This document shows, piece by piece, positions 1-64,000 of a stretch of DNA of 64,000 nucleotides. Under the pieces are notes generated by a model. That model saw only the letters and a program-made list of their open reading frames with translations. It made no database searches and was not told the DNA's origin. Within the stretch, counting starts at the first letter, position 1. Each line of letters starts with the position of its first letter. The translations under genes and the position numbers were made by a program. Source of the stretch: Solwaraspora sp. WMMD792 (lineage in GTDB: Bacteria; Actinomycetota; Actinomycetes; Mycobacteriales; Micromonosporaceae); contig NZ_JARUBH010000009.1 of the NCBI RefSeq assembly GCF_029626105.1, positions 5,828,001 through 5,892,000 of the forward strand. Direction: 5' to 3'.

Positions 1-2
1 TA

Positions 3-1199
3 GCCGGCCTACCGGCGGCGATCGCCGCAATCAGCCCGGAACGGGCCGCGTCCGGGCTGGCCGTAGCCGACTGGAACCTGCCCGCCTACTACCTCACCGA
101 GGCTGCCCTCACCCCGCACCCGGTGCCGGTCGGGCTCGACGGGCACCCCGGCGGCCACGACCTCGACCAACTCGAACGACGCATGATCGCCGACGCCGAG
201 CAGCACGGCGGCACGCAGGCGATCTGGCGGAACCGGCACTGGTGGCACACCAGCCTGCGACCCGACGACACCGAGCCGGGTGGGGGCGGCGGCAGGTTCC
301 GGCGCGGCTGGGAGCCGCCAGCGCCGAGATACTGGGGCGAGCCGATCCCCACCCATCCCTGCCCACGATGCACCAACGCGGCGGATCCGCCGTACTGCAC
401 CGACTGCTACGGCACCCGCCGGGTCCGCCACGGCGCCGTCGTCACCGTCACCGACCTACGCGGCCGCACCGTGCACCGCAACTGGCGACCCGACGACGGC
501 CCGACCTCGCCAACGCTGGTGCACACCGACCAGGCGTCCGGCACCAGCGTGTGGCAGCTGCCCGAGCACTACCGGATCGGCTCCCTCGCCGCCGAGTTCG
601 GCGTACAGCCGACCGACCTGACCGACATCGACGGCGAACACGTCATCGACCAGCACCTGCGCAACGGGGTCAGCCAGATCCACCACGGCGGCGACCCGCT
701 CGCCGCGTACCTCGCCGAAGCCGCCGCCGCCCACGACGGCGCCCGCATCATCGCCCGCGCCACCGACTGGCCCGGCCCCACCCTCGACCAGCTGGCCCGA
801 CTCGTCACCGGACTCGGCCTCGCCCTCGACATCACCGCCGTCGACCACCGCGACAGCACCGGCCGACCGGAGCTGATGCAGGGCCACACCTGGTCGGTCC
901 AGGTCGCCGACCCGGCCACCCCGCCGACCGTCGACCCGGTCCCCACCAGCGCCGCCCTGCCCGAAGCTGTCGCCCTCTGCCACCGCTACCTCTACGGCGC
1001 GCTGCGCGCGACCATCCCCACCGACCCCGAGAAGCCCATGTCCGTCCCCCACCGGCCGGCGACCGCCGGCCCAGCACCCGACACCACCAGCTACATCACC
1101 CAGGTACGCCACCAAGCCGCCACCCACCCCGGCACCCCGGCTACCGTCCGCATCCACCCCGAACGCACCCACACCACCACGGAGAGCCAAAGCGGTTGA
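3..1199 (+). CDS. Hypothetical protein, 3' part only (gene begins before the window)
   Basis: The frame is open from the first bases of the window to the stop at 1197-1199, so the true start lies upstream; the GTG at 123 is probably internal. Near codons 118-135 there is a CPRC-X9-CTDC arrangement that could bind zinc. The rest is hydrophilic, with no membrane segment or signal peptide in the visible part, and the tail is rich in Pro, Thr and His. I recognise no family. The stop lies 37 bases before the vapB start, but that gene seems to have its own promoter. An antisense frame at 456-1223 is a high-GC shadow. Confidence 0.7.
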   Translation, partial: AGLPAAIAAISPERAASGLAVADWNLPAYYLTEAALTPHPVPVGLDGHPGGHDLDQLERRMIADAEQHGGTQAIWRNRHWWHTSLRPDDTEPGGGGGRFRRGWEPPAPRYWGEPIPTHPCPRCTNAADPPYCTDCYGTRRVRHGAVVTVTDLRGRTVHRNWRPDDGPTSPTLVHTDQASGTSVWQLPEHYRIGSLAAEFGVQPTDLTDIDGEHVIDQHLRNGVSQIHHGGDPLAAYLAEAAAAHDGARIIARATDWPGPTLDQLARLVTGLGLALDITAVDHRDSTGRPELMQGHTWSVQVADPATPPTVDPVPTSAALPEAVALCHRYLYGALRATIPTDPEKPMSVPHRPATAGPAPDTTSYITQVRHQAATHPGTPATVRIHPERTHTTTESQSG

Positions 1200-1242
1200 C
1201 TTGACGATGCAGTCATAACGCATTCAAAATGAAGTCATGACT
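1196..1242 (+). promoter_or_regulatory. Probable vapB promoter and autoregulatory palindrome
   Basis: TTGACT/TTGACG hexamers lie at 1196-1206 and a CAAAAT -10-like hexamer at 1225-1230. The -10 ends six bases before the ATG at 1237, the spacing expected of a leaderless transcript. The perfect palindrome AGTCATGACT (1233-1242) covers the start codon, and a second AGTCAT half lies at 1211-1216. VapBC-type complexes usually repress their own promoter at such inverted repeats; that role here is inferred. Confidence 0.45.
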
Positions 1243-1524
1243 GTGGTGCTCACTGTCCGCGACGTACCCGAAGAAGTGCGGGACCTCCTGGCCCAGCAGG
1301 CCCGCGAACGTGGCCAGTCGCTGCAGGCGTACCTGCTGGCAGTCCTCAACCGGCAGGCTGACTTCTGCCGCAACCGGCAGCTCCTCGCCGAGCTCAGCGA
1401 CGAACTCGACGGCGGCAGCAGCGGAGCCGGACCGACCGCGCCGGACGCCGCCGACCTGCTCGCCCGTTCCCGCGCTGAACGGGATTTCCCGGACTCCGCG
1501 CCCTCCGGGCGGGACGTAGCGTGA
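1237..1524 (+). CDS. vapB: VapB/FitA-like antitoxin
   Basis: A 95-residue protein. Its N-terminal 45 residues (LTVRDVPEEVRDLLAQQA..., then QSLQAYLLAVLNRQA) fit a ribbon-helix-helix DNA-binding domain as in FitA/VapB antitoxins. The acidic C-terminus (ELSDELDGG and beyond) would be the toxin-wrapping tail. The stop overlaps the start of the following PIN toxin in a GTGA junction, so the two are translationally coupled. The likely role is to neutralise VapC and, with it, repress the operon at the palindrome over the start codon. The start is the ATG; no strong Shine-Dalgarno precedes it, consistent with leaderless expression. The family call is firm; the partner's RNA target is unknown. Confidence 0.85.
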   Translation: MTVVLTVRDVPEEVRDLLAQQARERGQSLQAYLLAVLNRQADFCRNRQLLAELSDELDGGSSGAGPTAPDAADLLARSRAERDFPDSAPSGRDVA

Positions 1525-1916
1525 TCGTCGTCGACGCATCGGTCCTCGCCAGTGTGCTCATCTACAGCGACGACCGTGGCCGCAAGGCCCGCGCCGTCCT
1601 GGGCCGAGACCCCGAGTGGGCGGCACCGGAGCACTGGAAGGTCGAGGTCTTCTCCGTCATGCGAGGGCTCGCCCTCGGCGGAAAGATCACCAACGAGACG
1701 GCGGCGCGGGCGGTCGACCGGATCAGCCGCCTCGGCGTCGACACCGTGCCGATCGACGATCTGCTCACCCGCATGTGGCAGGTCAAGGCGAACATCAGCG
1801 CGTACGACGCCCCCTACGTCGCCCTCGCAGAGCGCCGCGCACTGACGCTGGTGACCGCCGACGGCAAACTCGCCCGCGCGGCGAGCGCGTACTGCCGGGT
1901 CGAACTCGTCGCGTAG
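1521..1916 (+). CDS. vapC: VapC-like PIN-domain toxin ribonuclease
   Basis: A 131-residue single PIN domain. The acidic residues expected to hold the catalytic metal are visible: the Asp of IVVDASVL near the N-terminus, the Glu of WKVEVFS (about residue 42), the Asp of SAYDAPYVALA (about residue 97) and the Asp of VTADGKLA near residue 115. Length is normal for the family. PIN toxins cleave specific RNAs; which RNA cannot be read from sequence. Start is GTG, overlapping the antitoxin stop (GTGA). The gene ends about 80 bases before the GH88 gene, whose operator lies in that gap. Confidence 0.88.
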   Translation: MIVVDASVLASVLIYSDDRGRKARAVLGRDPEWAAPEHWKVEVFSVMRGLALGGKITNETAARAVDRISRLGVDTVPIDDLLTRMWQVKANISAYDAPYVALAERRALTLVTADGKLARAASAYCRVELVA

Positions 1917-1970
1917 CGGGACGCGGGTTCGGCGGCCTGGTCTTCCGCCACGGCCAAGGTCTTCCGCCTA

Positions 1971-1984
1971 GGCAAGCGCTTTCC
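1971..1984. promoter_or_regulatory. LacI-family type operator upstream of the GH88 gene
   Basis: GGCAAGCGCTTTCC is a 14-base inverted repeat with one mismatched pair and an AAGCGCTT core. LacI/GalR-family sugar regulators typically bind such CG-centred repeats. It ends 12 bases before the ATG at 1997, where a bound repressor could block initiation. No LacI-family gene is in the window. Confidence 0.55.
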
Positions 1985-1996
1985 TATGCTGATCCG

Positions 1997-3433
1997 ATGA
2001 TTCGGATCGACGACGCGCTGACCCCGGCCAGCCTGCAACCCAGGATCGACCGCCTCTGGGAAGCCTCCGCCCACAAGATCGACTCGATCGAGAAGACCTG
2101 CCCACCCGGGTCGGCGTCGCCGGTCTTCACCGTCGACGGCCGGTACGCCGCGCGCGGCTGGACCGAGTGGACCCAGGGCTTCCAGTACGGTTCGGCCCTG
2201 TTGCAGTTCGACGCCACCGGCGAGCAGCGGTTTCTGGACTCCGCCCGCGAGTTGACCGTCGCCGTGATGGCCAGCCACGTCAGCCACATCGGCGTGCACG
2301 ACCACGGCTTCAACAACGTCAGCACGTACGGCAACCTGTGGCGGCTGATGGCCGAAGGCCGGCTCCCGCACGACCGCGCCGAGCGCGACTTCTACGAACT
2401 GGCGTTGAAGCTGACCGGCGCGGTGCAGGCGGCCCGCTGGCGGGACACCGCCGACGGCACCGGCTACATCTACTCGTTCAACGGGCCGCAGTCGCTGTTC
2501 GTCGACACCATCCGCTCCTGCCGGGCGCTGGCCGTGTCCCACCTGCTCGGCCACGTACTGATGGGCGAGCAGGACGAGCGGATCTCGCTGCTCGGCCGGC
2601 TCATCGAACATGCCACCAACACCGCCCGGTACAACGTCTTCTACGGCGACGGCCGGGACAGCTACGACATCCGGGGCCGCACCGCCCACGAGTCGATCTT
2701 CAACGTCAACGACGGCCGGTACCGCTGCCCGAGCACCCAGCAGGGCTACTCGCCGTTCACCACCTGGACGCGCGGGCTGGCCTGGGCGATGCTCGGCTTC
2801 CCGGAGCAGCTCGAATACCTGGCCGTGCTGCCGGACAGCGACCTCGAACCGTACGGTGGGCGGGCCGAGGTGACCGCGACGCTGCTGCGGGCCGCCACCG
2901 CCACCTGCGACTTCTACCTCGAACACACGCCGACCAACGGCATCCCGTACTGGGACACCGGAGCGCCCGGCCTGGCCGCTCTCGGCGACTACCTGGATCG
3001 CCCGGCGGACCCGTACAACGATCATGAGCCGGTCGATTCGTCGGCCGCCTGCATCGGCGCACAGGGTCTGCTGCGACTCGGCCGCTACCTGACCGACGCC
3101 GGGCAGCCCGACGCCGGTCGGCGCTACTGGCAGGCCGGGCTGACCGTGGCCGGCGCCCTGTTCGACGAGCCGTACCTGAGCACCGACACCCGCCACCAGG
3201 GACTGATCCTGCACTCGATCTACCACCGACCGAACGGCTGGGACCACGTGCCGGCCGGCAGTCGGGTGCCGCACGGCGAGTCGAGCATGTGGGGCGACTA
3301 CCACGCCCGCGAGTTGGCGCTCTACCTGCAGCGGGTGGCGCGCGACGAGCCGTACTACACGTTCTTCGGCCCGGCCGGCGCCGACAGCACCGGCAGCGCC
3401 GACGGCGCGGGCACCGTCGGGGGCGGACGGTGA
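1997..3433 (+). CDS. Glycoside hydrolase family 88, unsaturated glucuronyl hydrolase
   Basis: A 478-residue protein with no signal peptide, so it probably acts in the cytoplasm. GH88 enzymes release the 4,5-unsaturated uronic acid from oligosaccharides made by polysaccharide lyases, by hydrating the double bond. The order of motifs fits an (alpha/alpha)6 barrel: the HDHGFNN segment with a candidate catalytic Asp (about residue 98), the [15 protein letters not shown] segment, [13 protein letters not shown], and [13 protein letters not shown] towards the C-terminus. The ATG at 1997 follows the operator closely; a longer frame from 1616 runs through vapC and is not credible. The next gene, an SDR, overlaps by GTGA and may process the released keto-sugar. 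The acidic substrate is inferred from the family. Confidence 0.88.
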
Positions 3434-4212
3434 CCGCCCCCGCGCGGGTCGCCATCGTCACCGGCGGTTCGCGGGGCATCGGGCGCGGGATCGTGCTGTC
3501 GCTCGCCGCCGCCGGGTACGACGTCGTGGTCAACTATGCCCGCAACGCCGACGCGGCCCGCCAGGTCGGCGAGCAGGTCGAGGCGATGGGCCGCCGGGCG
3601 CTGCTGGTCGGCGCGGACGTGTCGGTCAGCGCGGACCGGCAACGGCTGGTCGATCAGACCGTGGCGACCTTCGGTCGGATCGATCTGCTGGTAAACAATG
3701 CCGGCGTCGCCCCGGACGTACGGGCGGACCTGCTCGACGCGACGGAGGAGTCCTTCGATCGGCTGATCGACATCAATCTGAAGGGTCCCTACTTTCTGAC
3801 CCAGCAGGTCAGCCGAGCCATGATCGGCATGGTGACGGCCGGCACCGTCACCACGCCGAAGATCGTCATCGTCTCGTCGATCAGCGCCTACACGGCGAGC
3901 GTCAACCGGGGTGACTACTGCGTGGCCAAGGCCGGCCTGGCGATGACCACCCAGTTGTACGCCGCCCGCCTCGCCGAGCACGGCATCAACGTCTACGAGA
4001 TCCGGCCCGGCATCATCGCCACCGACATGACCGGTCCGGTCCAGGCGAAGTACGACGATCTGATTTTCAACCAGGGGCTGACGCCGATCCGCCGGTGGGG
4101 TCAGCCGGACGACGTAGGGCGGGCCGTGGTGGCGGTCGCCACCGATCTGCTGCCGTTCAGCACCGGCCAGGTGATCGACGTCGACGGTGGCTTCCACCTG
4201 CGGACGCTGTAG
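3430..4212 (+). CDS. Short-chain dehydrogenase/reductase (KduD/FabG-like)
   Basis: A 260-residue classical [11 protein letters not shown] nucleotide-binding loop near residue 11, LLVNNAG near residue 88, catalytic Ser in VSSIS and Tyr/Lys in YCVAKAG, and a terminal DVDGGFH. The GTG start overlaps the GH88 stop, so the two are coupled. Family members include 3-oxoacyl-ACP reductases and sugar-acid dehydrogenases such as KduD. Because it is coupled to an unsaturated uronyl hydrolase, reduction of a keto-deoxyuronate or related sugar acid is the more likely role, but this is inference from context. FabG-type annotation by similarity alone would be misleading. Confidence 0.88.
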
Positions 4213-4318
4213 CCAGCGGACGCCCAAGGCTGCTGGCACCCCTACGGGTGCCCGTTGGGGGGTCGACCAGGGCTGCACCCGGAGGTGCCGACGTCGACCG
4301 GCCGGCAGGATTCGGAGC

Positions 4319-4885
4319 ATGGACATCGCTCTGGTCGGCTGGTTGGCGTTGACCGGTGGCTGGCTCGCCGCCGCTGTGATCGCCGAATCGCTGCCGTCGG
4401 CGGGCAGCCCGGCCGCGCTGCGGCGCCGGGTCGGCTGGCTGACCGCGTTCGTGCTGGCCGGCCTGGGCGGGATCGCCGGGTTGATCGGTGGCGGGGCGGC
4501 CAGCGCACAGGTGTTGCTGGTCGCCGTGCCGGCGGTGGCGGTCGCGGTGGTGACCCTGCCGCGCCTGCGGCGGCTGTACGGCGGATCGGCGGCGTTCGTC
4601 ACCGCACCCGCCGCGCCGAGTCCGCCAGGGCTGCTGGCCCGCGCGGCGCACCCGTTGGTGGCGTTGCCGGTGCAGGTGACGGCGGTGGCGCTGGTGCCGG
4701 TGGCGGCGCGGTACTTCGGTGGCGTGCCGGGAGTGGGGATGGTCGCCGACGGGCTCGGGGTGGTGGCCGACGGGCTGGTGCTGACCGTGGCGGTGATCCT
4801 GCTGGTCGCGGTCGGGGTGCGGCATGCGCTGCGGCACAGCGCGCTCGCTGAGCACGCGTTGGTCGGCCGGCTACCCAGGGGCTGA
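4319..4885 (+). CDS. Small multi-pass membrane protein
   Basis: A 188-residue protein dominated by Ala, Val, Leu and Gly, with four or five hydrophobic stretches: residues 2-22, about 42-60, 63-82, 113-133 and 151-168. It ends in a short basic tail. No conserved catalytic motif is visible and I do not recognise the family. The ATG at 4319 is preceded by a GGAG at very short spacing. An upstream in-frame ATG at 4187 would add a soluble segment overlapping the SDR and is less likely. The gene is followed by a strong hairpin terminator. Confidence 0.65.
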   Translation: MDIALVGWLALTGGWLAAAVIAESLPSAGSPAALRRRVGWLTAFVLAGLGGIAGLIGGGAASAQVLLVAVPAVAVAVVTLPRLRRLYGGSAAFVTAPAAPSPPGLLARAAHPLVALPVQVTAVALVPVAARYFGGVPGVGMVADGLGVVADGLVLTVAVILLVAVGVRHALRHSALAEHALVGRLPRG

Positions 4886-4936
4886 GCTGGGCTGGCCCAG
4901 CGGCCACGCCGGGGGACGGTCGAGGCTGGGCACGGT

Positions 4937-4963
4937 TGAGCCCCGGGACGCACCCGGGGCTCA
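4937..4963. terminator. Hairpin terminator between convergent genes
   Basis: An 11-base-pair stem (TGAGCCCCGGG with CCCGGGGCTCA) closes a five-base loop. It lies between the end of the membrane protein gene (plus) and the end of the DUF397 gene (minus), so it can serve both. Confidence 0.75.
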
Positions 4964-4982
4964 GCCGTTGGTCAGCCGTTGG
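4961..4982. repeat. Exact 11-base tandem duplication
   Basis: TCAGCCGTTGG occurs twice head to tail, directly abutting the stop codon of the DUF397 gene (TCA at 4983-4985 on the plus strand). Confidence 0.8.
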
Positions 4983-5210
4983 TCAGTCCAGGTCGAATTC
5001 GCCGTCCCGGGCACCGCCGAGGAAGGCGTCCCACTCGTCGGAGGTGAAGATCAGGACCGGCCCGGTCGGGTTCTTCGAGTCGCGAACCGCGATGGCCTGG
5101 TCGACGAACGCGATCTCCACGCAGTTGTCGCAGTTCGGCCCGCTGCGCGAGCTCTTTCGCCAGGCCGCACGGGTCAGGTCTACCCGAAGCCCCTTGACCT
5201 CGATGTCCAC
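4983..5210 (-). CDS. DUF397 domain protein, partner of the adjacent XRE regulator
   Basis: A 75-residue protein carrying the DUF397 pattern: WRKSSRSGPNCDNCVEIA, AVRDSKNPTGPVLIFTSDEWDAFL and an acidic end. DUF397 proteins in Streptomyces and relatives sit next to WhiJ-like XRE/DUF5753 regulators and are thought to modulate them, with links to development. Here the start lies 31 bases inside the upstream regulator gene, so the two are tightly coupled. It is small, soluble and without signal peptide. The partner assignment is strong from context; the biological signal is unknown. Confidence 0.9.
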   Translation of the reverse strand: MDIEVKGLRVDLTRAAWRKSSRSGPNCDNCVEIAFVDQAIAVRDSKNPTGPVLIFTSDEWDAFLGGARDGEFDLD

Positions 5211-6055
5211 AATGGCTCCTTCGCGCGTTTAGCGATCATCGCGACGGACTCCTCGGGAGTGAGCGCCGCCGCGCGTATGTGATCGAAAATAAATATGTAT
5301 TTGCGTAGTTCTTCGGTCTTCTCCAGGAAGAGCCCACCGGTGGCGTTCTCCGCGTAGACCACGTCCGCGTCGCTGGGCTCCGGAAAGTCGAGGATGGTGA
5401 ACGTCCCGTCCATCCCCGCGTGTGCCCCCACCTCGAACGGAAGGACCTGCAGGGTCACGTTCGGCAGATCCGCCGCCTCGACGAGGCGGTGCAGTTGGGC
5501 GCGCATCACCGCGTCGCCGCCGACCGGCCGACTCAACACAGCCTCATCGAGCACCGCCCATACATCGATCTGATCTTCCTGAGTCAGTAACGACTGACGC
5601 TTCAGTCGGACATGGACGCGGTGGGCAACTTCTTCGTCGGTGATGTCGGGCCGGGCCGAGCGGATCATCGCCTGGGCGTAGTCGGCGGTCTGCAGCAGAC
5701 CGGGAACCACCTGCTGCTCGTACGCCCGGACCGACCGAGCCGCCGCCTCGAAGCCGACATACGCGCCGGTGAGCACCGTGGAGTACGGATGCCACCAGCC
5801 CTTCTGCCGAGCCTCCCGGGCAATCTGCACCAGCTCCTCGGCCTCGACACCGGTCACGCCGTAGATCTCCAGCATGTCGCGGACGTCCCGCGGAGTCGCG
5901 GTGGTGTGTCCCGTCTCGATCCGGGAGACCTTGGAGGCGGAGCACTCCAGTCGTTCGGCCACCGCATCGATCGTGACTTTCGCGCCTTCCCGCCGCCGGC
6001 GCAGTTCGGCGCCGAGACGGCGGCGACGGACGGTTGGGCTTCGACGCTCGGTCAC
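5180..6055 (-). CDS. XRE-family regulator with DUF5753 (WhiJ/Scr1-like)
   Basis: A 291-residue protein. Residues about 14-70 form a Cro/CI helix-turn-helix (LGAELRRRREGAKVTIDAVAE, then CSASKVSRIETG). The rest matches the DUF5753 domain of WhiJ-like regulators, with the typical YEQQVVPGLLQTADYA and VLDEAVLSRPVGG segments. The DUF397 gene starts inside its 3' end. The divergent gene at 6501 belongs to a family that often accompanies these pairs. Such regulators usually control a small local set of genes; autoregulation from the 6056-6500 gap is likely but no operator could be identified. Start is the ATG at 6055. Confidence 0.88.
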   Translation of the reverse strand: MTERRSPTVRRRRLGAELRRRREGAKVTIDAVAERLECSASKVSRIETGHTTATPRDVRDMLEIYGVTGVEAEELVQIAREARQKGWWHPYSTVLTGAYVGFEAAARSVRAYEQQVVPGLLQTADYAQAMIRSARPDITDEEVAHRVHVRLKRQSLLTQEDQIDVWAVLDEAVLSRPVGGDAVMRAQLHRLVEAADLPNVTLQVLPFEVGAHAGMDGTFTILDFPEPSDADVVYAENATGGLFLEKTEELRKYIFIFDHIRAAALTPEESVAMIAKRAKEPLWTSRSRGFG

Positions 6056-6500
6056 CGGTCACCTCCGGTCAGGGGTGTAGGGGCAGTCGGCCGGACCCCG
6101 CGCACGCGGTTGAGGGGCGACGGGGTTACGTCGCGAGCGGTCGTGCGTGGACGGGGAGGAAGGCCGACGCGGAAAGAAAGCCTGTTCAGTCTGCCGCCCG
6201 TACATGTAGGACTTCAAGCAGCAATCGACCGAGTGATTTTCGCATTACGCCAAAACCACTTTGCAACTTGCATCGAGGGCGACGGTGGTGCACTCTTTGC
6301 GTAGGCCTCAGGTCACTCAGCGTTCATCCAAGATCGTATCCGCCGCGGTTGCGCCGTACCGCGACGGTGCCTGCTGCCCGGACACCGGCAACGCCGTGCC
6401 CGTCTGACCACCGGCAACCGGTGGAACATCCGACAGTGCCCGGTGCGGATCCGCATGCCTGGCAGCAATCGGACAACGGCAGCTCGGAACAGGAGTAGCG
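6056..6500. other. Divergent intergenic region, 445 bases
   Basis: It separates the minus-strand XRE regulator from the plus-strand gene at 6501 and must hold both promoters. The part around 6225-6300 is clearly less GC-rich than its surroundings and contains TTGCAA and TTGCAT hexamers near 6261-6275, but I could not define a convincing -35/-10 pair. Frames running through it lack start signals and look like shadows. Confidence 0.5.
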
Positions 6501-6788
6501 GTGCTACTACCCCGCTCAGGAGACGTCCTCCACGTGACCCGTGCGGCAAGCGTGCAGTTCCTCGAGCCGCTCCTCTTCCGGGTGATCCGGGTCCACGACT
6601 GGCCGACCTACCATGGTTGGGTCTGGCTGGACGGCTACGAACTCAACGCCAGCGGCGATGCCGTCGACCGACGCTCCATTTTCGTCCAGATCGACGGCCT
6701 ACGCCAGCTCCGGGTGGTGGCCGACCGGCCGGGTCGGGCAGCCGCCCGGCGGCCGGCTTCCACGGTGATGTCGGCGCGGGCCAGCTGA
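6501..6788 (+). CDS. Conserved actinobacterial hypothetical protein
   Basis: A 95-residue soluble protein. The first 70 residues form a compact pattern (LPRSGDVLHVTRAASVQFL, FRVIRVHDWPTYHGWVWLDGYEL, RRSIFVQIDGL) that I recognise as a recurring actinobacterial family found near XRE/DUF397 pairs; no biochemical role is known to me. The tail after residue 70 is Arg/Ala-rich and may be variable. The GTG start is preceded by CAGGAG at good spacing. It is divergent from the XRE regulator and may be one of its targets. Confidence 0.72.
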   Translation: MLLPRSGDVLHVTRAASVQFLEPLLFRVIRVHDWPTYHGWVWLDGYELNASGDAVDRRSIFVQIDGLRQLRVVADRPGRAAARRPASTVMSARAS

Positions 6789-6848
6789 CCGCTCACCTGG
6801 GTCCGGTCCGCGCCGTCCGGCACGTCGGCCCGCGCCGCTCACCGCGAC

Positions 6849-7733
6849 TCAGTCCTCGTCTCCGTCGCCCGGCTCCCCGGTCGGCTCGGCCGCCCCGGTC
6901 GGGTCAGCCGGACCCGTCGGCTCGGTGTTGGTCGCGGCGATCACCAACAGGATCTCGGTGCCGGGCGGCACCTCCGTCCCGGCCGGCGGATCGGTCTCGA
7001 GCACCGTGCCGGCCGGCTGGTCCGAGCCGCGCTGTTCCAGCCGGTAGACCAGGTCGCGCTCGTCGAGCTCGGCACGGGCGTCCGCCAGCGACAGCCCGGT
7101 CAGCGTCGGTACGACCACCAGCGGCGCCTCACTGGTCTGCTCCTCGGTCGGCTCCGGCTGCTCCTCGGTCGGCTCGGGCTGCTCCGTCTCCGGCTGCGAG
7201 GTCGGCACCGTCGCGGTCGGCGCCGCCGTCGGCGTCGGCCCGCCCGGATCCGTGGAGTCGTCCAGCGTGCTGGCCCACCAGATCACCAGGCCGACCAACG
7301 CGACCAGCAGCAGCACCAGAACACCGATCAGGATCGGCAGCCACCACGGCCGGCCGCCGCCTTCCGTACCGCCGCCCGGTCCCGGCCAGTCGCCGGTGCC
7401 GCCGCCGCCCGCCGCCGGGCGCACCGGGACCCCGGCCCGGCCGGACCACGCCGGCTCCCGGGCACCACCGGCGGCGGAATCCGCCGGAAGGTCGGGTGCG
7501 GTCGAGCCGGGGTGCCCGCCCTGGTCGGCGACCGTCGCGCCCGGGTCGCCGCCCGGTGTGCCGGGCCGACCGGGCGGCTGGTCGGACTGACCGGTCGACT
7601 CGCCGGCCTGGTCAGCTGGCCCACCGGCCCTGGTCGCCCAGGGGTCGACCGGCCGGGGCAGTTGGCTGGTGTAGTCCCCGGCGTCACGCCCTGCCGAGCC
7701 GTCCTCCGCAGGATCCCTCGGTCTGTCGGCCAT
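6849..7733 (-). CDS. Single-pass membrane protein with one extracellular PASTA domain
   Basis: A 294-residue protein: a Pro/Gly/Asp-rich cytoplasmic region (1-130), one transmembrane helix (WWLPILIGVLVLLLVALVGL, about 133-155), a Pro/Thr/Glu linker, then one PASTA domain (VVVPTLTGLSLADARAELDERDL to PPGTEILLVI, about 210-275) and a short tail. PASTA domains bind peptidoglycan or beta-lactams and occur in PknB-type kinases; here no kinase domain is present. The start MADRPRD (ATG at 7733) was chosen over a longer frame from 7919, which would overlap the divergent gene. It may sense or scaffold at the cell wall; the role is inferred. Confidence 0.82.
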   Translation of the reverse strand: MADRPRDPAEDGSAGRDAGDYTSQLPRPVDPWATRAGGPADQAGESTGQSDQPPGRPGTPGGDPGATVADQGGHPGSTAPDLPADSAAGGAREPAWSGRAGVPVRPAAGGGGTGDWPGPGGGTEGGGRPWWLPILIGVLVLLLVALVGLVIWWASTLDDSTDPGGPTPTAAPTATVPTSQPETEQPEPTEEQPEPTEEQTSEAPLVVVPTLTGLSLADARAELDERDLVYRLEQRGSDQPAGTVLETDPPAGTEVPPGTEILLVIAATNTEPTGPADPTGAAEPTGEPGDGDED

Positions 7734-7872
7734 GACTCGTCCTCTCAGTACCACCGGTACGTACCACCGGGCGTGACTTTCGGTAGGGCTCAAGATATCG
7801 ACCCGGCCGCCGGACAGCGCGCCCCACGCCCACGAGTCGCCGGAGTTCGCCACTACCGCTACAGTGCCCGGC

Positions 7873-9036
7873 ATGGCCGTACGAGGCTGGGGAAGATCGG
7901 TCGCGACGGCGACCGGCATCGCTGCGGGCGCAGGTGCCGCGCAGCTCGGTCTGGGCTACGGCCTCGGCATAGTCGCCTGGTTACCGTCAGTCGACGGCGA
8001 AGGAGAGGCGTCCTGGGTCGCCAGCCTCGCCTGGGCGACGTGGATCACGGCGACCTCGGTGGTGATCGGTGCCGTCGTCGCGGACCGGCTCGCGCCGTCA
8101 CGTCCCAACTCGGAACTGTCGGCCGGCACCGATCCGGATCGAACGCCGGACAGCCTGCTGACCGCGAGCCTGTGGCGACTAGCCCTCGCCGCGGCGGCCG
8201 CGATCGGCGGGATGCTCACGGTCGCCCTGATCGCCGTACCCGCGCGCAGCGCGACGCGGGCTGACACCTTCTCCCCACAGACCATCGCCGCCGGGTACGC
8301 GATGGTGGGCGCGGTCGTCGGACTGCTGATGGCGATCTGGGCGGTCGCTTCCCGGGCGGCGGCGACGAACGCCATCGCCACCGTCGGGTGGCTCTGGCTG
8401 CTGGCGGTGGTCGCCGTGATCGACTCGGTGATCTCCGGCACCGGGCTGACCAGCGCCCAACTCGGCGTCTGGCAGATCACCGCAGACAGCGAACAGTACT
8501 GGTTCCGTAACATCTACCTGCCCGGGGCGGCGCTGTCGCTGGGTTCGGCGTTCATCATCGGCGCGGTCTCCGCCTGGCCGGCCGCCCGCGACGCTCGTCG
8601 CCGGGTGGGTGCCGCGATCTCCGGCGGCGTCGGCCCGGTGCTGATCGCCGCCGCGTACTTCCTGGCCGCCCCCCGGCTGGTGGGGCCGCGGGCGGAGCAA
8701 CTCTCGGCGCATCTGCTCGCCCCGTACGCGGTGATCGCCGGCCTGGCCGGGTCGGTGCTGGTCACCGCGATCGCGCAGCGGCTGGAGATGTCCCGCCGGC
8801 AGCCCGCCACCGCCACCGCCGCCACCACCGACCACGACAGTGCTTCGGCCACCGATGCCCCGGCTACCGGCGGGTCCGCCGACGGCCGGGACGATGTCTC
8901 CGGCTCCGCTGAAGGCCGCGACGCGCCGGTGCCGGAGCAGCCGACCAGTGGCCAGGTGGCCGACGCGCCGGCCCGGGGCACGGCTTCGGTCACCGGCGGG
9001 GGCCGGCCGGCGCCGACCACCCCCGACGGCAGCTGA
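7873..9036 (+). CDS. Multi-pass membrane protein
   Basis: About 387 residues with roughly seven to eight hydrophobic segments in the first 310 residues (for example IAAGAGAAQLGLGYGLGIV and LALAAAAAIGGMLTVALIA), then a long hydrophilic tail rich in Ala, Thr, Asp and Gly that is probably cytoplasmic and disordered. No known transporter motif is visible. The ATG at 7873 was chosen; a GTG at 7864 in frame is an alternative. Divergent from the PASTA protein gene and converging on the GCL-like gene with a gap of only ten bases. Confidence 0.75.
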   Translation: MAVRGWGRSVATATGIAAGAGAAQLGLGYGLGIVAWLPSVDGEGEASWVASLAWATWITATSVVIGAVVADRLAPSRPNSELSAGTDPDRTPDSLLTASLWRLALAAAAAIGGMLTVALIAVPARSATRADTFSPQTIAAGYAMVGAVVGLLMAIWAVASRAAATNAIATVGWLWLLAVVAVIDSVISGTGLTSAQLGVWQITADSEQYWFRNIYLPGAALSLGSAFIIGAVSAWPAARDARRRVGAAISGGVGPVLIAAAYFLAAPRLVGPRAEQLSAHLLAPYAVIAGLAGSVLVTAIAQRLEMSRRQPATATAATTDHDSASATDAPATGGSADGRDDVSGSAEGRDAPVPEQPTSGQVADAPARGTASVTGGGRPAPTTPDGS

Positions 9037-9046
9037 ACAGCGCGAA

Positions 9047-10528
9047 TCAGTCGACCGGCCAGGTGTGCACCGGTTCGTTGCTGCGTTGCAGTTCGGCGTA
9101 GCGCTGCAGCATCTGGTGCAGCGCGTCGGGTCGGGCCAGGCCCTGCTCCCGCTCGGCCCGCCAGACCGACTCGGTCTGCCAGACCGCGCCGTTGCGCCTC
9201 AACCGACAGCGTTGTTCGATGATGCCGAGCAGCCGGTCGCGATGCTGTGGCGAGACCCCGAACCGGTCCAGACCGGCGTACGCCTTGGGGAGCAGGACGT
9301 CCAACACCAGATCGGTGACCGGGATCTCGCCGAGCTGCGGCCAGTGCATATGTGCGGCGATCCCGCGCCGCGCCGCCTGGTGGAAGTTCTCCTCGGCCGC
9401 GCCGAAGCTCAGCTGGCTCCACACCGGGCGGTCCGCCTCGGCGAGCTCCCTGGCCAGGCCGAAGTAGAAGGCGGCGTTGGCGAGCATGTCGACGACGGTC
9501 GGCCCGGCGGGCAGCACCCGGTTCTCCACCCGCAGGTGCGGTCGACCGTGCATGATGTCGTACACCGGCCGGTTCCACCGGTAGACGGTGCCGTTGTGCA
9601 GCCGTAGCTCGCTGAGCTCGGGAACGCCGCCGGCCTGCAGCACCTCGACCGGATCCTCGTCGGCGCAGATCGGCAGCAACGGCGGGAAGTACCGGACATT
9701 CTCCTCGAAAAGGTCGAAGATCGAGGTGATCCACCGTTCACCGAACCACACCCGGGGCCGTACGCCCTGCGCCTTCAGCTCGTCCGGCCGGGTGTCGGTG
9801 GCCTGCTCGAACAGCACGATGCGGGTCTCCGCCCAGAGCTGTTTGCTGTAGAAGTACGGCGCGTTGGCACCGAGCGCCACCTGGACCGCCGCGATGGCCT
9901 GGGACGCGTTCCAATAGTTGGCGAAGTTGTCCGGGGAGACCTGCAGGTGGAACTGCACACTGGTGCAGCCGGCCTCCGGGGCGATCGAGTCGGTGTACGC
10001 CTGCAGCCGCTCCACGCCCCGGATGTCCAGCCGGATGTCCTCCCCGCGGGCGGCGACGATCTGCTCGTTGAGCACCCGGTAGCGCCCGTTGGTGGAGATG
10101 TTGTTCAGCACCAGGTGCTGTGGGGTGAGGGTGGGCAGGATGCCGATCAGGATGATGGCCGCCTCGGCCTTCGCCGCCCGGTCACCGGCGCGGGCGAGGC
10201 TGGCCTGCAGGTCGGCTTCGTAGTCGGCGAAGCCGTCGGCCTCGATCAGCCGCGGGCGCGCGTTGAGTTCGAGGTTGAACTGCCCCAGCTCGGTCTGGAA
10301 GGTGGGGTCCGCGAGGTTGGCCAGGATCTCCGCGTTGCGCATCGCCGGCTCCGCGTACGGGTCCACCAGGTTCAGCTCGATCTCCAGCCCGGTCGTCGGC
10401 CGGTCGGCGTCGAACTTGAAGTCGTCGAGCATCAGCGCGAAGACGTCGAGGCAGCGGCGAACTTTTTGCCGGTAACGTACGCGATCCTCCCGACTGAACG
10501 ACGCGCGTGAACCGACATCCCTGCCCAT
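9047..10528 (-). CDS. Glutamate-cysteine ligase family enzyme
   Basis: A 493-residue soluble protein of the GCS2/ATP-grasp-like glutamate-cysteine ligase type used by actinobacteria. Visible landmarks are TTGLEIELNLVD (substrate and Mg-binding acidic segment, about residue 45), FNLELNARPR, SVQFHLQVSPDNFANYWNA, GRPHLRVENRVLPAGPT and a C-terminal arginine-rich region. Members join glutamate to cysteine or related amines; since actinomycetes use mycothiol rather than glutathione, the true substrate is uncertain. The ATG at 10528 is set by a good GGGAGGG Shine-Dalgarno; a longer frame to 10678 adds a non-conserved Arg/Gly-rich stretch. Confidence 0.85.
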   Translation of the reverse strand: MGRDVGSRASFSREDRVRYRQKVRRCLDVFALMLDDFKFDADRPTTGLEIELNLVDPYAEPAMRNAEILANLADPTFQTELGQFNLELNARPRLIEADGFADYEADLQASLARAGDRAAKAEAAIILIGILPTLTPQHLVLNNISTNGRYRVLNEQIVAARGEDIRLDIRGVERLQAYTDSIAPEAGCTSVQFHLQVSPDNFANYWNASQAIAAVQVALGANAPYFYSKQLWAETRIVLFEQATDTRPDELKAQGVRPRVWFGERWITSIFDLFEENVRYFPPLLPICADEDPVEVLQAGGVPELSELRLHNGTVYRWNRPVYDIMHGRPHLRVENRVLPAGPTVVDMLANAAFYFGLARELAEADRPVWSQLSFGAAEENFHQAARRGIAAHMHWPQLGEIPVTDLVLDVLLPKAYAGLDRFGVSPQHRDRLLGIIEQRCRLRRNGAVWQTESVWRAEREQGLARPDALHQMLQRYAELQRSNEPVHTWPVD

Positions 10529-10749
10529 AATGCCCTCCCCGGCGCGCCCCGAACGACCGCCGCCACGCTCGCTGGCCGAGCGGCGCGGCAGAACCGTTCC
10601 GACTGTGTGGTGATGCAACCCTGCTCGACCGCGGCTGTCGCCGGCTCCCCCAGCCGGGACAGGCGTTGATCGCCCCAAAGTGAGCGGACCGAAGCGCTCG
10701 GTTTCACCTTTTCACATCCGACGGGCGTCTTCTACTGGGGTTACTACAG

Positions 10750-10794
10750 ACAGCGGCACCCCGGTCACCGAAGAGGTGACCGGGGTGCCGCTGT
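10750..10794 (-). terminator. Very strong hairpin terminator after yceI
   Basis: A perfect 20-base-pair stem with a five-base loop (GAAGA at 10770-10774). On the minus strand it starts 27 bases after the yceI stop and is followed by a T-containing stretch (TCTGTAGTAAC). It also isolates the GCL-like gene from yceI. Confidence 0.88.
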
Positions 10795-10820
10795 GTCGCG
10801 CCGGGTACGGGCGCCGTGGT

Positions 10821-11396
10821 TCACCCCTGACGGATGGCTTCGCCCTCGATCTCGATCTTGATCTTCTTGCCGACCAGCACGCCGCCGGTCTCCAGGGCGA
10901 CGTTCCAGGTCAGGCCGAACTCCTCACGGTCGATCTCGGTGCTGGCGGTGAAACCGAAGATGTCCTGGCCGAACGGGCTGCGGCCGGCGCCCTCGAACTC
11001 GACGGCGAGCTCCACCGGCCGGGTCACGTCCTTGACCGTCAGGTCACCGGCGAGCACGAACTCGTTGCCGCTGTGCGAGACGATCCCGGTGCTGCGGAAC
11101 TCGATGGTGGTGAACTTCTCGACGTCGAGGAAGTCGCCGCCGCGCAGGTGGGCGTCCCGGTCGGCCTGCCCGGTGTTGATGCTGGCCGCCTGCAGCACCG
11201 CGGTGACCGACGACTGCAGCGGGTCCTCGGCGACGGTGATGGTGGCGGTGGCGTCGGTGAACTCACCGCGGACCTTGCTGACCATCATGTGGCGGGCGAC
11301 GAACCCGACCCGCCGGTGGGCCTGGTCGAGCTCGTAGGTGCCGGCGGTGGGGATGGTGATGCCGTTCCACTCGCGGGTGGTCTGGTCGGTGCTCAT
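10821..11396 (-). CDS. YceI family lipocalin-fold protein
   Basis: A 191-residue YceI protein: GTYELDQAHRRVGFVARHMM near the start, RGEFTDATATI, a RDAHLRGGDFLDVEKFTTIEF segment, LTVKDVTRPVELAVEF and GLTWNVALETGGVLVGKKI near the end. YceI proteins are beta-barrels that bind long isoprenoid or amide lipids. There is no signal peptide, so this one is cytoplasmic, as is common in actinobacteria. Its promoter sits between it and the divergent MarR gene, and repression by that MarR protein is likely from the arrangement. A strong terminator follows. Confidence 0.92.
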   Translation of the reverse strand: MSTDQTTREWNGITIPTAGTYELDQAHRRVGFVARHMMVSKVRGEFTDATATITVAEDPLQSSVTAVLQAASINTGQADRDAHLRGGDFLDVEKFTTIEFRSTGIVSHSGNEFVLAGDLTVKDVTRPVELAVEFEGAGRSPFGQDIFGFTASTEIDREEFGLTWNVALETGGVLVGKKIKIEIEGEAIRQG

Positions 11397-11450
11397 GGCT
11401 GCTGCCTCTCGCGGACATCCGGTTGAAGGGGGAACATGTGCGACAGCAAC

Positions 11451-11479
11451 AATAGACTAGGCAATATTCCTCATGTCAA
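11451..11479 (-). promoter_or_regulatory. Promoter of yceI
   Basis: On the minus strand TTGACA (11479-11474) and TCTATT (11456-11451) are separated by exactly 17 bases. The predicted transcript starts near 11445 and would carry a leader of about 50 bases with a GAGAGG ribosome site. The spacer contains the AATATT core at 11463-11468, a plausible MarR contact. Confidence 0.6.
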
Positions 11480-11486
11480 GTACTGC

Positions 11487-11492
11487 TACGAT
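11487..11492 (+). promoter_or_regulatory. -10 element of a leaderless marR promoter
   Basis: TACGAT fits TANNNT and ends six bases before the GTG at 11499, placing the transcript start at the start codon. No Shine-Dalgarno precedes the GTG, which supports leaderless translation. Confidence 0.5.
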
Positions 11493-11498
11493 GACCTG

Positions 11499-11990
11499 GT
11501 GACCGAGAACCTCGCCGACGATCCCCGGATCACCGCGATCGGCCTCCTCTTCGAAGTCCACACCGGGCTCGCGGCCCGCTTCGCGGCGCAGTTCGAGGAG
11601 CACGGCCTGTCGACGGTCGAGTTCGAGGTGCTGATGCGGCTGCGCCGTTCCGCAGGTCACCAACTGCGGATGACCGACCTAGCCGCTCAGGCTGCGCTGT
11701 CCACCAGTGGCGCGACCCGGGTGGTCGACCGGATGGTGCGCGACGGGCTGGTCTGCCGGCGCGCCTGCCCATCCGACCGGCGCAGCTCGTACGCGGTGCT
11801 CACCCGGGCCGGTCAGCAACGCCTCGACGACACTCTCCCCGGTCACCTACAGCTGATCGACAAGTGGTTCACCGGTCAGTTCGCGCCTGCGGAGTTGACG
11901 ACGCTGCTCGACACCCTCCGACGCCTTCGTGACGCGGTGCATCCGCAGGCAACCGCCGGCAGTGACGAAGCGACCGCGCCGGTGAGTTGA
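11499..11990 (+). CDS. MarR family transcriptional regulator
   Basis: A 163-residue winged-helix protein. The DNA-binding part is LSTVEFEVLMRLRRSAGHQLRMTDLA..., with recognition helix STSGATRVVDRMV and the wing RRACPSDRRSSYAVLT ending in the usual Gly-rich turn. Flanking helices would form the dimer interface. It is divergent from yceI across about 100 bases, the usual layout for a local repressor. The GTG start follows a TACGAT -10 at leaderless spacing; an upstream frame to 11436 would cross the yceI promoter and is rejected. The ligand is unknown. Confidence 0.88.
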   Translation: MTENLADDPRITAIGLLFEVHTGLAARFAAQFEEHGLSTVEFEVLMRLRRSAGHQLRMTDLAAQAALSTSGATRVVDRMVRDGLVCRRACPSDRRSSYAVLTRAGQQRLDDTLPGHLQLIDKWFTGQFAPAELTTLLDTLRRLRDAVHPQATAGSDEATAPVS

Positions 11991-12183
11991 CCGACGCCGG
12001 CACCGGCAGAAGGACCGGCAGAAAGCACCCTCGATCAACGACATAAGGCCCTGAAAGCCGCAAACAGCTCGGATGGGCCGGATAGCGTACTGGCGACCGG
12101 GAACGTAACGGGGGGTGCGGCGCGAAGGCCAGGACAGTGGTCCAGGCCGGGGGGCGATTCCGCGCCAACCCGGGGGGCGTGTC

Positions 12184-12223
12184 GACGTCCGGCGGGTGGC
12201 CAGTGATGGCCCCGCCGGACGTC
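12184..12223 (-). terminator. Hairpin terminator after the STAND regulator gene
   Basis: A perfect 13-base-pair stem (GACGTCCGGCGGG with CCCGCCGGACGTC) encloses a 14-base loop. It lies 17 bases beyond the stop of the minus-strand gene and faces the end of marR. Confidence 0.75.
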
Positions 12224-12239
12224 CGCGTCTTGACCTGAT

Positions 12240-14885
12240 TCAGCCCTGACCCACCGCGTCCCGTTCCCGGGGAAGCAGCGTGATCCCGGCACTGTGGCAG
12301 GCCGCCGCCAACCGGTCCCGGGCCGCAGCCCGCGACACCGCCGTCTCGGCGTGCACCACCAGCCCCACCATCGCCTCCAACGCGTCCCGCGGCTCCGGGC
12401 CGTTGCCCAGCGAACGGGCCGCCACGGCGTACCACTCCATCGCCAGCTCCCGTTCCCCGCGCCGCGCCGCGAGGGTCGCCTCGATCAACGCGCACCGGGG
12501 ATCGTCGTCCGGCCCGGCGTGGTCGGCATGGTGGACCGGCCGGTCCACCATCTCCACCGGCATCACCTGACCACGGAGCTCGGTCAGGGCGTCGGCCGCT
12601 TCCGCGAGGCGGCCGTCCTGGGCCAGCGCCAGCCCGACGATGCCCAACACCTGCCGCCGATGACTCGGATCACCGACGGCGGTCAACGCCGCCAACACCC
12701 GGCGTCCCAGGTCGGCTGCCCGCGCGTACCGGCCCTCCAACCTGGCCACCTCGGCCAGGTTGGCCCGGGCCAGCAGCCGCAACCGGTCCTCGCCGGACCT
12801 GGCCGCGAGCCGGTCGACCGCCGCCAGCCGGCGTCGGGCGGCCCGGAGGTCACCCGACCGGATCTCGTGCCGGGCCAACGCGTGCTGGGCGAGCGTCATC
12901 TCCCGGATCCGGCCGATCCGGCCGGCCAGGGCGAGCACCGCCTCGGAGTGCGCCCGCGCCTCGTCGAACCGACCGGCGGCCAGGCAGGCGGCGCTGAGCA
13001 CGGTACGCGCGGCCAGCTCACCCGACGTCTCCCCGAGCTCGATGAAGGTGGCCAGCGCCGACCGGACGGCCGGCAGTTCCTGCGGACCGGCGTCGTGCTC
13101 CAGCGCGAGCTGGGCCACGCCGATCTGGGCCCAGGCCCGGATCGCCAGGTCCGCGTCGGCCAACTGCGGGTCGTCGAGCAGCCGGCGCAGCCAGCGCCGG
13201 CCGGCCACGTCGCGCCCCCGGAACCGCCACCACCGGGGCAGGGCGGCGGCCAGCCGCAGGGCGGTGTGCGGGTCGTCGTTGGCGGAGTGGGCGAGCGCGG
13301 CCCACAGGTCACTGGCCACCTCGTCGAGCCGACTGACGACGGTGACCAGCTTCGGCCCGGCCAGGTCGACCGCCGCCCGCTCGGCGAGCCGCGCGAACAG
13401 CACGGCGTGCCGCCGCCGGATCGCCGACAGTTCGCCGTGTGCGGCGGCCCGCTCGGTGGCCAGGTCCCGCACCACGTCGATCAGCCGGAACCGGTACGGA
13501 CCCGCGCCCCGGGCACCGAGCAGCCCCAACGACATGAGCCGGTCGAGGAACGGCACCGGGTCGACCCGACCGTCCTGATCCGACCGGCTCATGTCGGGCT
13601 GGCCGATGTCGAGTTGCCCAACATCCGGCTGGACCGGATCCTCGGCGAGCATCCCCTCGGCCAGCTCGACCGACCACCGGTTGCGGAACACCGAGAGCCG
13701 ACGTACGCCGCGCCGCTCGGCGGGCGTGAGCAGCGCGTAGCTTGCCGCGACCGCGTCGCGCAGGGTCACCGCCACGGCTTCCCTGCTGGGTGGTGGCACG
13801 GCCAGGTCGAGCAGCCGGTCGCCGTACCGGTTGAAGATCTCGTTCAGGTCGAGCGCCCGCCCCCGGGCGGCGGCCAGCTCGATGGCCAGCGGCAGCCCGC
13901 CGAGCCGCCGGACGAGCCCGACCAGCGCGCCGACCTCGCCGGGGTGCACCGGTTCCCGGCGTACCTGCCGGAGCCGGGCCAGGAAGAGCCGCGCCGCCGG
14001 GTAGCCGGCGACCGTGGCCAGGTCGGCCTCGGTGTCGGCCGGCGGCACCTCCAGCGGCGTGACCGGCCAGACCCGTTCACCGGGGAGCCCGACCGGGTGC
14101 CGGCCGGTCGCCACCACCTGCAGCGACGGCGCGGTACGGGTCAGCCAGTGCAGCGCGTCGGCCATCGCCACCGGCGCCCGTTCCACCGCGTCGACCAGCA
14201 GCAGTGCCGGGCCGTCGGCGAGCCGGGCCGCCAGATCGTTGACCCGCCCGACGCCGAAGACGGTGGCGGTGGCGGTCAGTACGTCACTGACGGTGGAGCC
14301 TTCGGTGACGACGATGCCACCGGTGCCGCCCGGGTACCGGTCGGTCACCTCGGCGGCGACCGCGAGCGCCAGGCTGGTCTTGCCGACTCCGGCCAGTCCG
14401 ACCAGGCTGATCAGCCCTGCCCCGGCACCGGGTCCCGCAGTCAGCAGGCCGACGAGGTCGGCCACGTCGCAGTCGCGGCCGATCAGCTCGCCGGGCAGCG
14501 GGACGCCCCGGCTACGGCCGGGCCCGACCAACGTCTCGATGTCGCCGGCAGCCTCGCTGGGCGGCCCGGCCGGGAACGCCGTGGTGGCGAGTGCGGGGGT
14601 CAGCTGGCGCGGGATCGTCGGACGCGGCTCGGCCGGCCGGCCCCGCGCCGCCGCGTGAAACTCGGCCCGGTCCTCTCCGGTCAGGCCGAGCGCGGCGACG
14701 AGCAGATCGACCGTGGTCCGCTGCGGGCGGGCGGTACGGGCCCGTTCCAGGTCCCGGACGGTACGCACGCCGACCCCGGCCACCGCGGCGAGCTCCGCCT
14801 GGGTCAGGCCGACGGCCAGCCGTCGGCTGCGGAGTAGTTCGTCGAACCCGACCCTGCTCTGGTCAGGAGCATGATCCGGACTCAT
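12240..14885 (-). CDS. Large XRE-STAND ATPase-TPR regulator
   Basis: An 881-residue signalling protein. Residues about 13-62 are an XRE helix-turn-helix (LLRSRRLAVGLTQAELAAVA, GVGVRTVRDLERA). Residues about 130-420 form an NB-ARC-like ATPase: Walker A GLAGVGKT at 163-170, Walker B LLLVDAVERAP near 230, and a GGLPLAIELAA motif. The C-terminal half is helical with TPR-like repeats (for example ARANLAEVARLEGRYARAADL). This is the AfsR-like scheme without a BTAD domain: ATP-driven assembly on ligand sensing would control DNA binding. Targets are unknown. Start ATG at 14885. The plus-strand frame through the whole gene is a GC-rich shadow. Confidence 0.88.
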   Translation of the reverse strand: MSPDHAPDQSRVGFDELLRSRRLAVGLTQAELAAVAGVGVRTVRDLERARTARPQRTTVDLLVAALGLTGEDRAEFHAAARGRPAEPRPTIPRQLTPALATTAFPAGPPSEAAGDIETLVGPGRSRGVPLPGELIGRDCDVADLVGLLTAGPGAGAGLISLVGLAGVGKTSLALAVAAEVTDRYPGGTGGIVVTEGSTVSDVLTATATVFGVGRVNDLAARLADGPALLLVDAVERAPVAMADALHWLTRTAPSLQVVATGRHPVGLPGERVWPVTPLEVPPADTEADLATVAGYPAARLFLARLRQVRREPVHPGEVGALVGLVRRLGGLPLAIELAAARGRALDLNEIFNRYGDRLLDLAVPPPSREAVAVTLRDAVAASYALLTPAERRGVRRLSVFRNRWSVELAEGMLAEDPVQPDVGQLDIGQPDMSRSDQDGRVDPVPFLDRLMSLGLLGARGAGPYRFRLIDVVRDLATERAAAHGELSAIRRRHAVLFARLAERAAVDLAGPKLVTVVSRLDEVASDLWAALAHSANDDPHTALRLAAALPRWWRFRGRDVAGRRWLRRLLDDPQLADADLAIRAWAQIGVAQLALEHDAGPQELPAVRSALATFIELGETSGELAARTVLSAACLAAGRFDEARAHSEAVLALAGRIGRIREMTLAQHALARHEIRSGDLRAARRRLAAVDRLAARSGEDRLRLLARANLAEVARLEGRYARAADLGRRVLAALTAVGDPSHRRQVLGIVGLALAQDGRLAEAADALTELRGQVMPVEMVDRPVHHADHAGPDDDPRCALIEATLAARRGERELAMEWYAVAARSLGNGPEPRDALEAMVGLVVHAETAVSRAAARDRLAAACHSAGITLLPRERDAVGQG

Positions 14886-15011
14886 GGCAGGAGAGGGTAC
14901 GCATTGCCGGGTGCCCGGGTCAGCTTTCCGTCAGGCTGACGACCCGAAAGGAACGGATTTCCGACACAACCGGGGAGGTGCGGCGCCGCCCGAGGCACCC
15001 TTACAAGATCA

Positions 15012-16169
15012 TCAAGCGTCGGCAAGTCCAAGATCACGAGCGATGATCATTCGCTGGATCTCCGAGGTGCCCTCGCCGATCTCCAGGATCTTCGCGTCGC
15101 GCCAGAAACGCGCGACCGGGAACTCGTTCATGAAGCCGTAACCACCGTGGATCTGGGTCGCCTCCCGGGCGTTCTGCACGGCGCACTCGCTGGCGTGCAG
15201 CTTCGCCACCGCGGCCTGGCGTTTGAACTGGTCCCCGGCGAGCATCCGGGCGGCCGCGTCGTAGTAGGCCAGCCGAGCGGTGTGCGCCCGTACCTCCATG
15301 TCCGCGATCTTGAATTGGATCGCCTGATACCCGCCGATGAGCTGGCCGAATGCGCGGCGCTGACCCGCGTACCGGACGGACTCGTCGACACACCCCTGCG
15401 CGAGGCCGACCGCGAGGGCGGCGATCGCGATCCGCCCCTCGTCGAGGATCCGGAGGAATTGCGCGAACCCCCGACCCCGCTCACCCAGCAGATTATCGGC
15501 CGGAACCCGACAATCGTCGAACGTCAACTCGTGGGTGTCCGAGGCGCACCAGCCGACCTTCGAGTAGCCGGGCGCGACGGTGAACCCCGGCGTCCCGGCC
15601 GGCACGATGATGGTGGACAGTTCCTTCGAACCGTCCGGTCTGGTCCCGGTCACCGCGGTGACCGTGACCAGCGAGGTGATGTCGGTACCCGAGTTGGTGA
15701 TGAACGCCTTCGAACCGTTGATCACCCAGTGGTCGCCGTCGAGCACCGCCCGGGTGGCGGTCCCCCCTGCGTCGGACCCGAACCCCGGCTCGGTCAACCC
15801 GAATCCGGCCAACGCCTCCCCGCTGATCAACTGCGGCAGCCACCGCTCGCGCTGCTCGGGGGTGCCGAACCGGTAGATCGGCATCGCGCCGAGCGAGACC
15901 GCCGCCTCCAGGGTGATCGCCACACTGGAATCGACCCGGGCCAGCTCCTCCAGCACCAGACAGAGCGCGAAGTAGTCGCCGCCCATCCCGCCGTACTCCT
16001 CCGGGAACGGCAACCCGAACAGCCCCATCTTGCCCATCTGGCGGACGATGTCGTACGGGAAGGCGTGCCGCCGGTAGTAGTCACCGATCACCGGCGCGAT
16101 CGCCTCGCGGGCGAACTCGCGGACACTCTCCCGCAGCGCCTCCTGCTCGTCGGTCAGCCTGAAGTCCAT
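15012..16169 (-). CDS. Acyl-CoA dehydrogenase
   Basis: A 385-residue FAD enzyme with the full family architecture: N-terminal helical domain, GFGLTEPGFGSDAGGT substrate/FAD segment, beta domain, and C-terminal helices with QIHGGYGFMNEFPVARFWRDA and EIGEGTSEIQR. The glutamate of EGTS (residue 366) is at the catalytic-base position used by short- and medium-chain enzymes; isovaleryl-CoA dehydrogenases usually lack it there. It is the last gene of an operon with carboxyltransferase, HMG-CoA lyase and biotin carboxylase, so branched-chain (leucine-type) acyl-CoA oxidation is likely. The ATG is preceded by a purine-rich AGAAAGGATCTGAGC. Confidence 0.92.
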   Translation of the reverse strand: MDFRLTDEQEALRESVREFAREAIAPVIGDYYRRHAFPYDIVRQMGKMGLFGLPFPEEYGGMGGDYFALCLVLEELARVDSSVAITLEAAVSLGAMPIYRFGTPEQRERWLPQLISGEALAGFGLTEPGFGSDAGGTATRAVLDGDHWVINGSKAFITNSGTDITSLVTVTAVTGTRPDGSKELSTIIVPAGTPGFTVAPGYSKVGWCASDTHELTFDDCRVPADNLLGERGRGFAQFLRILDEGRIAIAALAVGLAQGCVDESVRYAGQRRAFGQLIGGYQAIQFKIADMEVRAHTARLAYYDAAARMLAGDQFKRQAAVAKLHASECAVQNAREATQIHGGYGFMNEFPVARFWRDAKILEIGEGTSEIQRMIIARDLGLADA

Positions 16170-16241
16170 GCTCAGATCCTTTCTGGAGGACTCGCAGCCC
16201 GATCGGCTGCCACTACACCGGCCGCCGCACCTGCGGTGCCG

Positions 16242-17774
16242 CTAGACCGGGGTGACGCCGTGCCGGCGGTGGGAGAACTGCCGGTCCCGGCCGGCGGCCG
16301 CCGCGTACCGCCGGACCAGTTCGGCGCGCAACTGTTCGGGTCGGACGATGTCGTCGACGACGAGTTCGCTGGCGAGCCGGGTGAGATCGATGTCGCGCTC
16401 GTACTCGGCGCGGCGGGCGGCGACGAAGCCGGCCCGCTCGTCGGGGTCGTCGATCGCCGCGATCTTGTTGGCGTAGACCGCGTTGACCGCGGCCTCCGCA
16501 CCCATCACCGCGATCTTCGCGGTGGGCAGGGCCAGCGTGGCGTCCGGCTCGAATCCAGGGCCGGCCATCGCGTACAGCCCGGCGCCGTACGCCTTGCGGA
16601 CCACGACGCAGATCTTGGGTACGGTGGCCTCGGAGATCGCGCTGATCATCTTCGCGCCGTGCCGGATGATGCCCTGTTTCTCCACGGCGCTGCCGACCAT
16701 GAAGCCGGGCACGTCGGCCAGGAACAGCAGCGGTACGTTGAACGCGTCGCAGAGCTGCACGAACCGGGTCGCCTTGTCGGCGGAGTCGACGAAGAGCACC
16801 CCGCCCTTGAACATCGAGTTGTTGGCGACCACGCCGACCACCTGGCCGGCCAGCCGGCCAAAGCCGACGGTCAGCTCCCGGGCCCACAGCGCCTGGATCT
16901 CCAGGAAGCTGCCCTCGTCGAGCAGTCCCTTGGCGAACCGTCGCATGTCGAACGCCTGCCGTTCGCTCGCCGGCACCAGGGCGGCCAGGTCGACCCCGGC
17001 CGGCGGCTCGACCGCCGCCGTCGCCGGTGGCGGCTGCCGCCAGTTGGCCGGCAGGTAGGACAGGTAGCGGCGGACCACGTCGAGCGCGTCGTCCTCGGTC
17101 TTGCACAGGAAGTGCCCGACGCCGGACTCGGCGCAGTGCACCCGGGCGCCGCCCATCGCCTCCAGCGTGGTCTTCTCGCCGGTGACCATCTCGACCATCC
17201 GGTCCGAGCCGAGGTACATGCTGGCGTTGCCCTCGACCATCGCCACCACGTCGCAGAACGCCGGAATGTAGGCACCGCCGGCGGCCGACGGCCCGAACAG
17301 GGCGCAGACCTGCGGGATCGCCCCGGAGGCCCGCACCTGGTTCCAGAAAATCTTGCCGGCACCGCGCCGGCCGGGGAACAGGTCGACCTGGTCGGTGATC
17401 CGGGCCCCGGCGGAGTCGACCAGGTAGACCATTGGCAGGCCGGCGTCGTACGCCCGCTCGATGATCCGGATGATCTTCTCGACGGTACGGGCGCCCCACG
17501 AGCCGGCCTTGACCGTGGAGTCGTTGGCCATCAGGCAGACCTGGCGGCCGTCGATGGTGGCGGTGCCGGTGACCACGCCGTCGGCGGGCAGCCCGTCGGC
17601 GAGGGCGTTGGCGTACCGGCCGTCCTCCACGAACGAGCCCGCGTCGACCAACCGGTCGACCCGTTCCCGGGCGAACAGTTTGCCCCGGGCGGCGTTGGCC
17701 GCGTGGTACTTCTCCGCACCGCCGGCCCGGATCCGCTTGTCGAGCCGATCCAGCGCCTCACCGTCCAGTGTCAC
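16242..17774 (-). CDS. Acyl-CoA carboxylase beta subunit (methylcrotonyl-CoA type carboxyltransferase)
   Basis: A 510-residue carboxyltransferase with both crotonase-like halves: ARERVDRLVDAGSFVE, DSAGARITDQVDLFPGRRGAGKIF and FGPSAAGGAYIPAFCD in the N-half; FKGGVLFVDSADKATRF, LLFLADVPGFMVGSAVEKQG and MAGPGFEPD in the C-half. It transfers the carboxyl group from biotin to an acyl-CoA. The DSAGARI and GRRGAGKIF features and the neighbouring HMG-CoA lyase point to 3-methylcrotonyl-CoA in leucine breakdown. A TetR-type operator lies 28 bases upstream of the start, suggesting an internal regulated promoter. Substrate is inferred from context. Confidence 0.9.
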   Translation of the reverse strand: MTLDGEALDRLDKRIRAGGAEKYHAANAARGKLFARERVDRLVDAGSFVEDGRYANALADGLPADGVVTGTATIDGRQVCLMANDSTVKAGSWGARTVEKIIRIIERAYDAGLPMVYLVDSAGARITDQVDLFPGRRGAGKIFWNQVRASGAIPQVCALFGPSAAGGAYIPAFCDVVAMVEGNASMYLGSDRMVEMVTGEKTTLEAMGGARVHCAESGVGHFLCKTEDDALDVVRRYLSYLPANWRQPPPATAAVEPPAGVDLAALVPASERQAFDMRRFAKGLLDEGSFLEIQALWARELTVGFGRLAGQVVGVVANNSMFKGGVLFVDSADKATRFVQLCDAFNVPLLFLADVPGFMVGSAVEKQGIIRHGAKMISAISEATVPKICVVVRKAYGAGLYAMAGPGFEPDATLALPTAKIAVMGAEAAVNAVYANKIAAIDDPDERAGFVAARRAEYERDIDLTRLASELVVDDIVRPEQLRAELVRRYAAAAGRDRQFSHRRHGVTPV

Positions 17775-17801
17775 GCCGCCCCCTCGCCGCAGCCCGTACT
17801 A

Positions 17802-17811
17802 AACGATCGTT
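17802..17811. promoter_or_regulatory. TetR-type operator before the carboxyltransferase gene
   Basis: AACGATCGTT is a perfect 10-base palindrome at 28 bases upstream of the carboxyltransferase start. The same AACGAYCGTT core occurs upstream of the tetR gene at 20970-20979, which suggests one regulator for both sites. Confidence 0.6.
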
Positions 17812-17855
17812 AGGCTACCGTACGGCGGTCGCCCTCGCGACCCCCCGCCGGCGGG

Positions 17856-18779
17856 TCAGCTGGTCGGGGTGAGCCGGGTACGGGGGCCGGCGCGCAGCAC
17901 CCCGGACGGAAGTTGCCGGCCGACCAGCTCCTCGGCCAACTCGGCGGCGGCCAGCAGGGCATCCAGGTCGATCCCAGTCTCGACGCCCATGTCGTGCAAC
18001 ATGTGCACCACCTCCTCGGTGGCCACGTTGCCGCTGGCCCCGGGCGCGTACGGGCAGCCACCCAGGCCGCCGACGCTGGCGTCGAACTCGGTGACCCCCA
18101 GCTCCAGCGCGGCCAGCAGGTTCGCCAACGCCGTACCCCGGGTGTCGTGGAAATGCAGCAGCACCGGTACCGCCGCCTGCCGGTCGCGCACCGCCGTGAC
18201 CAGCTCGCGGACCCGGCGTGGGGTGGCCATCCCGGTGGTGTCGCCGAACGCCACCCGGTCCGCGCCGTCGGCCACCACCCGGTCGACGATGTCAGCGACC
18301 CGGTGTGGGTCGACGTCCCCTTCGTACGGGCAGCCGAAGCTGGTCGCCACGATCACCTCGACGTGCGCCCCGGCGGCGTGCAGCAGCGGAATCAGCTCGG
18401 CGATGTCGTCCAGCGACTCGGCGGTGGACCGGTTGACGTTGCGCCGGTTGTGCGTGTCGCTGGCCGACACCACCACTTCGATCTCGGAGAAGCCGGCGTC
18501 GAGTGCCCGACGGGCACCCCGCAGGTTCGGCACCAGCGCCGAGTAGCGCACCCCGGGCACCCGCCGGGCCCGCTGCCACACCTCGTCGGCGTCGGCCATC
18601 TGCGGGATCGCTTTCGGATGGACGAACGAGACCGCCTCGATCCGGCGTACGCCGGTGCCGGACAACGCGTCCAGCAGGCGGACCTTGCCCTCGGTCGGGA
18701 TCGGCTGCTCGTTCTGCAGGCCGTCACGCGGCCCGACCTCGCGGATCGACACGGACTCGGGAAGGGGCGTCGCTGCCAT
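17856..18779 (-). CDS. Hydroxymethylglutaryl-CoA lyase
   Basis: A 307-residue TIM-barrel lyase. It carries VGPRDGLQNE (15-24) with the catalytic Arg/Asp, SFVHPKAIPQMAD, SASDTHNRRNVN, the metal-binding HFHD segment (209-212) and the family signature GGLGGCPYAPGASGN, with the active-site cysteine at 242. The enzyme splits HMG-CoA into acetoacetate and acetyl-CoA, the last step of leucine catabolism, which fits the operon. It lies 107 bases from the biotin carboxylase gene and 81 from the carboxyltransferase gene. No signal peptide; cytoplasmic. Confidence 0.93.
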   Translation of the reverse strand: MAATPLPESVSIREVGPRDGLQNEQPIPTEGKVRLLDALSGTGVRRIEAVSFVHPKAIPQMADADEVWQRARRVPGVRYSALVPNLRGARRALDAGFSEIEVVVSASDTHNRRNVNRSTAESLDDIAELIPLLHAAGAHVEVIVATSFGCPYEGDVDPHRVADIVDRVVADGADRVAFGDTTGMATPRRVRELVTAVRDRQAAVPVLLHFHDTRGTALANLLAALELGVTEFDASVGGLGGCPYAPGASGNVATEEVVHMLHDMGVETGIDLDALLAAAELAEELVGRQLPSGVLRAGPRTRLTPTS

Positions 18780-18886
18780 CCGTCCAGCATCCCGCGCCCG
18801 TGCCGTCCACTCAATGGGATCCGACGAAGGTCACCGCAGCGTTGCGCGCCGGACGGCGTCGGTGCCGGACGATGGCCGGCCTGACC

Positions 18887-20236
18887 TCACCGCATCCGGC
18901 CGACGATGCCGGTGTCGTAGTCGCCGGAGACGAACTCCTGGTGCTCCAGCAGCTCGGCGAAGAACGGCAGGTTGCACTTCGGCCCGGCCACCTCGAAGGC
19001 GGCGACCGCGGCCCGGGCCCGGGCGATCGCCTCGGCCCGGTCGGTGCCGGAAACGATCAGCTTGGCCATCAACGAGTCGTAGAACGGCGTGACGGTGGTG
19101 CCGGCGGCGTACCCGGAATCGACCCGGACCCCGTCGCCGGTCGGCTCCGACCAGGCGGTGATCGCGCCCGGTCCGGGCAGGAAGCGTTTCGGGTCCTCGG
19201 CGTTGATCCGCAGCTCGATCGCGTGCCCGCGCGGCGCGAGGGCGGCCGGGTCGAACGTCGGTTCCAGCCCGGCGGCCACCCGCAGCTGCTCCTCGACCAG
19301 GTCGACGCCGTAGACCAGCTCGGTGACCGGGTGCTCGACCTGCAGCCGGGTGTTCATCTCCAGGAAGAAGAACTCGCCGGTGGTCGGGTCGAGCAGACAC
19401 TCGACCGTGCCGGCGTTGCGGTAGCCGACCGCCTCCCCGGCCCGTACGGCGGCGGCGAGCAACCCGGCCCGGATCTCGTCGGTCACCGCTGGCGACGGCG
19501 ACTCCTCGGCGAGTTTCTGGTTGCGCCGCTGCACCGAACACTCCCGCTCACCAAGGGCGACGACCCGGTCGGTGCCGTCGGCCGTACGCCAGCCGAGGAT
19601 CTGCACCTCGACGTGGCGTACCCGGGGGAAGTAGCGCTCGATCAGCACCGACCCGTCGCCGAACATGCGCGCGGCGAACGCCCGGACCTTGTCGTACTCG
19701 GTCCGCAGCGCGGCGTCGTCGGCCGCGACGCCCATGCCCATCCCGCCGCCGCCGGCGGCGGCCTTGACCATAACCGGGTAGCCGATGGTCGCGGCGGCGT
19801 CGAGTGCGGCGTCGACGGTCTCGGCGGGCTCGGTGGTGCCGGCGGCCACCGGTACCCCGGCGGCGGACATCAGGTTCCGCGCGTTGATCTTGTCGCCCAT
19901 CGCCTCGATCGCGTCACCACCGGGCCCGACCCAGATCAGGCCGGCGGACTCGACCGCGCGAGCGAAGTCGGCGTTCTCCGACAGGAACCCGTAGCCAGGG
20001 TGGATCGCCTGCGCGCCACTGCTCTTGGCGGCGGCCAGGATCGCCTCGGTGTCGCGGTAGCTCTGCGCCGGCTGCGCGGGTCCGACGCAGATCGCCTGGT
20101 CGGCCTCGGTGACGAAGGGCAGCCCGGCGTCGGCCTCGGAGTGCACGGCGACGGTCCGGACCCCCAACCGTCGGGCGGTACGGATGATCCGCCGGGCGAT
20201 CTCGCCCCGGTTGGCCACCAGCAACGACTCGATCAT
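18887..20236 (-). CDS. Biotin carboxylase subunit without a biotin carrier domain
   Basis: A 449-residue ATP-grasp enzyme: LLVANRGEIARRIIRT at the start, IHPGYGFLSENADFA, the ATP-binding KAAAGGGGMGMG near residue 160, ECSVQRRNQK near 230 and FFLEMNTRLQVEHPVTE near 290. It carboxylates biotin using ATP and bicarbonate. Most actinobacterial alpha subunits of this operon type are 600-670 residues and end in a biotinyl domain with an AMKM-like motif; this one stops at the end of the biotin carboxylase fold (YDTGIVGRMR). No biotinyl peptide is encoded in the 107 bases that follow, so the carrier must come from elsewhere. Start ATG at 20236. Confidence 0.92.
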   Translation of the reverse strand: MIESLLVANRGEIARRIIRTARRLGVRTVAVHSEADAGLPFVTEADQAICVGPAQPAQSYRDTEAILAAAKSSGAQAIHPGYGFLSENADFARAVESAGLIWVGPGGDAIEAMGDKINARNLMSAAGVPVAAGTTEPAETVDAALDAAATIGYPVMVKAAAGGGGMGMGVAADDAALRTEYDKVRAFAARMFGDGSVLIERYFPRVRHVEVQILGWRTADGTDRVVALGERECSVQRRNQKLAEESPSPAVTDEIRAGLLAAAVRAGEAVGYRNAGTVECLLDPTTGEFFFLEMNTRLQVEHPVTELVYGVDLVEEQLRVAAGLEPTFDPAALAPRGHAIELRINAEDPKRFLPGPGAITAWSEPTGDGVRVDSGYAAGTTVTPFYDSLMAKLIVSGTDRAEAIARARAAVAAFEVAGPKCNLPFFAELLEHQEFVSGDYDTGIVGRMR

Positions 20237-20250
20237 GCCTCTCCTCGCGG

Positions 20251-20304
20251 GGTGCGGCGCCCGCTGCCGGGCGCGGAGGGTGCGGCGCCCGCTGCCGGGC
20301 GCGG
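20251..20304. repeat. 26-base unit duplicated with a 28-base period
   Basis: Two identical copies (20251-20276 and 20279-20304) lie between the tetR stop and the biotin carboxylase start. Each contains the inverted repeat GCGCCCG-CTGC-CGGGCGC, so two successive small hairpins can form. They could weakly attenuate transcription from tetR into the operon. Confidence 0.75.
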
Positions 20305-20324
20305 GGATGGGCCCGGTTTGCTGC

Positions 20325-20936
20325 TCAGCCGTGCAGGGCGGCGAGGGTGGCGGCTCGCAGCAGGGCGGCCCGTCGTTCCCGGTCGACCTCGCCGCCGAGG
20401 AAGGGGGTGGAGTTCATCAGGCCGAACGCGGCGTGCGCCAGCACCCGGGCCTCGGCCGCGTCGAGATCGTGGCGCAGCGCGGTGAGCACCGCCACCCACT
20501 CCTCGACGTAGAGCCGCTGCAGCCGCCGAATCCGCCGACGCGGCTCCTCCGGCAACCGGTCGAGCTCGTGCAGGTGCAGGGCGATGACCGCCGGGTTGGC
20601 CAAGGCGAACTCGACGTGGAACTCGATCAGCGAGGCGAGCGCGGCGGTGGCGTCACCGGGCCGCGCCGCGACCCGGGCGCGGCCGCCGTCGAGCAGCTCC
20701 TCGCTCACCGGGATGAGCGCGGCGGCGAGCATCGCCTCCTTGCCGGCGAAGTGGTGGTAAAGAGCGGGACCGGTGACCCCTGCGGCGGCACCGATGTCGT
20801 CCATCGACACGCCGTGGTAGCCGCGGGCCGCGAAGAGCCCGACCGCGATCTGGAGAATCTCGTCGCGACGTGAGCGTCGCCGTGGCGCGCCCGGCTCCGC
20901 CCCGTCCGTCGTTGCCGCCTGCTGATCTACCGTCAC
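20325..20936 (-). CDS. TetR family regulator of the acyl-CoA operon
   Basis: A 203-residue protein with a typical N-terminal TetR helix-turn-helix (DEILQIAVGLFAARGYHGVS, then IGAAAGVTGPALYHHFAGKEAMLAAAL) and an all-helical ligand domain. It is the first gene of the minus-strand operon, 88 bases before the biotin carboxylase gene. An operator-like palindrome lies 32 bases upstream of its start and a matching core precedes the carboxyltransferase gene, so it probably represses both itself and the operon, with an acyl-CoA as the likely inducer. The inducer is inference. The ATG at 20936 is chosen; the first 22 residues are a variable tail. Confidence 0.9.
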   Translation of the reverse strand: MTVDQQAATTDGAEPGAPRRRSRRDEILQIAVGLFAARGYHGVSMDDIGAAAGVTGPALYHHFAGKEAMLAAALIPVSEELLDGGRARVAARPGDATAALASLIEFHVEFALANPAVIALHLHELDRLPEEPRRRIRRLQRLYVEEWVAVLTALRHDLDAAEARVLAHAAFGLMNSTPFLGGEVDRERRAALLRAATLAALHG

Positions 20937-20967
20937 CTGGCCAGCCTAACCGTGTGTCGAGCCGAAT

Positions 20968-20981
20968 TGAACGACCGTTCA
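20968..20981. promoter_or_regulatory. TetR-type operator upstream of tetR
   Basis: TGAACGACCGTTCA is a palindrome with one mismatched central pair, 32 bases upstream of the tetR start. Its AACGAYCGTT core matches the site at 17802-17811. Confidence 0.62.
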
Positions 20982-21085
20982 GTCACCGGAATGCCGTCGA
21001 CTGATTCACCGGTGTCCACGCTGACCCGACGCCCGCCGATCACCGTACCGTCACCGACGCCGAGTCTCACCCCCGGCGGAGCCCT

Positions 21086-21141
21086 GTCAGGTGCCGGCTG
21101 GGACCGCGAGCCCGTCAGGTGCCGGCTGGGACCGCGAGCCC
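21086..21141. repeat. Exact 28-base tandem duplication at a gene 3' end
   Basis: Two identical 28-base units (21086-21113, 21114-21141). The right copy contains the last codons and stop of the YbaK-like gene (minus strand); the left copy repeats them downstream of the stop. It looks like a recent slippage duplication. Confidence 0.85.
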
Positions 21142-21684
21142 GTCGACGACCCGCGCGTTGGGCAGTACCCCCAGCGCCGGACCGGGAAGCACGATCTTGC
21201 TGCCCCGCACCCCGGAACCGATCACCACGTGCGGCACCGCCACCACCCGCGCGTCGACCAGGATGGGCCACTCCGGCGGCAGCCCGATCGGGGTGATCCC
21301 GCCGTACTCCATCCCGGTCGTCTGCACCGCGTCGGCCATCGGGGCGAAGCTCGCCTTACGGGCGTCGAGCAGCCGGCGGACCGTCCCGTTGACGTCCGCC
21401 CGGGTGGTGGCCAGCACCATGCAGGCGGCGTACCGGACGACACCGCCCCGCTTGCCGGCGATCACCACGCAGTTGGCCGACTCGTCGAGCGCGACCCCGT
21501 ACGCGGCGCAGAAGGCTGCCGTGTCGGCGAGTTCGGGATCGATCGGCGCCACCGACACGTCATCCACGTCGACCGGCACCTCGGCCGACCACAGCTCGAC
21601 GGCGGCGGCCACCGGCGCGGCCACCAGGTCGAGTCGGCTCCGGACCGGTTCGGTCTGCAGTTTCCCCAGCACGTGCGCCATCAT
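21115..21684 (-). CDS. YbaK/ProX-type aminoacyl-tRNA deacylase domain protein
   Basis: About 189 residues with the YbaK/EbsC fold pattern: CAAYGVALDESANCVVIAG (the Lys-containing region is AGKRGG), VLATTRADVNGTVRRLLDARKASFAP, GMEYGGITPIGLPPEWPILVD and VVIGSGVRGSKIVLPG near the end. Family members hydrolyse mischarged tRNAs such as Ala- or Cys-tRNA(Pro). The tRNA here is not predictable. Two adjacent methionines (21684, 21681) are possible starts; a longer frame to 21726 is less likely. A 28-base duplication of its 3' end follows the stop. Confidence 0.85.
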   Translation of the reverse strand: MMAHVLGKLQTEPVRSRLDLVAAPVAAAVELWSAEVPVDVDDVSVAPIDPELADTAAFCAAYGVALDESANCVVIAGKRGGVVRYAACMVLATTRADVNGTVRRLLDARKASFAPMADAVQTTGMEYGGITPIGLPPEWPILVDARVVAVPHVVIGSGVRGSKIVLPGPALGVLPNARVVDGLAVPAGT

Positions 21685-21820
21685 GCACCCGGCGGTTAGC
21701 GAGCCGTGCCGAGGGGCACCGGCCACCCGGGCGCGGTAGATTGACCGCCGCCGCCACCGCGTACCCGGCCCGCTGCCGGGAGCGGCGCGGCACCGCCGGA
21801 CAACCCGCCGAGAGGTGATC

Positions 21821-23401
21821 GTGGCTGCCCCGAGGGCGAGCGTCGTCGTACCCGTCTACAACACCGAGGCCTGGCTCGGCGCGGCTCTGGCGTCGATCGA
21901 CCGTCAGCCACGAAGGACCGAGATCGAGGTCGTCGTCGTCGACGACGGCTCCACCGACGCGTCGAGCGAGATCGCCCGCGACTACGCCCGGCGGGCGCCG
22001 GGGGTCCGCTACGTCCGGCAGGACAACGCCGGTCTCGGTGCCGCCCGCAACCACGGGGTACGCCTGGCCACCGGCAACTTGCTGGGTTTCCTGGACTCCG
22101 ACGACCTCTACCCCGACGGCGGGCTGGACCACCTGGTCGACATCGCCGAGCGGGCCGGGGCGCCGGTGGCGGTCGGCGACATGCACGGCTTCCCACCCCG
22201 GCCCAGCCCGCCCTGGCGGGCGGAGATCGTCGGCCCGGCCCGCACCATCGGGTCCGTCGCCGAGGCCCCGCTGCTGATCGGCAACCCGTCGGCCTGCAAC
22301 AAGGTGTTCGCCCGCGACCTGGTCGACCAGGTCGGGGCCGAGTTCACCGAGGGCAGCGCGTTCGAGGACGTCCTGTTCACCGTCCCGTTGCTGGTCCGCT
22401 CCCCGCTGACCGCGCTCAGCCCACGACTGGTCTACCTCTACCGGCAGCGCGGCAACGGCTCGTCGATCATGGAAGGCCGGTTCCGGCCGGCGAAGATCAT
22501 GCAGCATCTGAACATCATCGAGCGGCTGGTCGCCGGTAGCTCCGACGTCGCGCCCGAGGTGGCCGGGGCGATCGGACGGTGGGTCGCGTACATGCAGCTG
22601 CACTACGCCGGGCGGGCCGCCGAGGCCCTCGACGACGGGCAGCTGGCCGATTTCACCCGCCGGATGGCGGCGCTGCTGGCCGACGTACCGGTGCCGGTCG
22701 CCGCCGAGTTCAGCCGCAACCCGCACGCCGGGCTCCGCGCGGTCGCCCTCTACGAGCAGGACCCGGACGGAGTACGCCAGCCCCGGCACACCGGCCCGGT
22801 CCGGCTCCGCGGCGGGCAGCTCTACCTCGACCATCCGCGCTGGGACCGCTACCGGGACCTGCTGCGGGTACCCGCGCCGACCGTCGGTGTGCACAGCGTC
22901 CGCCGCAGGGGCCCGGCCGGCGACGAGGTGGTCCGGTTGACCGGGTGGTGCGGCCTGCCCGGCCCCGGCGGCGCCCCCGGCGACCAGCGGGACGACCTGG
23001 TACTGGAGATCGGCGACACCCGGTTGCGGCTGCCGCTGACCGTGGCCGACGGCAGCGGCGGCCAGCTCCGTTGGCGGGTCGACGTACCGCTGGCCGCGCT
23101 GCCCCGCGGCCGGTACGCGCTGCGGATCGTCGCCCGCGACGGCGGCGCCGAACTGGTGCTCCCGCCGGCACCGGGCGCGCCCGGCACCCGGGCGACGCTG
23201 ACCGCCCGGGGGCGTGCCGTGTGGGTCGCACCCGGCCGCCGTGGGCTGCGTCTGGTGGTCTCGGACCCGCTGGTCACCGCCGCCGCGACACCGGCAAGGT
23301 GGAGCCGGATGGCCCGCTACCAGGCCGGCCGCGCGGCGCGGCGCGGGGTCCGAGTGGCCCGCCAGGGCCGGCAACGGCTGCGCCGCCTAGCCGCCCGCTG
23401 A
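21821..23401 (+). CDS. Family 2 glycosyltransferase with C-terminal extension
   Basis: A 526-residue protein. The N-terminal 210 residues are a GT-A fold: SVVVPVYNTEAWL, VVVVDDGSTDASSE (37-50), GLGAARNHGV and the DXD-type LDSDD at 91-95. The middle is helical, as in polymer-forming transferases. The C-terminal 170 residues are rich in Arg, Pro and Gly, with beta-like segments that I do not recognise. No membrane helix is visible. The GTG at 21821 is preceded by GAGAGG at five bases; the earlier GTG at 21815 overlaps that site. Two further GT2 genes lie downstream, so all three probably build one surface glycan or teichoic-acid-like polymer. Confidence 0.85.
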   Translation: MAAPRASVVVPVYNTEAWLGAALASIDRQPRRTEIEVVVVDDGSTDASSEIARDYARRAPGVRYVRQDNAGLGAARNHGVRLATGNLLGFLDSDDLYPDGGLDHLVDIAERAGAPVAVGDMHGFPPRPSPPWRAEIVGPARTIGSVAEAPLLIGNPSACNKVFARDLVDQVGAEFTEGSAFEDVLFTVPLLVRSPLTALSPRLVYLYRQRGNGSSIMEGRFRPAKIMQHLNIIERLVAGSSDVAPEVAGAIGRWVAYMQLHYAGRAAEALDDGQLADFTRRMAALLADVPVPVAAEFSRNPHAGLRAVALYEQDPDGVRQPRHTGPVRLRGGQLYLDHPRWDRYRDLLRVPAPTVGVHSVRRRGPAGDEVVRLTGWCGLPGPGGAPGDQRDDLVLEIGDTRLRLPLTVADGSGGQLRWRVDVPLAALPRGRYALRIVARDGGAELVLPPAPGAPGTRATLTARGRAVWVAPGRRGLRLVVSDPLVTAAATPARWSRMARYQAGRAARRGVRVARQGRQRLRRLAAR

Positions 23402-23449
23402 TACCGACCGATCACTGAGGTCGACTGGCGTCGACTGGCCGGCGGCCGG

Positions 23450-24181
23450 TCAGGGATCCTCGGCCAGCAGGTCGGCGCGGCTGTCGCCGAGCAGTTCCCG
23501 CAGCCGCGACAGGGAACGCCGGCTCTGGGTCTTGACCACCGACACCGAGACGCCGAGCGTCTCGGCGACGGTCTCGACGCTCTGGTCCTCCCAGTAGCGC
23601 AGCACCACGATCGCCCGGTCGCGGGGCGGCAGACAGCCGAGCGCGTCGATCATGGTGATTCGCAGATCGGGCCGGGCGGATCGGGCCGGATCCCCGTCCT
23701 CACGAGGGCTGGCGATCGGCAGTTCCCGCGCGCTCAGCCGGCGGCGGTGGTCGAGCACCACCCGTAACAGCACCTTGCGGCTGTACGCCTCCAGATTGTC
23801 GAACCGGGACACCCGCTGCCACGCGGCGTACATCTTGGCCAGTGCCGTCTGGGTGAAATCCTGGGCCAGATGCCAGTCGCGGCACATCAGGTAGGCGGTG
23901 CGGCGCAACCGTGGCGCCGCAGCCGAGGCGAACGCGACGAACTCCTCCTCCACCGCCCCGGACGGAGCCCGGTCCGCCGCCCTCGATCCGTCCAGGGCCG
24001 TGGACGCGGATACCGCCTGGTCGACGGCGGGTCGCGGCTTGCCCACCACATGCCCGGGCAGGATGATCTCAGCCCCGCCGTACACACTGCACTCCCATGC
24101 CTGGGCACCCTCCCCGGTGTGGACCTGCCGGTGTCCGACCCCTGCTGTGATAGACGTCGCGTGGGCGGCGATCGGTGACAT
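23450..24181 (-). CDS. SigE-family RNA polymerase sigma factor
   Basis: An ECF-like sigma factor. Region 2 is EEEFVAFASAAAPRLRRTAYLMC followed by DWHLAQDFTQTALAKMYAAWQ; region 4 is LGCLPPRDRAIVVLRYWEDQSVETVAETLGVSVSVVKTQSRRSLSRLRELL. Actinobacterial SigE-family members (about 170 residues) usually begin right at region 2, so the 70-residue N-terminal part here is unusual and the start at 24181 is uncertain; a GTG just before the EEEF segment would give a standard-length protein. It lies between glycosyltransferase genes on the opposite strand. No anti-sigma factor is adjacent. Confidence 0.86.
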   Translation of the reverse strand: MSPIAAHATSITAGVGHRQVHTGEGAQAWECSVYGGAEIILPGHVVGKPRPAVDQAVSASTALDGSRAADRAPSGAVEEEFVAFASAAAPRLRRTAYLMCRDWHLAQDFTQTALAKMYAAWQRVSRFDNLEAYSRKVLLRVVLDHRRRLSARELPIASPREDGDPARSARPDLRITMIDALGCLPPRDRAIVVLRYWEDQSVETVAETLGVSVSVVKTQSRRSLSRLRELLGDSRADLLAEDP

Positions 24182-24334
24182 GGGCGGGAAAGTCCCGGAC
24201 GTTCGCCAACTGGTCACCAGCTGTTAGCCTTTTGCCAGGGCCCCCTTCCCCTACCCGACGGACGATGTCGGACCGACGGTTGACCCCCGCCGCCGGACCG
24301 ACGCACCGACGTACGTGGAAGGCGCGCTGCACCG

Positions 24335-25540
24335 ATGGCACTGCTGAGCTTGATCATCCCGGTGTTCCGGGTCGAGAAGTACCTCGCAGCGTGCCTCGAC
24401 TCGGTCCTGGCGCAGCGTCGGGCGGACGTGGAGATCGTGGCGGTGGACGACGCCTCCGATGACGGGTCCAGCGCCATTCTGGCCAGCTACGCACAGCGAC
24501 ACCCCGAGATCACCGTGGTCACCCTGGACCGCAACAGCGGGCTGGGCGCCGCCCGCAACGCGGGTATCGCCCACGCCAGCGGTCGCTACGTATGGTGTGT
24601 GGACAGCGACGACTGGTTGCCGGACGGCTCGCTGAACGCGGTCGCCGACCGGCTCGACCACACCGACCCGGACATCTTGATCACCGGGTACTCCCGGGTC
24701 TATCCCGACGGCCGGGCCGAGGAACATCCGGTCACCGGCATCGCCCCGGGCCGCCAACTTCCGGAGGTCTTCCGCTTCGCCGACGAGCCAGGGCTGCTCG
24801 ACGTGCTGTGGATCGCCTGCAACAAGGTCATCAAGCGGGACCGGTTGATCGACACCGGGATCACCTTCCAGTCCGGCTGGTACGAAGACGTCTCGTTCGT
24901 GATCCCGCTGCTGGTCGCCATGGACCGGATCGCCGTGCTGGATCGCGACTGCTACGCGTACCGGCAGCATGACGACGGCGCGATCACCCGGACGGTCAGC
25001 GACCGGCACTTCGAGGTCTTCGACCAGTGGCAGCGGGTCTTCACCTACCTCGACGCCCACCCGGGCCGGGCCGCCGCCCTGCGCCCGCTGATCTTCGGTC
25101 GGATGATCTGGCACTGCCTGCAGGTACTCGGGCACCCGCACCGGGTCCCCAGGTCCCACCGGCGGCGCTACTTCCGGCGCACCTGCGAGCTCTACCGCCG
25201 GCATCGGCCGGCCGGCGGGTACCCGGTGCCGGGCAACGGCAACGAGACGGTCAAGCACCGCCTCGTCGGGGCGAACGCCTATTCTCTCTACCAGACGCTG
25301 ATGGCCGTCTGGTCACTGCGCAAACGGGTGCCCGGCCGGGCCGACCGGACCAGTCGGGCCAGCAGAGCCAGTCGAGCCGCTGGAGCCGGTGGAGCTGCTG
25401 GGGCCGGTGAAGCTGCCGGAGCCGGTGGGCGGCCGACCACAGCCGGTCGGACACCGCCGCCAACGGCGGCGCGGCCCGGCACCGTACCCGCCCGAGGTGG
25501 TGCGGTCGACGACGAAGCCGAGGAGGGGGCGATCAGGTGA
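24335..25540 (+). CDS. Family 2 glycosyltransferase
   Basis: A 401-residue GT-A enzyme: LSLIIPVFRVEKYLAACLDS, VAVDDASDDGSS (36-47), NSGLGAARNAGIAHASG and VDSDD at 89-93, followed by the acceptor-side segment WYEDVSFVIPLLVAMDRI. The region to about 330 is conserved-looking; the last 70 residues are a low-complexity Ala/Gly/Pro/Arg tail built from short repeats. The final codons overlap the next glycosyltransferase gene in a GTGA junction, so both act together. The sugar and acceptor are unknown. Confidence 0.88.
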   Translation: MALLSLIIPVFRVEKYLAACLDSVLAQRRADVEIVAVDDASDDGSSAILASYAQRHPEITVVTLDRNSGLGAARNAGIAHASGRYVWCVDSDDWLPDGSLNAVADRLDHTDPDILITGYSRVYPDGRAEEHPVTGIAPGRQLPEVFRFADEPGLLDVLWIACNKVIKRDRLIDTGITFQSGWYEDVSFVIPLLVAMDRIAVLDRDCYAYRQHDDGAITRTVSDRHFEVFDQWQRVFTYLDAHPGRAAALRPLIFGRMIWHCLQVLGHPHRVPRSHRRRYFRRTCELYRRHRPAGGYPVPGNGNETVKHRLVGANAYSLYQTLMAVWSLRKRVPGRADRTSRASRASRAAGAGGAAGAGEAAGAGGRPTTAGRTPPPTAARPGTVPARGGAVDDEAEEGAIR

Positions 25541-27537
25541 GGCGCGACGCCGGCTCCGACGCCTCCGCGCCGGCCGGCAGCCGGATCACCTGGCGCCTCA
25601 CCGGACTACCGGCACCCCACCCCGCCGAACGGCTCGGCCGCGCGGTGGGGTTGCGGGTGCTGCGGATACCCGGTATCCGGCGCGCGTTGGTGATCGCCGG
25701 CACCGTGGACCGGCTACGCGACCTGCCCCACCACCCGTCGGCCGGTCAGCCGGTACGCGCTGCCACCGTGGTCGTCGTCTGGTGGCGGTACCCGGGGCTT
25801 GGCTGGTCCGGCAGCGTCGGCACGTTGCCGCAGCTGCGTCGGCACCGGGTCGGGCTGCCCAGGCTGCGCCGAGGCGCGGCCACCGTCCGGCTGGCGCTCG
25901 CCGCCCCGGTGCCGCTGCGGTCAGCGGTACGGGCAGCGCTGCGCGCGTTGGACGGGTCTCGGCCGATGCCGTCCCCCGGCACCGCCGACGTCACCGCCGT
26001 TGGTGCCCCGCCGGCGTACCTGCCGGCGGGGGCGACCGTGCTGACCGCCGGACCGCTGCCGGAGCGCGACGAGATCCGCGCCCACGACCTGGTGCTGGAC
26101 GGCCGGGATGCCACCGGCCCGCAGGATCCCGGCCGGGATGCCACCGGCCCGCAGGGCGAGCGCAGCGCTGCGTACGGTGTCCGGTTGGCCGGCACCGGGC
26201 ATGCGGTCACCACGCCCGCTGGCGAGCGGCTCGTCCTGATCGACGCCGAACGGATCAACCCGCGGGGCCGGCTGGCTGCCGCGTACCGGCCGGAGGCGGC
26301 AGAGATCTCCCTGGAGTTCGCCCGCGCCGACCGGTCCGGGGCCAGGTTCCGCGGACCGACCAGCGGATCAACCCGATACGGGTCACTGACCGGCCCCGGG
26401 CTGGACGCGGCGGCGCTGGCCGCGCTGCGGCAGGTCCGCGCGGTGCACTGTCGGCTGGTGCCCGGTGAACACCCCGAGCAGACCGCCGGGCTGCTGGTCC
26501 AGCTCGCCGCGACCGGGGTACTCGTGCACGCCCCGATCCTGCCGCCGGCCGTGGCCGACCTACTCGACCCGCAGCTACGCGTGCTCGTCACCGGACAGCC
26601 GCCCGGATCAGCCGGGCCGGACGGGTCAGACAGGTCAGACGGGTCAGCCGGGCCGGACGGGTCGTTGGCTGTCGAGGCGCGCAGCGTACGGCAGCGCCGG
26701 GCCGCGATGCGCGGCCATGCCGCAGGGCTGCGGCTGCCCGGCCTCGCCGACGGCGGGCTGCCGGCACTCGGTCGGCCGCCGTCGGTCAGCGCGGTCCTGA
26801 TCACCCGGCGGCCGGAGCTGGTCACCACCGCGCTGGCCGCGATCATCGCGCAGACCTATCCGGAGATGGAGATCATCCTGGGCCTGCACGGCATCGAGTT
26901 GCCGGAGTCGGCCCGCCGGGCGTTGTCCGACGCGGGCCGCCCGTTCGAGGTGCTGCACCTGCCGGAGTCGGTCGACTTCGGCGCCGGGCTCGCAGCGGCC
27001 ACCCGGCGCGCCCGCGGCACCCTGATCACCAAGTTCGACGACGACGACAGCTACGGCGTCGAACACGTCTGGGACCTGGTGCTGGCCCGGCACTACTCCG
27101 GGGCCACCCTGGTCGGCAAGGGTGCCGAGTTCGTCCACCTGGACGATCAGGGCGTCACCCTCCGTCGACGGTCCGGCATCCCGGAGGCGTACGGCGGAGT
27201 GGTCGCCGGTGGCACGATGCTGCTCGCCAAGAGCGATCTGGAGGCCGTCGGCGGCTGGCGCCCGGTGCCCCGCTCGGTCGACCTCGGGCTGATCGAGCGG
27301 CTCCGGGCGGAGGGCGCCACCGTCTACCGCACCCATCCGCTCGGCTATCTCTACCACCGGCGGCCCACCGGACACACCTGGGATCCGGGCGAGGCGTACT
27401 TCGTGGACAGCGCGTACTCCCGCTGGACCGGCGTCCCACCGGAGGCGATGGGCGACGAGGTCACACCACCATCGACGGAAGCGGCCAGCGGCGCAGCCGG
27501 TGCGGCAACCAGACCAGTTGGTCGCCCACCTTCGTGA
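25537..27537 (+). CDS. Two-part protein with a C-terminal family 2 glycosyltransferase domain
   Basis: A 666-residue protein. Residues 1-410 form an Arg/Ala/Pro-rich region with no recognised domain, interrupted by two repeats: a tandem GRDATGPQ unit near 190-206 and a Gly/Ser/Asp-rich stretch near 355-375. Residues 417-625 are a GT2 catalytic domain: VSAVLITRRPELV, QTYPEMEIILGLHG, KFDDDDS (499-505), the GGTMLLAKSDLEAVGGWRPV acceptor loop and YLYHRR. It is coupled to the upstream transferase by GTGA. Its last 25 codons run antisense over the end of the DUF5825 gene. The role in glycan assembly is inferred from neighbours. Confidence 0.8.
   Translation: MRRDAGSDASAPAGSRITWRLTGLPAPHPAERLGRAVGLRVLRIPGIRRALVIAGTVDRLRDLPHHPSAGQPVRAATVVVVWWRYPGLGWSGSVGTLPQLRRHRVGLPRLRRGAATVRLALAAPVPLRSAVRAALRALDGSRPMPSPGTADVTAVGAPPAYLPAGATVLTAGPLPERDEIRAHDLVLDGRDATGPQDPGRDATGPQGERSAAYGVRLAGTGHAVTTPAGERLVLIDAERINPRGRLAAAYRPEAAEISLEFARADRSGARFRGPTSGSTRYGSLTGPGLDAAALAALRQVRAVHCRLVPGEHPEQTAGLLVQLAATGVLVHAPILPPAVADLLDPQLRVLVTGQPPGSAGPDGSDRSDGSAGPDGSLAVEARSVRQRRAAMRGHAAGLRLPGLADGGLPALGRPPSVSAVLITRRPELVTTALAAIIAQTYPEMEIILGLHGIELPESARRALSDAGRPFEVLHLPESVDFGAGLAAATRRARGTLITKFDDDDSYGVEHVWDLVLARHYSGATLVGKGAEFVHLDDQGVTLRRRSGIPEAYGGVVAGGTMLLAKSDLEAVGGWRPVPRSVDLGLIERLRAEGATVYRTHPLGYLYHRRPTGHTWDPGEAYFVDSAYSRWTGVPPEAMGDEVTPPSTEAASGAAGAATRPVGRPPS
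26101..26155. repeat. 25-base unit duplicated with a 30-base period inside a glycosyltransferase gene
   Basis: Two identical units at 26101-26125 and 26131-26155, period 30, encode two in-frame copies of GRDATGPQ. The period is a multiple of three, so the frame is kept. Confidence 0.85.
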
Positions 27538-28183
27538 CCAGACCCTCCTCGCCGAACTCGCGGGCGATGTCCAGGTCGACAGTGGTCATCCCGGCACCAT
27601 CGAGCAGCTGCTCCAGCACCGCCAGGTACGCCGGGTCGTCGATGGTCAGCAGGTTGAGCCGACCGGCCCGCCGGTCCCGGACCTGGACGAACCCAGGGCC
27701 ACGCCGGTAGGTGCACTTGTCGAAGTAGAACGCGTCCCGCCAGGCGGCAGCGGCCACCGTCCCCGGGTCGGAATCAGGGTCGGAGCCGGCGGCGTCAGCG
27801 GCGCCCGCCGCGCCGGCGATCTCGACCGTCGCCGGCGGACGCAGATGCCCGTACACCCGCCACAGGTCTCCGTCGCCGCCCGGCAGCCGTATCGACCAGT
27901 CCACCTCGATCGCGTAGCTGGTCAACTCGCGGACCAGGACGAGCCGGCGGACCGCATCGGCCGCCGCCACCGAGTCGGCGGCGGTGAGGTCGACGGTGCC
28001 GGGCAGCGCCACCTTGCGTACCCCCCGGTCGAGCCAGTCCGCGACGGTGTCGGCGGCGGACCCGGTGAACTCGGCCGTGCCCAGGTCGATGCCGGGAATG
28101 TCGGCGACCGCCGGATCGTGGTCCCGGTGCAGCCGGACCACGACCGGCCCGGTCGGCGGCGCCTCGATGTCGGTGCTGATCAA
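27461..28183 (-). CDS. DUF5825-type RiPP cluster protein
   Basis: A 240-residue soluble protein. I place it in the DUF5825 family, which I recall as a frequent neighbour of RiPP-maturation radical SAM genes; this was not checked by search. Visible features: VVVRLHRDHDPAVADIPG near the start, a VRKVALPGTVDLTAADS segment, a WRDAFYFDKCTYRRGPGFVQVRDRR motif near residue 155 and an LDGAGMTTVDLDIAREFGEEGLV end region. It begins 13 bases after the radical SAM stop, so it is in the same transcript. It may be a substrate-binding or helper subunit for the radical SAM enzyme. Its 3' end overlaps the convergent glycosyltransferase ORF by 77 bases. Confidence 0.75.
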   Translation of the reverse strand: MISTDIEAPPTGPVVVRLHRDHDPAVADIPGIDLGTAEFTGSAADTVADWLDRGVRKVALPGTVDLTAADSVAAADAVRRLVLVRELTSYAIEVDWSIRLPGGDGDLWRVYGHLRPPATVEIAGAAGAADAAGSDPDSDPGTVAAAAWRDAFYFDKCTYRRGPGFVQVRDRRAGRLNLLTIDDPAYLAVLEQLLDGAGMTTVDLDIAREFGEEGLVTKVGDQLVWLPHRLRRWPLPSMVV

Positions 28184-28196
28184 CGCGGTGCTCCTG

Positions 28197-30149
28197 TCAG
28201 ACGGCGGTGAGCGCGGGCTCGGACGCGGGGTGCCCGGCGGACGTGGCCGGGTCCGCCGACGCGGCTTCCGCCTGCGCGGCGGCCCGCTCCTGGTGCAGGT
28301 GGTCGATCCGGAGCAGGTCCTGGTTCATCGCCTGCGGTGCGATCTGGATGAACTGGTCGGCGTCGCTGAACAGCAGGCCGAGGTCACTCCAACGGGCGAG
28401 CAGCGTGGCCACCGCCTCCTCCGACGCGGAGATCCGCCGGGCCAGTGAGGCGACGCTGTGCGGCTGGTCAAGCTGCCGGAAGGCGGCGATCTCGGTCGGA
28501 TCCGTCAACCGCAGCACATGCCAGTCGAACTGCCGCCGTTCGCTGACCAGCACGATCTCGGTGCCGAGGTCGTGGTGGGTCAGCCGGCTGCGGGCGTACT
28601 CGTGCTGCCAGCCGGTGACGGCCCGGTCGAGGGTTTCGGCGAGGTCCTCGTCGATGCCCTGGGTCGGGGTGTCGAAGATGTACGCCAGGTCCATCAGCTC
28701 CGACTCGGGCAGGTCGTAGATGAGCCGGTACTGGGCGGCCGGCCGCAGGTCGGTGAAGCCGAGTTCCGGCTTGACGAAGTACGGGCTGAACCGTTCGATG
28801 GCGATCCGGGTGCTGCCGTCGGGTGGGCAGAGGTGGTGCAGGGCCGGCATCTGGTCGATGATCGACTGGTAGTCGGCGTCGGACTCGCCGGGGAAGCCGT
28901 ACAGGTAGTTCCAGGCGATGGTGATGCCGCTGGTCTCCGCATCGCGCAGCATCCGCACGTTGAGGCAGCCGGTCACCCCCTTGTCCATGATCTTCAGGAC
29001 CCGGCTGTTCAGGTTCTCGATGCCCGGCTGGACGCTGACCAGGCCGGCGTCGGCCAGGGCCTGCACCTGCGGACCACGCATGTTCGACTTGATCTCGTAC
29101 TGCAGCCGCAGGTCGTAGTCGGATTCGGCCAGCCGGGGCAGCAGCGAGTTGACGTAGCTCATGTCGAGGATGTTGTCGACGACGAACATGTCCAGCACCT
29201 GATGGCGCTCGACCAGCCCGATGATCTCGTCGTAGAACCGGCCGGGATGCTTGCTGCGGAACTGCATGAACGAGCCGTTGAGCCCGCAGAAGGTGCAGTG
29301 GTGCTTCTCGCCCCACCAGCAGCCGCGGGCGCCTTCCACCACCAGTCGGGGCTCGACCCAGTGGTTCGCCTTGGAGCGGGCCAGGCGCTCGAAGTAGCCG
29401 GTGTAGTCCGGGCTGACGATCTCCGCTGGCGGCAGCGGTGCGGTGCTCATCGGGTTGGCCACGTGCCGGCCGTCCGGGGTGGCCCAGCACAGGCCCTCGA
29501 TGCTGGAGAAGTCGGCGTGGTCGTCCGCCGGTGCGGCCGCCAGTGCGGCGAGCAGCTGGGGGAACGCGGCCTCGCCTTCGCCGCGTACCACGAAGTCGAT
29601 GAAGGAGAAGTTGCGGTGCAGCGCCGCGCCCTGCTCGCCGTCGCAGTTCGCCCCACCGAGGGCGGTACGGATCCGGGGGTCGAGTTTCTTCACCGCCCGG
29701 GCGGTCGCCAGCGCTGCGGTGTTCTGCTGGAACGTCGAGGTGAATCCGACGAGGTCGGGTGCCCGGTCGACGATTCGGGCGGCGATCTCGTCGATGAACT
29801 CCGGCGCGGACCGGTGCAGGTCCACGTTGCGGCTCAGGTCCCGCTCGGACATCTGGCCCTGCACCCGGCTGCTGAACTCGCTGACCCGCCACTCAGGGTC
29901 GTCGTAGAGGGCGGAGGAGAAGACCCAGTCACCGCAGCCGGAGAAGTAGGTGAACAGCGAATAGTAGTAGTAGTCACCGAGGCCGAACTCGCGCCGATCG
30001 ACCACCCAGTCGACGAAATCGAGGTTGGCGTGCATCACTTCGACCTCGGCGTCCGGCATTTTCTGGCGGACGCTGTTGGTGAGGATGCCCAGTGCCAGCG
30101 ACGGGACATCGATCGATGACCACGGCATGTTGACCAGCAGGATCCGCAT
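28197..30149 (-). CDS. B12-binding radical SAM RiPP maturase (probable C-methyltransferase)
   Basis: A 650-residue protein in three parts. Residues 1-200 are a B12-binding-like Rossmann domain (MRILLVNMPWSSIDVPSLALG, DLVGFTSTFQQNTAAL, DFVVRGEGEAAFPQLL). Residues about 265-510 are the radical SAM barrel, with the iron-sulfur cysteines at 277, 285 and 288 in the order CWWGEKHHCTFCG. This CX7CX2C spacing, not the usual CX3CX2C, marks the RiPP-maturation radical SAM type 1 group. Residues about 550-610 look like a winged helix that could hold the leader peptide. The group typically methylates unactivated carbons in peptides. The substrate is most likely the 33-residue peptide encoded just upstream. 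Start ATG at 30149; the longer frame to 30302 is not supported. Confidence 0.88.
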   Translation of the reverse strand: MRILLVNMPWSSIDVPSLALGILTNSVRQKMPDAEVEVMHANLDFVDWVVDRREFGLGDYYYYSLFTYFSGCGDWVFSSALYDDPEWRVSEFSSRVQGQMSERDLSRNVDLHRSAPEFIDEIAARIVDRAPDLVGFTSTFQQNTAALATARAVKKLDPRIRTALGGANCDGEQGAALHRNFSFIDFVVRGEGEAAFPQLLAALAAAPADDHADFSSIEGLCWATPDGRHVANPMSTAPLPPAEIVSPDYTGYFERLARSKANHWVEPRLVVEGARGCWWGEKHHCTFCGLNGSFMQFRSKHPGRFYDEIIGLVERHQVLDMFVVDNILDMSYVNSLLPRLAESDYDLRLQYEIKSNMRGPQVQALADAGLVSVQPGIENLNSRVLKIMDKGVTGCLNVRMLRDAETSGITIAWNYLYGFPGESDADYQSIIDQMPALHHLCPPDGSTRIAIERFSPYFVKPELGFTDLRPAAQYRLIYDLPESELMDLAYIFDTPTQGIDEDLAETLDRAVTGWQHEYARSRLTHHDLGTEIVLVSERRQFDWHVLRLTDPTEIAAFRQLDQPHSVASLARRISASEEAVATLLARWSDLGLLFSDADQFIQIAPQAMNQDLLRIDHLHQERAAAQAEAASADPATSAGHPASEPALTAV

Positions 30150-30317
30150 GTGCCCTTCCCTTCTATGCGAGCCGCGACCGACGATCCCGGTCAGCGCGGG
30201 TGTCGGAGGTGGACAGGATTCCCGGTGGGATGGTGAGGTCGGCGCCGATGGGATGGAGGCGGTCAGGCGATGCCGGCCAGGGCGCGACCCGCCCGCCTCC
30301 ACCCCGTACGACCCAGA

Positions 30318-30419
30318 TCAGAACTTGATCTTGACCGATACCGTGACCGTGATGTTCGCGCTGCGAAGCTGGTCGCGGTTGCCGTTGATCGGGTCGTTCT
30401 CGACAACGTTCTTCCGCAT
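30318..30419 (-). CDS. RiPP precursor peptide (33 residues)
   Basis: A short gene hidden between the peptidase and radical SAM genes. It begins MRKNVVENDPINGN, continues RDQLRS and ends ANITVTVSVKIKF. A near-perfect Shine-Dalgarno (AGGAGGTGA) ends five bases before the ATG, the strongest ribosome site in this cassette. The first 20 residues are charged and polar, as in a leader. The last 13 alternate beta-branched and polar residues (I-T-V-T-V-S-V-K-I-K) like a beta-strand, offering several Val, Ile and Thr side chains for radical C-methylation. There is no Cys, so lanthionine, thiazole or sactionine chemistry is excluded. The leader/core border is not known; the 20/13 split is inference. Confidence 0.82.
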   Translation of the reverse strand: MRKNVVENDPINGNRDQLRSANITVTVSVKIKF

Positions 30420-30426
30420 GCCGTTC

Positions 30427-30433
30427 ACCTCCT
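30427..30433 (-). promoter_or_regulatory. Strong ribosome binding site of the precursor gene
   Basis: AGGAGGT on the minus strand, within GAGAGGAGGTGAACGGC before the ATG. The match to the 16S rRNA tail is far better than for neighbouring genes, as expected for a highly expressed peptide. Confidence 0.8.
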
Positions 30434-30474
30434 CTCCCGATCGGACCGAACCTGCCAACGTGCGGGGAACAGGG

Positions 30475-32301
30475 TCAGGCCACTGGCCGCGCCATCGCGA
30501 GCGCGACCGCCGTACCCTCCTCCTGCACGCCGTCGAAGTGCCGCTGCATGAACAGCAGCACGGTCTGCATCAGCGACAGATGGCTGCGGGCGTCGAAGTC
30601 GTCGTGCCCGGCCCGGCGGCGAACCAGCTGATGCGGAACGCGGCGGGCGGCCAGCAGGCCGGCGTACCGCTCCACCGGGGCCGGCGGGCAACGCACGTCG
30701 TCGCTGGAGACGGCGAGCAGCACCGGCGCGGTCACCTGGTCGACGTAGCTGGCCGGCGACGACCGGGCGTACGCCTCGGGAACCTGCTCCGGGGTGCCGC
30801 CGAACAGCATCACGTCGAGCGCCTGGACCGCCGGGGACGCGGCATGGAACGCGGCGGCGTAGTCGGCGATCGGGCTGATCGCCACCCCGAGACGCCACAG
30901 CCGGGGCTGCACCCCGAGGGCGAGCAGGGTCAGATAGCCACCCCACGAGGTGCCCCACAGGGCGACCCGTCCCGCCTCGATCAGACCTTCGGTCACCAGA
31001 TGCTCGCGGACCGCCGCCAGATCGGCGACCTGGGTCAGCCCGACGCCGGAGCTGAAGTCGTTACGCCAGGCGGAGCCGTAGCCGCTGGACCCCCGGTAGT
31101 TGGCACGCACCACCGCGCAGCCGGTGCTGGCCAGGATCTCCACCAGCGGGTCGTACGCGTCCCGCGCGTGCTGTGACGGTCCGCCGTGGACCAGGAACAC
31201 GGCGGGACGGGTACGCCGGTCGTCGTTCGGTGTGGTCAGCAGCACGTGGATCGGCCCGCCCGGCCCCGGCACCCACAGCTCCTGCCGCTGGTAGTCGTCG
31301 ACCGTGGCGGACGCCGCCGGGTCCGGACCGGCGCCACTGTCCGGCAGCCGTACGTCGCGGCCCGACCGTAGCTGCGGCGGGGTCAACGAGTCGGTCCAGA
31401 TGTAGACGACGTCGCCGTCCGGCCAGACCGCCGCGTCCAGCACACTGCCCGGCGGGGTCGGCAGCACCGCGCTGGCCCGCACCGTCAGGTCGGCCTCGTG
31501 CAGGATCGTATGGGCGTGCCGGTCCTGACGAATCAGGATCCGCCGGCCGTCCGGATACCAGCTCGCGGTGATCTCGGTGTCGAACCAGCACCAGCTGTGC
31601 GGCTGCAGTCCGTCGGCCCGGGTCCAGGTCGCCGGGAAGTACCGGTCGTCCTGCTCCAGCACGAGCAGCAGCCGGGGTTCGCCGCCGTCGGGGGCGAAGC
31701 CGAGCGCCCAGACCCGCCGATCCGGCCGGCCGGACACCACTCCGACGGTGGTCCCGTCGCGGCCGACGACGGTCACGGCGTCCGCGGCGGCCGGGTCGGT
31801 GCCGACCGCCGCCAGCTCACCGGTCGGGTCCAGGTCGACCAGGTACGCGTACCCGGCGGTCCGGGTGACCTCGGTGATCCGCCCGTGCGGGTCGCGCCGG
31901 TGCAGGGTCAGGCCGTCGTCGTCGGCGAGCCCGACCAGGGCGGTTCCGTCGTCGGCCATCGCGATCCCGGCGTGCCGCGCCGGCGTCACCCCGGGCAGCG
32001 CCGGAGCCGAGACCGGCGAGGTGGCCTGGTCGGTGGCGCTGTTCGGGAAGTCGCGGGTACGCCAGACGCCCACCCCGGCGAGGTCGTCGTCGAACCACCA
32101 CACCGTCTCGCCGTCCGGGTCCAATGCGGCCCGGATCGTTCCGGTCGCCCGGTCGGTGAGCTGGGTGACCGTGTCGGTCCGGCGGTCCCAAGCCAGGATC
32201 TGGCATCGACCGTCGGCGTCGCCGACGTAGACCACCCGGTGCGGCGCGTGCTCGGCGACCACCGGAAGTGCCGGATAGAACAGTCGGTATTCACGGCTCA
32301 T
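30475..32301 (-). CDS. S9 family (prolyl oligopeptidase-like) peptidase, probable leader peptidase
   Basis: A 608-residue protein with an N-terminal beta-propeller (about 1-330) and a C-terminal alpha/beta hydrolase. The triad is clear: Ser452 in GTSWGG, Asp534 or Asp535 in VSSDDVRCPP, His566 in RAGHDDF; the oxyanion region is FLVHGGPSQH. No signal peptide, so it acts in the cytoplasm. In S9 enzymes the propeller limits access to short peptides, which suits removal of a leader from a 33-residue precursor. Its start overlaps the MFS stop (ATGA) and its stop lies 55 bases before the precursor start. The leader-cleavage role is inferred from position. Confidence 0.88.
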   Translation of the reverse strand: MSREYRLFYPALPVVAEHAPHRVVYVGDADGRCQILAWDRRTDTVTQLTDRATGTIRAALDPDGETVWWFDDDLAGVGVWRTRDFPNSATDQATSPVSAPALPGVTPARHAGIAMADDGTALVGLADDDGLTLHRRDPHGRITEVTRTAGYAYLVDLDPTGELAAVGTDPAAADAVTVVGRDGTTVGVVSGRPDRRVWALGFAPDGGEPRLLLVLEQDDRYFPATWTRADGLQPHSWCWFDTEITASWYPDGRRILIRQDRHAHTILHEADLTVRASAVLPTPPGSVLDAAVWPDGDVVYIWTDSLTPPQLRSGRDVRLPDSGAGPDPAASATVDDYQRQELWVPGPGGPIHVLLTTPNDDRRTRPAVFLVHGGPSQHARDAYDPLVEILASTGCAVVRANYRGSSGYGSAWRNDFSSGVGLTQVADLAAVREHLVTEGLIEAGRVALWGTSWGGYLTLLALGVQPRLWRLGVAISPIADYAAAFHAASPAVQALDVMLFGGTPEQVPEAYARSSPASYVDQVTAPVLLAVSSDDVRCPPAPVERYAGLLAARRVPHQLVRRRAGHDDFDARSHLSLMQTVLLFMQRHFDGVQEEGTAVALAMARPVA

Positions 32302-33608
32302 CGGCGTGCCTCCTCTGCCACGGGTTCGGTCGTCGCCGCGTCGGGTTCGGTCGGCGTCGCGTCGTCTGGTGGGTCCTCCGCCCCGGCGCGCAGTTGGCGC
32401 AGGTTGACAGTCGTGTAGACGGCCAGCCCGGCCAGTGCGGCGGCGAAGATCAACGCGACCGCGGTCGGGCTGTACCAGGCGACGAGCAGGCCGGCGAGCA
32501 GCGGCGCCGGGGTCTGCAGCACCTCGCCGGCGGTGCCCATCACGGTGCCGACCCGACCCTGTAGCTCGTCCGGCGTCAACGCGATGACCCGCGACTGGAA
32601 GATGACCCCGAGCAACGGGCTGAGCAGGAAGACCAGGCCGAAGAGCAGGCCGTACGTCCAGGTCTGCCGGGCCTGCGACATGGCCGCGACCAGGGCGACC
32701 ATCGCCCAGGAGGCGACGACGATGACGGTCATCGGCCGGACCCGGCTGAACACGGCGGGCGCCAACAACGCGCCGGTCAGCCCGCCGACGCTGGCCACGG
32801 TCAGCACCAGGCCGATCGACGACGCGGCCGCGCCCTGCTGCCCCGCAGTCAGAATCGCGTAGTAGATGAGTGCGCCGAAGGTAAAATTGATCCCGGCAGC
32901 CCAGATGGTCACGAATCGTAGAAACGGCTGGCGCCACACGAAGCGCAGGCCGTCCCGCAGATCGGTGAGGAACGACGTGCGTTCGGCACGATCCGGGGTG
33001 AGATCGGTGCGGATCGCGCTGACCAGGAATGCGGACACCACATATGACACGGCGTCCACCAGGAATGGCACCCACCGGCTTATCTGGTAGAGTGCGCCGC
33101 CGAAAACCGGACCGACGATCTGTACGGCGTGATTGCGCGCCTCCAGCCGGGACAGCGCCTTCTTGTCGTCGGCCGGTAGCACCCGGCGAATCGAGCCCGC
33201 GCCGGCCGCCTCGTAGCCGCTCTGGGCGAGCCCTTCGACGAAGGCGGCGGCAGCGAGCACCACCAGGGTCGCCGTACCGCTGGCGACCGCGACGAAGAGC
33301 ACCGCCATCGTGGCGGCGGCCAGCAGTAGTGACGCCACCATCATCCGTTTGCGGGGCAACCGGTCGGCCAGTACGCCGGCCGCAGGCGCGGCGACAAGTC
33401 GACCGGCCAGGGCCAGCGCGCCCACCAGACCGGCGGCGGCCGGTGAGCCGGTTATCGCGAGGGTGACCAGCGGAAAGACGATGCCGGAGGTCTGCGACCC
33501 GAGTTGGTCGACGGCCCCGGCTATCCAGTACAGCCGGAAATCCCTCTTACGATTTCCATCAGTCGGCGTTGAATCAGCGGTTGAGGCAGCGGTCATCACT
33601 TCGGCCAC
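32298..33608 (-). CDS. MFS transporter, probable exporter of the RiPP
   Basis: A 436-residue protein with about twelve transmembrane helices and an MFS loop motif (GVLADRLPRKRMM) after helix 2. It resembles the enterobactin-exporter-like (EntS/MFS_3) group. It is the first gene of the RiPP transcript and overlaps the S9 peptidase gene by ATGA. Export of, or self-protection against, the modified peptide is the natural role, by context. The GTG at 33608 opens the frame and an ATG at 33596 is an alternative; neither has a convincing Shine-Dalgarno. The last 40 residues are an acidic Pro/Thr/Glu tail. Confidence 0.87.
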   Translation of the reverse strand: MAEVMTAASTADSTPTDGNRKRDFRLYWIAGAVDQLGSQTSGIVFPLVTLAITGSPAAAGLVGALALAGRLVAAPAAGVLADRLPRKRMMVASLLLAAATMAVLFVAVASGTATLVVLAAAAFVEGLAQSGYEAAGAGSIRRVLPADDKKALSRLEARNHAVQIVGPVFGGALYQISRWVPFLVDAVSYVVSAFLVSAIRTDLTPDRAERTSFLTDLRDGLRFVWRQPFLRFVTIWAAGINFTFGALIYYAILTAGQQGAAASSIGLVLTVASVGGLTGALLAPAVFSRVRPMTVIVVASWAMVALVAAMSQARQTWTYGLLFGLVFLLSPLLGVIFQSRVIALTPDELQGRVGTVMGTAGEVLQTPAPLLAGLLVAWYSPTAVALIFAAALAGLAVYTTVNLRQLRAGAEDPPDDATPTEPDAATTEPVAEEARR

Positions 33609-34054
33609 ATCGTCGACATGAACGTCCCAAGGGGTGGTTGATTGAGACTGTCTTGGCGGGCGTAACTCAGGTGAAATAAATCGACCTACCGGCCCCTGAC
33701 CGGGCCACGGACAGAAGGCTAACAGCGCCCCAACCGGAGCGCAAGCATGTCAATACTTCAAGTTAGCCCAGGAGCAACCAGCGGCTCGTTCAATCCGAAC
33801 TTGAGGATAATCGTCCCGCAAATGAAGCTATGCCCACAGGCCGAATTATTACCGCCCTACCCGGGCGTAACAACGACTCGTTGTCATCTTTGCCGTTAAG
33901 TAGGCGATGTCAGCTGCAAACCCGGCATCGGCCCTGTTGTCGCGACAAGATCGACAAGGGTGGCTGCCGGCTGGCCGGCGGCGCAACCCGAACCCAGCCA
34001 GCCCGACCGGGTCGGCCGAGGCCCGCTGGCTGGCGGCTGCCCGAGTGGGCGGTG
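33609..34054. other. 446-base intergenic region, presumed RiPP promoter region
   Basis: It separates the start of the RiPP operon from the end of the EVE-like gene. GC content is visibly lower than average. A minus-strand TTGACA lies at 33753-33748, but no -10 hexamer is found at a normal distance, so the promoter cannot be fixed. No credible gene is seen. Confidence 0.5.
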
Positions 34055-34549
34055 TCAGCTCGGCTGCGTCGGGTAGGTCGACAACGCCGCCGGCCGGGCG
34101 GCCAGCATCGGCCGGAGCGCGCCGGCCAGCAACCCGACGTCGGCGGCGGCGAGCCGCAGCAGCGGGCGGCGCAGGTAGATGCTCCACGCATGCGGCTTCG
34201 GAAACGCCGCCAACTGGTGCACCAGCGGCTGCAACTCCACCCCGCCCGGGTACGGCACCACCCCGTCGACGTCCAACGTGCAGCCGGAGACGAACCGCAT
34301 CCCGGCGATCTCGACCGGCTCGTCGAAGGCACGGACCGCGCTGGTGGCGGTCGCCGTACCGATCACCCGGCCCCGGTCCCGGGTCGGGTTGTGCCAGGCG
34401 CCCCGGGTCGCGTACAGCAGCAGCCGGTCGCCGGCGGCCAACGCGGCCACCTCGGCCCGCGGGGTCGCCGGGAACGCCATCCGCTGCTGCTCCAGCACCC
34501 AGCGGATCGCTGCCCGCTCACCGAGGACCACCAGGTACGCCGCGTTCAC
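34055..34549 (-). CDS. EVE/PUA-like domain protein (tentative)
   Basis: A 164-residue soluble protein. The segment AAGDRLLLYATRGAWHNPTRDRGRVIGTATATS looks like the beta-core of EVE/PUA-like domains, which bind modified bases in DNA or RNA; a later IYLRRPLLRL segment could complete the barrel. The match is by eye and partial. Start is ATG at 34547-34549. Antisense to its end, frames exist but have poor codon patterns. It is divergent from the endonuclease-like gene. Confidence 0.6.
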   Translation of the reverse strand: MNAAYLVVLGERAAIRWVLEQQRMAFPATPRAEVAALAAGDRLLLYATRGAWHNPTRDRGRVIGTATATSAVRAFDEPVEIAGMRFVSGCTLDVDGVVPYPGGVELQPLVHQLAAFPKPHAWSIYLRRPLLRLAAADVGLLAGALRPMLAARPAALSTYPTQPS

Positions 34550-34631
34550 GCCGCTGACTCTATCGACCCGCGTCCCGGACGTCGGCCCAGCCTCATCCCG
34601 GCCTACCTGTAATCATAAGGTCGGAGATGTC

Positions 34632-35435
34632 GTGCTGCGGATCGTGAGTGTGAACGCCTGGGGTGGGGCGCTGGCCGATGAGCTGCTGCCCTGGCTGGCC
34701 GACCTCGCGGCGGACGTACTCTGCCTGCAAGAGGTGACCCGGACGCCGGGCCTGACCGGGTGGACCCGGTTCGACGACGGCGACCGTACCCTGCCGCAGC
34801 GCGCGAACCTGTTCGACGACGTCCGCGCCGTACTGCCCCGGCATCAGGCGTTCTTCCTCACCAGTGACTCCGGGCCGGTGACCGACGAGACGGGTGCCCG
34901 CCATCGGCAGGACTTCGGCCTGGCGACGATGGCCGCCGAGTGGCTGCCTGTCGTCGGTGTCGACTCGACCTTCGTGCACGGGACGTTCGTCGAGCACGCC
35001 GAGTGGACCGTCGCGGACCGTCCACGTGTGGCACTCGCCGTCGGCACAGTCGGCCGCGCCGACGGCCGGCGGGTGTGGGTGGTGCAGGTACACGGGCTGC
35101 GCGACCCGGCCGGCAAGGCGGACACCCCGGCGCGCCGGGCCCAGGCGGTACGGCTGGCCGAACTGGTCCAGCGGGTACGCGACCCGGACGATCTGGTGGT
35201 GGTGTGCGGGGATTTCAACGTGCTGCCCGACAGCGAGACGTTCGACGTGCTGGGCGGTATCGGGCTGACTGAGCTGGTCAGCACGGGCGACACCCGTACG
35301 TCGCATTATCCGAAGCCGGTCCGGCACGCGAGCTATCTGCTCGTCTCCGACGTCGCCGCCGTCGAACGCTTCGAGATCGTGCGTCAGCCGGAAGTCTCCG
35401 ACCACCGCGCCCTGCTTCTCGACCTGCGGACCTGA
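34632..35435 (+). CDS. Endonuclease/exonuclease/phosphatase family protein
   Basis: A 267-residue EEP-fold hydrolase. The family's metal and catalytic motifs appear in order: VSVNAWGG (Asn), DVLCLQEV (Glu near residue 36), VHGLRDPAGKADTPARRAQA, VVCGDFNVLPDS (Asp/Asn near 197) and SDHRALLLDL (Asp/His near 260). Members cleave phosphodiesters in nucleic acids, lipids or small molecules; the substrate is not predictable. No signal peptide is present. The GTG at 34632 is preceded by GGAG at a suitable distance; an upstream in-frame ATG at 34179 overlaps the opposite gene and is rejected. Confidence 0.85.
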   Translation: MLRIVSVNAWGGALADELLPWLADLAADVLCLQEVTRTPGLTGWTRFDDGDRTLPQRANLFDDVRAVLPRHQAFFLTSDSGPVTDETGARHRQDFGLATMAAEWLPVVGVDSTFVHGTFVEHAEWTVADRPRVALAVGTVGRADGRRVWVVQVHGLRDPAGKADTPARRAQAVRLAELVQRVRDPDDLVVVCGDFNVLPDSETFDVLGGIGLTELVSTGDTRTSHYPKPVRHASYLLVSDVAAVERFEIVRQPEVSDHRALLLDLRT

Positions 35436-35497
35436 CCTGCTCAGCCGGCAGGGTCCCGCCCCGGTGTGACCACCCCGACGGCGGGTACTCGTCGGTC

Positions 35498-36235
35498 ATG
35501 GTGGGCAACGCCGACACTGTGACGCGATCACGCGCCCTGATGGCGGGGTCGGACAGCAGCGGAGCTCTCGTGCGACCAGCCGAGCACGCCGATCTCGCGA
35601 CCACGGCCCGTACGCATGTGGAGTTCCTGCCGGTCGGGCTGTTTCCGTCGCTTGGAGCAGGATTCGTCCGCCGTTGGCACCGCACCTACCTCGACTCCCG
35701 GCACGGCGTCGGCTACGTGGTCACCGACCCGACGACACCCGACGGCGACGTTGTCGGGTTCCTGCTGGGCACCACCGACCAGGCTGCCCACATGGCGGCA
35801 CTGTTCGCCGATCGGCGGGCGCTGGCGTCCCTCGCGGCGGCCGGCGCCGGAGCGTTGGCCCGACGCCCCACATTGGCCCGTCAACTGTCCTCCCGGGCCG
35901 TGCCCTGGGCGCGGCAGATTGCGCAGCGCCGGTCGGGCCAGCCGGCCCCGTCGGACGGCATCGCCGAGAATCCACAGGTGGCGGTGATGGTCGCGGTGGC
36001 GGTGCAACCGCAGTGGCGGGGCAGCGGAATCGGGGCGGAACTCGTCCGACGGTTCGTCCAGGATGCCCAGCGCGCCGGGGCGGCAGAGGCCGAGCTGGTA
36101 ACCCCGGTCGGGTCGGCCGGAGCAACCGGCTTCTACGAACGGCTCGGCTGGGAGCTCGGGCCGTGCTGGCACACCCGGGACGGTGACGAGCTACGCGCCT
36201 ACCGTCAGCGCCTCGCCGCCACCGCTGACAGCTGA
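35498..36235 (+). CDS. GNAT family N-acetyltransferase
   Basis: A 245-residue protein. The central part contains the acetyl-CoA pyrophosphate-binding motif QPQWRGSGIGAELVRRF (about residue 168), preceded by a beta-strand VAVMVAVAV and followed by GATGFYERLGWELG, the usual last part of the GNAT fold. The N-terminal 25 residues are variable, and the start may be the ATG at 35498 or one at 35540. A middle insertion of about 50 residues is Ala/Arg-rich. The substrate is unknown. Confidence 0.82.
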   Translation: MVGNADTVTRSRALMAGSDSSGALVRPAEHADLATTARTHVEFLPVGLFPSLGAGFVRRWHRTYLDSRHGVGYVVTDPTTPDGDVVGFLLGTTDQAAHMAALFADRRALASLAAAGAGALARRPTLARQLSSRAVPWARQIAQRRSGQPAPSDGIAENPQVAVMVAVAVQPQWRGSGIGAELVRRFVQDAQRAGAAEAELVTPVGSAGATGFYERLGWELGPCWHTRDGDELRAYRQRLAATADS

Positions 36236-36451
36236 TCACCGTCCGCAGACGGCGACGGTCGGCACCGGTTCGTCGGTCAGCGTCGCCCGGTGCCGGAACA
36301 GCGCGGACAGGTCGTGCCCATCGAACGCTAAGGCGGAGCGACCGTCGGTGACCAACTGGATGGTGTTGTTGCACCTGCCGTAGCGGCATGTGCTGTGGTG
36401 GAGGGCACCACCACACGGAAGGCCCCTGTCTGCGATGTTTCCCTCCCTCAC
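36236..36451 (-). CDS. Possible small Cys-containing protein
   Basis: A 71-codon frame with high-GC third positions in its second half. The sequence includes CRYGRCNNTIQLVTDG and a regular-looking SALAFDGHDLSALFRHRA segment. It ends one base after the GNAT stop on the opposite strand and its start overlaps the following plus-strand gene by 64 bases, so only one of the overlapping starts can be correct; an internal start is possible. I recognise no family. Kept as a low-confidence entry. Confidence 0.3.
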   Translation of the reverse strand: MREGNIADRGLPCGGALHHSTCRYGRCNNTIQLVTDGRSALAFDGHDLSALFRHRATLTDEPVPTVAVCGR

Positions 36452-37041
36452 GCCTCCCCGCCAGGCTGGAGGAGACCTTGGCGGCGCAGGAGGCCGAGAT
36501 CAAACGGCAGCGCGCGGCTGTCCAGCGAATGCAGGAGGTGGGCAGCCCGCTGGGGTTGCTCTCCGAGTTGGTCACGGACCGGCTCAGCCATCTGCCGCCG
36601 GGCGTACTGCGAGCGTCGGACCTGGAAGCCCTGCTGGTCACGGAACGGATCTTCGGGCCGCTGGGCGCCGCCGTCCAGGCCAGCGTGTTCATCGTGCTGG
36701 CTACCCACCCCGAACTGCGGGCCGAGCAGGACCGTCTCGACGCGGCTGAGGCCGCCCTCGACGACGGCGTCGAGCCTGATGACGCGCGCGTCGAAGAGCT
36801 CGCCGTACAGCGATGCGCCCAACAGTTGGCCCTGGACCGGGCCATCGAGGCAGCAGGGCTGGACAAGGCCGCGGAGGAGCTCTTCGAGACCGACGACGCC
36901 GACCTCAAAGGTACGGAGGAGCGGCAGATGAGCGCTTTCGAAGCGGCCACCAAGATGCCCTACGGCTTCTCTCCCGCTCGGACGCGCTGCATGGAACTCG
37001 CGGGGCAACTCCTCGCTCAGGCCTACTCCGCAAACAGCTGA
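36388..37041 (+). CDS. Hypothetical protein with Cys/His-rich N-terminus and coiled coil
   Basis: A 217-residue soluble protein. It starts MCCGGGHHHTEGPCLRC, with four Cys and three His in 17 residues, suggesting metal binding. Residues about 26-50 (LEETLAAQEAEIKRQRAAVQRM) form a likely coiled coil, followed by acidic helices around 110-175. I do not recognise the family. Translation of the opposite strand over the same stretch (36448-37008) is a shadow. No strong Shine-Dalgarno is seen before the ATG. Confidence 0.6.
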   Translation: MCCGGGHHHTEGPCLRCFPPSRLPARLEETLAAQEAEIKRQRAAVQRMQEVGSPLGLLSELVTDRLSHLPPGVLRASDLEALLVTERIFGPLGAAVQASVFIVLATHPELRAEQDRLDAAEAALDDGVEPDDARVEELAVQRCAQQLALDRAIEAAGLDKAAEELFETDDADLKGTEERQMSAFEAATKMPYGFSPARTRCMELAGQLLAQAYSANS

Positions 37042-37080
37042 CCAGCTGCGCCTCGCACCGGATCGCGGCCCGACAGCCGG

Positions 37081-37872
37081 TCACGTCCCTCGTAACCGGC
37101 TGCGCTCGGCTGCCTTGGCGAAGTACGCGCCGGTGATGCGGGAGGTCGTCCGGGTGGGCAGGACGCGCTGGAAGAGGAAGGTCTGGGTGGTGTAGAGCCA
37201 GCCGTCGACCACGGCCGCCGACCGGCCGGCCAACGCGGCCATGACGGTGTCGGCCACCTGTTCGGGCTGTCGCTTCCCACGGAAGTGGCCGGGGTTCATC
37301 GGTGTCTCCGTCGCCCCCGGACTCACTGCCACCACCCGTACCCCACTTCCCCGCGTCTCGGCCCACAACGCCTGGGTGAAGGAGAGCACGAAGGCCTTCG
37401 AGGCCGCGTACGCCGCGTTGTTGGGCGCGGGGGAGTACGCGGCGGTGCTGGCGATGTTGACGATCGCGCCACTCCTGCGGGTGAGCATGCCGGGCAGGAA
37501 CAACGCGGTGATCTCCGCGACCGCTCCCGCGTTCAGGTCGACCAGCGTGCGGATCCTGGCGGGATCGGTGTCCGCGACCGGTCCCGGCAGGGCGATACCG
37601 GCGTTGTTGACCAGGATGTCGATCGCGACTCCGGCTTCTCCGAGCCGCCCGGCGAGGTCGCCCGGGGCGCCCGGCAGCGACAGGTCCATCGATACGGTGC
37701 GCACGTCGACGCCGTACGAGGCCCGAATCTGCCGTGCCGTGTCGTCCAACCGCTCCTGGTCACGCGCGACCAGGACCAGGTTCGTACCCTTCCCGGCCAG
37801 CCGGGCGGCGATCGCCGCCCCGATCCCGGCGCCGGCCCCGGTGACCAGCGCGGTGGTCTTGTTTTCGCTCAT
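37081..37872 (-). CDS. Short-chain dehydrogenase/reductase
   Basis: A 263-residue SDR: TALVTGAGAGIGAAIAARLA for NAD(P) binding near residue 6, LVNNAGIAL near 92, catalytic NIASTAAYSPAPNNAAYAASKAF with the Tyr/Lys pair, and SPGATETPM after strand 6. The C-terminal helix region GWLYTTQTFLFQRVLP may contact membranes or a lipid substrate. The ATG at 37872 (MSENKTT) was chosen; a longer frame to 37971 crosses the MerR operator. It is divergent from the merR gene and is the obvious target of that regulator. Confidence 0.9.
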   Translation of the reverse strand: MSENKTTALVTGAGAGIGAAIAARLAGKGTNLVLVARDQERLDDTARQIRASYGVDVRTVSMDLSLPGAPGDLAGRLGEAGVAIDILVNNAGIALPGPVADTDPARIRTLVDLNAGAVAEITALFLPGMLTRRSGAIVNIASTAAYSPAPNNAAYAASKAFVLSFTQALWAETRGSGVRVVAVSPGATETPMNPGHFRGKRQPEQVADTVMAALAGRSAAVVDGWLYTTQTFLFQRVLPTRTTSRITGAYFAKAAERSRLRGT

Positions 37873-37887
37873 GCGGACGACGGTAAA

Positions 37888-37912
37888 CTTTGACGCTGAC
37901 GTGAATGTCAAG
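37888..37912. promoter_or_regulatory. MerR-type operator in the SDR/merR divergent promoter
   Basis: A 25-base imperfect inverted repeat lies between the two start codons, with outer arms CTTTGAC and GTCAAG, inner arms GCTGAC/GTGAAT and an ACGT centre. Read on the minus strand it carries TTGACA (37911-37906), a plausible -35 for the SDR gene. MerR-family regulators bind and twist spacers in such positions. Confidence 0.6.
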
Positions 37913-37930
37913 CTCGGATGGGGGTCCCGC

Positions 37931-38323
37931 ATGCGCATCGGCGAACTCGCCAAGGCCACCGGCGTGAGCACCCGGGCACTGCGCTACTACGAGGAGCAGG
38001 GTCTGCTGCCCGCCGCGCGGCGCGGCAACGGATACCGGGAGTACGACGAGCAGGCGGTGCTCCGGGTCGCCTTCATCCAGGACCTCTACCGCGCCGGGCT
38101 CCCGTCGGAGGTGATCCGGGAGATCATCCCCTGCGTGGGCGGCGAGCGACCGACGGGCGACTGCTCCGGGCTGGTCGACCGGGTCCGGCAGGTCCGTGAC
38201 CAGCTGGCCCACCAGGAACAACTGATCGCGCAGCGGCGCCAGATGTTGGAAAGCTACCTCTCCGGCGCCGCCGCTCCGGCCGCCGTGACTCGGCGGGAAT
38301 CGGGGGTCCCGATCGCATCGTGA
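37931..38323 (+). CDS. MerR family transcriptional regulator
   Basis: A 130-residue regulator: MRIGELAKATGVSTRALRYYEEQGLL, then YREYDEQAVLRVAFIQDLYRAGLPSEVIREII, and a C-terminal coiled-coil for dimerisation. Two cysteines (IIPCVGG and GDCSGL) lie in the linker between DNA-binding domain and coil and might sense metal or redox, though many MerR paralogues here respond to small organics. The ATG at 37931 follows a GGGGG stretch. It is divergent from an SDR gene with a clear operator between them. Confidence 0.9.
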   Translation: MRIGELAKATGVSTRALRYYEEQGLLPAARRGNGYREYDEQAVLRVAFIQDLYRAGLPSEVIREIIPCVGGERPTGDCSGLVDRVRQVRDQLAHQEQLIAQRRQMLESYLSGAAAPAAVTRRESGVPIAS

Positions 38324-38356
38324 TCCAGTCCGTCACACCTCACCCTCGATCGAGGG

Positions 38357-38746
38357 TCAGCAGGTGGTGGGCTGCCAGGTCACCTTCGTGATGGAGATGG
38401 TCACGTACAGGTCCCCGCTGTCGTTGGCGTACGCGCACCTCTTGCCGGTGTACGTCGTGCCGAGGTAGTCGTACGACCAGGTGATCTCGGCGTTGCGGGA
38501 GGTGCGGTTGTAGAACAGGAATGCCGGGACCTTGCCGGACCACTCGGTGTTGGTCGTCAGCGACGGAGTCTCAGTAGGACCCTCCGGCGGGTGCGTCGTA
38601 CCAGCCCAGACGCAGAGCAGGCCTTGCGGGCAGTTCCCGGGCGACCAGTACCCGTTGCTGGCCTGGGAGGCTGCCGCCGGGCCAGTGGGGGCGATGGCCA
38701 GCAGGCCGGCCAGGGCCGCGGCGAGAGCGATGGACTTCCACTTCAC
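38357..38746 (-). CDS. Secreted peptidase inhibitor family I36-like protein
   Basis: A 129-residue exported protein. A classic Sec signal peptide (KWKSIALAAALAGLLAIAP, cut near AAAS at about 27) is followed by a beta-rich domain with cysteines in CPQGLLCVWAG, KRCAYANDSG and a C-terminal Cys, suggesting two disulfides. The CPxGxxCVW pattern is typical of I36 inhibitors such as SMI of Streptomyces, which blocks metalloproteases. The start is GTG with AGGTGA before it. It has its own promoter at 38785-38814. The inhibitor activity is inferred from the family. Confidence 0.82.
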   Translation of the reverse strand: MKWKSIALAAALAGLLAIAPTGPAAASQASNGYWSPGNCPQGLLCVWAGTTHPPEGPTETPSLTTNTEWSGKVPAFLFYNRTSRNAEITWSYDYLGTTYTGKRCAYANDSGDLYVTISITKVTWQPTTC

Positions 38747-38784
38747 GGTTCACCTACCTTGAGAGCAACTATCGACGTACATCT

Positions 38785-38814
38785 AACTTAATGACTAAGT
38801 AGTTGTACGGTCAA
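38785..38814 (-). promoter_or_regulatory. Promoter of the I36-like gene
   Basis: On the minus strand TTGACC (38814-38809) and TAAGTT (38790-38785) are 18 bases apart, in a locally AT-rich stretch. Transcription would begin about 30 bases before the GTG. Confidence 0.6.
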
Positions 38815-38871
38815 GAAGCCCTGGGAGTTCCCCGGACCTCGGCGCAGCCGACGTCACCACCGCTTGGCCGC

Positions 38872-39228
38872 TCACCCGACCGCGCCGAGCCAGACCATGC
38901 CGTCCGGTGGGGGAAGGTCCTTGGCCGACAGCATCTGGTCAAGCGCGGTGACGAGGTGACCCAACCCGGACGGGGTACGCCGGAATCGCTGACCGGACAC
39001 GAGAACGACGCCCATGTGTGGGATGCCTGGCGCGAGTCTGACGAAGTCACGCGCGTTCTCAGTGACCAGGCATCGTCCGTTGCGTGCCGCCCAGGCCAGG
39101 ACCTCGTTGTCCGGTGCGGCGGCGAGCCCGATGTCGGGGTCGAGCACGGCAACGACGTCATGTCCGCGCTGGCGCAGCAACCTGGCCAGCTCGCGCGAGT
39201 ACATCTCGTCCAGTAACAGACCACTCAC
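38872..39228 (-). CDS. DUF5615 family PIN-like toxin
   Basis: A 118-residue protein. LLLDEMYSRELARLLRQRGHDVVAVLD and CLVTENARDFVRLA carry the acidic residues of the PIN-like DUF5615 fold. Family members are predicted ribonuclease toxins paired with small antitoxins. The GTG start overlaps the stop of the upstream RHH antitoxin gene (GTGA), giving translational coupling. Length is normal. Toxicity is inferred from the family. Confidence 0.85.
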   Translation of the reverse strand: MSGLLLDEMYSRELARLLRQRGHDVVAVLDPDIGLAAAPDNEVLAWAARNGRCLVTENARDFVRLAPGIPHMGVVLVSGQRFRRTPSGLGHLVTALDQMLSAKDLPPPDGMVWLGAVG

Positions 39229-39677
39229 GCCACACGCCTACGAAGGATGACCTGCTCTGCTTGCCAGAGACGCTCTTCCTGCTCGGCGACCGCCTGGTTG
39301 GCGGCGATGCGCTCGTCGACCTCTTCGGGGTACGCGGCGTAGTAGCGAAGCGCAATGACGATGGCCCGATGGTGCAAGCCCGTCGACACCGCCAGCGCCT
39401 GGGTGAGTTCGTCGCCAGCCAGGTCGGGGGATTCGGCCTTGATGGCATGCAGTGCGGCGATGACCTCCCAGACATCCGGTCCCGCCGCCAGCCCGGCCCG
39501 CCGCCCGGTCGGGCCGGGCCGGAAGACGATGCCCGGATGCTCGTGAGCGCGCAGCGACTCGTCGATGAACATGTTGGCAACCGATGAGATCGACGAGCCG
39601 GGGTGTTCACGCACGTATCGATCGAGCTGGGCCAGAACCTGTTCGTCGAAGCGGATCGACCTCGGAGTGCTACCCAT
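39225..39677 (-). CDS. Ribbon-helix-helix antitoxin with DUF433-like C-terminus
   Basis: A 150-residue antitoxin. Residues 5-45 (RSIRFDEQVLAQLDRYVRE, SISSVANMFIDESLRA) form a ribbon-helix-helix DNA-binding domain. Residues about 50-130 (HPGIVFRPGPTGRRAGLA, GPDVWEVIAALHAI, IALRYYAAYPEEVDE) match the DUF433-like module often fused or paired with such toxins. It is coupled by GTGA to the DUF5615 toxin. Its C-terminal module is clearly homologous to the shorter protein encoded next to it at 39722-40009. It probably represses its own operon. Confidence 0.85.
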   Translation of the reverse strand: MGSTPRSIRFDEQVLAQLDRYVREHPGSSISSVANMFIDESLRAHEHPGIVFRPGPTGRRAGLAAGPDVWEVIAALHAIKAESPDLAGDELTQALAVSTGLHHRAIVIALRYYAAYPEEVDERIAANQAVAEQEERLWQAEQVILRRRVA

Positions 39678-39721
39678 CACTACAGGGTAGCCAGTTGTAG
39701 CCGTCTGTGGGAGCGGTGTGC

Positions 39722-40009
39722 TCATGCGGCATCGACCTCGTTGGCGGCGATCCATTCGTCGATTTCGGCCCAGTGGTCGGCGTAGTAGCGCAGTGCGACG
39801 TCGACGCTGTGCCGGGTCAGCCCGGTGCTCGCCATCATCTCGGTGACCAGCTCGTCGCCGTCCAGCTCCGGGGATGCGGCCGTGATGGCGTGCCGCGCGG
39901 CGATGACCTCCCACACGTCGGGGCCGCCGGCCAGCGCGGCCCGCTGCCCGGCCGGCCCGTCGCGCAGCAGGATGCCGGGGTACGTCGCCCCGTCGTACCC
40001 GCTGCTCAC
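39722..40009 (-). CDS. Truncated antitoxin paralogue (DUF433-like module only)
   Basis: A 95-residue protein homologous along its length to residues 50-130 of the neighbouring antitoxin: PGILLRDGPAGQRAALA, GPDVWEVIAARHAI, SPELDGDEL and VALRYYADHWAEIDEWIAANE can be aligned directly. It lacks the DNA-binding ribbon-helix-helix and has no adjacent toxin of its own. The GTG start overlaps the stop of the DivIVA-like gene (GTGA). It may be a duplicated antitoxin that lost DNA binding, or a partner of the DivIVA-like protein. Confidence 0.72.
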   Translation of the reverse strand: MSSGYDGATYPGILLRDGPAGQRAALAGGPDVWEVIAARHAITAASPELDGDELVTEMMASTGLTRHSVDVALRYYADHWAEIDEWIAANEVDAA

Positions 40010-40368
40010 CGCGCACCCGCGTAGTGGTGGCGCTGGCCGCCGGCCTGCCGCTGCGGGTCGAACCGTGCCTCGAACTGCTCGGTCTGCCATGCACGCAGCG
40101 CGTTGCGCACCCGGTCGGCCTCGCCCCAGGCCATCCGCAGCTCACGGCGCAGCTCGTCGACCTCGTCGGCGACCCGTTCCAGGTAGCCGTACACCTCGTC
40201 GGGGTCGAGGCCGCCGCGCCAGCGACGCGGCAGGAACCGCATGGCACGCACCGCCGGCCCGGTCAGCCGCGATCGCCGTACGCCGTTGTGCCCGCTGTTG
40301 CTCCGGTAGTCGCCGCCGGTCGCCGCCGTCAGCCGGTGCCGTACGGTCGCCGCGTTGCGCCTGAACAC
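40006..40368 (-). CDS. Small DivIVA-like domain protein
   Basis: A 120-residue protein. After a basic N-terminal part, residues about 45-100 (RFLPRRWRGGLDPDEVYGYLERVADEVDELRRELRMAW, given here only as positions and pattern) have the F-x-x-x-x-x-GLDPDEV entry and heptad coil of DivIVA/Wag31 N-terminal domains. It ends in a Gln/His/Arg tail. The GTG start is set by an AGGAGG six bases upstream. It is coupled to the truncated antitoxin paralogue by GTGA. Such short DivIVA-like proteins occur in actinobacterial mobile loci; a polar-growth role is not supported. Confidence 0.72.
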   Translation of the reverse strand: MFRRNAATVRHRLTAATGGDYRSNSGHNGVRRSRLTGPAVRAMRFLPRRWRGGLDPDEVYGYLERVADEVDELRRELRMAWGEADRVRNALRAWQTEQFEARFDPQRQAGGQRHHYAGAR

Positions 40369-40734
40369 GTTGTGCCTCCTTGGGGGGAGAGAATCGTGGA
40401 GAGGCGCCGGGGCGGGCGGGATCACGCCAACCGAGTTTGCAGACCTGGGAGCCGCGTTGCCGGGCACCCGCCCCGGGCCGTGTCACCACGATGCCCTTCG
40501 TACACGGCCGGAGAACAGCGCATGTTTGGTGCACGCTGCGCCGAGCCGTGATGCACGTTTGTAGCGGCACCAGTGCCGAGCTGCACTATCTTGCTTTCTC
40601 GGCGTCGAGCTGTGGAACTTCCACGGAATCCACAGCAGCAGAAGGTTATCCACAGCCCGTTGCATTGATCTTGTTTCTCTGTGTGTACTACGTGCACCGT
40701 GGACATTGATCCGACGCGACGGGAGGGCGTCCAG
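40369..40734. other. 366-base divergent region with TCCACA motif cluster
   Basis: It lies between the DivIVA-like gene (minus) and the XRE-TPR gene (plus). The perfect palindrome GTGGAACTTCCAC is at 40612-40624, AATCCACA at 40627-40634, and TTATCCACA, an exact DnaA-box sequence, at 40646-40654. TGCACG-like hexamers recur at 40532-40560. No small gene is convincing here. Confidence 0.55.
40646..40654 (+). promoter_or_regulatory. Exact DnaA-box-like nonamer
   Basis: TTATCCACA equals the consensus DnaA box. It stands about 80 bases before the XRE-TPR gene start, with two partial matches within 40 bases upstream. A single full box is not proof of an origin; a role as regulatory site is also possible. 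Confidence 0.4.
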
Positions 40735-42015
40735 GTGACGACACGGCGACACCGGTTCATCCAACACCGCAAGGCCGTCGGTTTCACGCAGGAAGGGCTG
40801 GCTGCCCACCTGTACATCGACCGCACCACCGTCGCCCGATGGGAGCGCGGCGAGACAGACCCACACCCAGCGGTACGCGCGCGACTCGCCGAGGCCCTTG
40901 ACCTGCCCGTTGACCAACTCGAAGCGCTACTCAGTGATGAGCCGATGATCGTTGCTCTGGACAGCACGGAATCCGGCGGTACGGTGGCATCGGAGGATAC
41001 CGATGGAGGTGATCTTGTGAACCGTCGCGCTTTCACGATCAACACCGCTCTCGCCAGCCTCGGCATCGCCACACCACTGCGCGACTGGATCACATCGCCG
41101 CAGGTGCCGCAGCACCTCGGCATGGAGCACATACAGCAGGTCTCCGAGACGATCCTGGCCTTTCGGCGTGCCGACGCGGCGGTCGGCGGCGACAGCCTGT
41201 GCGACGTCGCCATCGCCATGCACCGCCGCCTCACCCGCTGGGAGCGCGAGGCGAGCTACAGCCGCCAGGTCGGCGAGGCCCTGCAGGACTGCCTCGGTGA
41301 TCTGGAGGTCCAGACCGGCTGGCTTGCCCTCGATGCCGAGCGACGTCAGGAGTCCCGCCACTACCTGCACGAAGCCTTCGTCCGCGCCCGGCTCCGCGAC
41401 GATCCTCGACTTGAGGTGCGTGCGCTCCAACAACTCTCGATGCTGGTGCGGGATGCCAATCCGACGGAGGCGTTGCGCTTCGCTGAGGCGGCCCAGCGGA
41501 TCGCCGCGCCCTGGGCAACTCCGCGCCTTCTGACACTGCTGCATCTACGTGCTGCCCTTGCCCATGCCAACGCCGAAGAGGAATCGGGCTTCGGACGAGA
41601 GCTAGTGAAAGCCAAGATCCAGTTCGATAAGGGCACGACCGAGGACGACCAGAGGTATCTCGGGTTCGTCGACTATCGCGAGGTGTCCGCTATCGAAGGC
41701 ATGGGCCACCTCGCACTGAAGAGGCCGGATCGCGCCGGTGCCATGTTCGCACGTGGGCTCGACAGCCCTGACCCCACGTACCAGCGCAATATGATCTTCA
41801 CCAAAGTCGATCTCGCAAGAGCGACGGCTCACCAAGGCGACTACTCGGGATCGGCCAAGTTCGGACTCGACGTCGTACCTGCCGTCGCGTCGCTCAAGTC
41901 TCGGCGGACCCGCAAACGTTTGGGTGTCCTGCGAGCCGACCTTGCCCGGGCGGCTCCTCACGTTCCGGCGGCTCGGGACTTCATCGAGGCGTACGACGCT
42001 GCCAAGGTCGCCTGA
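40735..42015 (+). CDS. XRE regulator with TPR-like helical domain
   Basis: A 426-residue protein. Residues 8-62 are a helix-turn-helix (FIQHRKAVGFTQEGLAAHL, TTVARWERGETDP). After a linker (NRRAFTINTALASLG resembles the region seen in actinobacterial XRE-TPR regulators), the C-terminal 300 residues form TPR-like helical pairs such as DLEVQTGWLALDAERRQESRHYL. Such proteins sense small signals and act locally. The next gene, a now-split acetyltransferase, overlaps its stop by one base (TGATG), so both were one operon. The GTG at 40735 follows GGGAGGG; a GTG at 40681 in frame would extend it. Confidence 0.82.
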   Translation: MTTRRHRFIQHRKAVGFTQEGLAAHLYIDRTTVARWERGETDPHPAVRARLAEALDLPVDQLEALLSDEPMIVALDSTESGGTVASEDTDGGDLVNRRAFTINTALASLGIATPLRDWITSPQVPQHLGMEHIQQVSETILAFRRADAAVGGDSLCDVAIAMHRRLTRWEREASYSRQVGEALQDCLGDLEVQTGWLALDAERRQESRHYLHEAFVRARLRDDPRLEVRALQQLSMLVRDANPTEALRFAEAAQRIAAPWATPRLLTLLHLRAALAHANAEEESGFGRELVKAKIQFDKGTTEDDQRYLGFVDYREVSAIEGMGHLALKRPDRAGAMFARGLDSPDPTYQRNMIFTKVDLARATAHQGDYSGSAKFGLDVVPAVASLKSRRTRKRLGVLRADLARAAPHVPAARDFIEAYDAAKVA

Positions 42016-43034
42016 TGGCGGTTGACGGTCTCAAGCTCGACGTCTACGACCCTGACCAGGCGAAGGAAATCCTTGAAGACCTGGTCGCCGTCTACATCGA
42101 GATCTATGAGCCTTTTCCAAGCTGATCTTGCAGCTCAGGGCGGATGCGGTAGGCCCGCTGATCGATGGGTGCGAGGCTCCAGGTAGGACAGCTGTCGACC
42201 AAGACTCGAAGCCCCGACCGGGAGCCTCGCCATGCTGTCCTACCCCGCCACGATCTCGTTGTCCAGCCGCACCCTGAACCACCTGGCCGAACGCATCCGC
42301 AGCCACCGTAAGCAGCGCCGATCGCGGTGGCGGCGCCTCGAACCCGGCCGGCAGGCGCTGCTCGCCCTGGCCCATCTGCGCAACGGCGACACCTACACCC
42401 GACTCGCGGCCGGCTTCGAGATCGGCGTCGCCACCGCCTGGCGCTACGTCCAGGAAGCGATAGCCCTGCTCGCGACGGCCGCCGATGACCTGGCCACCGC
42501 CATGGTACGGATCCGCCGACTGGCGTACGCGATCCTGGACGGCACCCTGATTCCGATCGATCGGGTCGCCGACCAGCGACCCTACTACTCTGGGAAACAC
42601 AAGCACCACGGCGTGAATGTGCAGGTCATCGCCGATGCCGCTGGCCGGCTCGTCTGGGCTTCACCGGCGCTGCCCGGTTCGGTTCATGACCTGACCGCAG
42701 CCAGGACCTACGGCATTATCGATGCGCTGACCAGGGCGGACGTGATGACCTTCGCCGATAAGGGCTACCAAGGAGCCCGCGGCAGCGTGCGCACTCCGTT
42801 CAAGCGACGCCGCTTCCGCCCGAAGCTGTCACGCCGGCAGAAGGCCATCAACCGCGCCCACGCGAAGATCCGCGCCCGCGGTGAACGCGCAATCGCCACC
42901 CTCAAGGCCTGGAAGATCCTGGCCAAGCTGCGCTGCTGTCCACGGCGAGCGACCGTGTCAGCTCCGCGTGAAAACTGACCACGTGGTTCCGGCTGAATCG
43001 GGACCACCTCCTGAAGCATCGGGAGGTGCTGAAC

Positions 43035-44255
43035 GTGGAGGACTGGGCGGAGATCCGGCGGCTGCGGCGGTCGGAGGGTATGGCGATTCAGGCCATCGCA
43101 CGGCGGTTGAGGATGTCTCGCAACACCGTGAAGAAGGCGTTGGCCAGTGATGAGCCGCCGCGGTACCGACGGGCGGCGAAGGGCTCGATCGTGGACGCGG
43201 TCGAGCCGCAGATCAGGGCGTTGTTGGCGGAGTTCCCGGACATGCCCTCGACGGTGATCATGGAACGGGTCGGGTGGACCCGTGGGAAGACGGTGTTCTG
43301 TGACCGGGTGCAGCGGCTGCGGCCGTTGTTCCGCCGGCCTGACCCGGCGCAGCGCACCGAGTACCTGCCGGGTGAGCTGGCGCAGTGTGATCTGTGGTTC
43401 CCGCCGGCGGACGTGCCCCTGGGGTTCGGTCAGGTCGGACGGCCGCCGGTGATGGTGATGGTGTCCGGGTACTCGCGGTGGCTGACGGCGGTGATGATCC
43501 CGTCCCGGCAGTCGGCGGATCTGCTGGTCGGACACTGGACGTTGATCTCCGGGTGGGGTCGGGTGCCCAGGACGTTGGTATGGGACAACGAGTCAGCGGT
43601 TGGCCAGTGGCGTGCCGGCAGGCCGCAGTTGACCGAGGCGATGAACGGCTTCCGTGGCACTCTCGGGATCCGCGTGCTCCAGTGCCGGCCGGCGGATCCG
43701 GAAGCCAAAGGCCTGGTGGAGCGGGCGAACGGCTATCTTGAGACGTCGTTCCTGCCCGGGCGCCGGTTCAGCTCGCCCCGGGACTTCAACGCCCAGCTTG
43801 CCGAATGGCTGGTACGGGCGAACCAGCGTCGGCACCGGGTGCTGGGCTGCCGGCCGGTGGACCGGTGGGAGGCCGACCGAGCGGCGATGTTGACGCTGCC
43901 GCCGGTCGCGCCGGTGGTCGGCTGGCGGCGGAGCACCCGTCTGCCCCGCGACCACTACGTCCGGCTGGACGGCAACGACTACTCGGTGCACCCGATGGTG
44001 GTGGGCCGCCGGGTCGACGTGGTCGCTGACGCCGACCGGGTGCAGGTGCTCTGCGAGGGCCGTCTCGTCGCCCGGCACGACCGGTGCTGGGCGCGGCATC
44101 AGAGCATCACCGACCCGGCTCACCGTCAGGCCGCCGCCGATCTGCGGACCGCCGCGCGGCAGGCGCCGGCACCGGCGGTCACGGCCGAGGTGGAGCACCG
44201 CAGGTTGGCCGACTACGACCGCATGTTCGGTGTCGATGCCGAGGCGGCCGCGTGA
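43035..44255 (+). CDS. istA: IS21 transposase IstA
   Basis: A 406-residue transposase. The N-terminal helix-turn-helix (WAEIRRLRRSEGMAIQAIA, SRNTVKKAL) binds the element ends; the rve/DDE catalytic core follows with Asp in QCDLWFPP, Asp in VWDNESAV and Glu in KGLVERANGYLE. A C-terminal beta-rich part (YVRLDGNDYSVHPMVVGRRV) matches IstA proteins. The GTG at 43035 has GGGAGG eight bases upstream; the GTG at 43026 overlaps that site. It ends overlapping istB by ATGA. All catalytic residues appear intact. Confidence 0.92.
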   Translation: MEDWAEIRRLRRSEGMAIQAIARRLRMSRNTVKKALASDEPPRYRRAAKGSIVDAVEPQIRALLAEFPDMPSTVIMERVGWTRGKTVFCDRVQRLRPLFRRPDPAQRTEYLPGELAQCDLWFPPADVPLGFGQVGRPPVMVMVSGYSRWLTAVMIPSRQSADLLVGHWTLISGWGRVPRTLVWDNESAVGQWRAGRPQLTEAMNGFRGTLGIRVLQCRPADPEAKGLVERANGYLETSFLPGRRFSSPRDFNAQLAEWLVRANQRRHRVLGCRPVDRWEADRAAMLTLPPVAPVVGWRRSTRLPRDHYVRLDGNDYSVHPMVVGRRVDVVADADRVQVLCEGRLVARHDRCWARHQSITDPAHRQAAADLRTAARQAPAPAVTAEVEHRRLADYDRMFGVDAEAAA

Positions 44256-45049
44256 TGGCCTCCAGAACGACCGGCAACCGCAACGTCTCCTCCGAGATCG
44301 CTTTCCTCACCCGTGCGTTGAAGGCGCCCTCGTTGGCGGCGTCGGTGGACCGGCTCGCGGAGCGGGCCCGGGCGGAGTCGTGGACGCACGAGGAGTTTCT
44401 CGCCGCCTGTCTGCAACGCGAAGTGGCGGCCCGGGAGGCCCACGGCGGTGAGGGGCGTATCCGGGCGGCGAGGTTCCCGGCACGCAAGAGCCTGGAGGAG
44501 TTCGACTTCGAACACCAGCGGTCGTTGAAGCGGGAGACGATCGCCCACCTGGGCACTCTGGACTTCGTGGCGTCGAAGGAGAACGTCGTGTTCCTGGGGC
44601 CGCCCGGCACCGGCAAGACCCACCTGTCCATCGGTCTCGGTATCCGGGCCTGCCAGGCCGGACACCGGGTCGCGTTCGCCACCGCCGCTCAGTGGGTGTC
44701 CCGTCTCGCTGACGCCCACCACGCCGGCCGGCTGCAGGACGAGCTCGTCAAACTCGGCCGGATCCCGCTGGTGATCGTTGACGAGGTCGGCTACATCCCC
44801 TTCGAAGCCGAAGCGGCGAACCTGTTCTTCCAGTTGGTTTCGAACCGCTACGAACGTGCCTCGCTGATCGTCACCAGTAACAAGCCCTTCGGCCGGTGGG
44901 GAGAGGTCTTCGGTGATGACGTCGTCGCCGCGGCCATGATCGACCGGCTTGTTCACCACGCCGAGGTCGTTTCGATGAAGGGCGACAGCTACCGGCTCAA
45001 GGACCGCGACCTCGGCCGCGTCCCGGCAGCGACCAAGACCAACGACTGA
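44255..45049 (+). CDS. istB: IS21 helper ATPase IstB
   Basis: A 264-residue AAA+ ATPase related to DnaC. Walker A is LGPPGTGKTHLS (about residue 113) and Walker B is LVIVDEVGYIPFE (about 173), followed by the sensor segment LIVTSNKPFGRWGEVFGDD. IstB dimerises IstA and bends target DNA for transposition. Its start overlaps the istA stop (ATGA). Length and motifs are complete. Confidence 0.93.
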   Translation: MASRTTGNRNVSSEIAFLTRALKAPSLAASVDRLAERARAESWTHEEFLAACLQREVAAREAHGGEGRIRAARFPARKSLEEFDFEHQRSLKRETIAHLGTLDFVASKENVVFLGPPGTGKTHLSIGLGIRACQAGHRVAFATAAQWVSRLADAHHAGRLQDELVKLGRIPLVIVDEVGYIPFEAEAANLFFQLVSNRYERASLIVTSNKPFGRWGEVFGDDVVAAAMIDRLVHHAEVVSMKGDSYRLKDRDLGRVPAATKTND

Positions 45050-45670
45050 AGATCAACCAAACCGGGGTGGTCCAGTTTCAGCCGGACCACGGTGGTCACG
45101 ATTGAGGCGGCGTTGACAGACCGCGATCGTGCAGGCCATCCTCGTTCTGCACCACGTCGAGACCGACCGCTACGCAGCATGAAAAGGGCTCTATGACGAG
45201 CCGGCCGACGCGTTCCACGGCGAGGACCGCTACCGCCGGCAGATCAACGGCCACATGGCGCTGCCCGGCTGGAAACTCGTCACCGGCAGAGTCGGCAACG
45301 AACTCGTCGGTTATGCCTACGGCTTCCCGCTGTCGTCGGACCGCTGGTGGGCCGGGCTGCTCACGCCCGTACCGGACGGCTTCACCGATGAGGACGGACA
45401 GCGCACCTTCGCGATCAGCGAGATCATGGTCCGCGAGTCCTGGCGGCGACAGGGCATCGCCCGCGCACTGCACGACGCGCTTCTCGCCGACCGCGCCGAG
45501 GCGAGAGCCACCCTGCTCGCCGGCCCAAAGAACGCCCCGGCGCAGGCCGCGTACGCCTCCTGGGGCTGGCGCACCGTCGCCCAACTTCGCCCCAACTGGG
45601 AGAACTCCCCCACCTACGACGTCCTCATCCGCCCGCAGCATAAGTAGGCCGCCCCACCGCGACCGTCTGC

Positions 45671-45931
45671 TCACTCCTGGCCAGAACGGTGCCAGCCAAG
45701 TGCGATCAGGGTGATCAGCACAGCTGCCGTGCCGCCGGACACAACGCCGGCCCAGCCCGGAAGGCCGGCCAGTCTGCCAGCCGCATACCCCAGGCCGGCG
45801 CCAGTCAGACCGGACAGCGCGACCGCCGACCAGCCCACCGCATTCAACTGGACCCGACGGACCGGACGTGATGCACGTCGGCGAGCCCTCCACCGCGAGG
45901 TAGGGCGGTACTCGCTGTATCGACGTCGCAT
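45671..45931 (-). CDS. Small membrane protein
   Basis: An 86-residue protein with a very basic N-terminus (RRRYSEYRPTSRWRARRRAS) and two predicted transmembrane helices (VGWSAVALSGLTGAGLGYAAG and WAGVVSGGTAAVLITLIALG). The positive N-terminus suggests that end stays inside. No family recognised. It is convergent with the split acetyltransferase gene. Confidence 0.6.
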   Translation of the reverse strand: MRRRYSEYRPTSRWRARRRASRPVRRVQLNAVGWSAVALSGLTGAGLGYAAGRLAGLPGWAGVVSGGTAAVLITLIALGWHRSGQE

Positions 45932-46156
45932 GATGACCTCAGCAGCGGTGAACGGGAGCGATCATCGGCTGCATCCATGCTGACACAGCAGCCCAGTGTC
46001 ATCGAAGTGAGGCGTACGCACCCTAAAACGGACTCGTAAGGTATCTGAGCCTCACCTCGACGAGTCGACCTGCCGGACGATCTGCACGCGAGGCACAGCA
46101 AGCGCTCCAAGGACGTCGAAGACCTGCTGGAGATCGACTCGATCGTCTTCGGCACC
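45932..46156. other. Degenerate stretch with a short plus-strand coding remnant
   Basis: No intact gene. From about 46050 a plus-strand frame opens after a stop codon and encodes LHARHSKRSKDVEDLLEIDS and on to GTSTKVRDYGLRRLG near 46195, with coding-like third positions but no start codon. It runs antisense into the WD40 remnant. I could not assign the fragment. Confidence 0.35.
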
Positions 46157-46420
46157 TCAACAAAGGTCCGCGACTACGGGCTGCGACGGCTCGGGGTCCT
46201 CGATGCACTCAACTCGCGGTCCACCGCCCGGGTCCCACAGTCGCGCGGTCCCATCGTCGCCGGCGGTGGCGAGCATCCGGTTCTTCGCCGTCGGCAGCTC
46301 GCAGACCGCCCGGATCCAGCTGGCATGCCCGCGCAAGCTCGGTCGGGGGTTCCAGGTCTGCTCCGGGGTGCCGATGTGCCTGAGCCACCACCCACGCAGC
46401 CCGTTGACGACCGAGGAGGT
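46157..46420 (-). pseudogene. WD40-repeat gene remnant
   Basis: The minus strand encodes one clear WD40 blade: RGHASWIRAVCELPTAKN, then RMLATAGDDGTARLWDP, ending at a TGA at 46159-46157. The GH...(A/S)xDGTxRLWD signature is diagnostic. There is no start codon or further blades upstream in frame, so only the C-terminal part of a larger WD40 protein remains. The neighbouring trypsin-like gene may be unrelated, although trypsin-WD40 fusions exist in actinobacteria. Confidence 0.65.
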
Positions 46421-46600
46421 CGTACAACGAGCCGCTGTCCACCGGTGACCGTACCGGTGACGACGACATTGGTTCGCGGCGCGAGGTAGGCCACGCCAAT
46501 CACCGAATTGGCAGCCGCTGACGGACTGGCAGCGGGGGTAGCCCCGGCCATATCGGCCGAGGCTACCTTTGGACGGTACGGATCAGGTGGACGGGACGAA

Positions 46601-47635
46601 TCAGGCCGGCGAAAGGCCTTCGGCGTAGTCGTACAGGCTCTTGATGTCGTTGTCGAAGTACGGGCCGTCGAATTGACCGTTGCCCGGGTTGTCACCGTGG
46701 CTGACCACGCTGTTGATGTACCCGTAGCCGGTCGAGTCGTTGTACTCCTGCAACCAGGGTCCACCGCTGGAACCGTACGTCATGTTGCAGTACATCCGAA
46801 TCTGCTGGCCACCGGCGTTCCATGTGGTGCCCTGGCAGTAGTACTGGCTCTCGCCACCGCCCAGGTTGGACGGGTAGCCGAGGGCGGTGACCGAAACGCT
46901 GTAGCTGTAGTTCCAGCGCAGTCCGTGGCCGCCGACGGTGTCGACGACCTTCAGGCCGTAGGTGCCACCGTTGTTCATGATGGCGATGCCCATGTCCTCG
47001 GCGTAGCTGCCGCTGTTGATCCAGGCGGTACGGGTGTTGAGGCTGTACGCCACGAAGGTGCCGTACGGCCGCGAGCCGTTGCGGTAGCGCGGGACGAACT
47101 GCCAGTTGCTGTACCACTGCCCGCCGGGGCCCTGGTGCACGCAGTGACCGGCGGTCACCACCAGCCGCCGCTTGCCGCTGGCGACGGTGCTCGCCGAGCA
47201 GGAAGCCCTGCCACCGGTGGGGGTGGTGAAGTAGACCTTGCCGACGGCCTGCGACTCGTTGAGCAGCATCCCGACGTCGCCGCCGGTGCCGATGCTCGGC
47301 GCGACCGGTGCCACCGCACCCGCCGGCCCGTCGGGCTTGGCCACCCGCTCAGTCGACTCGGTGCCCTTCGCCGACCTCGCGAACGTCAGATCGACGGCAG
47401 ACGCCATCCGCTCCTCGGTCCAGTAGTCGCTGACCTCCTTCGCGATCTTCGCGTTGGTGATCGCCCGGCCGTCGAGGGTGCGGGCGATGGCGCTCGTGTT
47501 GCCGTCCGACTTGAACGGCGACGACTCCGCCTGGGCGGCCGGCGCGCCGGTGACCACCAGCGTGAGTGCCAGGCCGGCCATTGCCGACCAGCGCAGTGTG
47601 GATTTCAAGAGACCCTCCCTTGTCTTGGTACCCAT
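46601..47635 (-). CDS. Secreted trypsin-like serine protease
   Basis: A 344-residue exported S1-type protease. A signal peptide (about 1-36, cut near AQAE) and a pro-region of about 90 residues precede the catalytic domain. The triad is His164 in VVTAGHC, Asp214 in EDMGIAI and Ser290 in YGSSGGPW; cysteines 146/165 and 267/283 can form the two usual disulfides. It resembles the actinobacterial V8/glutamyl-type peptidases. The ATG at 47635 (MGTKTRE) was chosen over 47668 because the signal peptide then starts normally. It ends near a remnant region, with no obvious operon partner. Confidence 0.88.
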   Translation of the reverse strand: MGTKTREGLLKSTLRWSAMAGLALTLVVTGAPAAQAESSPFKSDGNTSAIARTLDGRAITNAKIAKEVSDYWTEERMASAVDLTFARSAKGTESTERVAKPDGPAGAVAPVAPSIGTGGDVGMLLNESQAVGKVYFTTPTGGRASCSASTVASGKRRLVVTAGHCVHQGPGGQWYSNWQFVPRYRNGSRPYGTFVAYSLNTRTAWINSGSYAEDMGIAIMNNGGTYGLKVVDTVGGHGLRWNYSYSVSVTALGYPSNLGGGESQYYCQGTTWNAGGQQIRMYCNMTYGSSGGPWLQEYNDSTGYGYINSVVSHGDNPGNGQFDGPYFDNDIKSLYDYAEGLSPA

Positions 47636-48033
47636 CTGGGCGCTAGCAGCGTATTGGCAAATTTCCATTGATCACAACGGAAGTAAAATGACTGATCACG
47701 GACACTCGCGAAACCTGCCGCTTGAGCTGGGTAGATGGCCACCAGAATCATTGGATCCAACTTCACCAAACGCTTCGACATCATGTGAGCAGGGAGCACC
47801 ACAGAGAAGCAGAGATTTTACGTCTCATTTATCCCATAGCATCGCGAAATACATCCGAAATACAAGCCATGTGATTTTCCGGACCCAACGCCGAACGTTT
47901 GTGGCAGGAATCAGACGACGTGTTTCAGAACTGACCGGTAGCAGTCAGAAGGGAGCCCGTCGACAACGGAGGGAACGAACGAACCAGGCCGACCGGGTCG
48001 GCCTGGTCGATCTAGCTAGCTGATCTGGTCGAT
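47636..48033. other. 398-base AT-richer intergenic region
   Basis: It separates the protease start from the end of the glyoxalase-like gene. GC is clearly low around 47640-47900. Apart from the hairpin at 47984-48006 and short GATCTGGTCGATCTAG-type repeats at 48003-48045, I see no feature; the plus-strand frame through it has no coding character. Confidence 0.5.
47984..48006 (-). terminator. Hairpin terminator after the VOC-family gene
   Basis: A perfect 10-base-pair stem (CCAGGCCGAC with GTCGGCCTGG) closes a three-base loop, 28 bases beyond the stop of the minus-strand gene. Confidence 0.65.
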
Positions 48034-48501
48034 CTAGTTGATCTGGTCGACCGGGATGTCCGGGGCGACCGGGCCGAGCACGACGGTGCCGTCCGGCTCG
48101 ACCCGCCAGCCCGGGTTACAGGCGACCTCCCAGACCGTGCCGTTCGGGTCGGCGAAGTGCCCGTGGTACCCACCGAACTCGGCCCGCTGGCCCGGCCTGA
48201 GGACCGTCCCGCCAGCCGCCCGCGCCTCCGCCAGCACCCGGTCGACGTCGTCCGGCGTCGGCACGTTGTGCGCCAGCGTGAACCCGCCCGGCCGGGTCAC
48301 CACCGCCGCAGCCGGGTCGATGTCCCGACCGAAGGCGTCCGCGTCGAACAGGCCGAGCATCAGGCCCGGCCCGATCTGAAAGAAAATGATCTCGTCCGGT
48401 ACGTCGAGCGTCGGACGCCAACCCAGCCCGTCCAGGTAGAAGCGCCGAGCGGCGGGCAGGTCGGCGGTGGCCACAGTGATGAAGTGAACCTGCTGCCGCA
48501 C
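48034..48501 (-). CDS. VOC superfamily (glyoxalase/bleomycin resistance-like) protein
   Basis: A 155-residue protein with two beta-alpha-beta-beta-beta modules: HFITVATADLPAARRFYLDGLGW, then GGFTLAHNVPTPDDVDRVLAEA and GGYHGHFADPNGTVWEVACN. His in QVHFITV and Glu in VWEVA are placed as metal ligands of VOC enzymes. The family includes glyoxalases, dioxygenases and antibiotic-binding proteins; which applies is not clear. Start ATG at 48501. Confidence 0.85.
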   Translation of the reverse strand: MRQQVHFITVATADLPAARRFYLDGLGWRPTLDVPDEIIFFQIGPGLMLGLFDADAFGRDIDPAAAVVTRPGGFTLAHNVPTPDDVDRVLAEARAAGGTVLRPGQRAEFGGYHGHFADPNGTVWEVACNPGWRVEPDGTVVLGPVAPDIPVDQIN

Positions 48502-48585
48502 GGCCGGCCTCCCCGCTTCGACGGACCCGTTCCGATCACCGACCAGACTGCCACGAACAGGTCAGCATGACTGGTCGGCCACGCC

Positions 48586-49440
48586 TCACCGGGGCGGCGG
48601 GTAGCCGTACTGCTGGTGGGCGAGCTGTTGCACGGCGGCGAGTTGGGCGTTCGCCTCCCCGATGAGCTCCGCCGCCTCCGCCGTCGCCGCCGCGAGGCCC
48701 TCCTGGTCGTCGGCGAACCGGCGCTGCGCGTCACCCATCACGTCGTGCACCAGCTGGACCGCCCGGTCCACGTGGCCGACGGCCAGATACAGCCGGGCCA
48801 GGAACAACGCCTCGAAGGTGAGTCGCGGATCCTGCCAGCCCGGACGACGGCGGGCCCGACGCAACAGCTGCTGCTGCTTCTCGATCGCCTCGAAGCCCAG
48901 GCCGCGCTGAGCCAACCGCTCGGCACGGCGGGCCAGTACCCGCAGGTCGTGCTCGACGTCGCGGGGTGCCGTCCCGGCCGCGACGAGGACGAGCAACGCC
49001 CCGAACAGCGCGACGTAGACGCCGACACCCGGGCCGATGTCCAGTCGGTCACCGTCCGGTCCGGCGACATCGCCGATCTCGGCGTGGTTCAGCATTGCCC
49101 AGGCGAGGGCCAGCACGCCCGCCCCGGCCACCGTCACCTGCTGCCACCTGCGCGCCCGGCCCAGGCCGTACCACCCGGCGACGACCAGCGCGACGAGCCC
49201 GGCCAGCAGGGTCACGAAGGCGTCCCCGCCGGAGAGTCCGGCCCGCGAGCCCAGCGCCGACCCGCCGGTGGCGGTCTCCACCGCGCCGTACGCGACCACG
49301 CCAGCGTCCGGACCGGCGACCCAGGGCAGCACCGAACCGAGCACCAGCAGCAGTCCACCGCCGGCCGCCGATCCGGCGGCTAGCAGCCCGCGCAGCGGTA
49401 GGCGTACCCGGTTGACGAGATTCAGTACGGCGCTCGTCAA
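48586..49440 (-). CDS. Membrane protein with C-terminal helical domain
   Basis: A 284-residue protein. Four hydrophobic segments lie in the first 160 residues (LRGLLAAGSAAGGGLLLVLG, FVTLLAGLVALVVAGW, VTVAGAGVLALAWAML and VYVALFGALLVLVAAG). The C-terminal 120 residues are helical and charged, with TPR-like character (LARLYLAVGHVDRAVQLVHDVM), and would be cytoplasmic. Its ATG overlaps the stop of the upstream membrane gene (ATGA), so the two are coupled. Part of a minus-strand set of membrane proteins and lipoproteins; no family recognised. Confidence 0.72.
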   Translation of the reverse strand: MTSAVLNLVNRVRLPLRGLLAAGSAAGGGLLLVLGSVLPWVAGPDAGVVAYGAVETATGGSALGSRAGLSGGDAFVTLLAGLVALVVAGWYGLGRARRWQQVTVAGAGVLALAWAMLNHAEIGDVAGPDGDRLDIGPGVGVYVALFGALLVLVAAGTAPRDVEHDLRVLARRAERLAQRGLGFEAIEKQQQLLRRARRRPGWQDPRLTFEALFLARLYLAVGHVDRAVQLVHDVMGDAQRRFADDQEGLAAATAEAAELIGEANAQLAAVQQLAHQQYGYPPPR

Positions 49441-49994
49441 GACGGCAGCCGAATCAGGTCAGCGGTGGCGGTCACCTGAGTGACGTAGCAGACCACCGGC
49501 ACCAGCAGGACCGCCGCCGGCATCAGCACGATCCGCGCCGGCAGCCGCAGCGGGGTCGGCTGCAGCCGCGCGGCCAGCACGCCAAGACTGCCCGGGACCA
49601 GGATCAGCAGGGTCACCACCGACAGCAGGTAGCGGGCCGGGCTGTCACCCGGTGCGGGGAACAGTGGCGCCAGCAACGACTCCTCAGCCAGCCAAGTGGT
49701 GCCGCGGGCCAGCCCCACGACGACCGCGACCAGCAGGATCACCGGCAGCGCCAGCAGGAACAGGTCCCAGAGCCAGCCGATGCCGACGCCGCTGGCTGGG
49801 CCGGCACCCAGCCGACGTGGACCGCCGGACTGCTGTCTTTCCTCCAGTCGCCGTTCATGTTCATGCCGCTGGCGTTCCTGCTCACGCCGGTACGTCTCCT
49901 GTTCGGCACCGGCCCGCCCGCCCCACCGGGCGCTGCTGAGCTCGGACTCGCTCAACGACTGAAGCGGCTTGTCGTCCGGGTCCATCGACGTCAC
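49437..49994 (-). CDS. Small membrane protein
   Basis: A 185-residue protein: a hydrophilic, coiled-coil-like N-terminal 70 residues (QETYRREQERQRHEHERRLE) and then three hydrophobic segments (LWDLFLLALPVILLVAVVVGL, LLSVVTLLILVPGSLGVLA and IVLMPAAVLLVPVVCYV). The GTG at 49994 opens the frame; the ATG at 49985 is an alternative. It overlaps the next gene by ATGA and lies 40 bases from the one before. Function unknown. Confidence 0.68.
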   Translation of the reverse strand: MTSMDPDDKPLQSLSESELSSARWGGRAGAEQETYRREQERQRHEHERRLEERQQSGGPRRLGAGPASGVGIGWLWDLFLLALPVILLVAVVVGLARGTTWLAEESLLAPLFPAPGDSPARYLLSVVTLLILVPGSLGVLAARLQPTPLRLPARIVLMPAAVLLVPVVCYVTQVTATADLIRLPS

Positions 49995-50034
49995 CCCCTA
50001 CCCATCTGGTCACTCACGGGTCGTGCACTCACGG

Positions 50035-50652
50035 TCATGGTCGGGCCGCCCGGCTGGTCGCCCGCTGCCGGAGTATCAGGGTGACGAGGCAGACCAGCAG
50101 TCCGGCAGCCGGGCCGACCAACCCTGCGCCGGCGGCCCGTCCATCCGGCTCGGGCGGCAGTGGGCCGACCGCGAACCCGGCCACGCCGTCACCGGCGTAC
50201 CGCTCGGCGTCAGCCAGCGCCACCCGGTACTCGCCCGGGGCGAGCGCCATCTCGCCGACGCTCCAGCCGAGCAGCTGCGCCGCCCCGGTCGTCACCCGGT
50301 GGTCGTAACCGTAGGCCGGCCCGACCAGCACCGGCTCGCCGTCGGCCGTCGTCACCTCTACCTCGATCAGCCGGGGCGGGGCGGCGTCGATCAGCCGCTG
50401 GACCGCGTCGGGGCGGTCGGCCCCGGCGACGGTCTCCAGCCAGACGCCGTACTCGCCGCCGTCGGCGACCTGGACGGTGACGGTGTCGTCGATCGCCGCC
50501 CGGGACAGGTCCACGGCGGCGGCGTCGCGCTGCGACTTCGCCGTGTACCCGTACCCGAACAGTCCGACGAAGCCGGCCACCCAGAGCGCCAGCCCGGCAA
50601 CGTACCACCAGCGGCTCGGGCCGAGTCGGATGAAGAACGGCCGAGGATTCAC
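50035..50652 (-). CDS. Membrane-anchored protein with extracytoplasmic domain
   Basis: A 205-residue protein. A transmembrane helix near residues 15-35 (WWYVAGLALWVAGFVGLFGYG) and another near the C-terminus (GLVGPAAGLLVCLVTLIL) enclose a beta-rich domain with VQVADGGEYGVWLETVAG and LAPGEYRVALADAE. The layout suggests the domain is outside the membrane. The GTG start has GGGAGGG upstream. Function unknown; it belongs to the same minus-strand set. Confidence 0.7.
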   Translation of the reverse strand: MNPRPFFIRLGPSRWWYVAGLALWVAGFVGLFGYGYTAKSQRDAAAVDLSRAAIDDTVTVQVADGGEYGVWLETVAGADRPDAVQRLIDAAPPRLIEVEVTTADGEPVLVGPAYGYDHRVTTGAAQLLGWSVGEMALAPGEYRVALADAERYAGDGVAGFAVGPLPPEPDGRAAGAGLVGPAAGLLVCLVTLILRQRATSRAARP

Positions 50653-50667
50653 TGCCTGACCCTCCCG

Positions 50668-50707
50668 CCGCAGCTCACGTTGATCTCCCGCAGCTCACGT
50701 TGATCTC
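50668..50707. repeat. Exact 20-base tandem duplication
   Basis: The 20-base unit starting CCGCAGCTCACG occurs twice without spacing (50668-50687, 50688-50707), between a lipoprotein stop and the start region of the next gene. It lies just upstream of that gene's ribosome site. Confidence 0.88.
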
Positions 50708-50710
50708 CGG

Positions 50711-51913
50711 TCAAGGTGCCCATCCGATCAGCTGGTCGCCGAACTGCCCGGCGCCCTGGCCGACCAGGGCGACCGGTTCCGGGTCACCACCGGTCGAGGC
50801 GACAACGTGGAACTCGGTCACGTCCGGGTCCTCGGCGGACCCGGTGGTGAACAGGATCCGCTCCGCCGACGGGTCCAGCCCGAGCTGCCCGATCGCCCGC
50901 CGCCAGGGCGGCGTCTGCTCGGCGATCAAGGGCTGCTCGGCGAGCCGCTGGCCGGTGATGGTGAGCCGGTAGATCTGGTCCTGGCCGGTGGCCAGCAGGG
51001 TCTCATCGTCGATCCAGCTGACCAACTCGTAGCCGGGCGACTCGAACTTGGGCGCCTCGGCGATCTGGTACGGGTCGCCGATCTGCGCACCGGCCCCGGC
51101 CAGGACGTACTTGGCGCCGACGGTCCCGTCCGGGGTGACCACCAGAACCTTGCCGTCCTCGTAGGTGGGCACCGGCACGTCCGAGTCGGGGAAGTAGAAC
51201 GGCTGGCCGACGACCGTACGGGGCATCTTCGCCTGGATCTGCTCCTCGTGGCGACGGTCCTCACCGTCCAGCCCGACCGACATCAGTCGGGTCGCACGGT
51301 TCTGGTACTGCCAGTACCAGAGCCGCCCGGTGCCGTGGTGTACGGCCGGCTGGGACTGCACGGCCTTGTCCGGTACGGACTCGCCGTAGCCGGACAGGTC
51401 GGTGAAGGATCCGTCCAGTGCGTGCAGCCCTACCCGGGTTTCGAAGCCGATCGGTTCGGCGCGTTCCTTGCGGACCACCACCAGCTGCCGGTAGTCGGGG
51501 GTGAAGTCCTCCTGCCGCAGCAGGCTGCTCAGCACGTCCTGGACAGGATGGTCGGCGTACACCTTGGGGGTGAACCGCCAGTTCTCGGTCACCGCGCCGT
51601 CGATGGTGACGCTGTAGACGACGATCTCCTCATCGGTCAAGGTTTGGGCGAACACCGCGCCGGGGGCGAGGGTGCTGCGGGCGGCCGCCGCGTCGCCTTC
51701 GGCGAACGACACCGGCTCGGGCGACGCGGACGGCGACGGCTCCGCCGCCGCGGTCGCGGTGGCGTCCGCGGCGGCCTCCGGCGGCGCGGCCTGACCTTCG
51801 TCGTCGGCCGGCCCGCCGCCGCAGCCGGCGAGCAGACCGAGCGCGGCTGCGGCGAGTACGGCCGCTGCCCGGTATCGGATCGCAGTCCTTGATGGATTCG
51901 TTGTCGCCTCCAT
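50711..51913 (-). CDS. Lipoprotein with beta-propeller-like body
   Basis: A 400-residue protein. The signal peptide carries a lipobox (GLLAGC, Cys at residue 31), followed by a Gly/Ala/Asp/Pro linker. The remainder shows repeated short beta-segments ending in W/Y-D patterns (RLWYWQYQNRATRLMSVGLDGEDR, YELVSWIDDETLLATGQDQIYRL), consistent with a propeller that may bind peptides or polymers. It begins one base into the stop of the preceding lipoprotein gene (TGATG). The lipid anchor is well supported; the function is not known. Confidence 0.75.
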   Translation of the reverse strand: MEATTNPSRTAIRYRAAAVLAAAALGLLAGCGGGPADDEGQAAPPEAAADATATAAAEPSPSASPEPVSFAEGDAAAARSTLAPGAVFAQTLTDEEIVVYSVTIDGAVTENWRFTPKVYADHPVQDVLSSLLRQEDFTPDYRQLVVVRKERAEPIGFETRVGLHALDGSFTDLSGYGESVPDKAVQSQPAVHHGTGRLWYWQYQNRATRLMSVGLDGEDRRHEEQIQAKMPRTVVGQPFYFPDSDVPVPTYEDGKVLVVTPDGTVGAKYVLAGAGAQIGDPYQIAEAPKFESPGYELVSWIDDETLLATGQDQIYRLTITGQRLAEQPLIAEQTPPWRRAIGQLGLDPSAERILFTTGSAEDPDVTEFHVVASTGGDPEPVALVGQGAGQFGDQLIGWAP

Positions 51914-52302
51914 CAGCAGACCCGCGATCCACGTTCCTGGCCCGCAGGGCTCTCGTTCACCAGGTCCAGTGCGGCGGTGGGTTCCGGGTTCGGCAGGTCG
52001 TCGCGTCCTTCAGGAGTCACCGGGGCCCCGTTTCCCGTCGCGTGCGAAACGAAGAAATCCTCCCCGTCCCATTCCAGCCAGAGATAGCACTTCGTGAAGG
52101 CCATGTCGGCCTGTACCTTCCACTGCCCGTCCACATCGACCGGCTCGCCGAGACCCGCGTAGCCCGCGTCGGTCAACGCCTGCACAAACTCGTCGCGCTC
52201 CGCTTCGCTGTTGACTCCACCAGCACCGATGAGGCCACAGCCGGTCAGGGACAACCCTATTGATATCGCAGAAATAGCACACAACTGCTTGCTGGAACGC
52301 AT
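51913..52302 (-). CDS. Small lipoprotein
   Basis: A 129-residue protein with a lipobox (SLTGC, Cys at residue 22) after a short signal peptide. The mature part has an acidic helix (SEAERDEFVQALTDAGYAG) and FTKCYLWLEWDGEDFF, then a Pro-rich tail ending in Cys. It is the first gene of the minus-strand lipoprotein/membrane set and overlaps the next gene by one base. A CRP-like site lies about 105 bases upstream. No family recognised. Confidence 0.72.
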   Translation of the reverse strand: MRSSKQLCAISAISIGLSLTGCGLIGAGGVNSEAERDEFVQALTDAGYAGLGEPVDVDGQWKVQADMAFTKCYLWLEWDGEDFFVSHATGNGAPVTPEGRDDLPNPEPTAALDLVNESPAGQERGSRVC

Positions 52303-52665
52303 ATTTTCCGACCCCCACGAATCACCCGGTCACCGGGAATCCCAGCTCCTCAAGAACCCCGGCCCGTCACCGTACCGCCCCGAAACAAGAGCATTCGACG
52401 GCATGGTGACCCGGATCACAAAGACCAACACCGAACGGGCCAAAGGTCACGAACAATCGGCGGCCGACCCACACAAACCGCTTACGCATCAGTCATCCGT
52501 TTGGTCAACCGCTTGTTTGGCTTGCCCGCCGGGCCGAAGGAGGGGGCCGGCCAGCTCGATCCAGCGTCGGCAGACTCCGGGCCACCGTGGTTCAGCGCCG
52601 GGCAACCACAGAGCCGACAATGGTCCGGAGCCGGTCCACCCACCGGCAGGAGGAGAGTCGGGAAG
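52303..52665. other. 363-base divergent intergenic region
   Basis: It lies between the lipoprotein gene (minus) and the acyl-CoA synthetase gene (plus) and holds both promoters. Besides the CRP-like palindrome at 52406-52419 nothing firm is seen; the synthetase frame stays open upstream to 52501 but that part lacks conserved sequence. Confidence 0.5.
52406..52419. promoter_or_regulatory. CRP/FNR-type operator
   Basis: GTGACCCGGATCAC has the GTGA-N6-TCAC form of CRP-family sites; extended by one base it differs from TGTGA-N6-TCACA at one position. It lies 104 bases upstream of the lipoprotein start and 247 bases upstream of the synthetase start. Confidence 0.5.
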
Positions 52666-54042
52666 ATGGCGTTGCTGAACCCCACGCGACTGACCGGCCG
52701 GCCGGCGGCGGTCACCGTCGGCGACCAGTCGATGTCCGGCGACGACCTGCTCGAAGCCGCGACCGCCGTCGCCAGGCAGATCGCCGGCGCCGACACCGTG
52801 GCGGTCGACGCCACCGCCAGCCTCGACACGGTCGTCGCACTCACCGGTTGCCTGCTGGCCGGCACCACGCTGGTCCCCGTACCGCCGGACGCCGGCCCGG
52901 TCGAACGCGGTCACATCCTGCGCGACTCCGGCGCTCAACTGCTGCTTGGCCCCGACCCGACGAGGCCGGTCGGGAGCGGCTCCGACCAGGGCGGGCCCGG
53001 CCAGCGCCGGACCGTCGGGTCCGACGCCCCCGCGCTGATCCTCTACACCAGCGGCACCACCGGCGCACCGAAAGGTGTACCGGTGACCAGCGCCAACATC
53101 GCCGCCGACCTCGACGCCCTCGCCGAGGCCTGGGCGTGGACGCCGGACGACACTCTGGTCCACGGCCTGCCGCTGTTCCACGTACACGGTCTGGTGCTCG
53201 GCGTCATCGGCGCGCTACGCGTCGGCTGCCGGCTGGTGCACACCGGCCGGCCCACCCCTGGGGCGTACGCCGCCGCCGGTGGCACGCTGTACTTCGGCGT
53301 ACCGACGATCTGGTCCCGGATCTGCGCCGACCGGCCCTCCGCCCGGGCGTTGCGCGCCGCCCGGCTCCTCGTCTCCGGTTCGGCGGCCCTGCCCGCCCCG
53401 GTCTTTCACACCCTGGCCGAGCTCACCGGGCAGGCACCGGTCGAACGGTACGGAATGACCGAAACCTTGATCACGGTCAGCAGCCGCGCCGACGGCGAGC
53501 GGCGACCCGGCTGGGTCGGTACGCCGCTCGTCGGCGTACACACCCGGCTGGCCAGTGAGGACGGTGAGCAGTTGCCGGCGGACGGCGAAACCATCGGCGA
53601 ACTGCAGGTTCGCGGCCCGATGGTGTTCGACGGCTACCTCGGTGCCGCCGGGCGCGGCGACTTCACCACGGACGGCTGGTTCCGCACCGGCGACGTCGCG
53701 GCGATCGACCGGGCCGGCTGGCACCGTATCGTCGGCCGCGCCTCCACCGACCTGATCAAGAGCGGTGGTTACCGGATCGGTGCCGGCGAGGTGGAGAACG
53801 TGCTGCTGACCCATCCGGCGGTACGCGAGGCGGCGGTCATCGGCGCACCCGACGCCGACCTCGGGCAACGGGTCGTCGCGTACGTGGTGGCCGAGGGCGT
53901 GTCCCCGCAGGCGCTGATCGACTTCGTGGCCACCGAACTCTCCACCCACAAGCGGCCACGCGAAGTGCGCATCGTGGACGACCTGCCACGCAACGCGATG
54001 GGTAAGGTGCAGAAGAAGCTACTGCACGACGACCGCCGGTGA
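52666..54042 (+). CDS. Acyl-CoA synthetase (AMP-forming, malonyl-CoA synthetase-like)
   Basis: A 458-residue ANL-superfamily enzyme. It shows the P-loop LILYTSGTTGAPKGVPVT (about residue 124), LPLFHVHGLVLGV, ERYGMTETL, GWFRTGDVAAID and the C-terminal hinge and catalytic lysine in RNAMGKVQKKLL. Compact length and the HVHGLVLG segment resemble MatB-type malonyl-CoA synthetases or short-chain acyl-CoA ligases; the exact acid is uncertain. The ATG at 52666 is preceded by GGGAAG and further up GGAGGAG. A strong terminator follows. Confidence 0.88.
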   Translation: MALLNPTRLTGRPAAVTVGDQSMSGDDLLEAATAVARQIAGADTVAVDATASLDTVVALTGCLLAGTTLVPVPPDAGPVERGHILRDSGAQLLLGPDPTRPVGSGSDQGGPGQRRTVGSDAPALILYTSGTTGAPKGVPVTSANIAADLDALAEAWAWTPDDTLVHGLPLFHVHGLVLGVIGALRVGCRLVHTGRPTPGAYAAAGGTLYFGVPTIWSRICADRPSARALRAARLLVSGSAALPAPVFHTLAELTGQAPVERYGMTETLITVSSRADGERRPGWVGTPLVGVHTRLASEDGEQLPADGETIGELQVRGPMVFDGYLGAAGRGDFTTDGWFRTGDVAAIDRAGWHRIVGRASTDLIKSGGYRIGAGEVENVLLTHPAVREAAVIGAPDADLGQRVVAYVVAEGVSPQALIDFVATELSTHKRPREVRIVDDLPRNAMGKVQKKLLHDDRR

Positions 54043-54070
54043 CATCCGGCCACTACCGACAGTCACCACA

Positions 54071-54098
54071 TCGACATCAGCCGAACGGCTGATGTCGA
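54071..54098 (+). terminator. Strong hairpin terminator after the synthetase gene
   Basis: A 13-base-pair perfect stem (TCGACATCAGCCG with CGGCTGATGTCGA) around a two-base loop, 28 bases past the stop. An AT-rich stretch with T runs follows at 54116-54135. Confidence 0.8.
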
Positions 54099-54311
54099 GC
54101 GTTCAAGGCCGGTGCCATAAGTTTTCTTTACTTGCGGCTCAAGAAATCATCATTTCTGGCGCTGAAGTTGATTCTTGATTGAACCGCTCCCTAACGTGTG
54201 CGTATGGCCCGGGACGACCAGTCGTCCGCTCCCGGTAAACCCCCGCCGGCACCGTCGTGCCCGAGCCTAATACAGACATCACAGCACGGTGAGCATTCGG
54301 AAGGTGTGCAC

Positions 54312-55580
54312 ATGGGACAACCGGCTCACAGACGCGCCGCCAGACCCGCGAAGGGCGGACGGGCGCGCCGCGCCGTCATCGCGGTCGCGACCCTGTCCGC
54401 CTTCGGGGTCCTGATCGCTGTCAGCCAGATCTCCAGTGCTGGAACGGATCGCAAGGCCAGCGAGCAGGTCAACGGACTCGATGTGCTCGGTACCGGGTGT
54501 GACGACAGCTCGTTGGAGCCGCACGACGGTTTCCAGGTGGGCAGCCGCTGCGTCTCGACGGCGTTCGGCGAGGTCGGTGCGGCAGAGCAGAACCCGACGC
54601 TGCTGATCACCGAGTCGCCGGAATCGGTCGGCGTCGGCGAACCGTTCCAACTACGGGTCAGCACCCGCAATCTGGTCCGGGACCGCTTCCTGCCGGCGGC
54701 TCAGGGCGGGTACTACGTGGAGTCCGCGCTGCTGACCGGAGACGGGCTGACCCGCGGCCACTTCCACACGGCCTGCCGAATGCTGACCAGCACCACCGAG
54801 GCACTCGACCCGGAGCCGGTGCCGGCCTTCTTCGTCGCGACCGAGGACGGTGGCGGCGGTGCCGAGCCGGATGTGGTCACCATCCAGGTGCCCGGGCTGC
54901 CTCAGGAGGGAATCGCCCAGTGCGCATCGTGGGCCGGTGACGGATCGCACCGGATCCCGATGATGCAGCGGGCCAACCAGACCCCGGCAATCGACGCCGT
55001 CCGTATCGAGGTCCGAGCCGGCGGAGCGGAGGAACCGCCCGCTGAGGAACCACCGGCCGAGGAACCACCCGCAGAGGAACCACCCGCTGAGGAACCGCCG
55101 GCAGAGGAACCACCGGCCGAGGAACCGCCCGCCGAGGAACCACCGGCCGAGGAACCACCGGCCGACGAGCCACCCGCCGAGGAACCGCCCGCCGACGAGC
55201 CACCCGCCGAGGAGACACCGGCGCCGGCCAGCCCCGAGGCGGAGATCACCGACGATCCGGCACCGCCGACGCAGGACGCCGAGCCCACGCCGGAGCCGAC
55301 CGAGACCGCTGCCGAAGAGGAAAAGGAAGCCGACCCGACCCCGGAGCCGACCGCACAGCCGAGCGCGGATCCGAGCCCGACTGCCGCCGCCGGTGGAATC
55401 AATGCACCAGCCGTGGACAACCTCGCAAACGAAGCGGACGCTGACGACTCAGCCAGTCCGCTGGCACTGACCGGTGCGAACACGATGAACTTCCTGGTCG
55501 TCGGCCTGGTGCTGATCGTCGGCGGAGTGATTCTCGTCCACCTGACCCAACGTCGCCGCTACCCGAACCGGGAGCGCTGA
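54312..55580 (+). CDS. Repeat-containing surface protein with LAXTG sortase motif
   Basis: A 422-residue exported protein. The basic start and a hydrophobic stretch (AVIAVATLSAFGVLIAVSQI, 21-40) act as signal or anchor. Residues about 50-238 form a Cys-containing globular domain. Residues 239-303 are about 13 tandem PPAEE/PPADE pentapeptides, then a Pro/Glu/Thr-rich stalk. The end is the class E sorting signal LALTG (384-388), a hydrophobic helix and an RRRYPNRER tail. LAXTG signals are cleaved by SrtE-type sortases, which attach proteins to the wall; no sortase gene is in the window. The ATG at 54312 was chosen with GGAAGG upstream. Confidence 0.8.
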   Translation: MGQPAHRRAARPAKGGRARRAVIAVATLSAFGVLIAVSQISSAGTDRKASEQVNGLDVLGTGCDDSSLEPHDGFQVGSRCVSTAFGEVGAAEQNPTLLITESPESVGVGEPFQLRVSTRNLVRDRFLPAAQGGYYVESALLTGDGLTRGHFHTACRMLTSTTEALDPEPVPAFFVATEDGGGGAEPDVVTIQVPGLPQEGIAQCASWAGDGSHRIPMMQRANQTPAIDAVRIEVRAGGAEEPPAEEPPAEEPPAEEPPAEEPPAEEPPAEEPPAEEPPAEEPPADEPPAEEPPADEPPAEETPAPASPEAEITDDPAPPTQDAEPTPEPTETAAEEEKEADPTPEPTAQPSADPSPTAAAGGINAPAVDNLANEADADDSASPLALTGANTMNFLVVGLVLIVGGVILVHLTQRRRYPNRER

Positions 55581-55613
55581 CGGACAACAAACTCCCACAC
55601 CACACAGCTGTGC

Positions 55614-55657
55614 CCACTGCGCTCAACCGCGCGGTGGGCACAGCTGTCCCGCCCCAG
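55614..55657. terminator. Bidirectional hairpin terminator
   Basis: A 19-base-pair stem with one G-T wobble and a six-base loop (TCAACC), between the end of the LAXTG gene and the end of the minus-strand gene at 55676. Confidence 0.82.
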
Positions 55658-55675
55658 GTCGTCGGGCCGCACGGC

Positions 55676-56275
55676 TCAGGCGCTGAGCTGGACCGTCAGC
55701 TGGTAGTCGTCGATCAACCCGGTCAGTACGCTCGCCCCTGCCTGGTCGACCACCTGCCAGACCACGGACACCACGTGGTTCCCCTGGCCCACCCGCCGGC
55801 AGGCCTGGGTGGCGTTGGACTGCCCGATGTCCGTGGTGAACATCAGATCGTTGTCCGGCGGCATCGGAACACCGTTCAGCAGAATCTGCACCCGCAGGAA
55901 GTCCGCTGGCGTTGCGAAGGTGTTGGGCTGCCCGGTCAGGCGCGCCTCGGCGTCGAAGGTCACCAGGACCTGTGCGCTGTTTCCGGCCGGCACCACGAAC
56001 GGCACCGCCGCGCCGGGCAGCGGTACCGGACCGGGGGTCTCCGCGATGGAGACCGGAGTATCGTTCAGGCGGACCAGGCTCGCGATCTGAGCACCACCGT
56101 TGCAGGCCGCCGGGCCGTCGCCGTCGGCCGCGTAGGCTGCGTCCACTTCTGCGGCTGCGTCCACCTTCAGCGGCTGGGCTGCGGACCGTGCGGTCGCCGG
56201 CAGCTGCTTCAGCAGCACACCGCCGAACGCCAGCAGGACCAGCACCGCGATGATCGGGGCACGTCGCTTCCTCAT
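55676..56275 (-). CDS. Exported protein of unknown function
   Basis: A 199-residue protein. The basic N-terminus and hydrophobic stretch (RKRRAPIIAVLVLLAFGGVLLKQL) form a signal peptide or anchor. The mature part is beta-rich, with PVPLPGAAVPFVVPAGNSAQVLVTFDAEARLTG and LTGLIDDYQLTVQLSA, like a jelly-roll or Ig-type fold. Two cysteines (AACNGG and QACRR) may pair. The ATG has GAGGAGA upstream. It faces the LAXTG gene across a shared terminator and may be a secreted partner; unproven. Confidence 0.68.
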   Translation of the reverse strand: MRKRRAPIIAVLVLLAFGGVLLKQLPATARSAAQPLKVDAAAEVDAAYAADGDGPAACNGGAQIASLVRLNDTPVSIAETPGPVPLPGAAVPFVVPAGNSAQVLVTFDAEARLTGQPNTFATPADFLRVQILLNGVPMPPDNDLMFTTDIGQSNATQACRRVGQGNHVVSVVWQVVDQAGASVLTGLIDDYQLTVQLSA

Positions 56276-56481
56276 GACTGTTCTCCTCTGTGTAGCGCCG
56301 GGATGCCGGCGGTGGCGAGCAGGTTGGCAGCACAGGGTCACGGCCGGATCAGGGAACGGTCAGGGCCGCCGGAAGGAACGCGCTACGACCCGTTGCGAAG
56401 GTGGTTCACCATGACGCCACCGTGACGGATTTCCGCACCATGGGCACGCCCGAGCGGAGATCCGATCACGAGGAGCGCAAC

Positions 56482-57399
56482 ATGATCAGCAGGGTGTGGC
56501 GGCGGCGGATGGCCGCCCTGTCAGCTACGGCGGTCACGCTGACCGGCACGGCGGTGACCGGCGGGACTGGGAACCCGGCGGCAGCGGCCCGGCCGGGCGG
56601 GCTGCCGGACCTGGCCGTACTCGCCAGCAGCCATGACCACAGTGGGGTGAAGACCGTGACCGTGCACTGCCCTGACCCCGGGCAGTCGGTCTACGGGGCG
56701 GGTGCCCGGATCATCGGTGGTGCCGGTGGCGTCGTACTTACCGCGATGGCCCCTGACCAGACGCTGTCGTCGGTTACCGCCTCGGCCGCCGCCCGGACCG
56801 GTCACGACAGTGCCTGGTCGGTGTCCGCGTACGCCGTCTGCGACGTCTCGTCCGACCCGCCGCAGCGTACGGTGGCGACCGCCGTCGACGGCACCACCGC
56901 CACCGCCACCTGCCCCGACCGTGCGCAGGTCACCGGCACCGGTTTCCGGGTCGACGCCGACGTCGACCTGTCGTACGTCGACGAGGTGGCACCCGACCGG
57001 GATCTGCGCCGGGTCCGGGTGCACGCCGGCGGCAGCACGCCGACCCGGGTCGTCGCGTACGCGATCTGCAAACGGCCGACCGCGGTCGACGGCTCGCTCG
57101 GTGCCCGACTGACCGCGACTACCGCGACCGACGACGCCTGGCCGAAGACGGCCATCGTCGACGGCTCCGGCACCGACCAGCGGGTGTACGGCGTCGGTGC
57201 CTCAGTCCGCGGCCAGGGCGTACTGTTCCTCACCGCGCTCGTCCCCGACCCGCTGCTGAACCTCGCCGGGGGACGGGCCGATCGGGGCGTCGGAACGGAT
57301 CCGCTACGGCACGACGGGCACGAAGACGACGGGCACGAAGACGACGGGAAAGGCGAACTGACCAGCTACGGCATCCTGCTTCATCCCACGTTCCACTGA
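56482..57399 (+). CDS. Secreted protein with three related beta modules
   Basis: A 305-residue exported protein. A signal peptide (RRRMAALSATAVTLTGTAVTGG) precedes a body of three similar segments, each with a Val-rich strand, a V-(H/T)-C-P-D-(P/R) or comparable turn and a GxGARI/GTGFRV strand (VTVHCPDPGQSVYGAGARI, ATCPDRAQVTGTGFRV, VDGSGTDQRVYGVGASV). The His/Asp/Gly tail near 285 (HDGHEDDGHEDDGK) could bind metal. No family recognised. The ATG follows GAGGAGCGCAAC. Its last codons overlap the convergent SARP gene by 19 bases. Confidence 0.68.
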   Translation: MISRVWRRRMAALSATAVTLTGTAVTGGTGNPAAAARPGGLPDLAVLASSHDHSGVKTVTVHCPDPGQSVYGAGARIIGGAGGVVLTAMAPDQTLSSVTASAAARTGHDSAWSVSAYAVCDVSSDPPQRTVATAVDGTTATATCPDRAQVTGTGFRVDADVDLSYVDEVAPDRDLRRVRVHAGGSTPTRVVAYAICKRPTAVDGSLGARLTATTATDDAWPKTAIVDGSGTDQRVYGVGASVRGQGVLFLTALVPDPLLNLAGGRADRGVGTDPLRHDGHEDDGHEDDGKGELTSYGILLHPTFH

Positions 57400-60300
57400 G
57401 TCCGTCCCACGTTCTCAGCGAGCGACGCGGGGTGCGGGCGGGCCGGCACCAGCAGCGTCCGGTCCGGTGGCCGCACCCCGATCGCCCGCATCGCCTCGGC
57501 GTACCGGTCGAAGGCGCGGCGGGCCTCGCCGTGCTGGCCTGCCGCGACCAGGGCACGGACCAGCGCGCAGTGAGCCGGCTCGTCGTACGGGTCCCGCTCC
57601 AGCACCCGCAGCAGGTAGCCGGTCGCGGCGGCCGGTCCGGCGACGGTCCGACTGGTCCGGGCCAGCATGCGCAGCAAACTCAGGTACGCCGCCCGCACCT
57701 CCTCCCGCAACGGACGGGACCAGTCGTCGTACGGTTCGTCCTCGAACACGTCCGCGCGGTACTCCCGGTCGGCTGCGAGGAACATCGCCCGTGCCGGCAC
57801 CGTCATCCCCCGCTCCAGGAGCCGGCGGCCGTGGGCCACCTGTGCCAGGAAATCCTCCACGTCGACCCGCACCGTCGTCAGGTCCAGGGCGATGCTGCCC
57901 TGATCAGCGACGATGAACCAGTCGGGACCGAAGTCCTTCGCCGGGTCAAGGACGGCACGGACGATGGACAGCAGCACCGACAGCCGGTGTCCGGTGCGTT
58001 CCGGGTCGTCCGCCGGCCACAGCAGCTCACTCAACTCGCTGCGGGGTACCGGTCGGCCGCGTCTCGCCACCAGGATCCGGAGCAGGTCCCGGGCCTTGCG
58101 GGACTGCCACTGCGAAACCGGCACGGGTCGTCCGGAGAGCCGGACCTCGAACCGGCCCAGTGCCCGGACGACGACTTCACCGGCGGCGGTCGGGCCGGCA
58201 CCGGAGGTCGGCCGGGCGTAGATCGCGGCCAGGCTCGCCGGCCGGTCCGCCCGAGCGCCGGCCGCTGCCAGCCGCTCCGCCGCCAACAGCCCGCCGAGCC
58301 GGTCGTCGGTGCTGGCGGCCGGCAACTGGCCGAGGGCGACAAGGAGGCGGGCCGCCTCCACCTCCGCCCCGGCGCCGGTCCAGATCGCGTACGCCTCGCG
58401 CAGCGCGTCGCGTACCCGGGCGGGATCGGTCTCTGCGGCGGCGCGCAACTCCAACGCGTCGGCCAGCCCGGCGCGGTCCCGCTGCGCCCCCGCCACCCGG
58501 GCCGCCTCGTTCGCGGACGCCGCGGCACCGGCGGTGTCACCGTCGTACCGCGCCACCCAGCCCTGCGCCAGCAGGGCCGGCACCACGATCTCCTCGGCGG
58601 CGAGGTCCCTGGCCCGTTCGGCATGGACGGCGGCCGTCTTGACGTCGTCGGGCAGTACCGCCAGCGCCAGCCCGGCCAGCGCCGGCACCAGGACATACCT
58701 GTTGCCGGTGTCCTCACCGACCCGGACTGCTTCCTCGTACCCGGCACGGGCCTGCTCCCGCCAGCCCCGACGGCGATACAGCTCAGCGAGTCCCAGTACG
58801 GCGTTCGCGGACCGGCGGGACCCCTTGCGCTGGTAGTGCGCCGTCGCGGTCTCGTACCGCGCCGCCGCCTCGTCGTAGCGCCCGAGCATCGCCAGCGCGT
58901 CGGCTTCGTTGCTGGTGGCGATGGCGCGCAGGCTCGGCGAGGCGGCGACGGCCGCGTACCGGGCGGACAGTTGCGCGGCCGCCAGCGCGTCCGCGTACCG
59001 CGCCGTGCGCAGCAGCTGGTAGGTGCGGTTGGTGTGGATCCGGGTCAGCAGCAGGACATCGCCGGTACGCTCGGCGATCGGCTGGGCGAGGGCGAAGTGT
59101 TCCTCGCTGCCGGCGAAGTCCCCGGCCACCGCCCGGCACAGGGCCACACTGAGGTGGGCGGTGGCCAGCGCGCTGTCGCTGCCGGCCGCAGCGGCCGCCG
59201 TCACCGCCCGCCGGGCGTACCCGGTGGCGGTCTGCACCGCGCCGGCCAGCAGCTGAGCGTGCGCGGTCCAGGCCAGCAGCAGAGCCACCTCGGCCGCCGA
59301 GGACGGCCGGTCCCGGCCACGGGCGAAGGTCTCCAGCGCCGCCTGGGCGTCACCACGCTGGTAGTGGATCCGCCCCACCCGCCAGGCCAGGCCGGCGTCC
59401 CAGTCGGACTCGGCTACGGCCACCGCGTCGTACGCCCGTTCGGCCGCGGTCAGATCGCCGCTGGTACGCAACGCGTCGCCGAGCAGCAGCCGCAGTCGCC
59501 GGGTGACGCGAGGCTCGGGCAGCGCGGCGACCAGCTCCACGACCTCGCCCGCCTGCCCGGCGGCGAGCATCCGGTCGCCATGCTCGGTCAGGACCCGGGC
59601 GGCCGCCGCGTCGGCACCGGCCCGCAGGTAGGCACGGGCCGCAGCCACCGGCGGTCCGTGCTGGTCGTACCAGGCGGCCGCTACGGCGAGATCGGCGTGC
59701 TGCCGGGCCGGCTGCTGCCTTCCCGCTGGTTGCTGCTTTCGAGCTGGTTGCCGCCGGACCACCTCGGCGACGACCGGCACGACGCGTTCCATCGGCGCGG
59801 GCCCACCCGGTACGGCCGGTGGCGCCCCGGCACGCGTCAACAGTCCGGTGCGGCGCAGCAACCGTACGGACTCCGTCGCCTGCCGGTGTCCGAGCGCCCG
59901 ACCCAGCTCGGCGCTGAACGGTGTCAGGTCGGCGGCGCAGCGCAGCAGCCGGGCCGTCGCCGACGGCAATCCGGCCAACACCTCAACGGTCAGGTACGTC
60001 GCCAGTGGGCTGCCAGGCTGGCTGACGGCCGACACCAGGTCGCCCGGTGGCACCCCGTCCAGCCGTAGCGTCTCGGCGGTCAGCGCGACGAGCGCCGGCC
60101 AGCCGCCGGTCGCCCCGTACACCTGGTCCGTCAGGGCCGGATCGGACAGTCCATGTTCGGCGGCGAGGAGGTCGGCGACCTCCTCCGCAGTGAGCGCCAG
60201 ATCGGCCGGACCGAGCTCCTGCCACCCGTACCGGCCGACCCAGCCGGCCGTCGCGGCAGCCGGCGGCCAGCGACTGGACAGCACCACCGTCGCGGTGTCC

Positions 60301-60560
60301 GGCAGGTCGTCGACGGCCGCGGCCAGGGCCTGCACCGCCCCGGCGGACAGCCGGGGCAGGTCGTCGACGATCAGCGGGCGGTCGTCGACGATCGCCCGGA
60401 TCTCGTCAACCAACAGTTGCGCCGTCGCCTCCGGCCCACGCCACCAGTGGGCGCCCGACGGCGGAAACCAGCGGCGCAGCGCGGTGGTCTTGCCGTAACC
60501 GGCGGCGGCTACCACGATCCGGCAATCCGGACCTTGCCGCCCCGGCCCTGACGAACGCAC
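57381..60560 (-). CDS. Large ATPase-TPR-SARP (BTAD) transcriptional regulator
   Basis: A 1059-residue regulator. The N-terminus is an ATPase with Walker A AAAGYGKTT (18-26) and a PLIVDDLPRL Walker B near 62; MalT/LuxR-type arm and TPR regions follow over about 250-750. At about 785-870 is an OmpR-type winged helix (LGRFEVRLSGRPVPV, SRKARDLLRILVARRG, LSELLWPADDPERTGHRLSV), and the end is a BTAD domain (DVFEDEPYDDWSRPLREEVRAAYLSLL). Having the DNA-binding and BTAD parts at the C-terminus is a known minority layout. SARP regulators often activate natural product or surface genes. It is divergent from the RTX-like gene. Start at 60560 is tentative. Confidence 0.86.
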   Translation of the reverse strand: MRSSGPGRQGPDCRIVVAAAGYGKTTALRRWFPPSGAHWWRGPEATAQLLVDEIRAIVDDRPLIVDDLPRLSAGAVQALAAAVDDLPDTATVVLSSRWPPAAATAGWVGRYGWQELGPADLALTAEEVADLLAAEHGLSDPALTDQVYGATGGWPALVALTAETLRLDGVPPGDLVSAVSQPGSPLATYLTVEVLAGLPSATARLLRCAADLTPFSAELGRALGHRQATESVRLLRRTGLLTRAGAPPAVPGGPAPMERVVPVVAEVVRRQPARKQQPAGRQQPARQHADLAVAAAWYDQHGPPVAAARAYLRAGADAAAARVLTEHGDRMLAAGQAGEVVELVAALPEPRVTRRLRLLLGDALRTSGDLTAAERAYDAVAVAESDWDAGLAWRVGRIHYQRGDAQAALETFARGRDRPSSAAEVALLLAWTAHAQLLAGAVQTATGYARRAVTAAAAAGSDSALATAHLSVALCRAVAGDFAGSEEHFALAQPIAERTGDVLLLTRIHTNRTYQLLRTARYADALAAAQLSARYAAVAASPSLRAIATSNEADALAMLGRYDEAAARYETATAHYQRKGSRRSANAVLGLAELYRRRGWREQARAGYEEAVRVGEDTGNRYVLVPALAGLALAVLPDDVKTAAVHAERARDLAAEEIVVPALLAQGWVARYDGDTAGAAASANEAARVAGAQRDRAGLADALELRAAAETDPARVRDALREAYAIWTGAGAEVEAARLLVALGQLPAASTDDRLGGLLAAERLAAAGARADRPASLAAIYARPTSGAGPTAAGEVVVRALGRFEVRLSGRPVPVSQWQSRKARDLLRILVARRGRPVPRSELSELLWPADDPERTGHRLSVLLSIVRAVLDPAKDFGPDWFIVADQGSIALDLTTVRVDVEDFLAQVAHGRRLLERGMTVPARAMFLAADREYRADVFEDEPYDDWSRPLREEVRAAYLSLLRMLARTSRTVAGPAAATGYLLRVLERDPYDEPAHCALVRALVAAGQHGEARRAFDRYAEAMRAIGVRPPDRTLLVPARPHPASLAENVGRTQWNVG

Positions 60561-60756
60561 CGCTGCTCACCTGCCTCTCCGGCAGAAACGGGCTCGTCCC
60601 TCTCCGGCAGGAACAGGCTGCGCGGGACCGCCGCCGGCGGCAAGACCTCTGTCGGCAATCCGGCCGTGACACGGCGCTGAGCCAACCGTGACCGCCGTTC
60701 CGATCCTGATGACGCCGGTCCCGGACGGCGCGACCGGCAGAGCAGAAGGAGGAACG

Positions 60757-61338
60757 GTGCGAAGGCAGGTAGGTATCGGAACCCTGGTGGCGGTCGCCAC
60801 GGCGGTCGCGGTGATCGGTCCGGTCGGGCCGGCCGCCGCCACCCACACCTGTGACGGCGAGCCGGTGACCATCAGCGGCTCCGGCACGATCAACGGGACG
60901 AGCGGACGGGACGTGATCCGTGGCTCGTCCGGCATCGACATCATCGACGGCCGGGGCGGCAACGACGTCATCTGCGCCGGTGGCGGGGTGGACGCGGTCT
61001 ACGGTGGTCAGGGCGCGGACCGCATCTTCGGAGAGGGCGGGGACGACTTCCTGTGGGGTGAGGGCCTTGGCGTCGTGGTGACCGGCGGTGCCGACGAGAT
61101 CTGGGGTGGCACCGGTGACGACACCATCTACGGCCAGGTCGGGGGCGACACCCTGCGCGGCAACGAGGACAACGACGACATCTACGGCGGGGACGGACCC
61201 GACACCATCTTCGGCGGGATCAACATGGCCGAGACCAGCGGTGCGCAGCTCGACGCCTGCTACGGCAACACCGGCAACGACACCATCCGATCCTGGCTGA
61301 CCGGCCACCCGAACGAATGCGAGGTCGTCGTCGACTGA
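60757..61338 (+). CDS. Secreted RTX-like calcium-binding protein
   Basis: A 193-residue exported protein. A signal peptide (QVGIGTLVAVATAVAVIGPV, cut near AAAT) is followed by RTX nonapeptide repeats of the GGxGxDxxx type: GRGGNDVIC, GGQGADRIF, GEGGDDFLW, GGTGDDTIY, GGDGPDTIF and GNTGNDTIR. These form a calcium-dependent beta-roll. It has no enzyme domain and only six or so repeats, so it is a small structural or cell-surface factor. GTG start at 60757 with AAGGAGGAACG before it. Divergent from the SARP regulator, which may control it. Confidence 0.88.
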   Translation: MRRQVGIGTLVAVATAVAVIGPVGPAAATHTCDGEPVTISGSGTINGTSGRDVIRGSSGIDIIDGRGGNDVICAGGGVDAVYGGQGADRIFGEGGDDFLWGEGLGVVVTGGADEIWGGTGDDTIYGQVGGDTLRGNEDNDDIYGGDGPDTIFGGINMAETSGAQLDACYGNTGNDTIRSWLTGHPNECEVVVD

Positions 61339-61372
61339 TCCGTTCGTGGACCGGCTGCCGCAGGCGGCAGCC

Positions 61373-61420
61373 GGCGGGTGTCGGTGGTTGGGCGGTACCG
61401 CCCAACCACCGACACCCGCC
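61373..61420 (+). terminator. 48-base perfect palindrome terminator
   Basis: Two 24-base arms pair without mismatch around the TA at 61396-61397. It lies 35 bases past the RTX gene stop and 56 bases before the moxR start, and separates the two transcripts. Confidence 0.85.
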
Positions 61421-61475
61421 CCGTCCGTCAGTGTTGGACATCGACCGGACTCGGCTGCGTGGAAATGGGGACCGA

Positions 61476-62342
61476 ATGACGTTCGGAGACGCTACGCATC
61501 TCGTCGCGCAGTTGGACCAACGCGCCGGCTATCTGGCCGGCACCGGGTTGGCGGCAGCCGCCTTCCTCGCCTTTCACGGGAACCGGCCGCTGCTGCTGGA
61601 AGGTGCGCCGGGGGTCGGGAAGACCGCGTTCGCCGAGGCGATGGCTGCCGTCCTCGATCGACCGATCGAACGAGTCCAGTGTTATCCGGGTCTGGACGCG
61701 AGCCAGGTCCTCTACGACTGGAACTTCGCGGCCCAGATGCTGGCGCTGCGCGCGGCCGGGACCGGTGACCACACCGACCGGCTGCCCGAGCTGTGGGACG
61801 AGAAGTACCTGGTCGCGCGACCGATCCTGCGGGCGTTGCGGAACGGACCGGCCGTGCTGCTCATCGACGAGGTCGACCGGGCCGAGGAGGACTTCGAGGC
61901 CCTGCTGCTCCAGGTGCTGGACAAGTACGAGGTCACCATCCCGGAGCTGGGGACGGTCCGCGCGGAGGTCGCGCCGTTCGTGGTCCTCACCTCCAACCGC
62001 ACCCGGGAGCCGCACGACGCCATCAAACGGCGCTGCTTCTACCACTGGATCGACCATCCCGGTCCCGAGCTGGAGGCTCGTATCCTCCACCGGCACGTAG
62101 CAGGACTCGCGCCGGACCTGGCCATCGCCATCACCGAGATCATGGCCCAGCTCCGTCGGCTGGACCTGGCCAAGCAGCCCAGCCTGGCCGAGACGATCGA
62201 CTACGCGCGGGCGATACACCGGCTCGGCGCCGCCACGCCGGACGACCCGGCAGCGGACGCGGCGATCTGCACCCTGGTCAAGCACCACGACGACGAAGCG
62301 CAGGTACGTCGGGTGCTGGCACGTCGACGGCACGACCGATGA
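61476..62342 (+). CDS. MoxR-type AAA+ ATPase
   Basis: A 288-residue AAA+ protein. Walker A is LLLEGAPGVGKTAFAEAMA (43-50 for the P-loop), followed by QCYPGLDASQVLYDWNF, typical of CoxD/MoxR proteins; Walker B LLIDEVDRAEEDF near 125 and the sensor SNRTREPHDAIKRRC. MoxR ATPases work with VWA proteins to insert metals or remodel complexes; CoxD serves CO dehydrogenase. The next gene overlaps by ATGA and encodes such a VWA protein. No CO dehydrogenase gene is in the window. The ATG at 61476 is set by GGGG upstream. Confidence 0.9.
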   Translation: MTFGDATHLVAQLDQRAGYLAGTGLAAAAFLAFHGNRPLLLEGAPGVGKTAFAEAMAAVLDRPIERVQCYPGLDASQVLYDWNFAAQMLALRAAGTGDHTDRLPELWDEKYLVARPILRALRNGPAVLLIDEVDRAEEDFEALLLQVLDKYEVTIPELGTVRAEVAPFVVLTSNRTREPHDAIKRRCFYHWIDHPGPELEARILHRHVAGLAPDLAIAITEIMAQLRRLDLAKQPSLAETIDYARAIHRLGAATPDDPAADAAICTLVKHHDDEAQVRRVLARRRHDR

Positions 62343-63454
62343 CGGGCGACCCGCTGTCCCTCCTGGTCCGGTTCGCCGAGGCGCTGCGAACCGCCGGGTT
62401 GGCCGTCAGCGTCGACCGGGTCGTCGCCGCCGCCGAGGCGCTGGGGCACTGGGGGGTCGCCGCCGACGCGCAACCGTACTGGCCGCTGCGGGTGGCTTTG
62501 TGCCGCGACCGGACCGACGTACCCGTCTTCGACATCGTGTACCGCGATTGGTTCGGCACCCCGCCGGACGGCGTCGGTCACACTCGACCGGCGCTGGTCC
62601 CAGCCCAGTCCCGCCGCACCGACAACCAGCCGCCTGCCAGCGAACCGGCACCGCAGAGGGCCGACGTACCGTCGCCGCGTGCCGCTGGCGGCGGGGCCGG
62701 CAACACCAGCCGGCTGGCCAGCCGTGACTTCGACGACCTGACCGAGGATGAGCTGCGGGAGATGGCGACCTGGGTCGACCTGCTGCGGCCGATGCCCACC
62801 CGACGCACGATGCACCGCCGCTCGACCCGGACCGGCCCGATCGATCCGGCCCGGACGATGCGGCTCATGCTGCGCACCGGCGGCGAGTTGGTACGGCTAC
62901 GCCACCGCCGCCCGGCGGTACGCACCCGCCGACTGCTCCTGCTCGTCGACGTCAGCGCGTCGATGAGTCCGTACAGTGACATGCTGCTGCGGTTCGCGGC
63001 CGCCGCGCTGGCCGCGAATCCGCGTACCACCGAGGTCTTCGCTGTCGGCACCGACCACACCCGTCTCACCCGGTCGATGCGCGGGCTCCGCCCCCGGGAC
63101 GCGTTGCCCGCCGCCGGACGGGTGCAAACCGGCTGGTCCGGCGGCACGACGCTCGGCGACGCGCTGAACGGTTTCCTGCGACGCTGGGGTGGCACCGACG
63201 TCGTCCGCTCGGCGATCGTGGTCTTCGGCTCGGACGGGCTCGAACACGCGGAGATGGCACCGCTGATCCGGCAGGTCCAGCGGCTCGCAGCCCTCGCCAA
63301 GGTGCTGATCTGGGCCAGTCCCGACTGCCACACCGACGGCGAGCTTTCGCGGGACCACCGCATCGCCCAGGCGCAGCAGTCGGCCACCCGGGTGGTGGGT
63401 TGCCACGACTACCTGGCGCTGCGGAACCTGGCGAAGGTCGTGGCCAATGCGTGA
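62339..63454 (+). CDS. CoxE-like VWA domain protein
   Basis: A 371-residue protein. The N-terminal 90 residues (LLVRFAEALRTAGLAVSVDRVV and YRDWFGTPP) match the CoxE N-terminus; a Pro/Ala linker and LTEDELREMATWVDLLRP, RRTMHRRSTRTG follow. The VWA domain begins with the MIDAS motif DVSASMS at about residue 203, with the TGWSGGTTLGDAL Thr and FGSDGLE later. It would be the adaptor for the MoxR ATPase, with which it shares an ATGA overlap; the following gene overlaps its end by eight bases. All three are one operon. Confidence 0.9.
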   Translation: MTGDPLSLLVRFAEALRTAGLAVSVDRVVAAAEALGHWGVAADAQPYWPLRVALCRDRTDVPVFDIVYRDWFGTPPDGVGHTRPALVPAQSRRTDNQPPASEPAPQRADVPSPRAAGGGAGNTSRLASRDFDDLTEDELREMATWVDLLRPMPTRRTMHRRSTRTGPIDPARTMRLMLRTGGELVRLRHRRPAVRTRRLLLLVDVSASMSPYSDMLLRFAAAALAANPRTTEVFAVGTDHTRLTRSMRGLRPRDALPAAGRVQTGWSGGTTLGDALNGFLRRWGGTDVVRSAIVVFGSDGLEHAEMAPLIRQVQRLAALAKVLIWASPDCHTDGELSRDHRIAQAQQSATRVVGCHDYLALRNLAKVVANA

Positions 63455-64000
63455 CCTCGAAGGACACGACGTCGCGGTGCGGCGAATCATGCGACGCGAC
63501 GACCTGCTGACCCTCGCCGCCGCCGCCGACACGGCCGTGGGAATCGTCCGGATGCGCGAGGCGGAGGCGCTGACCGGGGTCGACGGCAGCACCCTGTTCG
63601 ACCTCGCGCTGAGCAGGCACATCAAGTTGGCGACCGGGGACGCCGGCTGGGCGGAGCGGGCACAGGCCTGGGATCACGCCGCAGTTCTCGTCCGGTACTG
63701 CGAGCTGGCCGGCACCGCGCTGAACAGCCCGTACAGCGCGGTCGGCATGCACGCCCGGTCGCTGCGCCTGCTCAAGGAGAACCAGACCCGGCCCGGTCTG
63801 CGCCCGCTCGACCGGGACCTGACCCTGGGCGCCTTCAACCGCTACCACGCCGCCCGCGACCTGCGACTGGGCGGCCACACCCAGGCGGCCCGCGACCTGG
63901 CCCGCCGGTCACCACAGGACCTGTACGGCACCGGGGCCGAGCCACACATCGCGCACTACCAGTTCGAGGTCGGCGCGACCCACATCGAGCAGGGCGATCC
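63447..64000 (+). CDS. Hypothetical helical protein, third gene of the MoxR-VWA operon (incomplete)
   Basis: The gene starts with ATG at 63447 inside the end of the VWA gene and runs off the window, so at least 184 codons are seen. The sequence is helical with TPR-like pairs (MREAEALTGVDGSTLFDLALSRH, GWAERAQAWDHAAVLVRYCELAG, FNRYHAARDLRLGGHTQAARDLA). No membrane segment or catalytic motif is visible. It is not CoxF or CoxG by eye. Comparable triads of MoxR, VWA and a third associated protein have been proposed as conflict or signalling systems; that link is inference. Confidence 0.75.
   Translation, partial: MRDLEGHDVAVRRIMRRDDLLTLAAAADTAVGIVRMREAEALTGVDGSTLFDLALSRHIKLATGDAGWAERAQAWDHAAVLVRYCELAGTALNSPYSAVGMHARSLRLLKENQTRPGLRPLDRDLTLGAFNRYHAARDLRLGGHTQAARDLARRSPQDLYGTGAEPHIAHYQFEVGATHIEQGD

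Follow-up and report, generated by a model that had tools for sequence, protein, structure and literature searches.

Organisation of the locus

We identified a gene of 33 codons at positions 30318–30419, on the minus strand of the window (the whole 64-kb stretch of DNA that was analyzed). It belongs to a cassette whose genes are all encoded on that strand. The cassette begins with an MFS exporter (32298–33608; PF07690, 3.9e-32), whose gene overlaps by 4 nt that of an S9 (prolyl oligopeptidase family) peptidase (30475–32301; PF00326, 9.9e-35; GTSWGG at residue 450). The short gene follows, and beyond it lie a B12-binding radical SAM C-methyltransferase (28197–30149; TIGR03975, 616 bits, cut-off 281.85) and a DUF5825 protein (27461–28183; PF19142, 2.2e-61), a predicted partner of this maturase. 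The original prediction had placed the frame between a peptidase and a radical SAM maturase and had given the order exporter, peptidase, precursor, B12-radical SAM, DUF5825; both statements agree with the coordinates and with the Pfam and NCBIfam matches. The radical SAM Cys motif of the maturase starts at Cys277 and has the form CX7CX2C, a spacing that was the same in all 38 aligned relatives; the usual spacing in radical SAM proteins is CX3CX2C. We predict that the S9 peptidase is the leader peptidase, by analogy to the prolyl oligopeptidase MpcP, which PMC12951456 credits with leader removal in the clavusporin pathway.

Minus-strand translation of 30318–30419 yielded MRKNVVENDPINGNRDQLRSANITVTVSVKIKF, followed by a stop codon. 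The leader would occupy approximately residues 1–20 and the core approximately residues 21/22–33 (ANITVTVSVKIKF), with the border probably at about 20/21–22. A Shine-Dalgarno sequence, AGGAGGTGA, is located at 30425–30433 on the minus strand, 5 nt before the ATG, and this 9-mer occurred once in the 64-kb window (none on the plus strand, one on the minus strand). No Cys was present in the 33-residue peptide. Thus, the predicted frame, its ribosome site five bases before the ATG and its cysteine-free tail were all found in the sequence. The peptide had no match in the NCBIfam or Pfam profile libraries.

Beside the cassette, three frames resembling family-2 glycosyltransferases were found on the plus strand between 21815 and 27537 (21815–23401, 24335–25537 and, with a weaker resemblance, 25537–27537), the last of which overlaps the 3' end of the DUF5825 gene. 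A minus-strand frame at 23450–24217 showed matches to sigma-70 regions.

Conservation of the gene and of its peptide

Searching with the maturase as query gave 519 confirmed relatives, of which the best 80, mostly more distant loci, were analyzed. DUF5825 was matched at 79 of these 80 loci (the sequence of the remaining one, L028, ends before that place), the S9 peptidase at 73 and the MFS protein at 69. A motif search, which required K, [DN] and P at fixed positions, detected a small ORF bearing the leader motif upstream of the maturase at 75 of the 80 loci, and a motif-free scan (ribosome-site match of at least 5 bases, 18–70 aa, 900 nt) recovered the motif peptide at 65 of them. Among the loci missed by the motif search, L044 and L059 have 106 and 37 nt of sequence upstream of the maturase, respectively, and the stretch separating peptidase and maturase in L006 contains ten N, so that its precursor may sit in an assembly gap. 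At L046 and L080, no short frame with the leader motif was found upstream of the maturase.

We further checked the occurrence of the cassette in whole genomes. A close maturase was present in six of seven species of the window's genus (E ≤ 1e-180) and in 13 of 354 Micromonosporaceae genomes (E ≤ 1e-260). All 13 contained a precursor of the same type as that in the window (designated MRK-type) together with its ribosome site, and in the same 13 genomes all four neighbours (MFS, S9, maturase and DUF5825) were matched. The ribosome site was GGAGGTGA or longer at most MRK-type loci and shorter at L113. MRK-type precursors were also detected in a genome with a partial maturase match (L122), in an Actinokineospora (L069) and in a genome with the identical peptide (L119); the subtype is conserved yet patchy. 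DUF5825 was more common than the close maturase, occurring in 51 of the 354 Micromonosporaceae genomes and in all seven of the window's genus. In the maturase tree, nine Micromonosporaceae rows, including L080, grouped together with support (98/95), and the long branch of L069 was placed close to them. A group of 32 Streptomycetaceae rows (100/99) stood apart; the deeper order is unsure, branches there being long.

Because the peptide, its ribosome site and its place recur in 13/13 genomes and at 75/80 (motif search) or 65/80 (motif-free scan) loci, the frame is more than a chance occurrence. The original prediction had proposed to look for conservation of frame and ribosome site near homologous maturases; this check was run and the prediction passed it. 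The frame is a genuine gene, one that annotation is prone to miss, and it can now be placed in a family found in Micromonosporaceae, Actinokineospora and Streptomycetaceae. In one Streptomyces (L045, 5599–5898), two tandem precursors with different cores were observed, starting at −402 and −216 relative to the maturase.

The peptide set comprised 67 distinct sequences, 11 of the MRK type and 56 of the MQK/MEK type. Positions 5 and 6 were hydrophobic in all 67, and no Cys was found in any of them; K3 and [DN]9-P10 were also constant, although these residues had been demanded by the search pattern. The MRK-type leader is conserved as MRK[NSR]-[VI][VI]-x-NDPI-[NS]-GNR[DE]Q-x-R, with an invariant Arg19. 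When nine copies of 102 nt were compared, residues 1–19 were identical and every amino acid change fell behind residue 19, whereas in the shorter MRK copies of 31–32 residues the leader differed too.

The cores follow a pattern that is best counted from the C-terminus. All 11 MRK-type peptides have F at −1, I/V at −3, V at −5, V/I at −7 and V at −9, and the positions between the V/I residues are mostly K, S or T, in places Q, A, E or G. This V/I alternation spans 10–12 residues in the MRK type (p 0.001–0.0045 against shuffles of each core). Many Streptomyces peptides alternate as well (GITVTVPF). The alternation was not seen in one Streptomyces subgroup (GVGVVVYLRS; p about 0.6), nor in the MEKD peptides of L012, L070 and L074, which are loci without peptidase or exporter matches; it is therefore common, but not universal. 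The core thus diversifies while its beta-strand alternation persists in many lineages. Kin precursors with almost purely beta-branched cores were observed in another genus of the order, namely VVVVVVIIVRR in L120 (from 1243 on) and, nearly the same, VIVVVVVIVRR in L121, in both cases after ...NRARP.

Relation to clavusporins and predicted product

Clavusporins of Streptomyces, the subject of Zhang et al. 2025 Nat Chem Biol, are reportedly peptide surfactants with a developmental role; the study is reported to concern surface tension and aerial hyphae and to describe the operon as widespread in actinomycetes. We found that plasmids of S. clavuligerus contain the series MFS, alpha/beta hydrolase (S9 peptidase in the second record), radical SAM and DUF5825, with a kin precursor, MQKDVIHNDPLAGDEENRKPSVGITITVPFRNAEDADED, between hydrolase and maturase. 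We infer that this gene set is the published clavusporin operon and its radical SAM protein the clavusporin maturase. The two annotated plasmid records listed no CDS for the kin precursor, in keeping with the earlier statement that such a gene is too small for routine gene callers; on the other hand, the PLSDB gene table is incomplete, and the statement stands in part.

The window's cassette resembles the S. clavuligerus set in its MFS protein, S9/POP peptidase, short precursor, B12-radical SAM maturase (62% identical) and DUF5825 protein (38% identical). The S. clavuligerus precursor, to which the MRK type is similar, has a beta-branched, alternating core behind a leader of the form M-x-K-x-[VI]-I-x-NDP-[IL]. 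However, several features set the two types apart. The leader has GNRDQ in the MRK type and GDEEN in Streptomyces precursors. Pro at position 20 was absent from all 11 MRK-type peptides (one of which has Pro at 22) but present in 48 of the 56 MQK/MEK-type ones, and acidic residues in the last eight positions were lacking in 11/11 MRK-type peptides, compared to two or more in 54/56 of the others. The MRK-type core ends at a C-terminal Phe, is mostly Lys-bearing and lacks the acidic tail of Streptomyces precursors. The locus therefore shares with the clavusporin type the B12-radical SAM maturase, adjacent DUF5825, S9/POP peptidase and leader motif; since the Pro before the core and the acidic follower are missing, two features that may or may not define the family, we filed the cassette as a variant of that type.

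Existence of the gene and its assignment to the clavusporin type are highly probable. The fuller explanation, in which the frame encodes the precursor of a clavusporin-type RiPP of a distinct subtype or branch that matures by the mechanism described below, is also well favored, though somewhat less firmly. Comparative evidence supports the predicted combination of a RiPP precursor with a B12-radical SAM C-methylation pair, a peptidase and an exporter, the chemistry being deduced from homology. Literature searches, which reached few subscription papers, found no characterized product with this tail and no Micromonospora homolog. Within these searches, the original remark that no characterized product has this tail holds for the product, but not for its class, which is known from clavusporins.

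In the proposed pathway, an RRE-like domain, located on DUF5825, at the C-terminus of the maturase or on both, would bind the hydrophobic-NDP segment of the leader, after which the B12-radical SAM enzyme would methylate the core at unactivated carbons, most likely those along the V/I face of the strand. Next, the S9 peptidase would cut near the invariant Arg19 (the junction alignment suggests an Arg-anchored cut in the MRK type), and the MFS protein would export an amphipathic beta-strand peptide of about 12–14 residues.

The C-terminal domain of DUF5825 (about 155–230) is possibly RRE-like, judging from its structural model. The model resembles TbiB1 (5v1v, 5v1u), which we take to be the RRE protein of a lasso peptide pathway, at a middling score with unrelated rows following within 1 Z; compared to TbiB1, DUF5825 carries an extra N-terminal alpha/beta domain of about 150 residues. 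A sequence search of the PDB with DUF5825 gave no match up to E 10, and Foldseek with the model gave none at E ≤ 0.001. The C-terminal end of the maturase model (523–602) consists of three strands, three helices and two strands, and its RRE-like reading is drawn from this order of secondary structure, because the whole-model search barely covered residues beyond 539. A profile comparison of DUF5825 with the maturase did not support kinship (probability 2.9%), and the two C-terminal domains were not aligned to each other. The possible RRE-like domain provides a structural hypothesis for what DUF5825 does. PDB entries of the B12-radical SAM methyltransferases TokK, CysS and TsrM differ from the present case in that their titles mention pantetheinylated substrates or tryptophan rather than peptides.

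Judged by the clavusporins, the product probably has surface activity, and in the MRK lineage it would usually be cationic. A surfactant role as such we consider evenly balanced. Alternatively, the same precursor and biosynthesis could yield a cationic beta-strand peptide that is active on membranes or assembles with itself, as antimicrobial or amyloid-like peptides do, rather than a developmental surfactant, a reading that we hold to be the less likely one. It draws on the Lys found behind residue 20 in 9 of the 11 MRK-type peptides, on the amphipathic beta-strand alternation and on the lack of an acidic tail; moreover, Micromonospora is described with single spores in the substrate mycelium in PMC7760371, which makes a role in aerial hyphae less obvious. 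However, two of the 11 peptides have neither K nor R behind residue 20, the shared gene set favors a clavusporin-like role, and aerial mycelium is reported in a Micromonospora isolate in PMC10924685. A chaplin search found nothing in 7/7 genomes, but no control was matched either and the search was uninformative. In a further reading, slightly less likely again, MRK-type peptides would form a class of their own: C-methylated and mostly cationic beta-strand peptides, self-complementary and assembling at interfaces or membranes, from actinobacteria with no obvious aerial-hypha role. Their recognition would involve RRE-like domains of DUF5825 as well as of the maturase, and the S9 cleavage rule would be anchored on Arg, not Pro. 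Should the product prove to be both cationic and assembling, the clavusporin class would have a second function.

C-methylation is likely to be the main change made to the core. In clavusporins, a homologous B12-radical SAM/DUF5825 pair is credited with C-methylation in PMC12257519. The same paper describes a B12-radical SAM enzyme, PbsB, that forms a C–C crosslink between ortho-Tyr residues, which lends some weight to the idea that the maturase crosslinks, epimerizes or desaturates the core instead. Such a reaction is improbable here: the core has no Tyr and a single Phe, and the maturase, a member of the C-methyltransferase family, has DUF5825 as its partner, a type of pair for which methylation is reported. 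As described in PMC12257519, biphenomycin-type clusters (pbs/bpm) contain an MNIO with a partner protein and center on an aromatic motif, and those with YHxYxY precursors also bear a second B12-radical SAM and a DUF5825 protein. The window's cassette has a B12-radical SAM maturase in common with them, but its precursor lacks the aromatic motif, and the Pfam or NCBIfam scans, which covered part of the window's frames, revealed no MNIO. In view of the missing Tyr, the missing MNIO among scanned proteins and the family of the maturase, a biphenomycin-type crosslinker was rejected. The preferred reading, iterative radical C-methylation, would have in this 33-residue precursor with its simple repeating core a compact and testable substrate.

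The hairpin behind the precursor and further cassettes

A GC-rich hairpin (30250–30305, minus strand) begins 12 nt after the precursor stop, with a stem of 13 bp, including one G–T pair, formed by 30293–30305 and 30250–30262. No T-run follows it in the window sequence. The original prediction had made no mention of this hairpin. Hairpins after the precursor were likewise found in most related Streptomyces loci. The terminator scan considered loops of 3–8 only, which puts this hairpin outside its reach.

Hairpin statistics were computed for 84 spacers, many of them from close kin (L055 and L056 are identical; L016, with 323 nt, was skipped). The longest perfect inverted repeat exceeded that of all 30 dinucleotide shuffles in 62 spacers; the other 22 include the window, whose 9-bp perfect repeat was reached by 1 of 30 shuffles, and five genus mates. 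When the first 80 nt after the stop were folded, the median z was −3.44 and 70 spacers fell below −2, the window among them at −2.55; the 14 that did not include L069 (−1.78), L094 (−1.86) and L096 (−1.24). Folding of the whole window spacer was not significant (z −0.20). The hairpin is thus strong in most relatives and weaker in the window. At L075, two consecutive strong hairpins were observed before the maturase in the first 80 nt after the precursor (z −6.40).

In an alignment of MRK-type loci (A3), the stem pairs in 82% of cells, compared to 49–55% when slid and 77% when shuffled, and in 6 of the 13 stem pairs both partners had changed, a covariation among relatives; because the window sequence served to define the stem, this comparison is biased in its favor. 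One of five measures for this alignment, that of further pair types, gave no support (480 of 500 shuffles reached it). A second, fresh alignment gave weak support: RNAalifold put the 3' arm in the wrong place there and found one compensated pair of seven.

The hairpin is best read as a transcript-stabilizing or partially terminating element that would keep the substrate in excess of the enzyme, the precursor transcript being more abundant than the enzyme transcript. A short ORF with a strong ribosome site and then a hairpin just upstream of enzyme genes also recalls an attenuation leader peptide, whose translation would regulate the downstream enzymes through the hairpin and which would not be a substrate. 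This is very unlikely and was rejected: the peptide pattern is kept, with residues 1–19 the same in the nine 102-nt copies and a core that varies within the beta-strand pattern, no T-run follows the hairpin, and the frame sits where the precursor is expected next to a maturase whose family is named for RiPPs. That the frame is spurious, as many short frames in a high-GC genome are, has a negligible probability and is refuted by its conservation in the 13 genomes and at the 65 of 80 loci (best 80 of 519) recovered by the motif-free scan.

The window's own genome contains two further maturase/DUF5825 loci outside the window, which were thus beyond the view of the original prediction. One of them (L091, G000:C9:494000-513000) encodes an S9 peptidase, a maturase 57% identical to that of the window and DUF5825. 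Its precursor has the DPI leader box in common with the window's, with a different and longer core (MKRRSVRHDPITTSERERGAVIVKMLLDMDRAVPARRHDVTESAADKAPASE), and is near-identical in L098 and L099 and similar in L123; a perfect 17-bp inverted repeat follows it. The other (L092, G000:C9:5443000-5462000, about 7862–12600) has a maturase with 46% identity and DUF5825, preceded by a quite different short frame with one Cys and a GTG start (MKILTIKKVTIKTPAHGTCKYLVPTRKAEK). By eye, its upstream protein is ferritin-like (no Pfam match) and a downstream frame P450-like. L092 is possibly another RiPP type.
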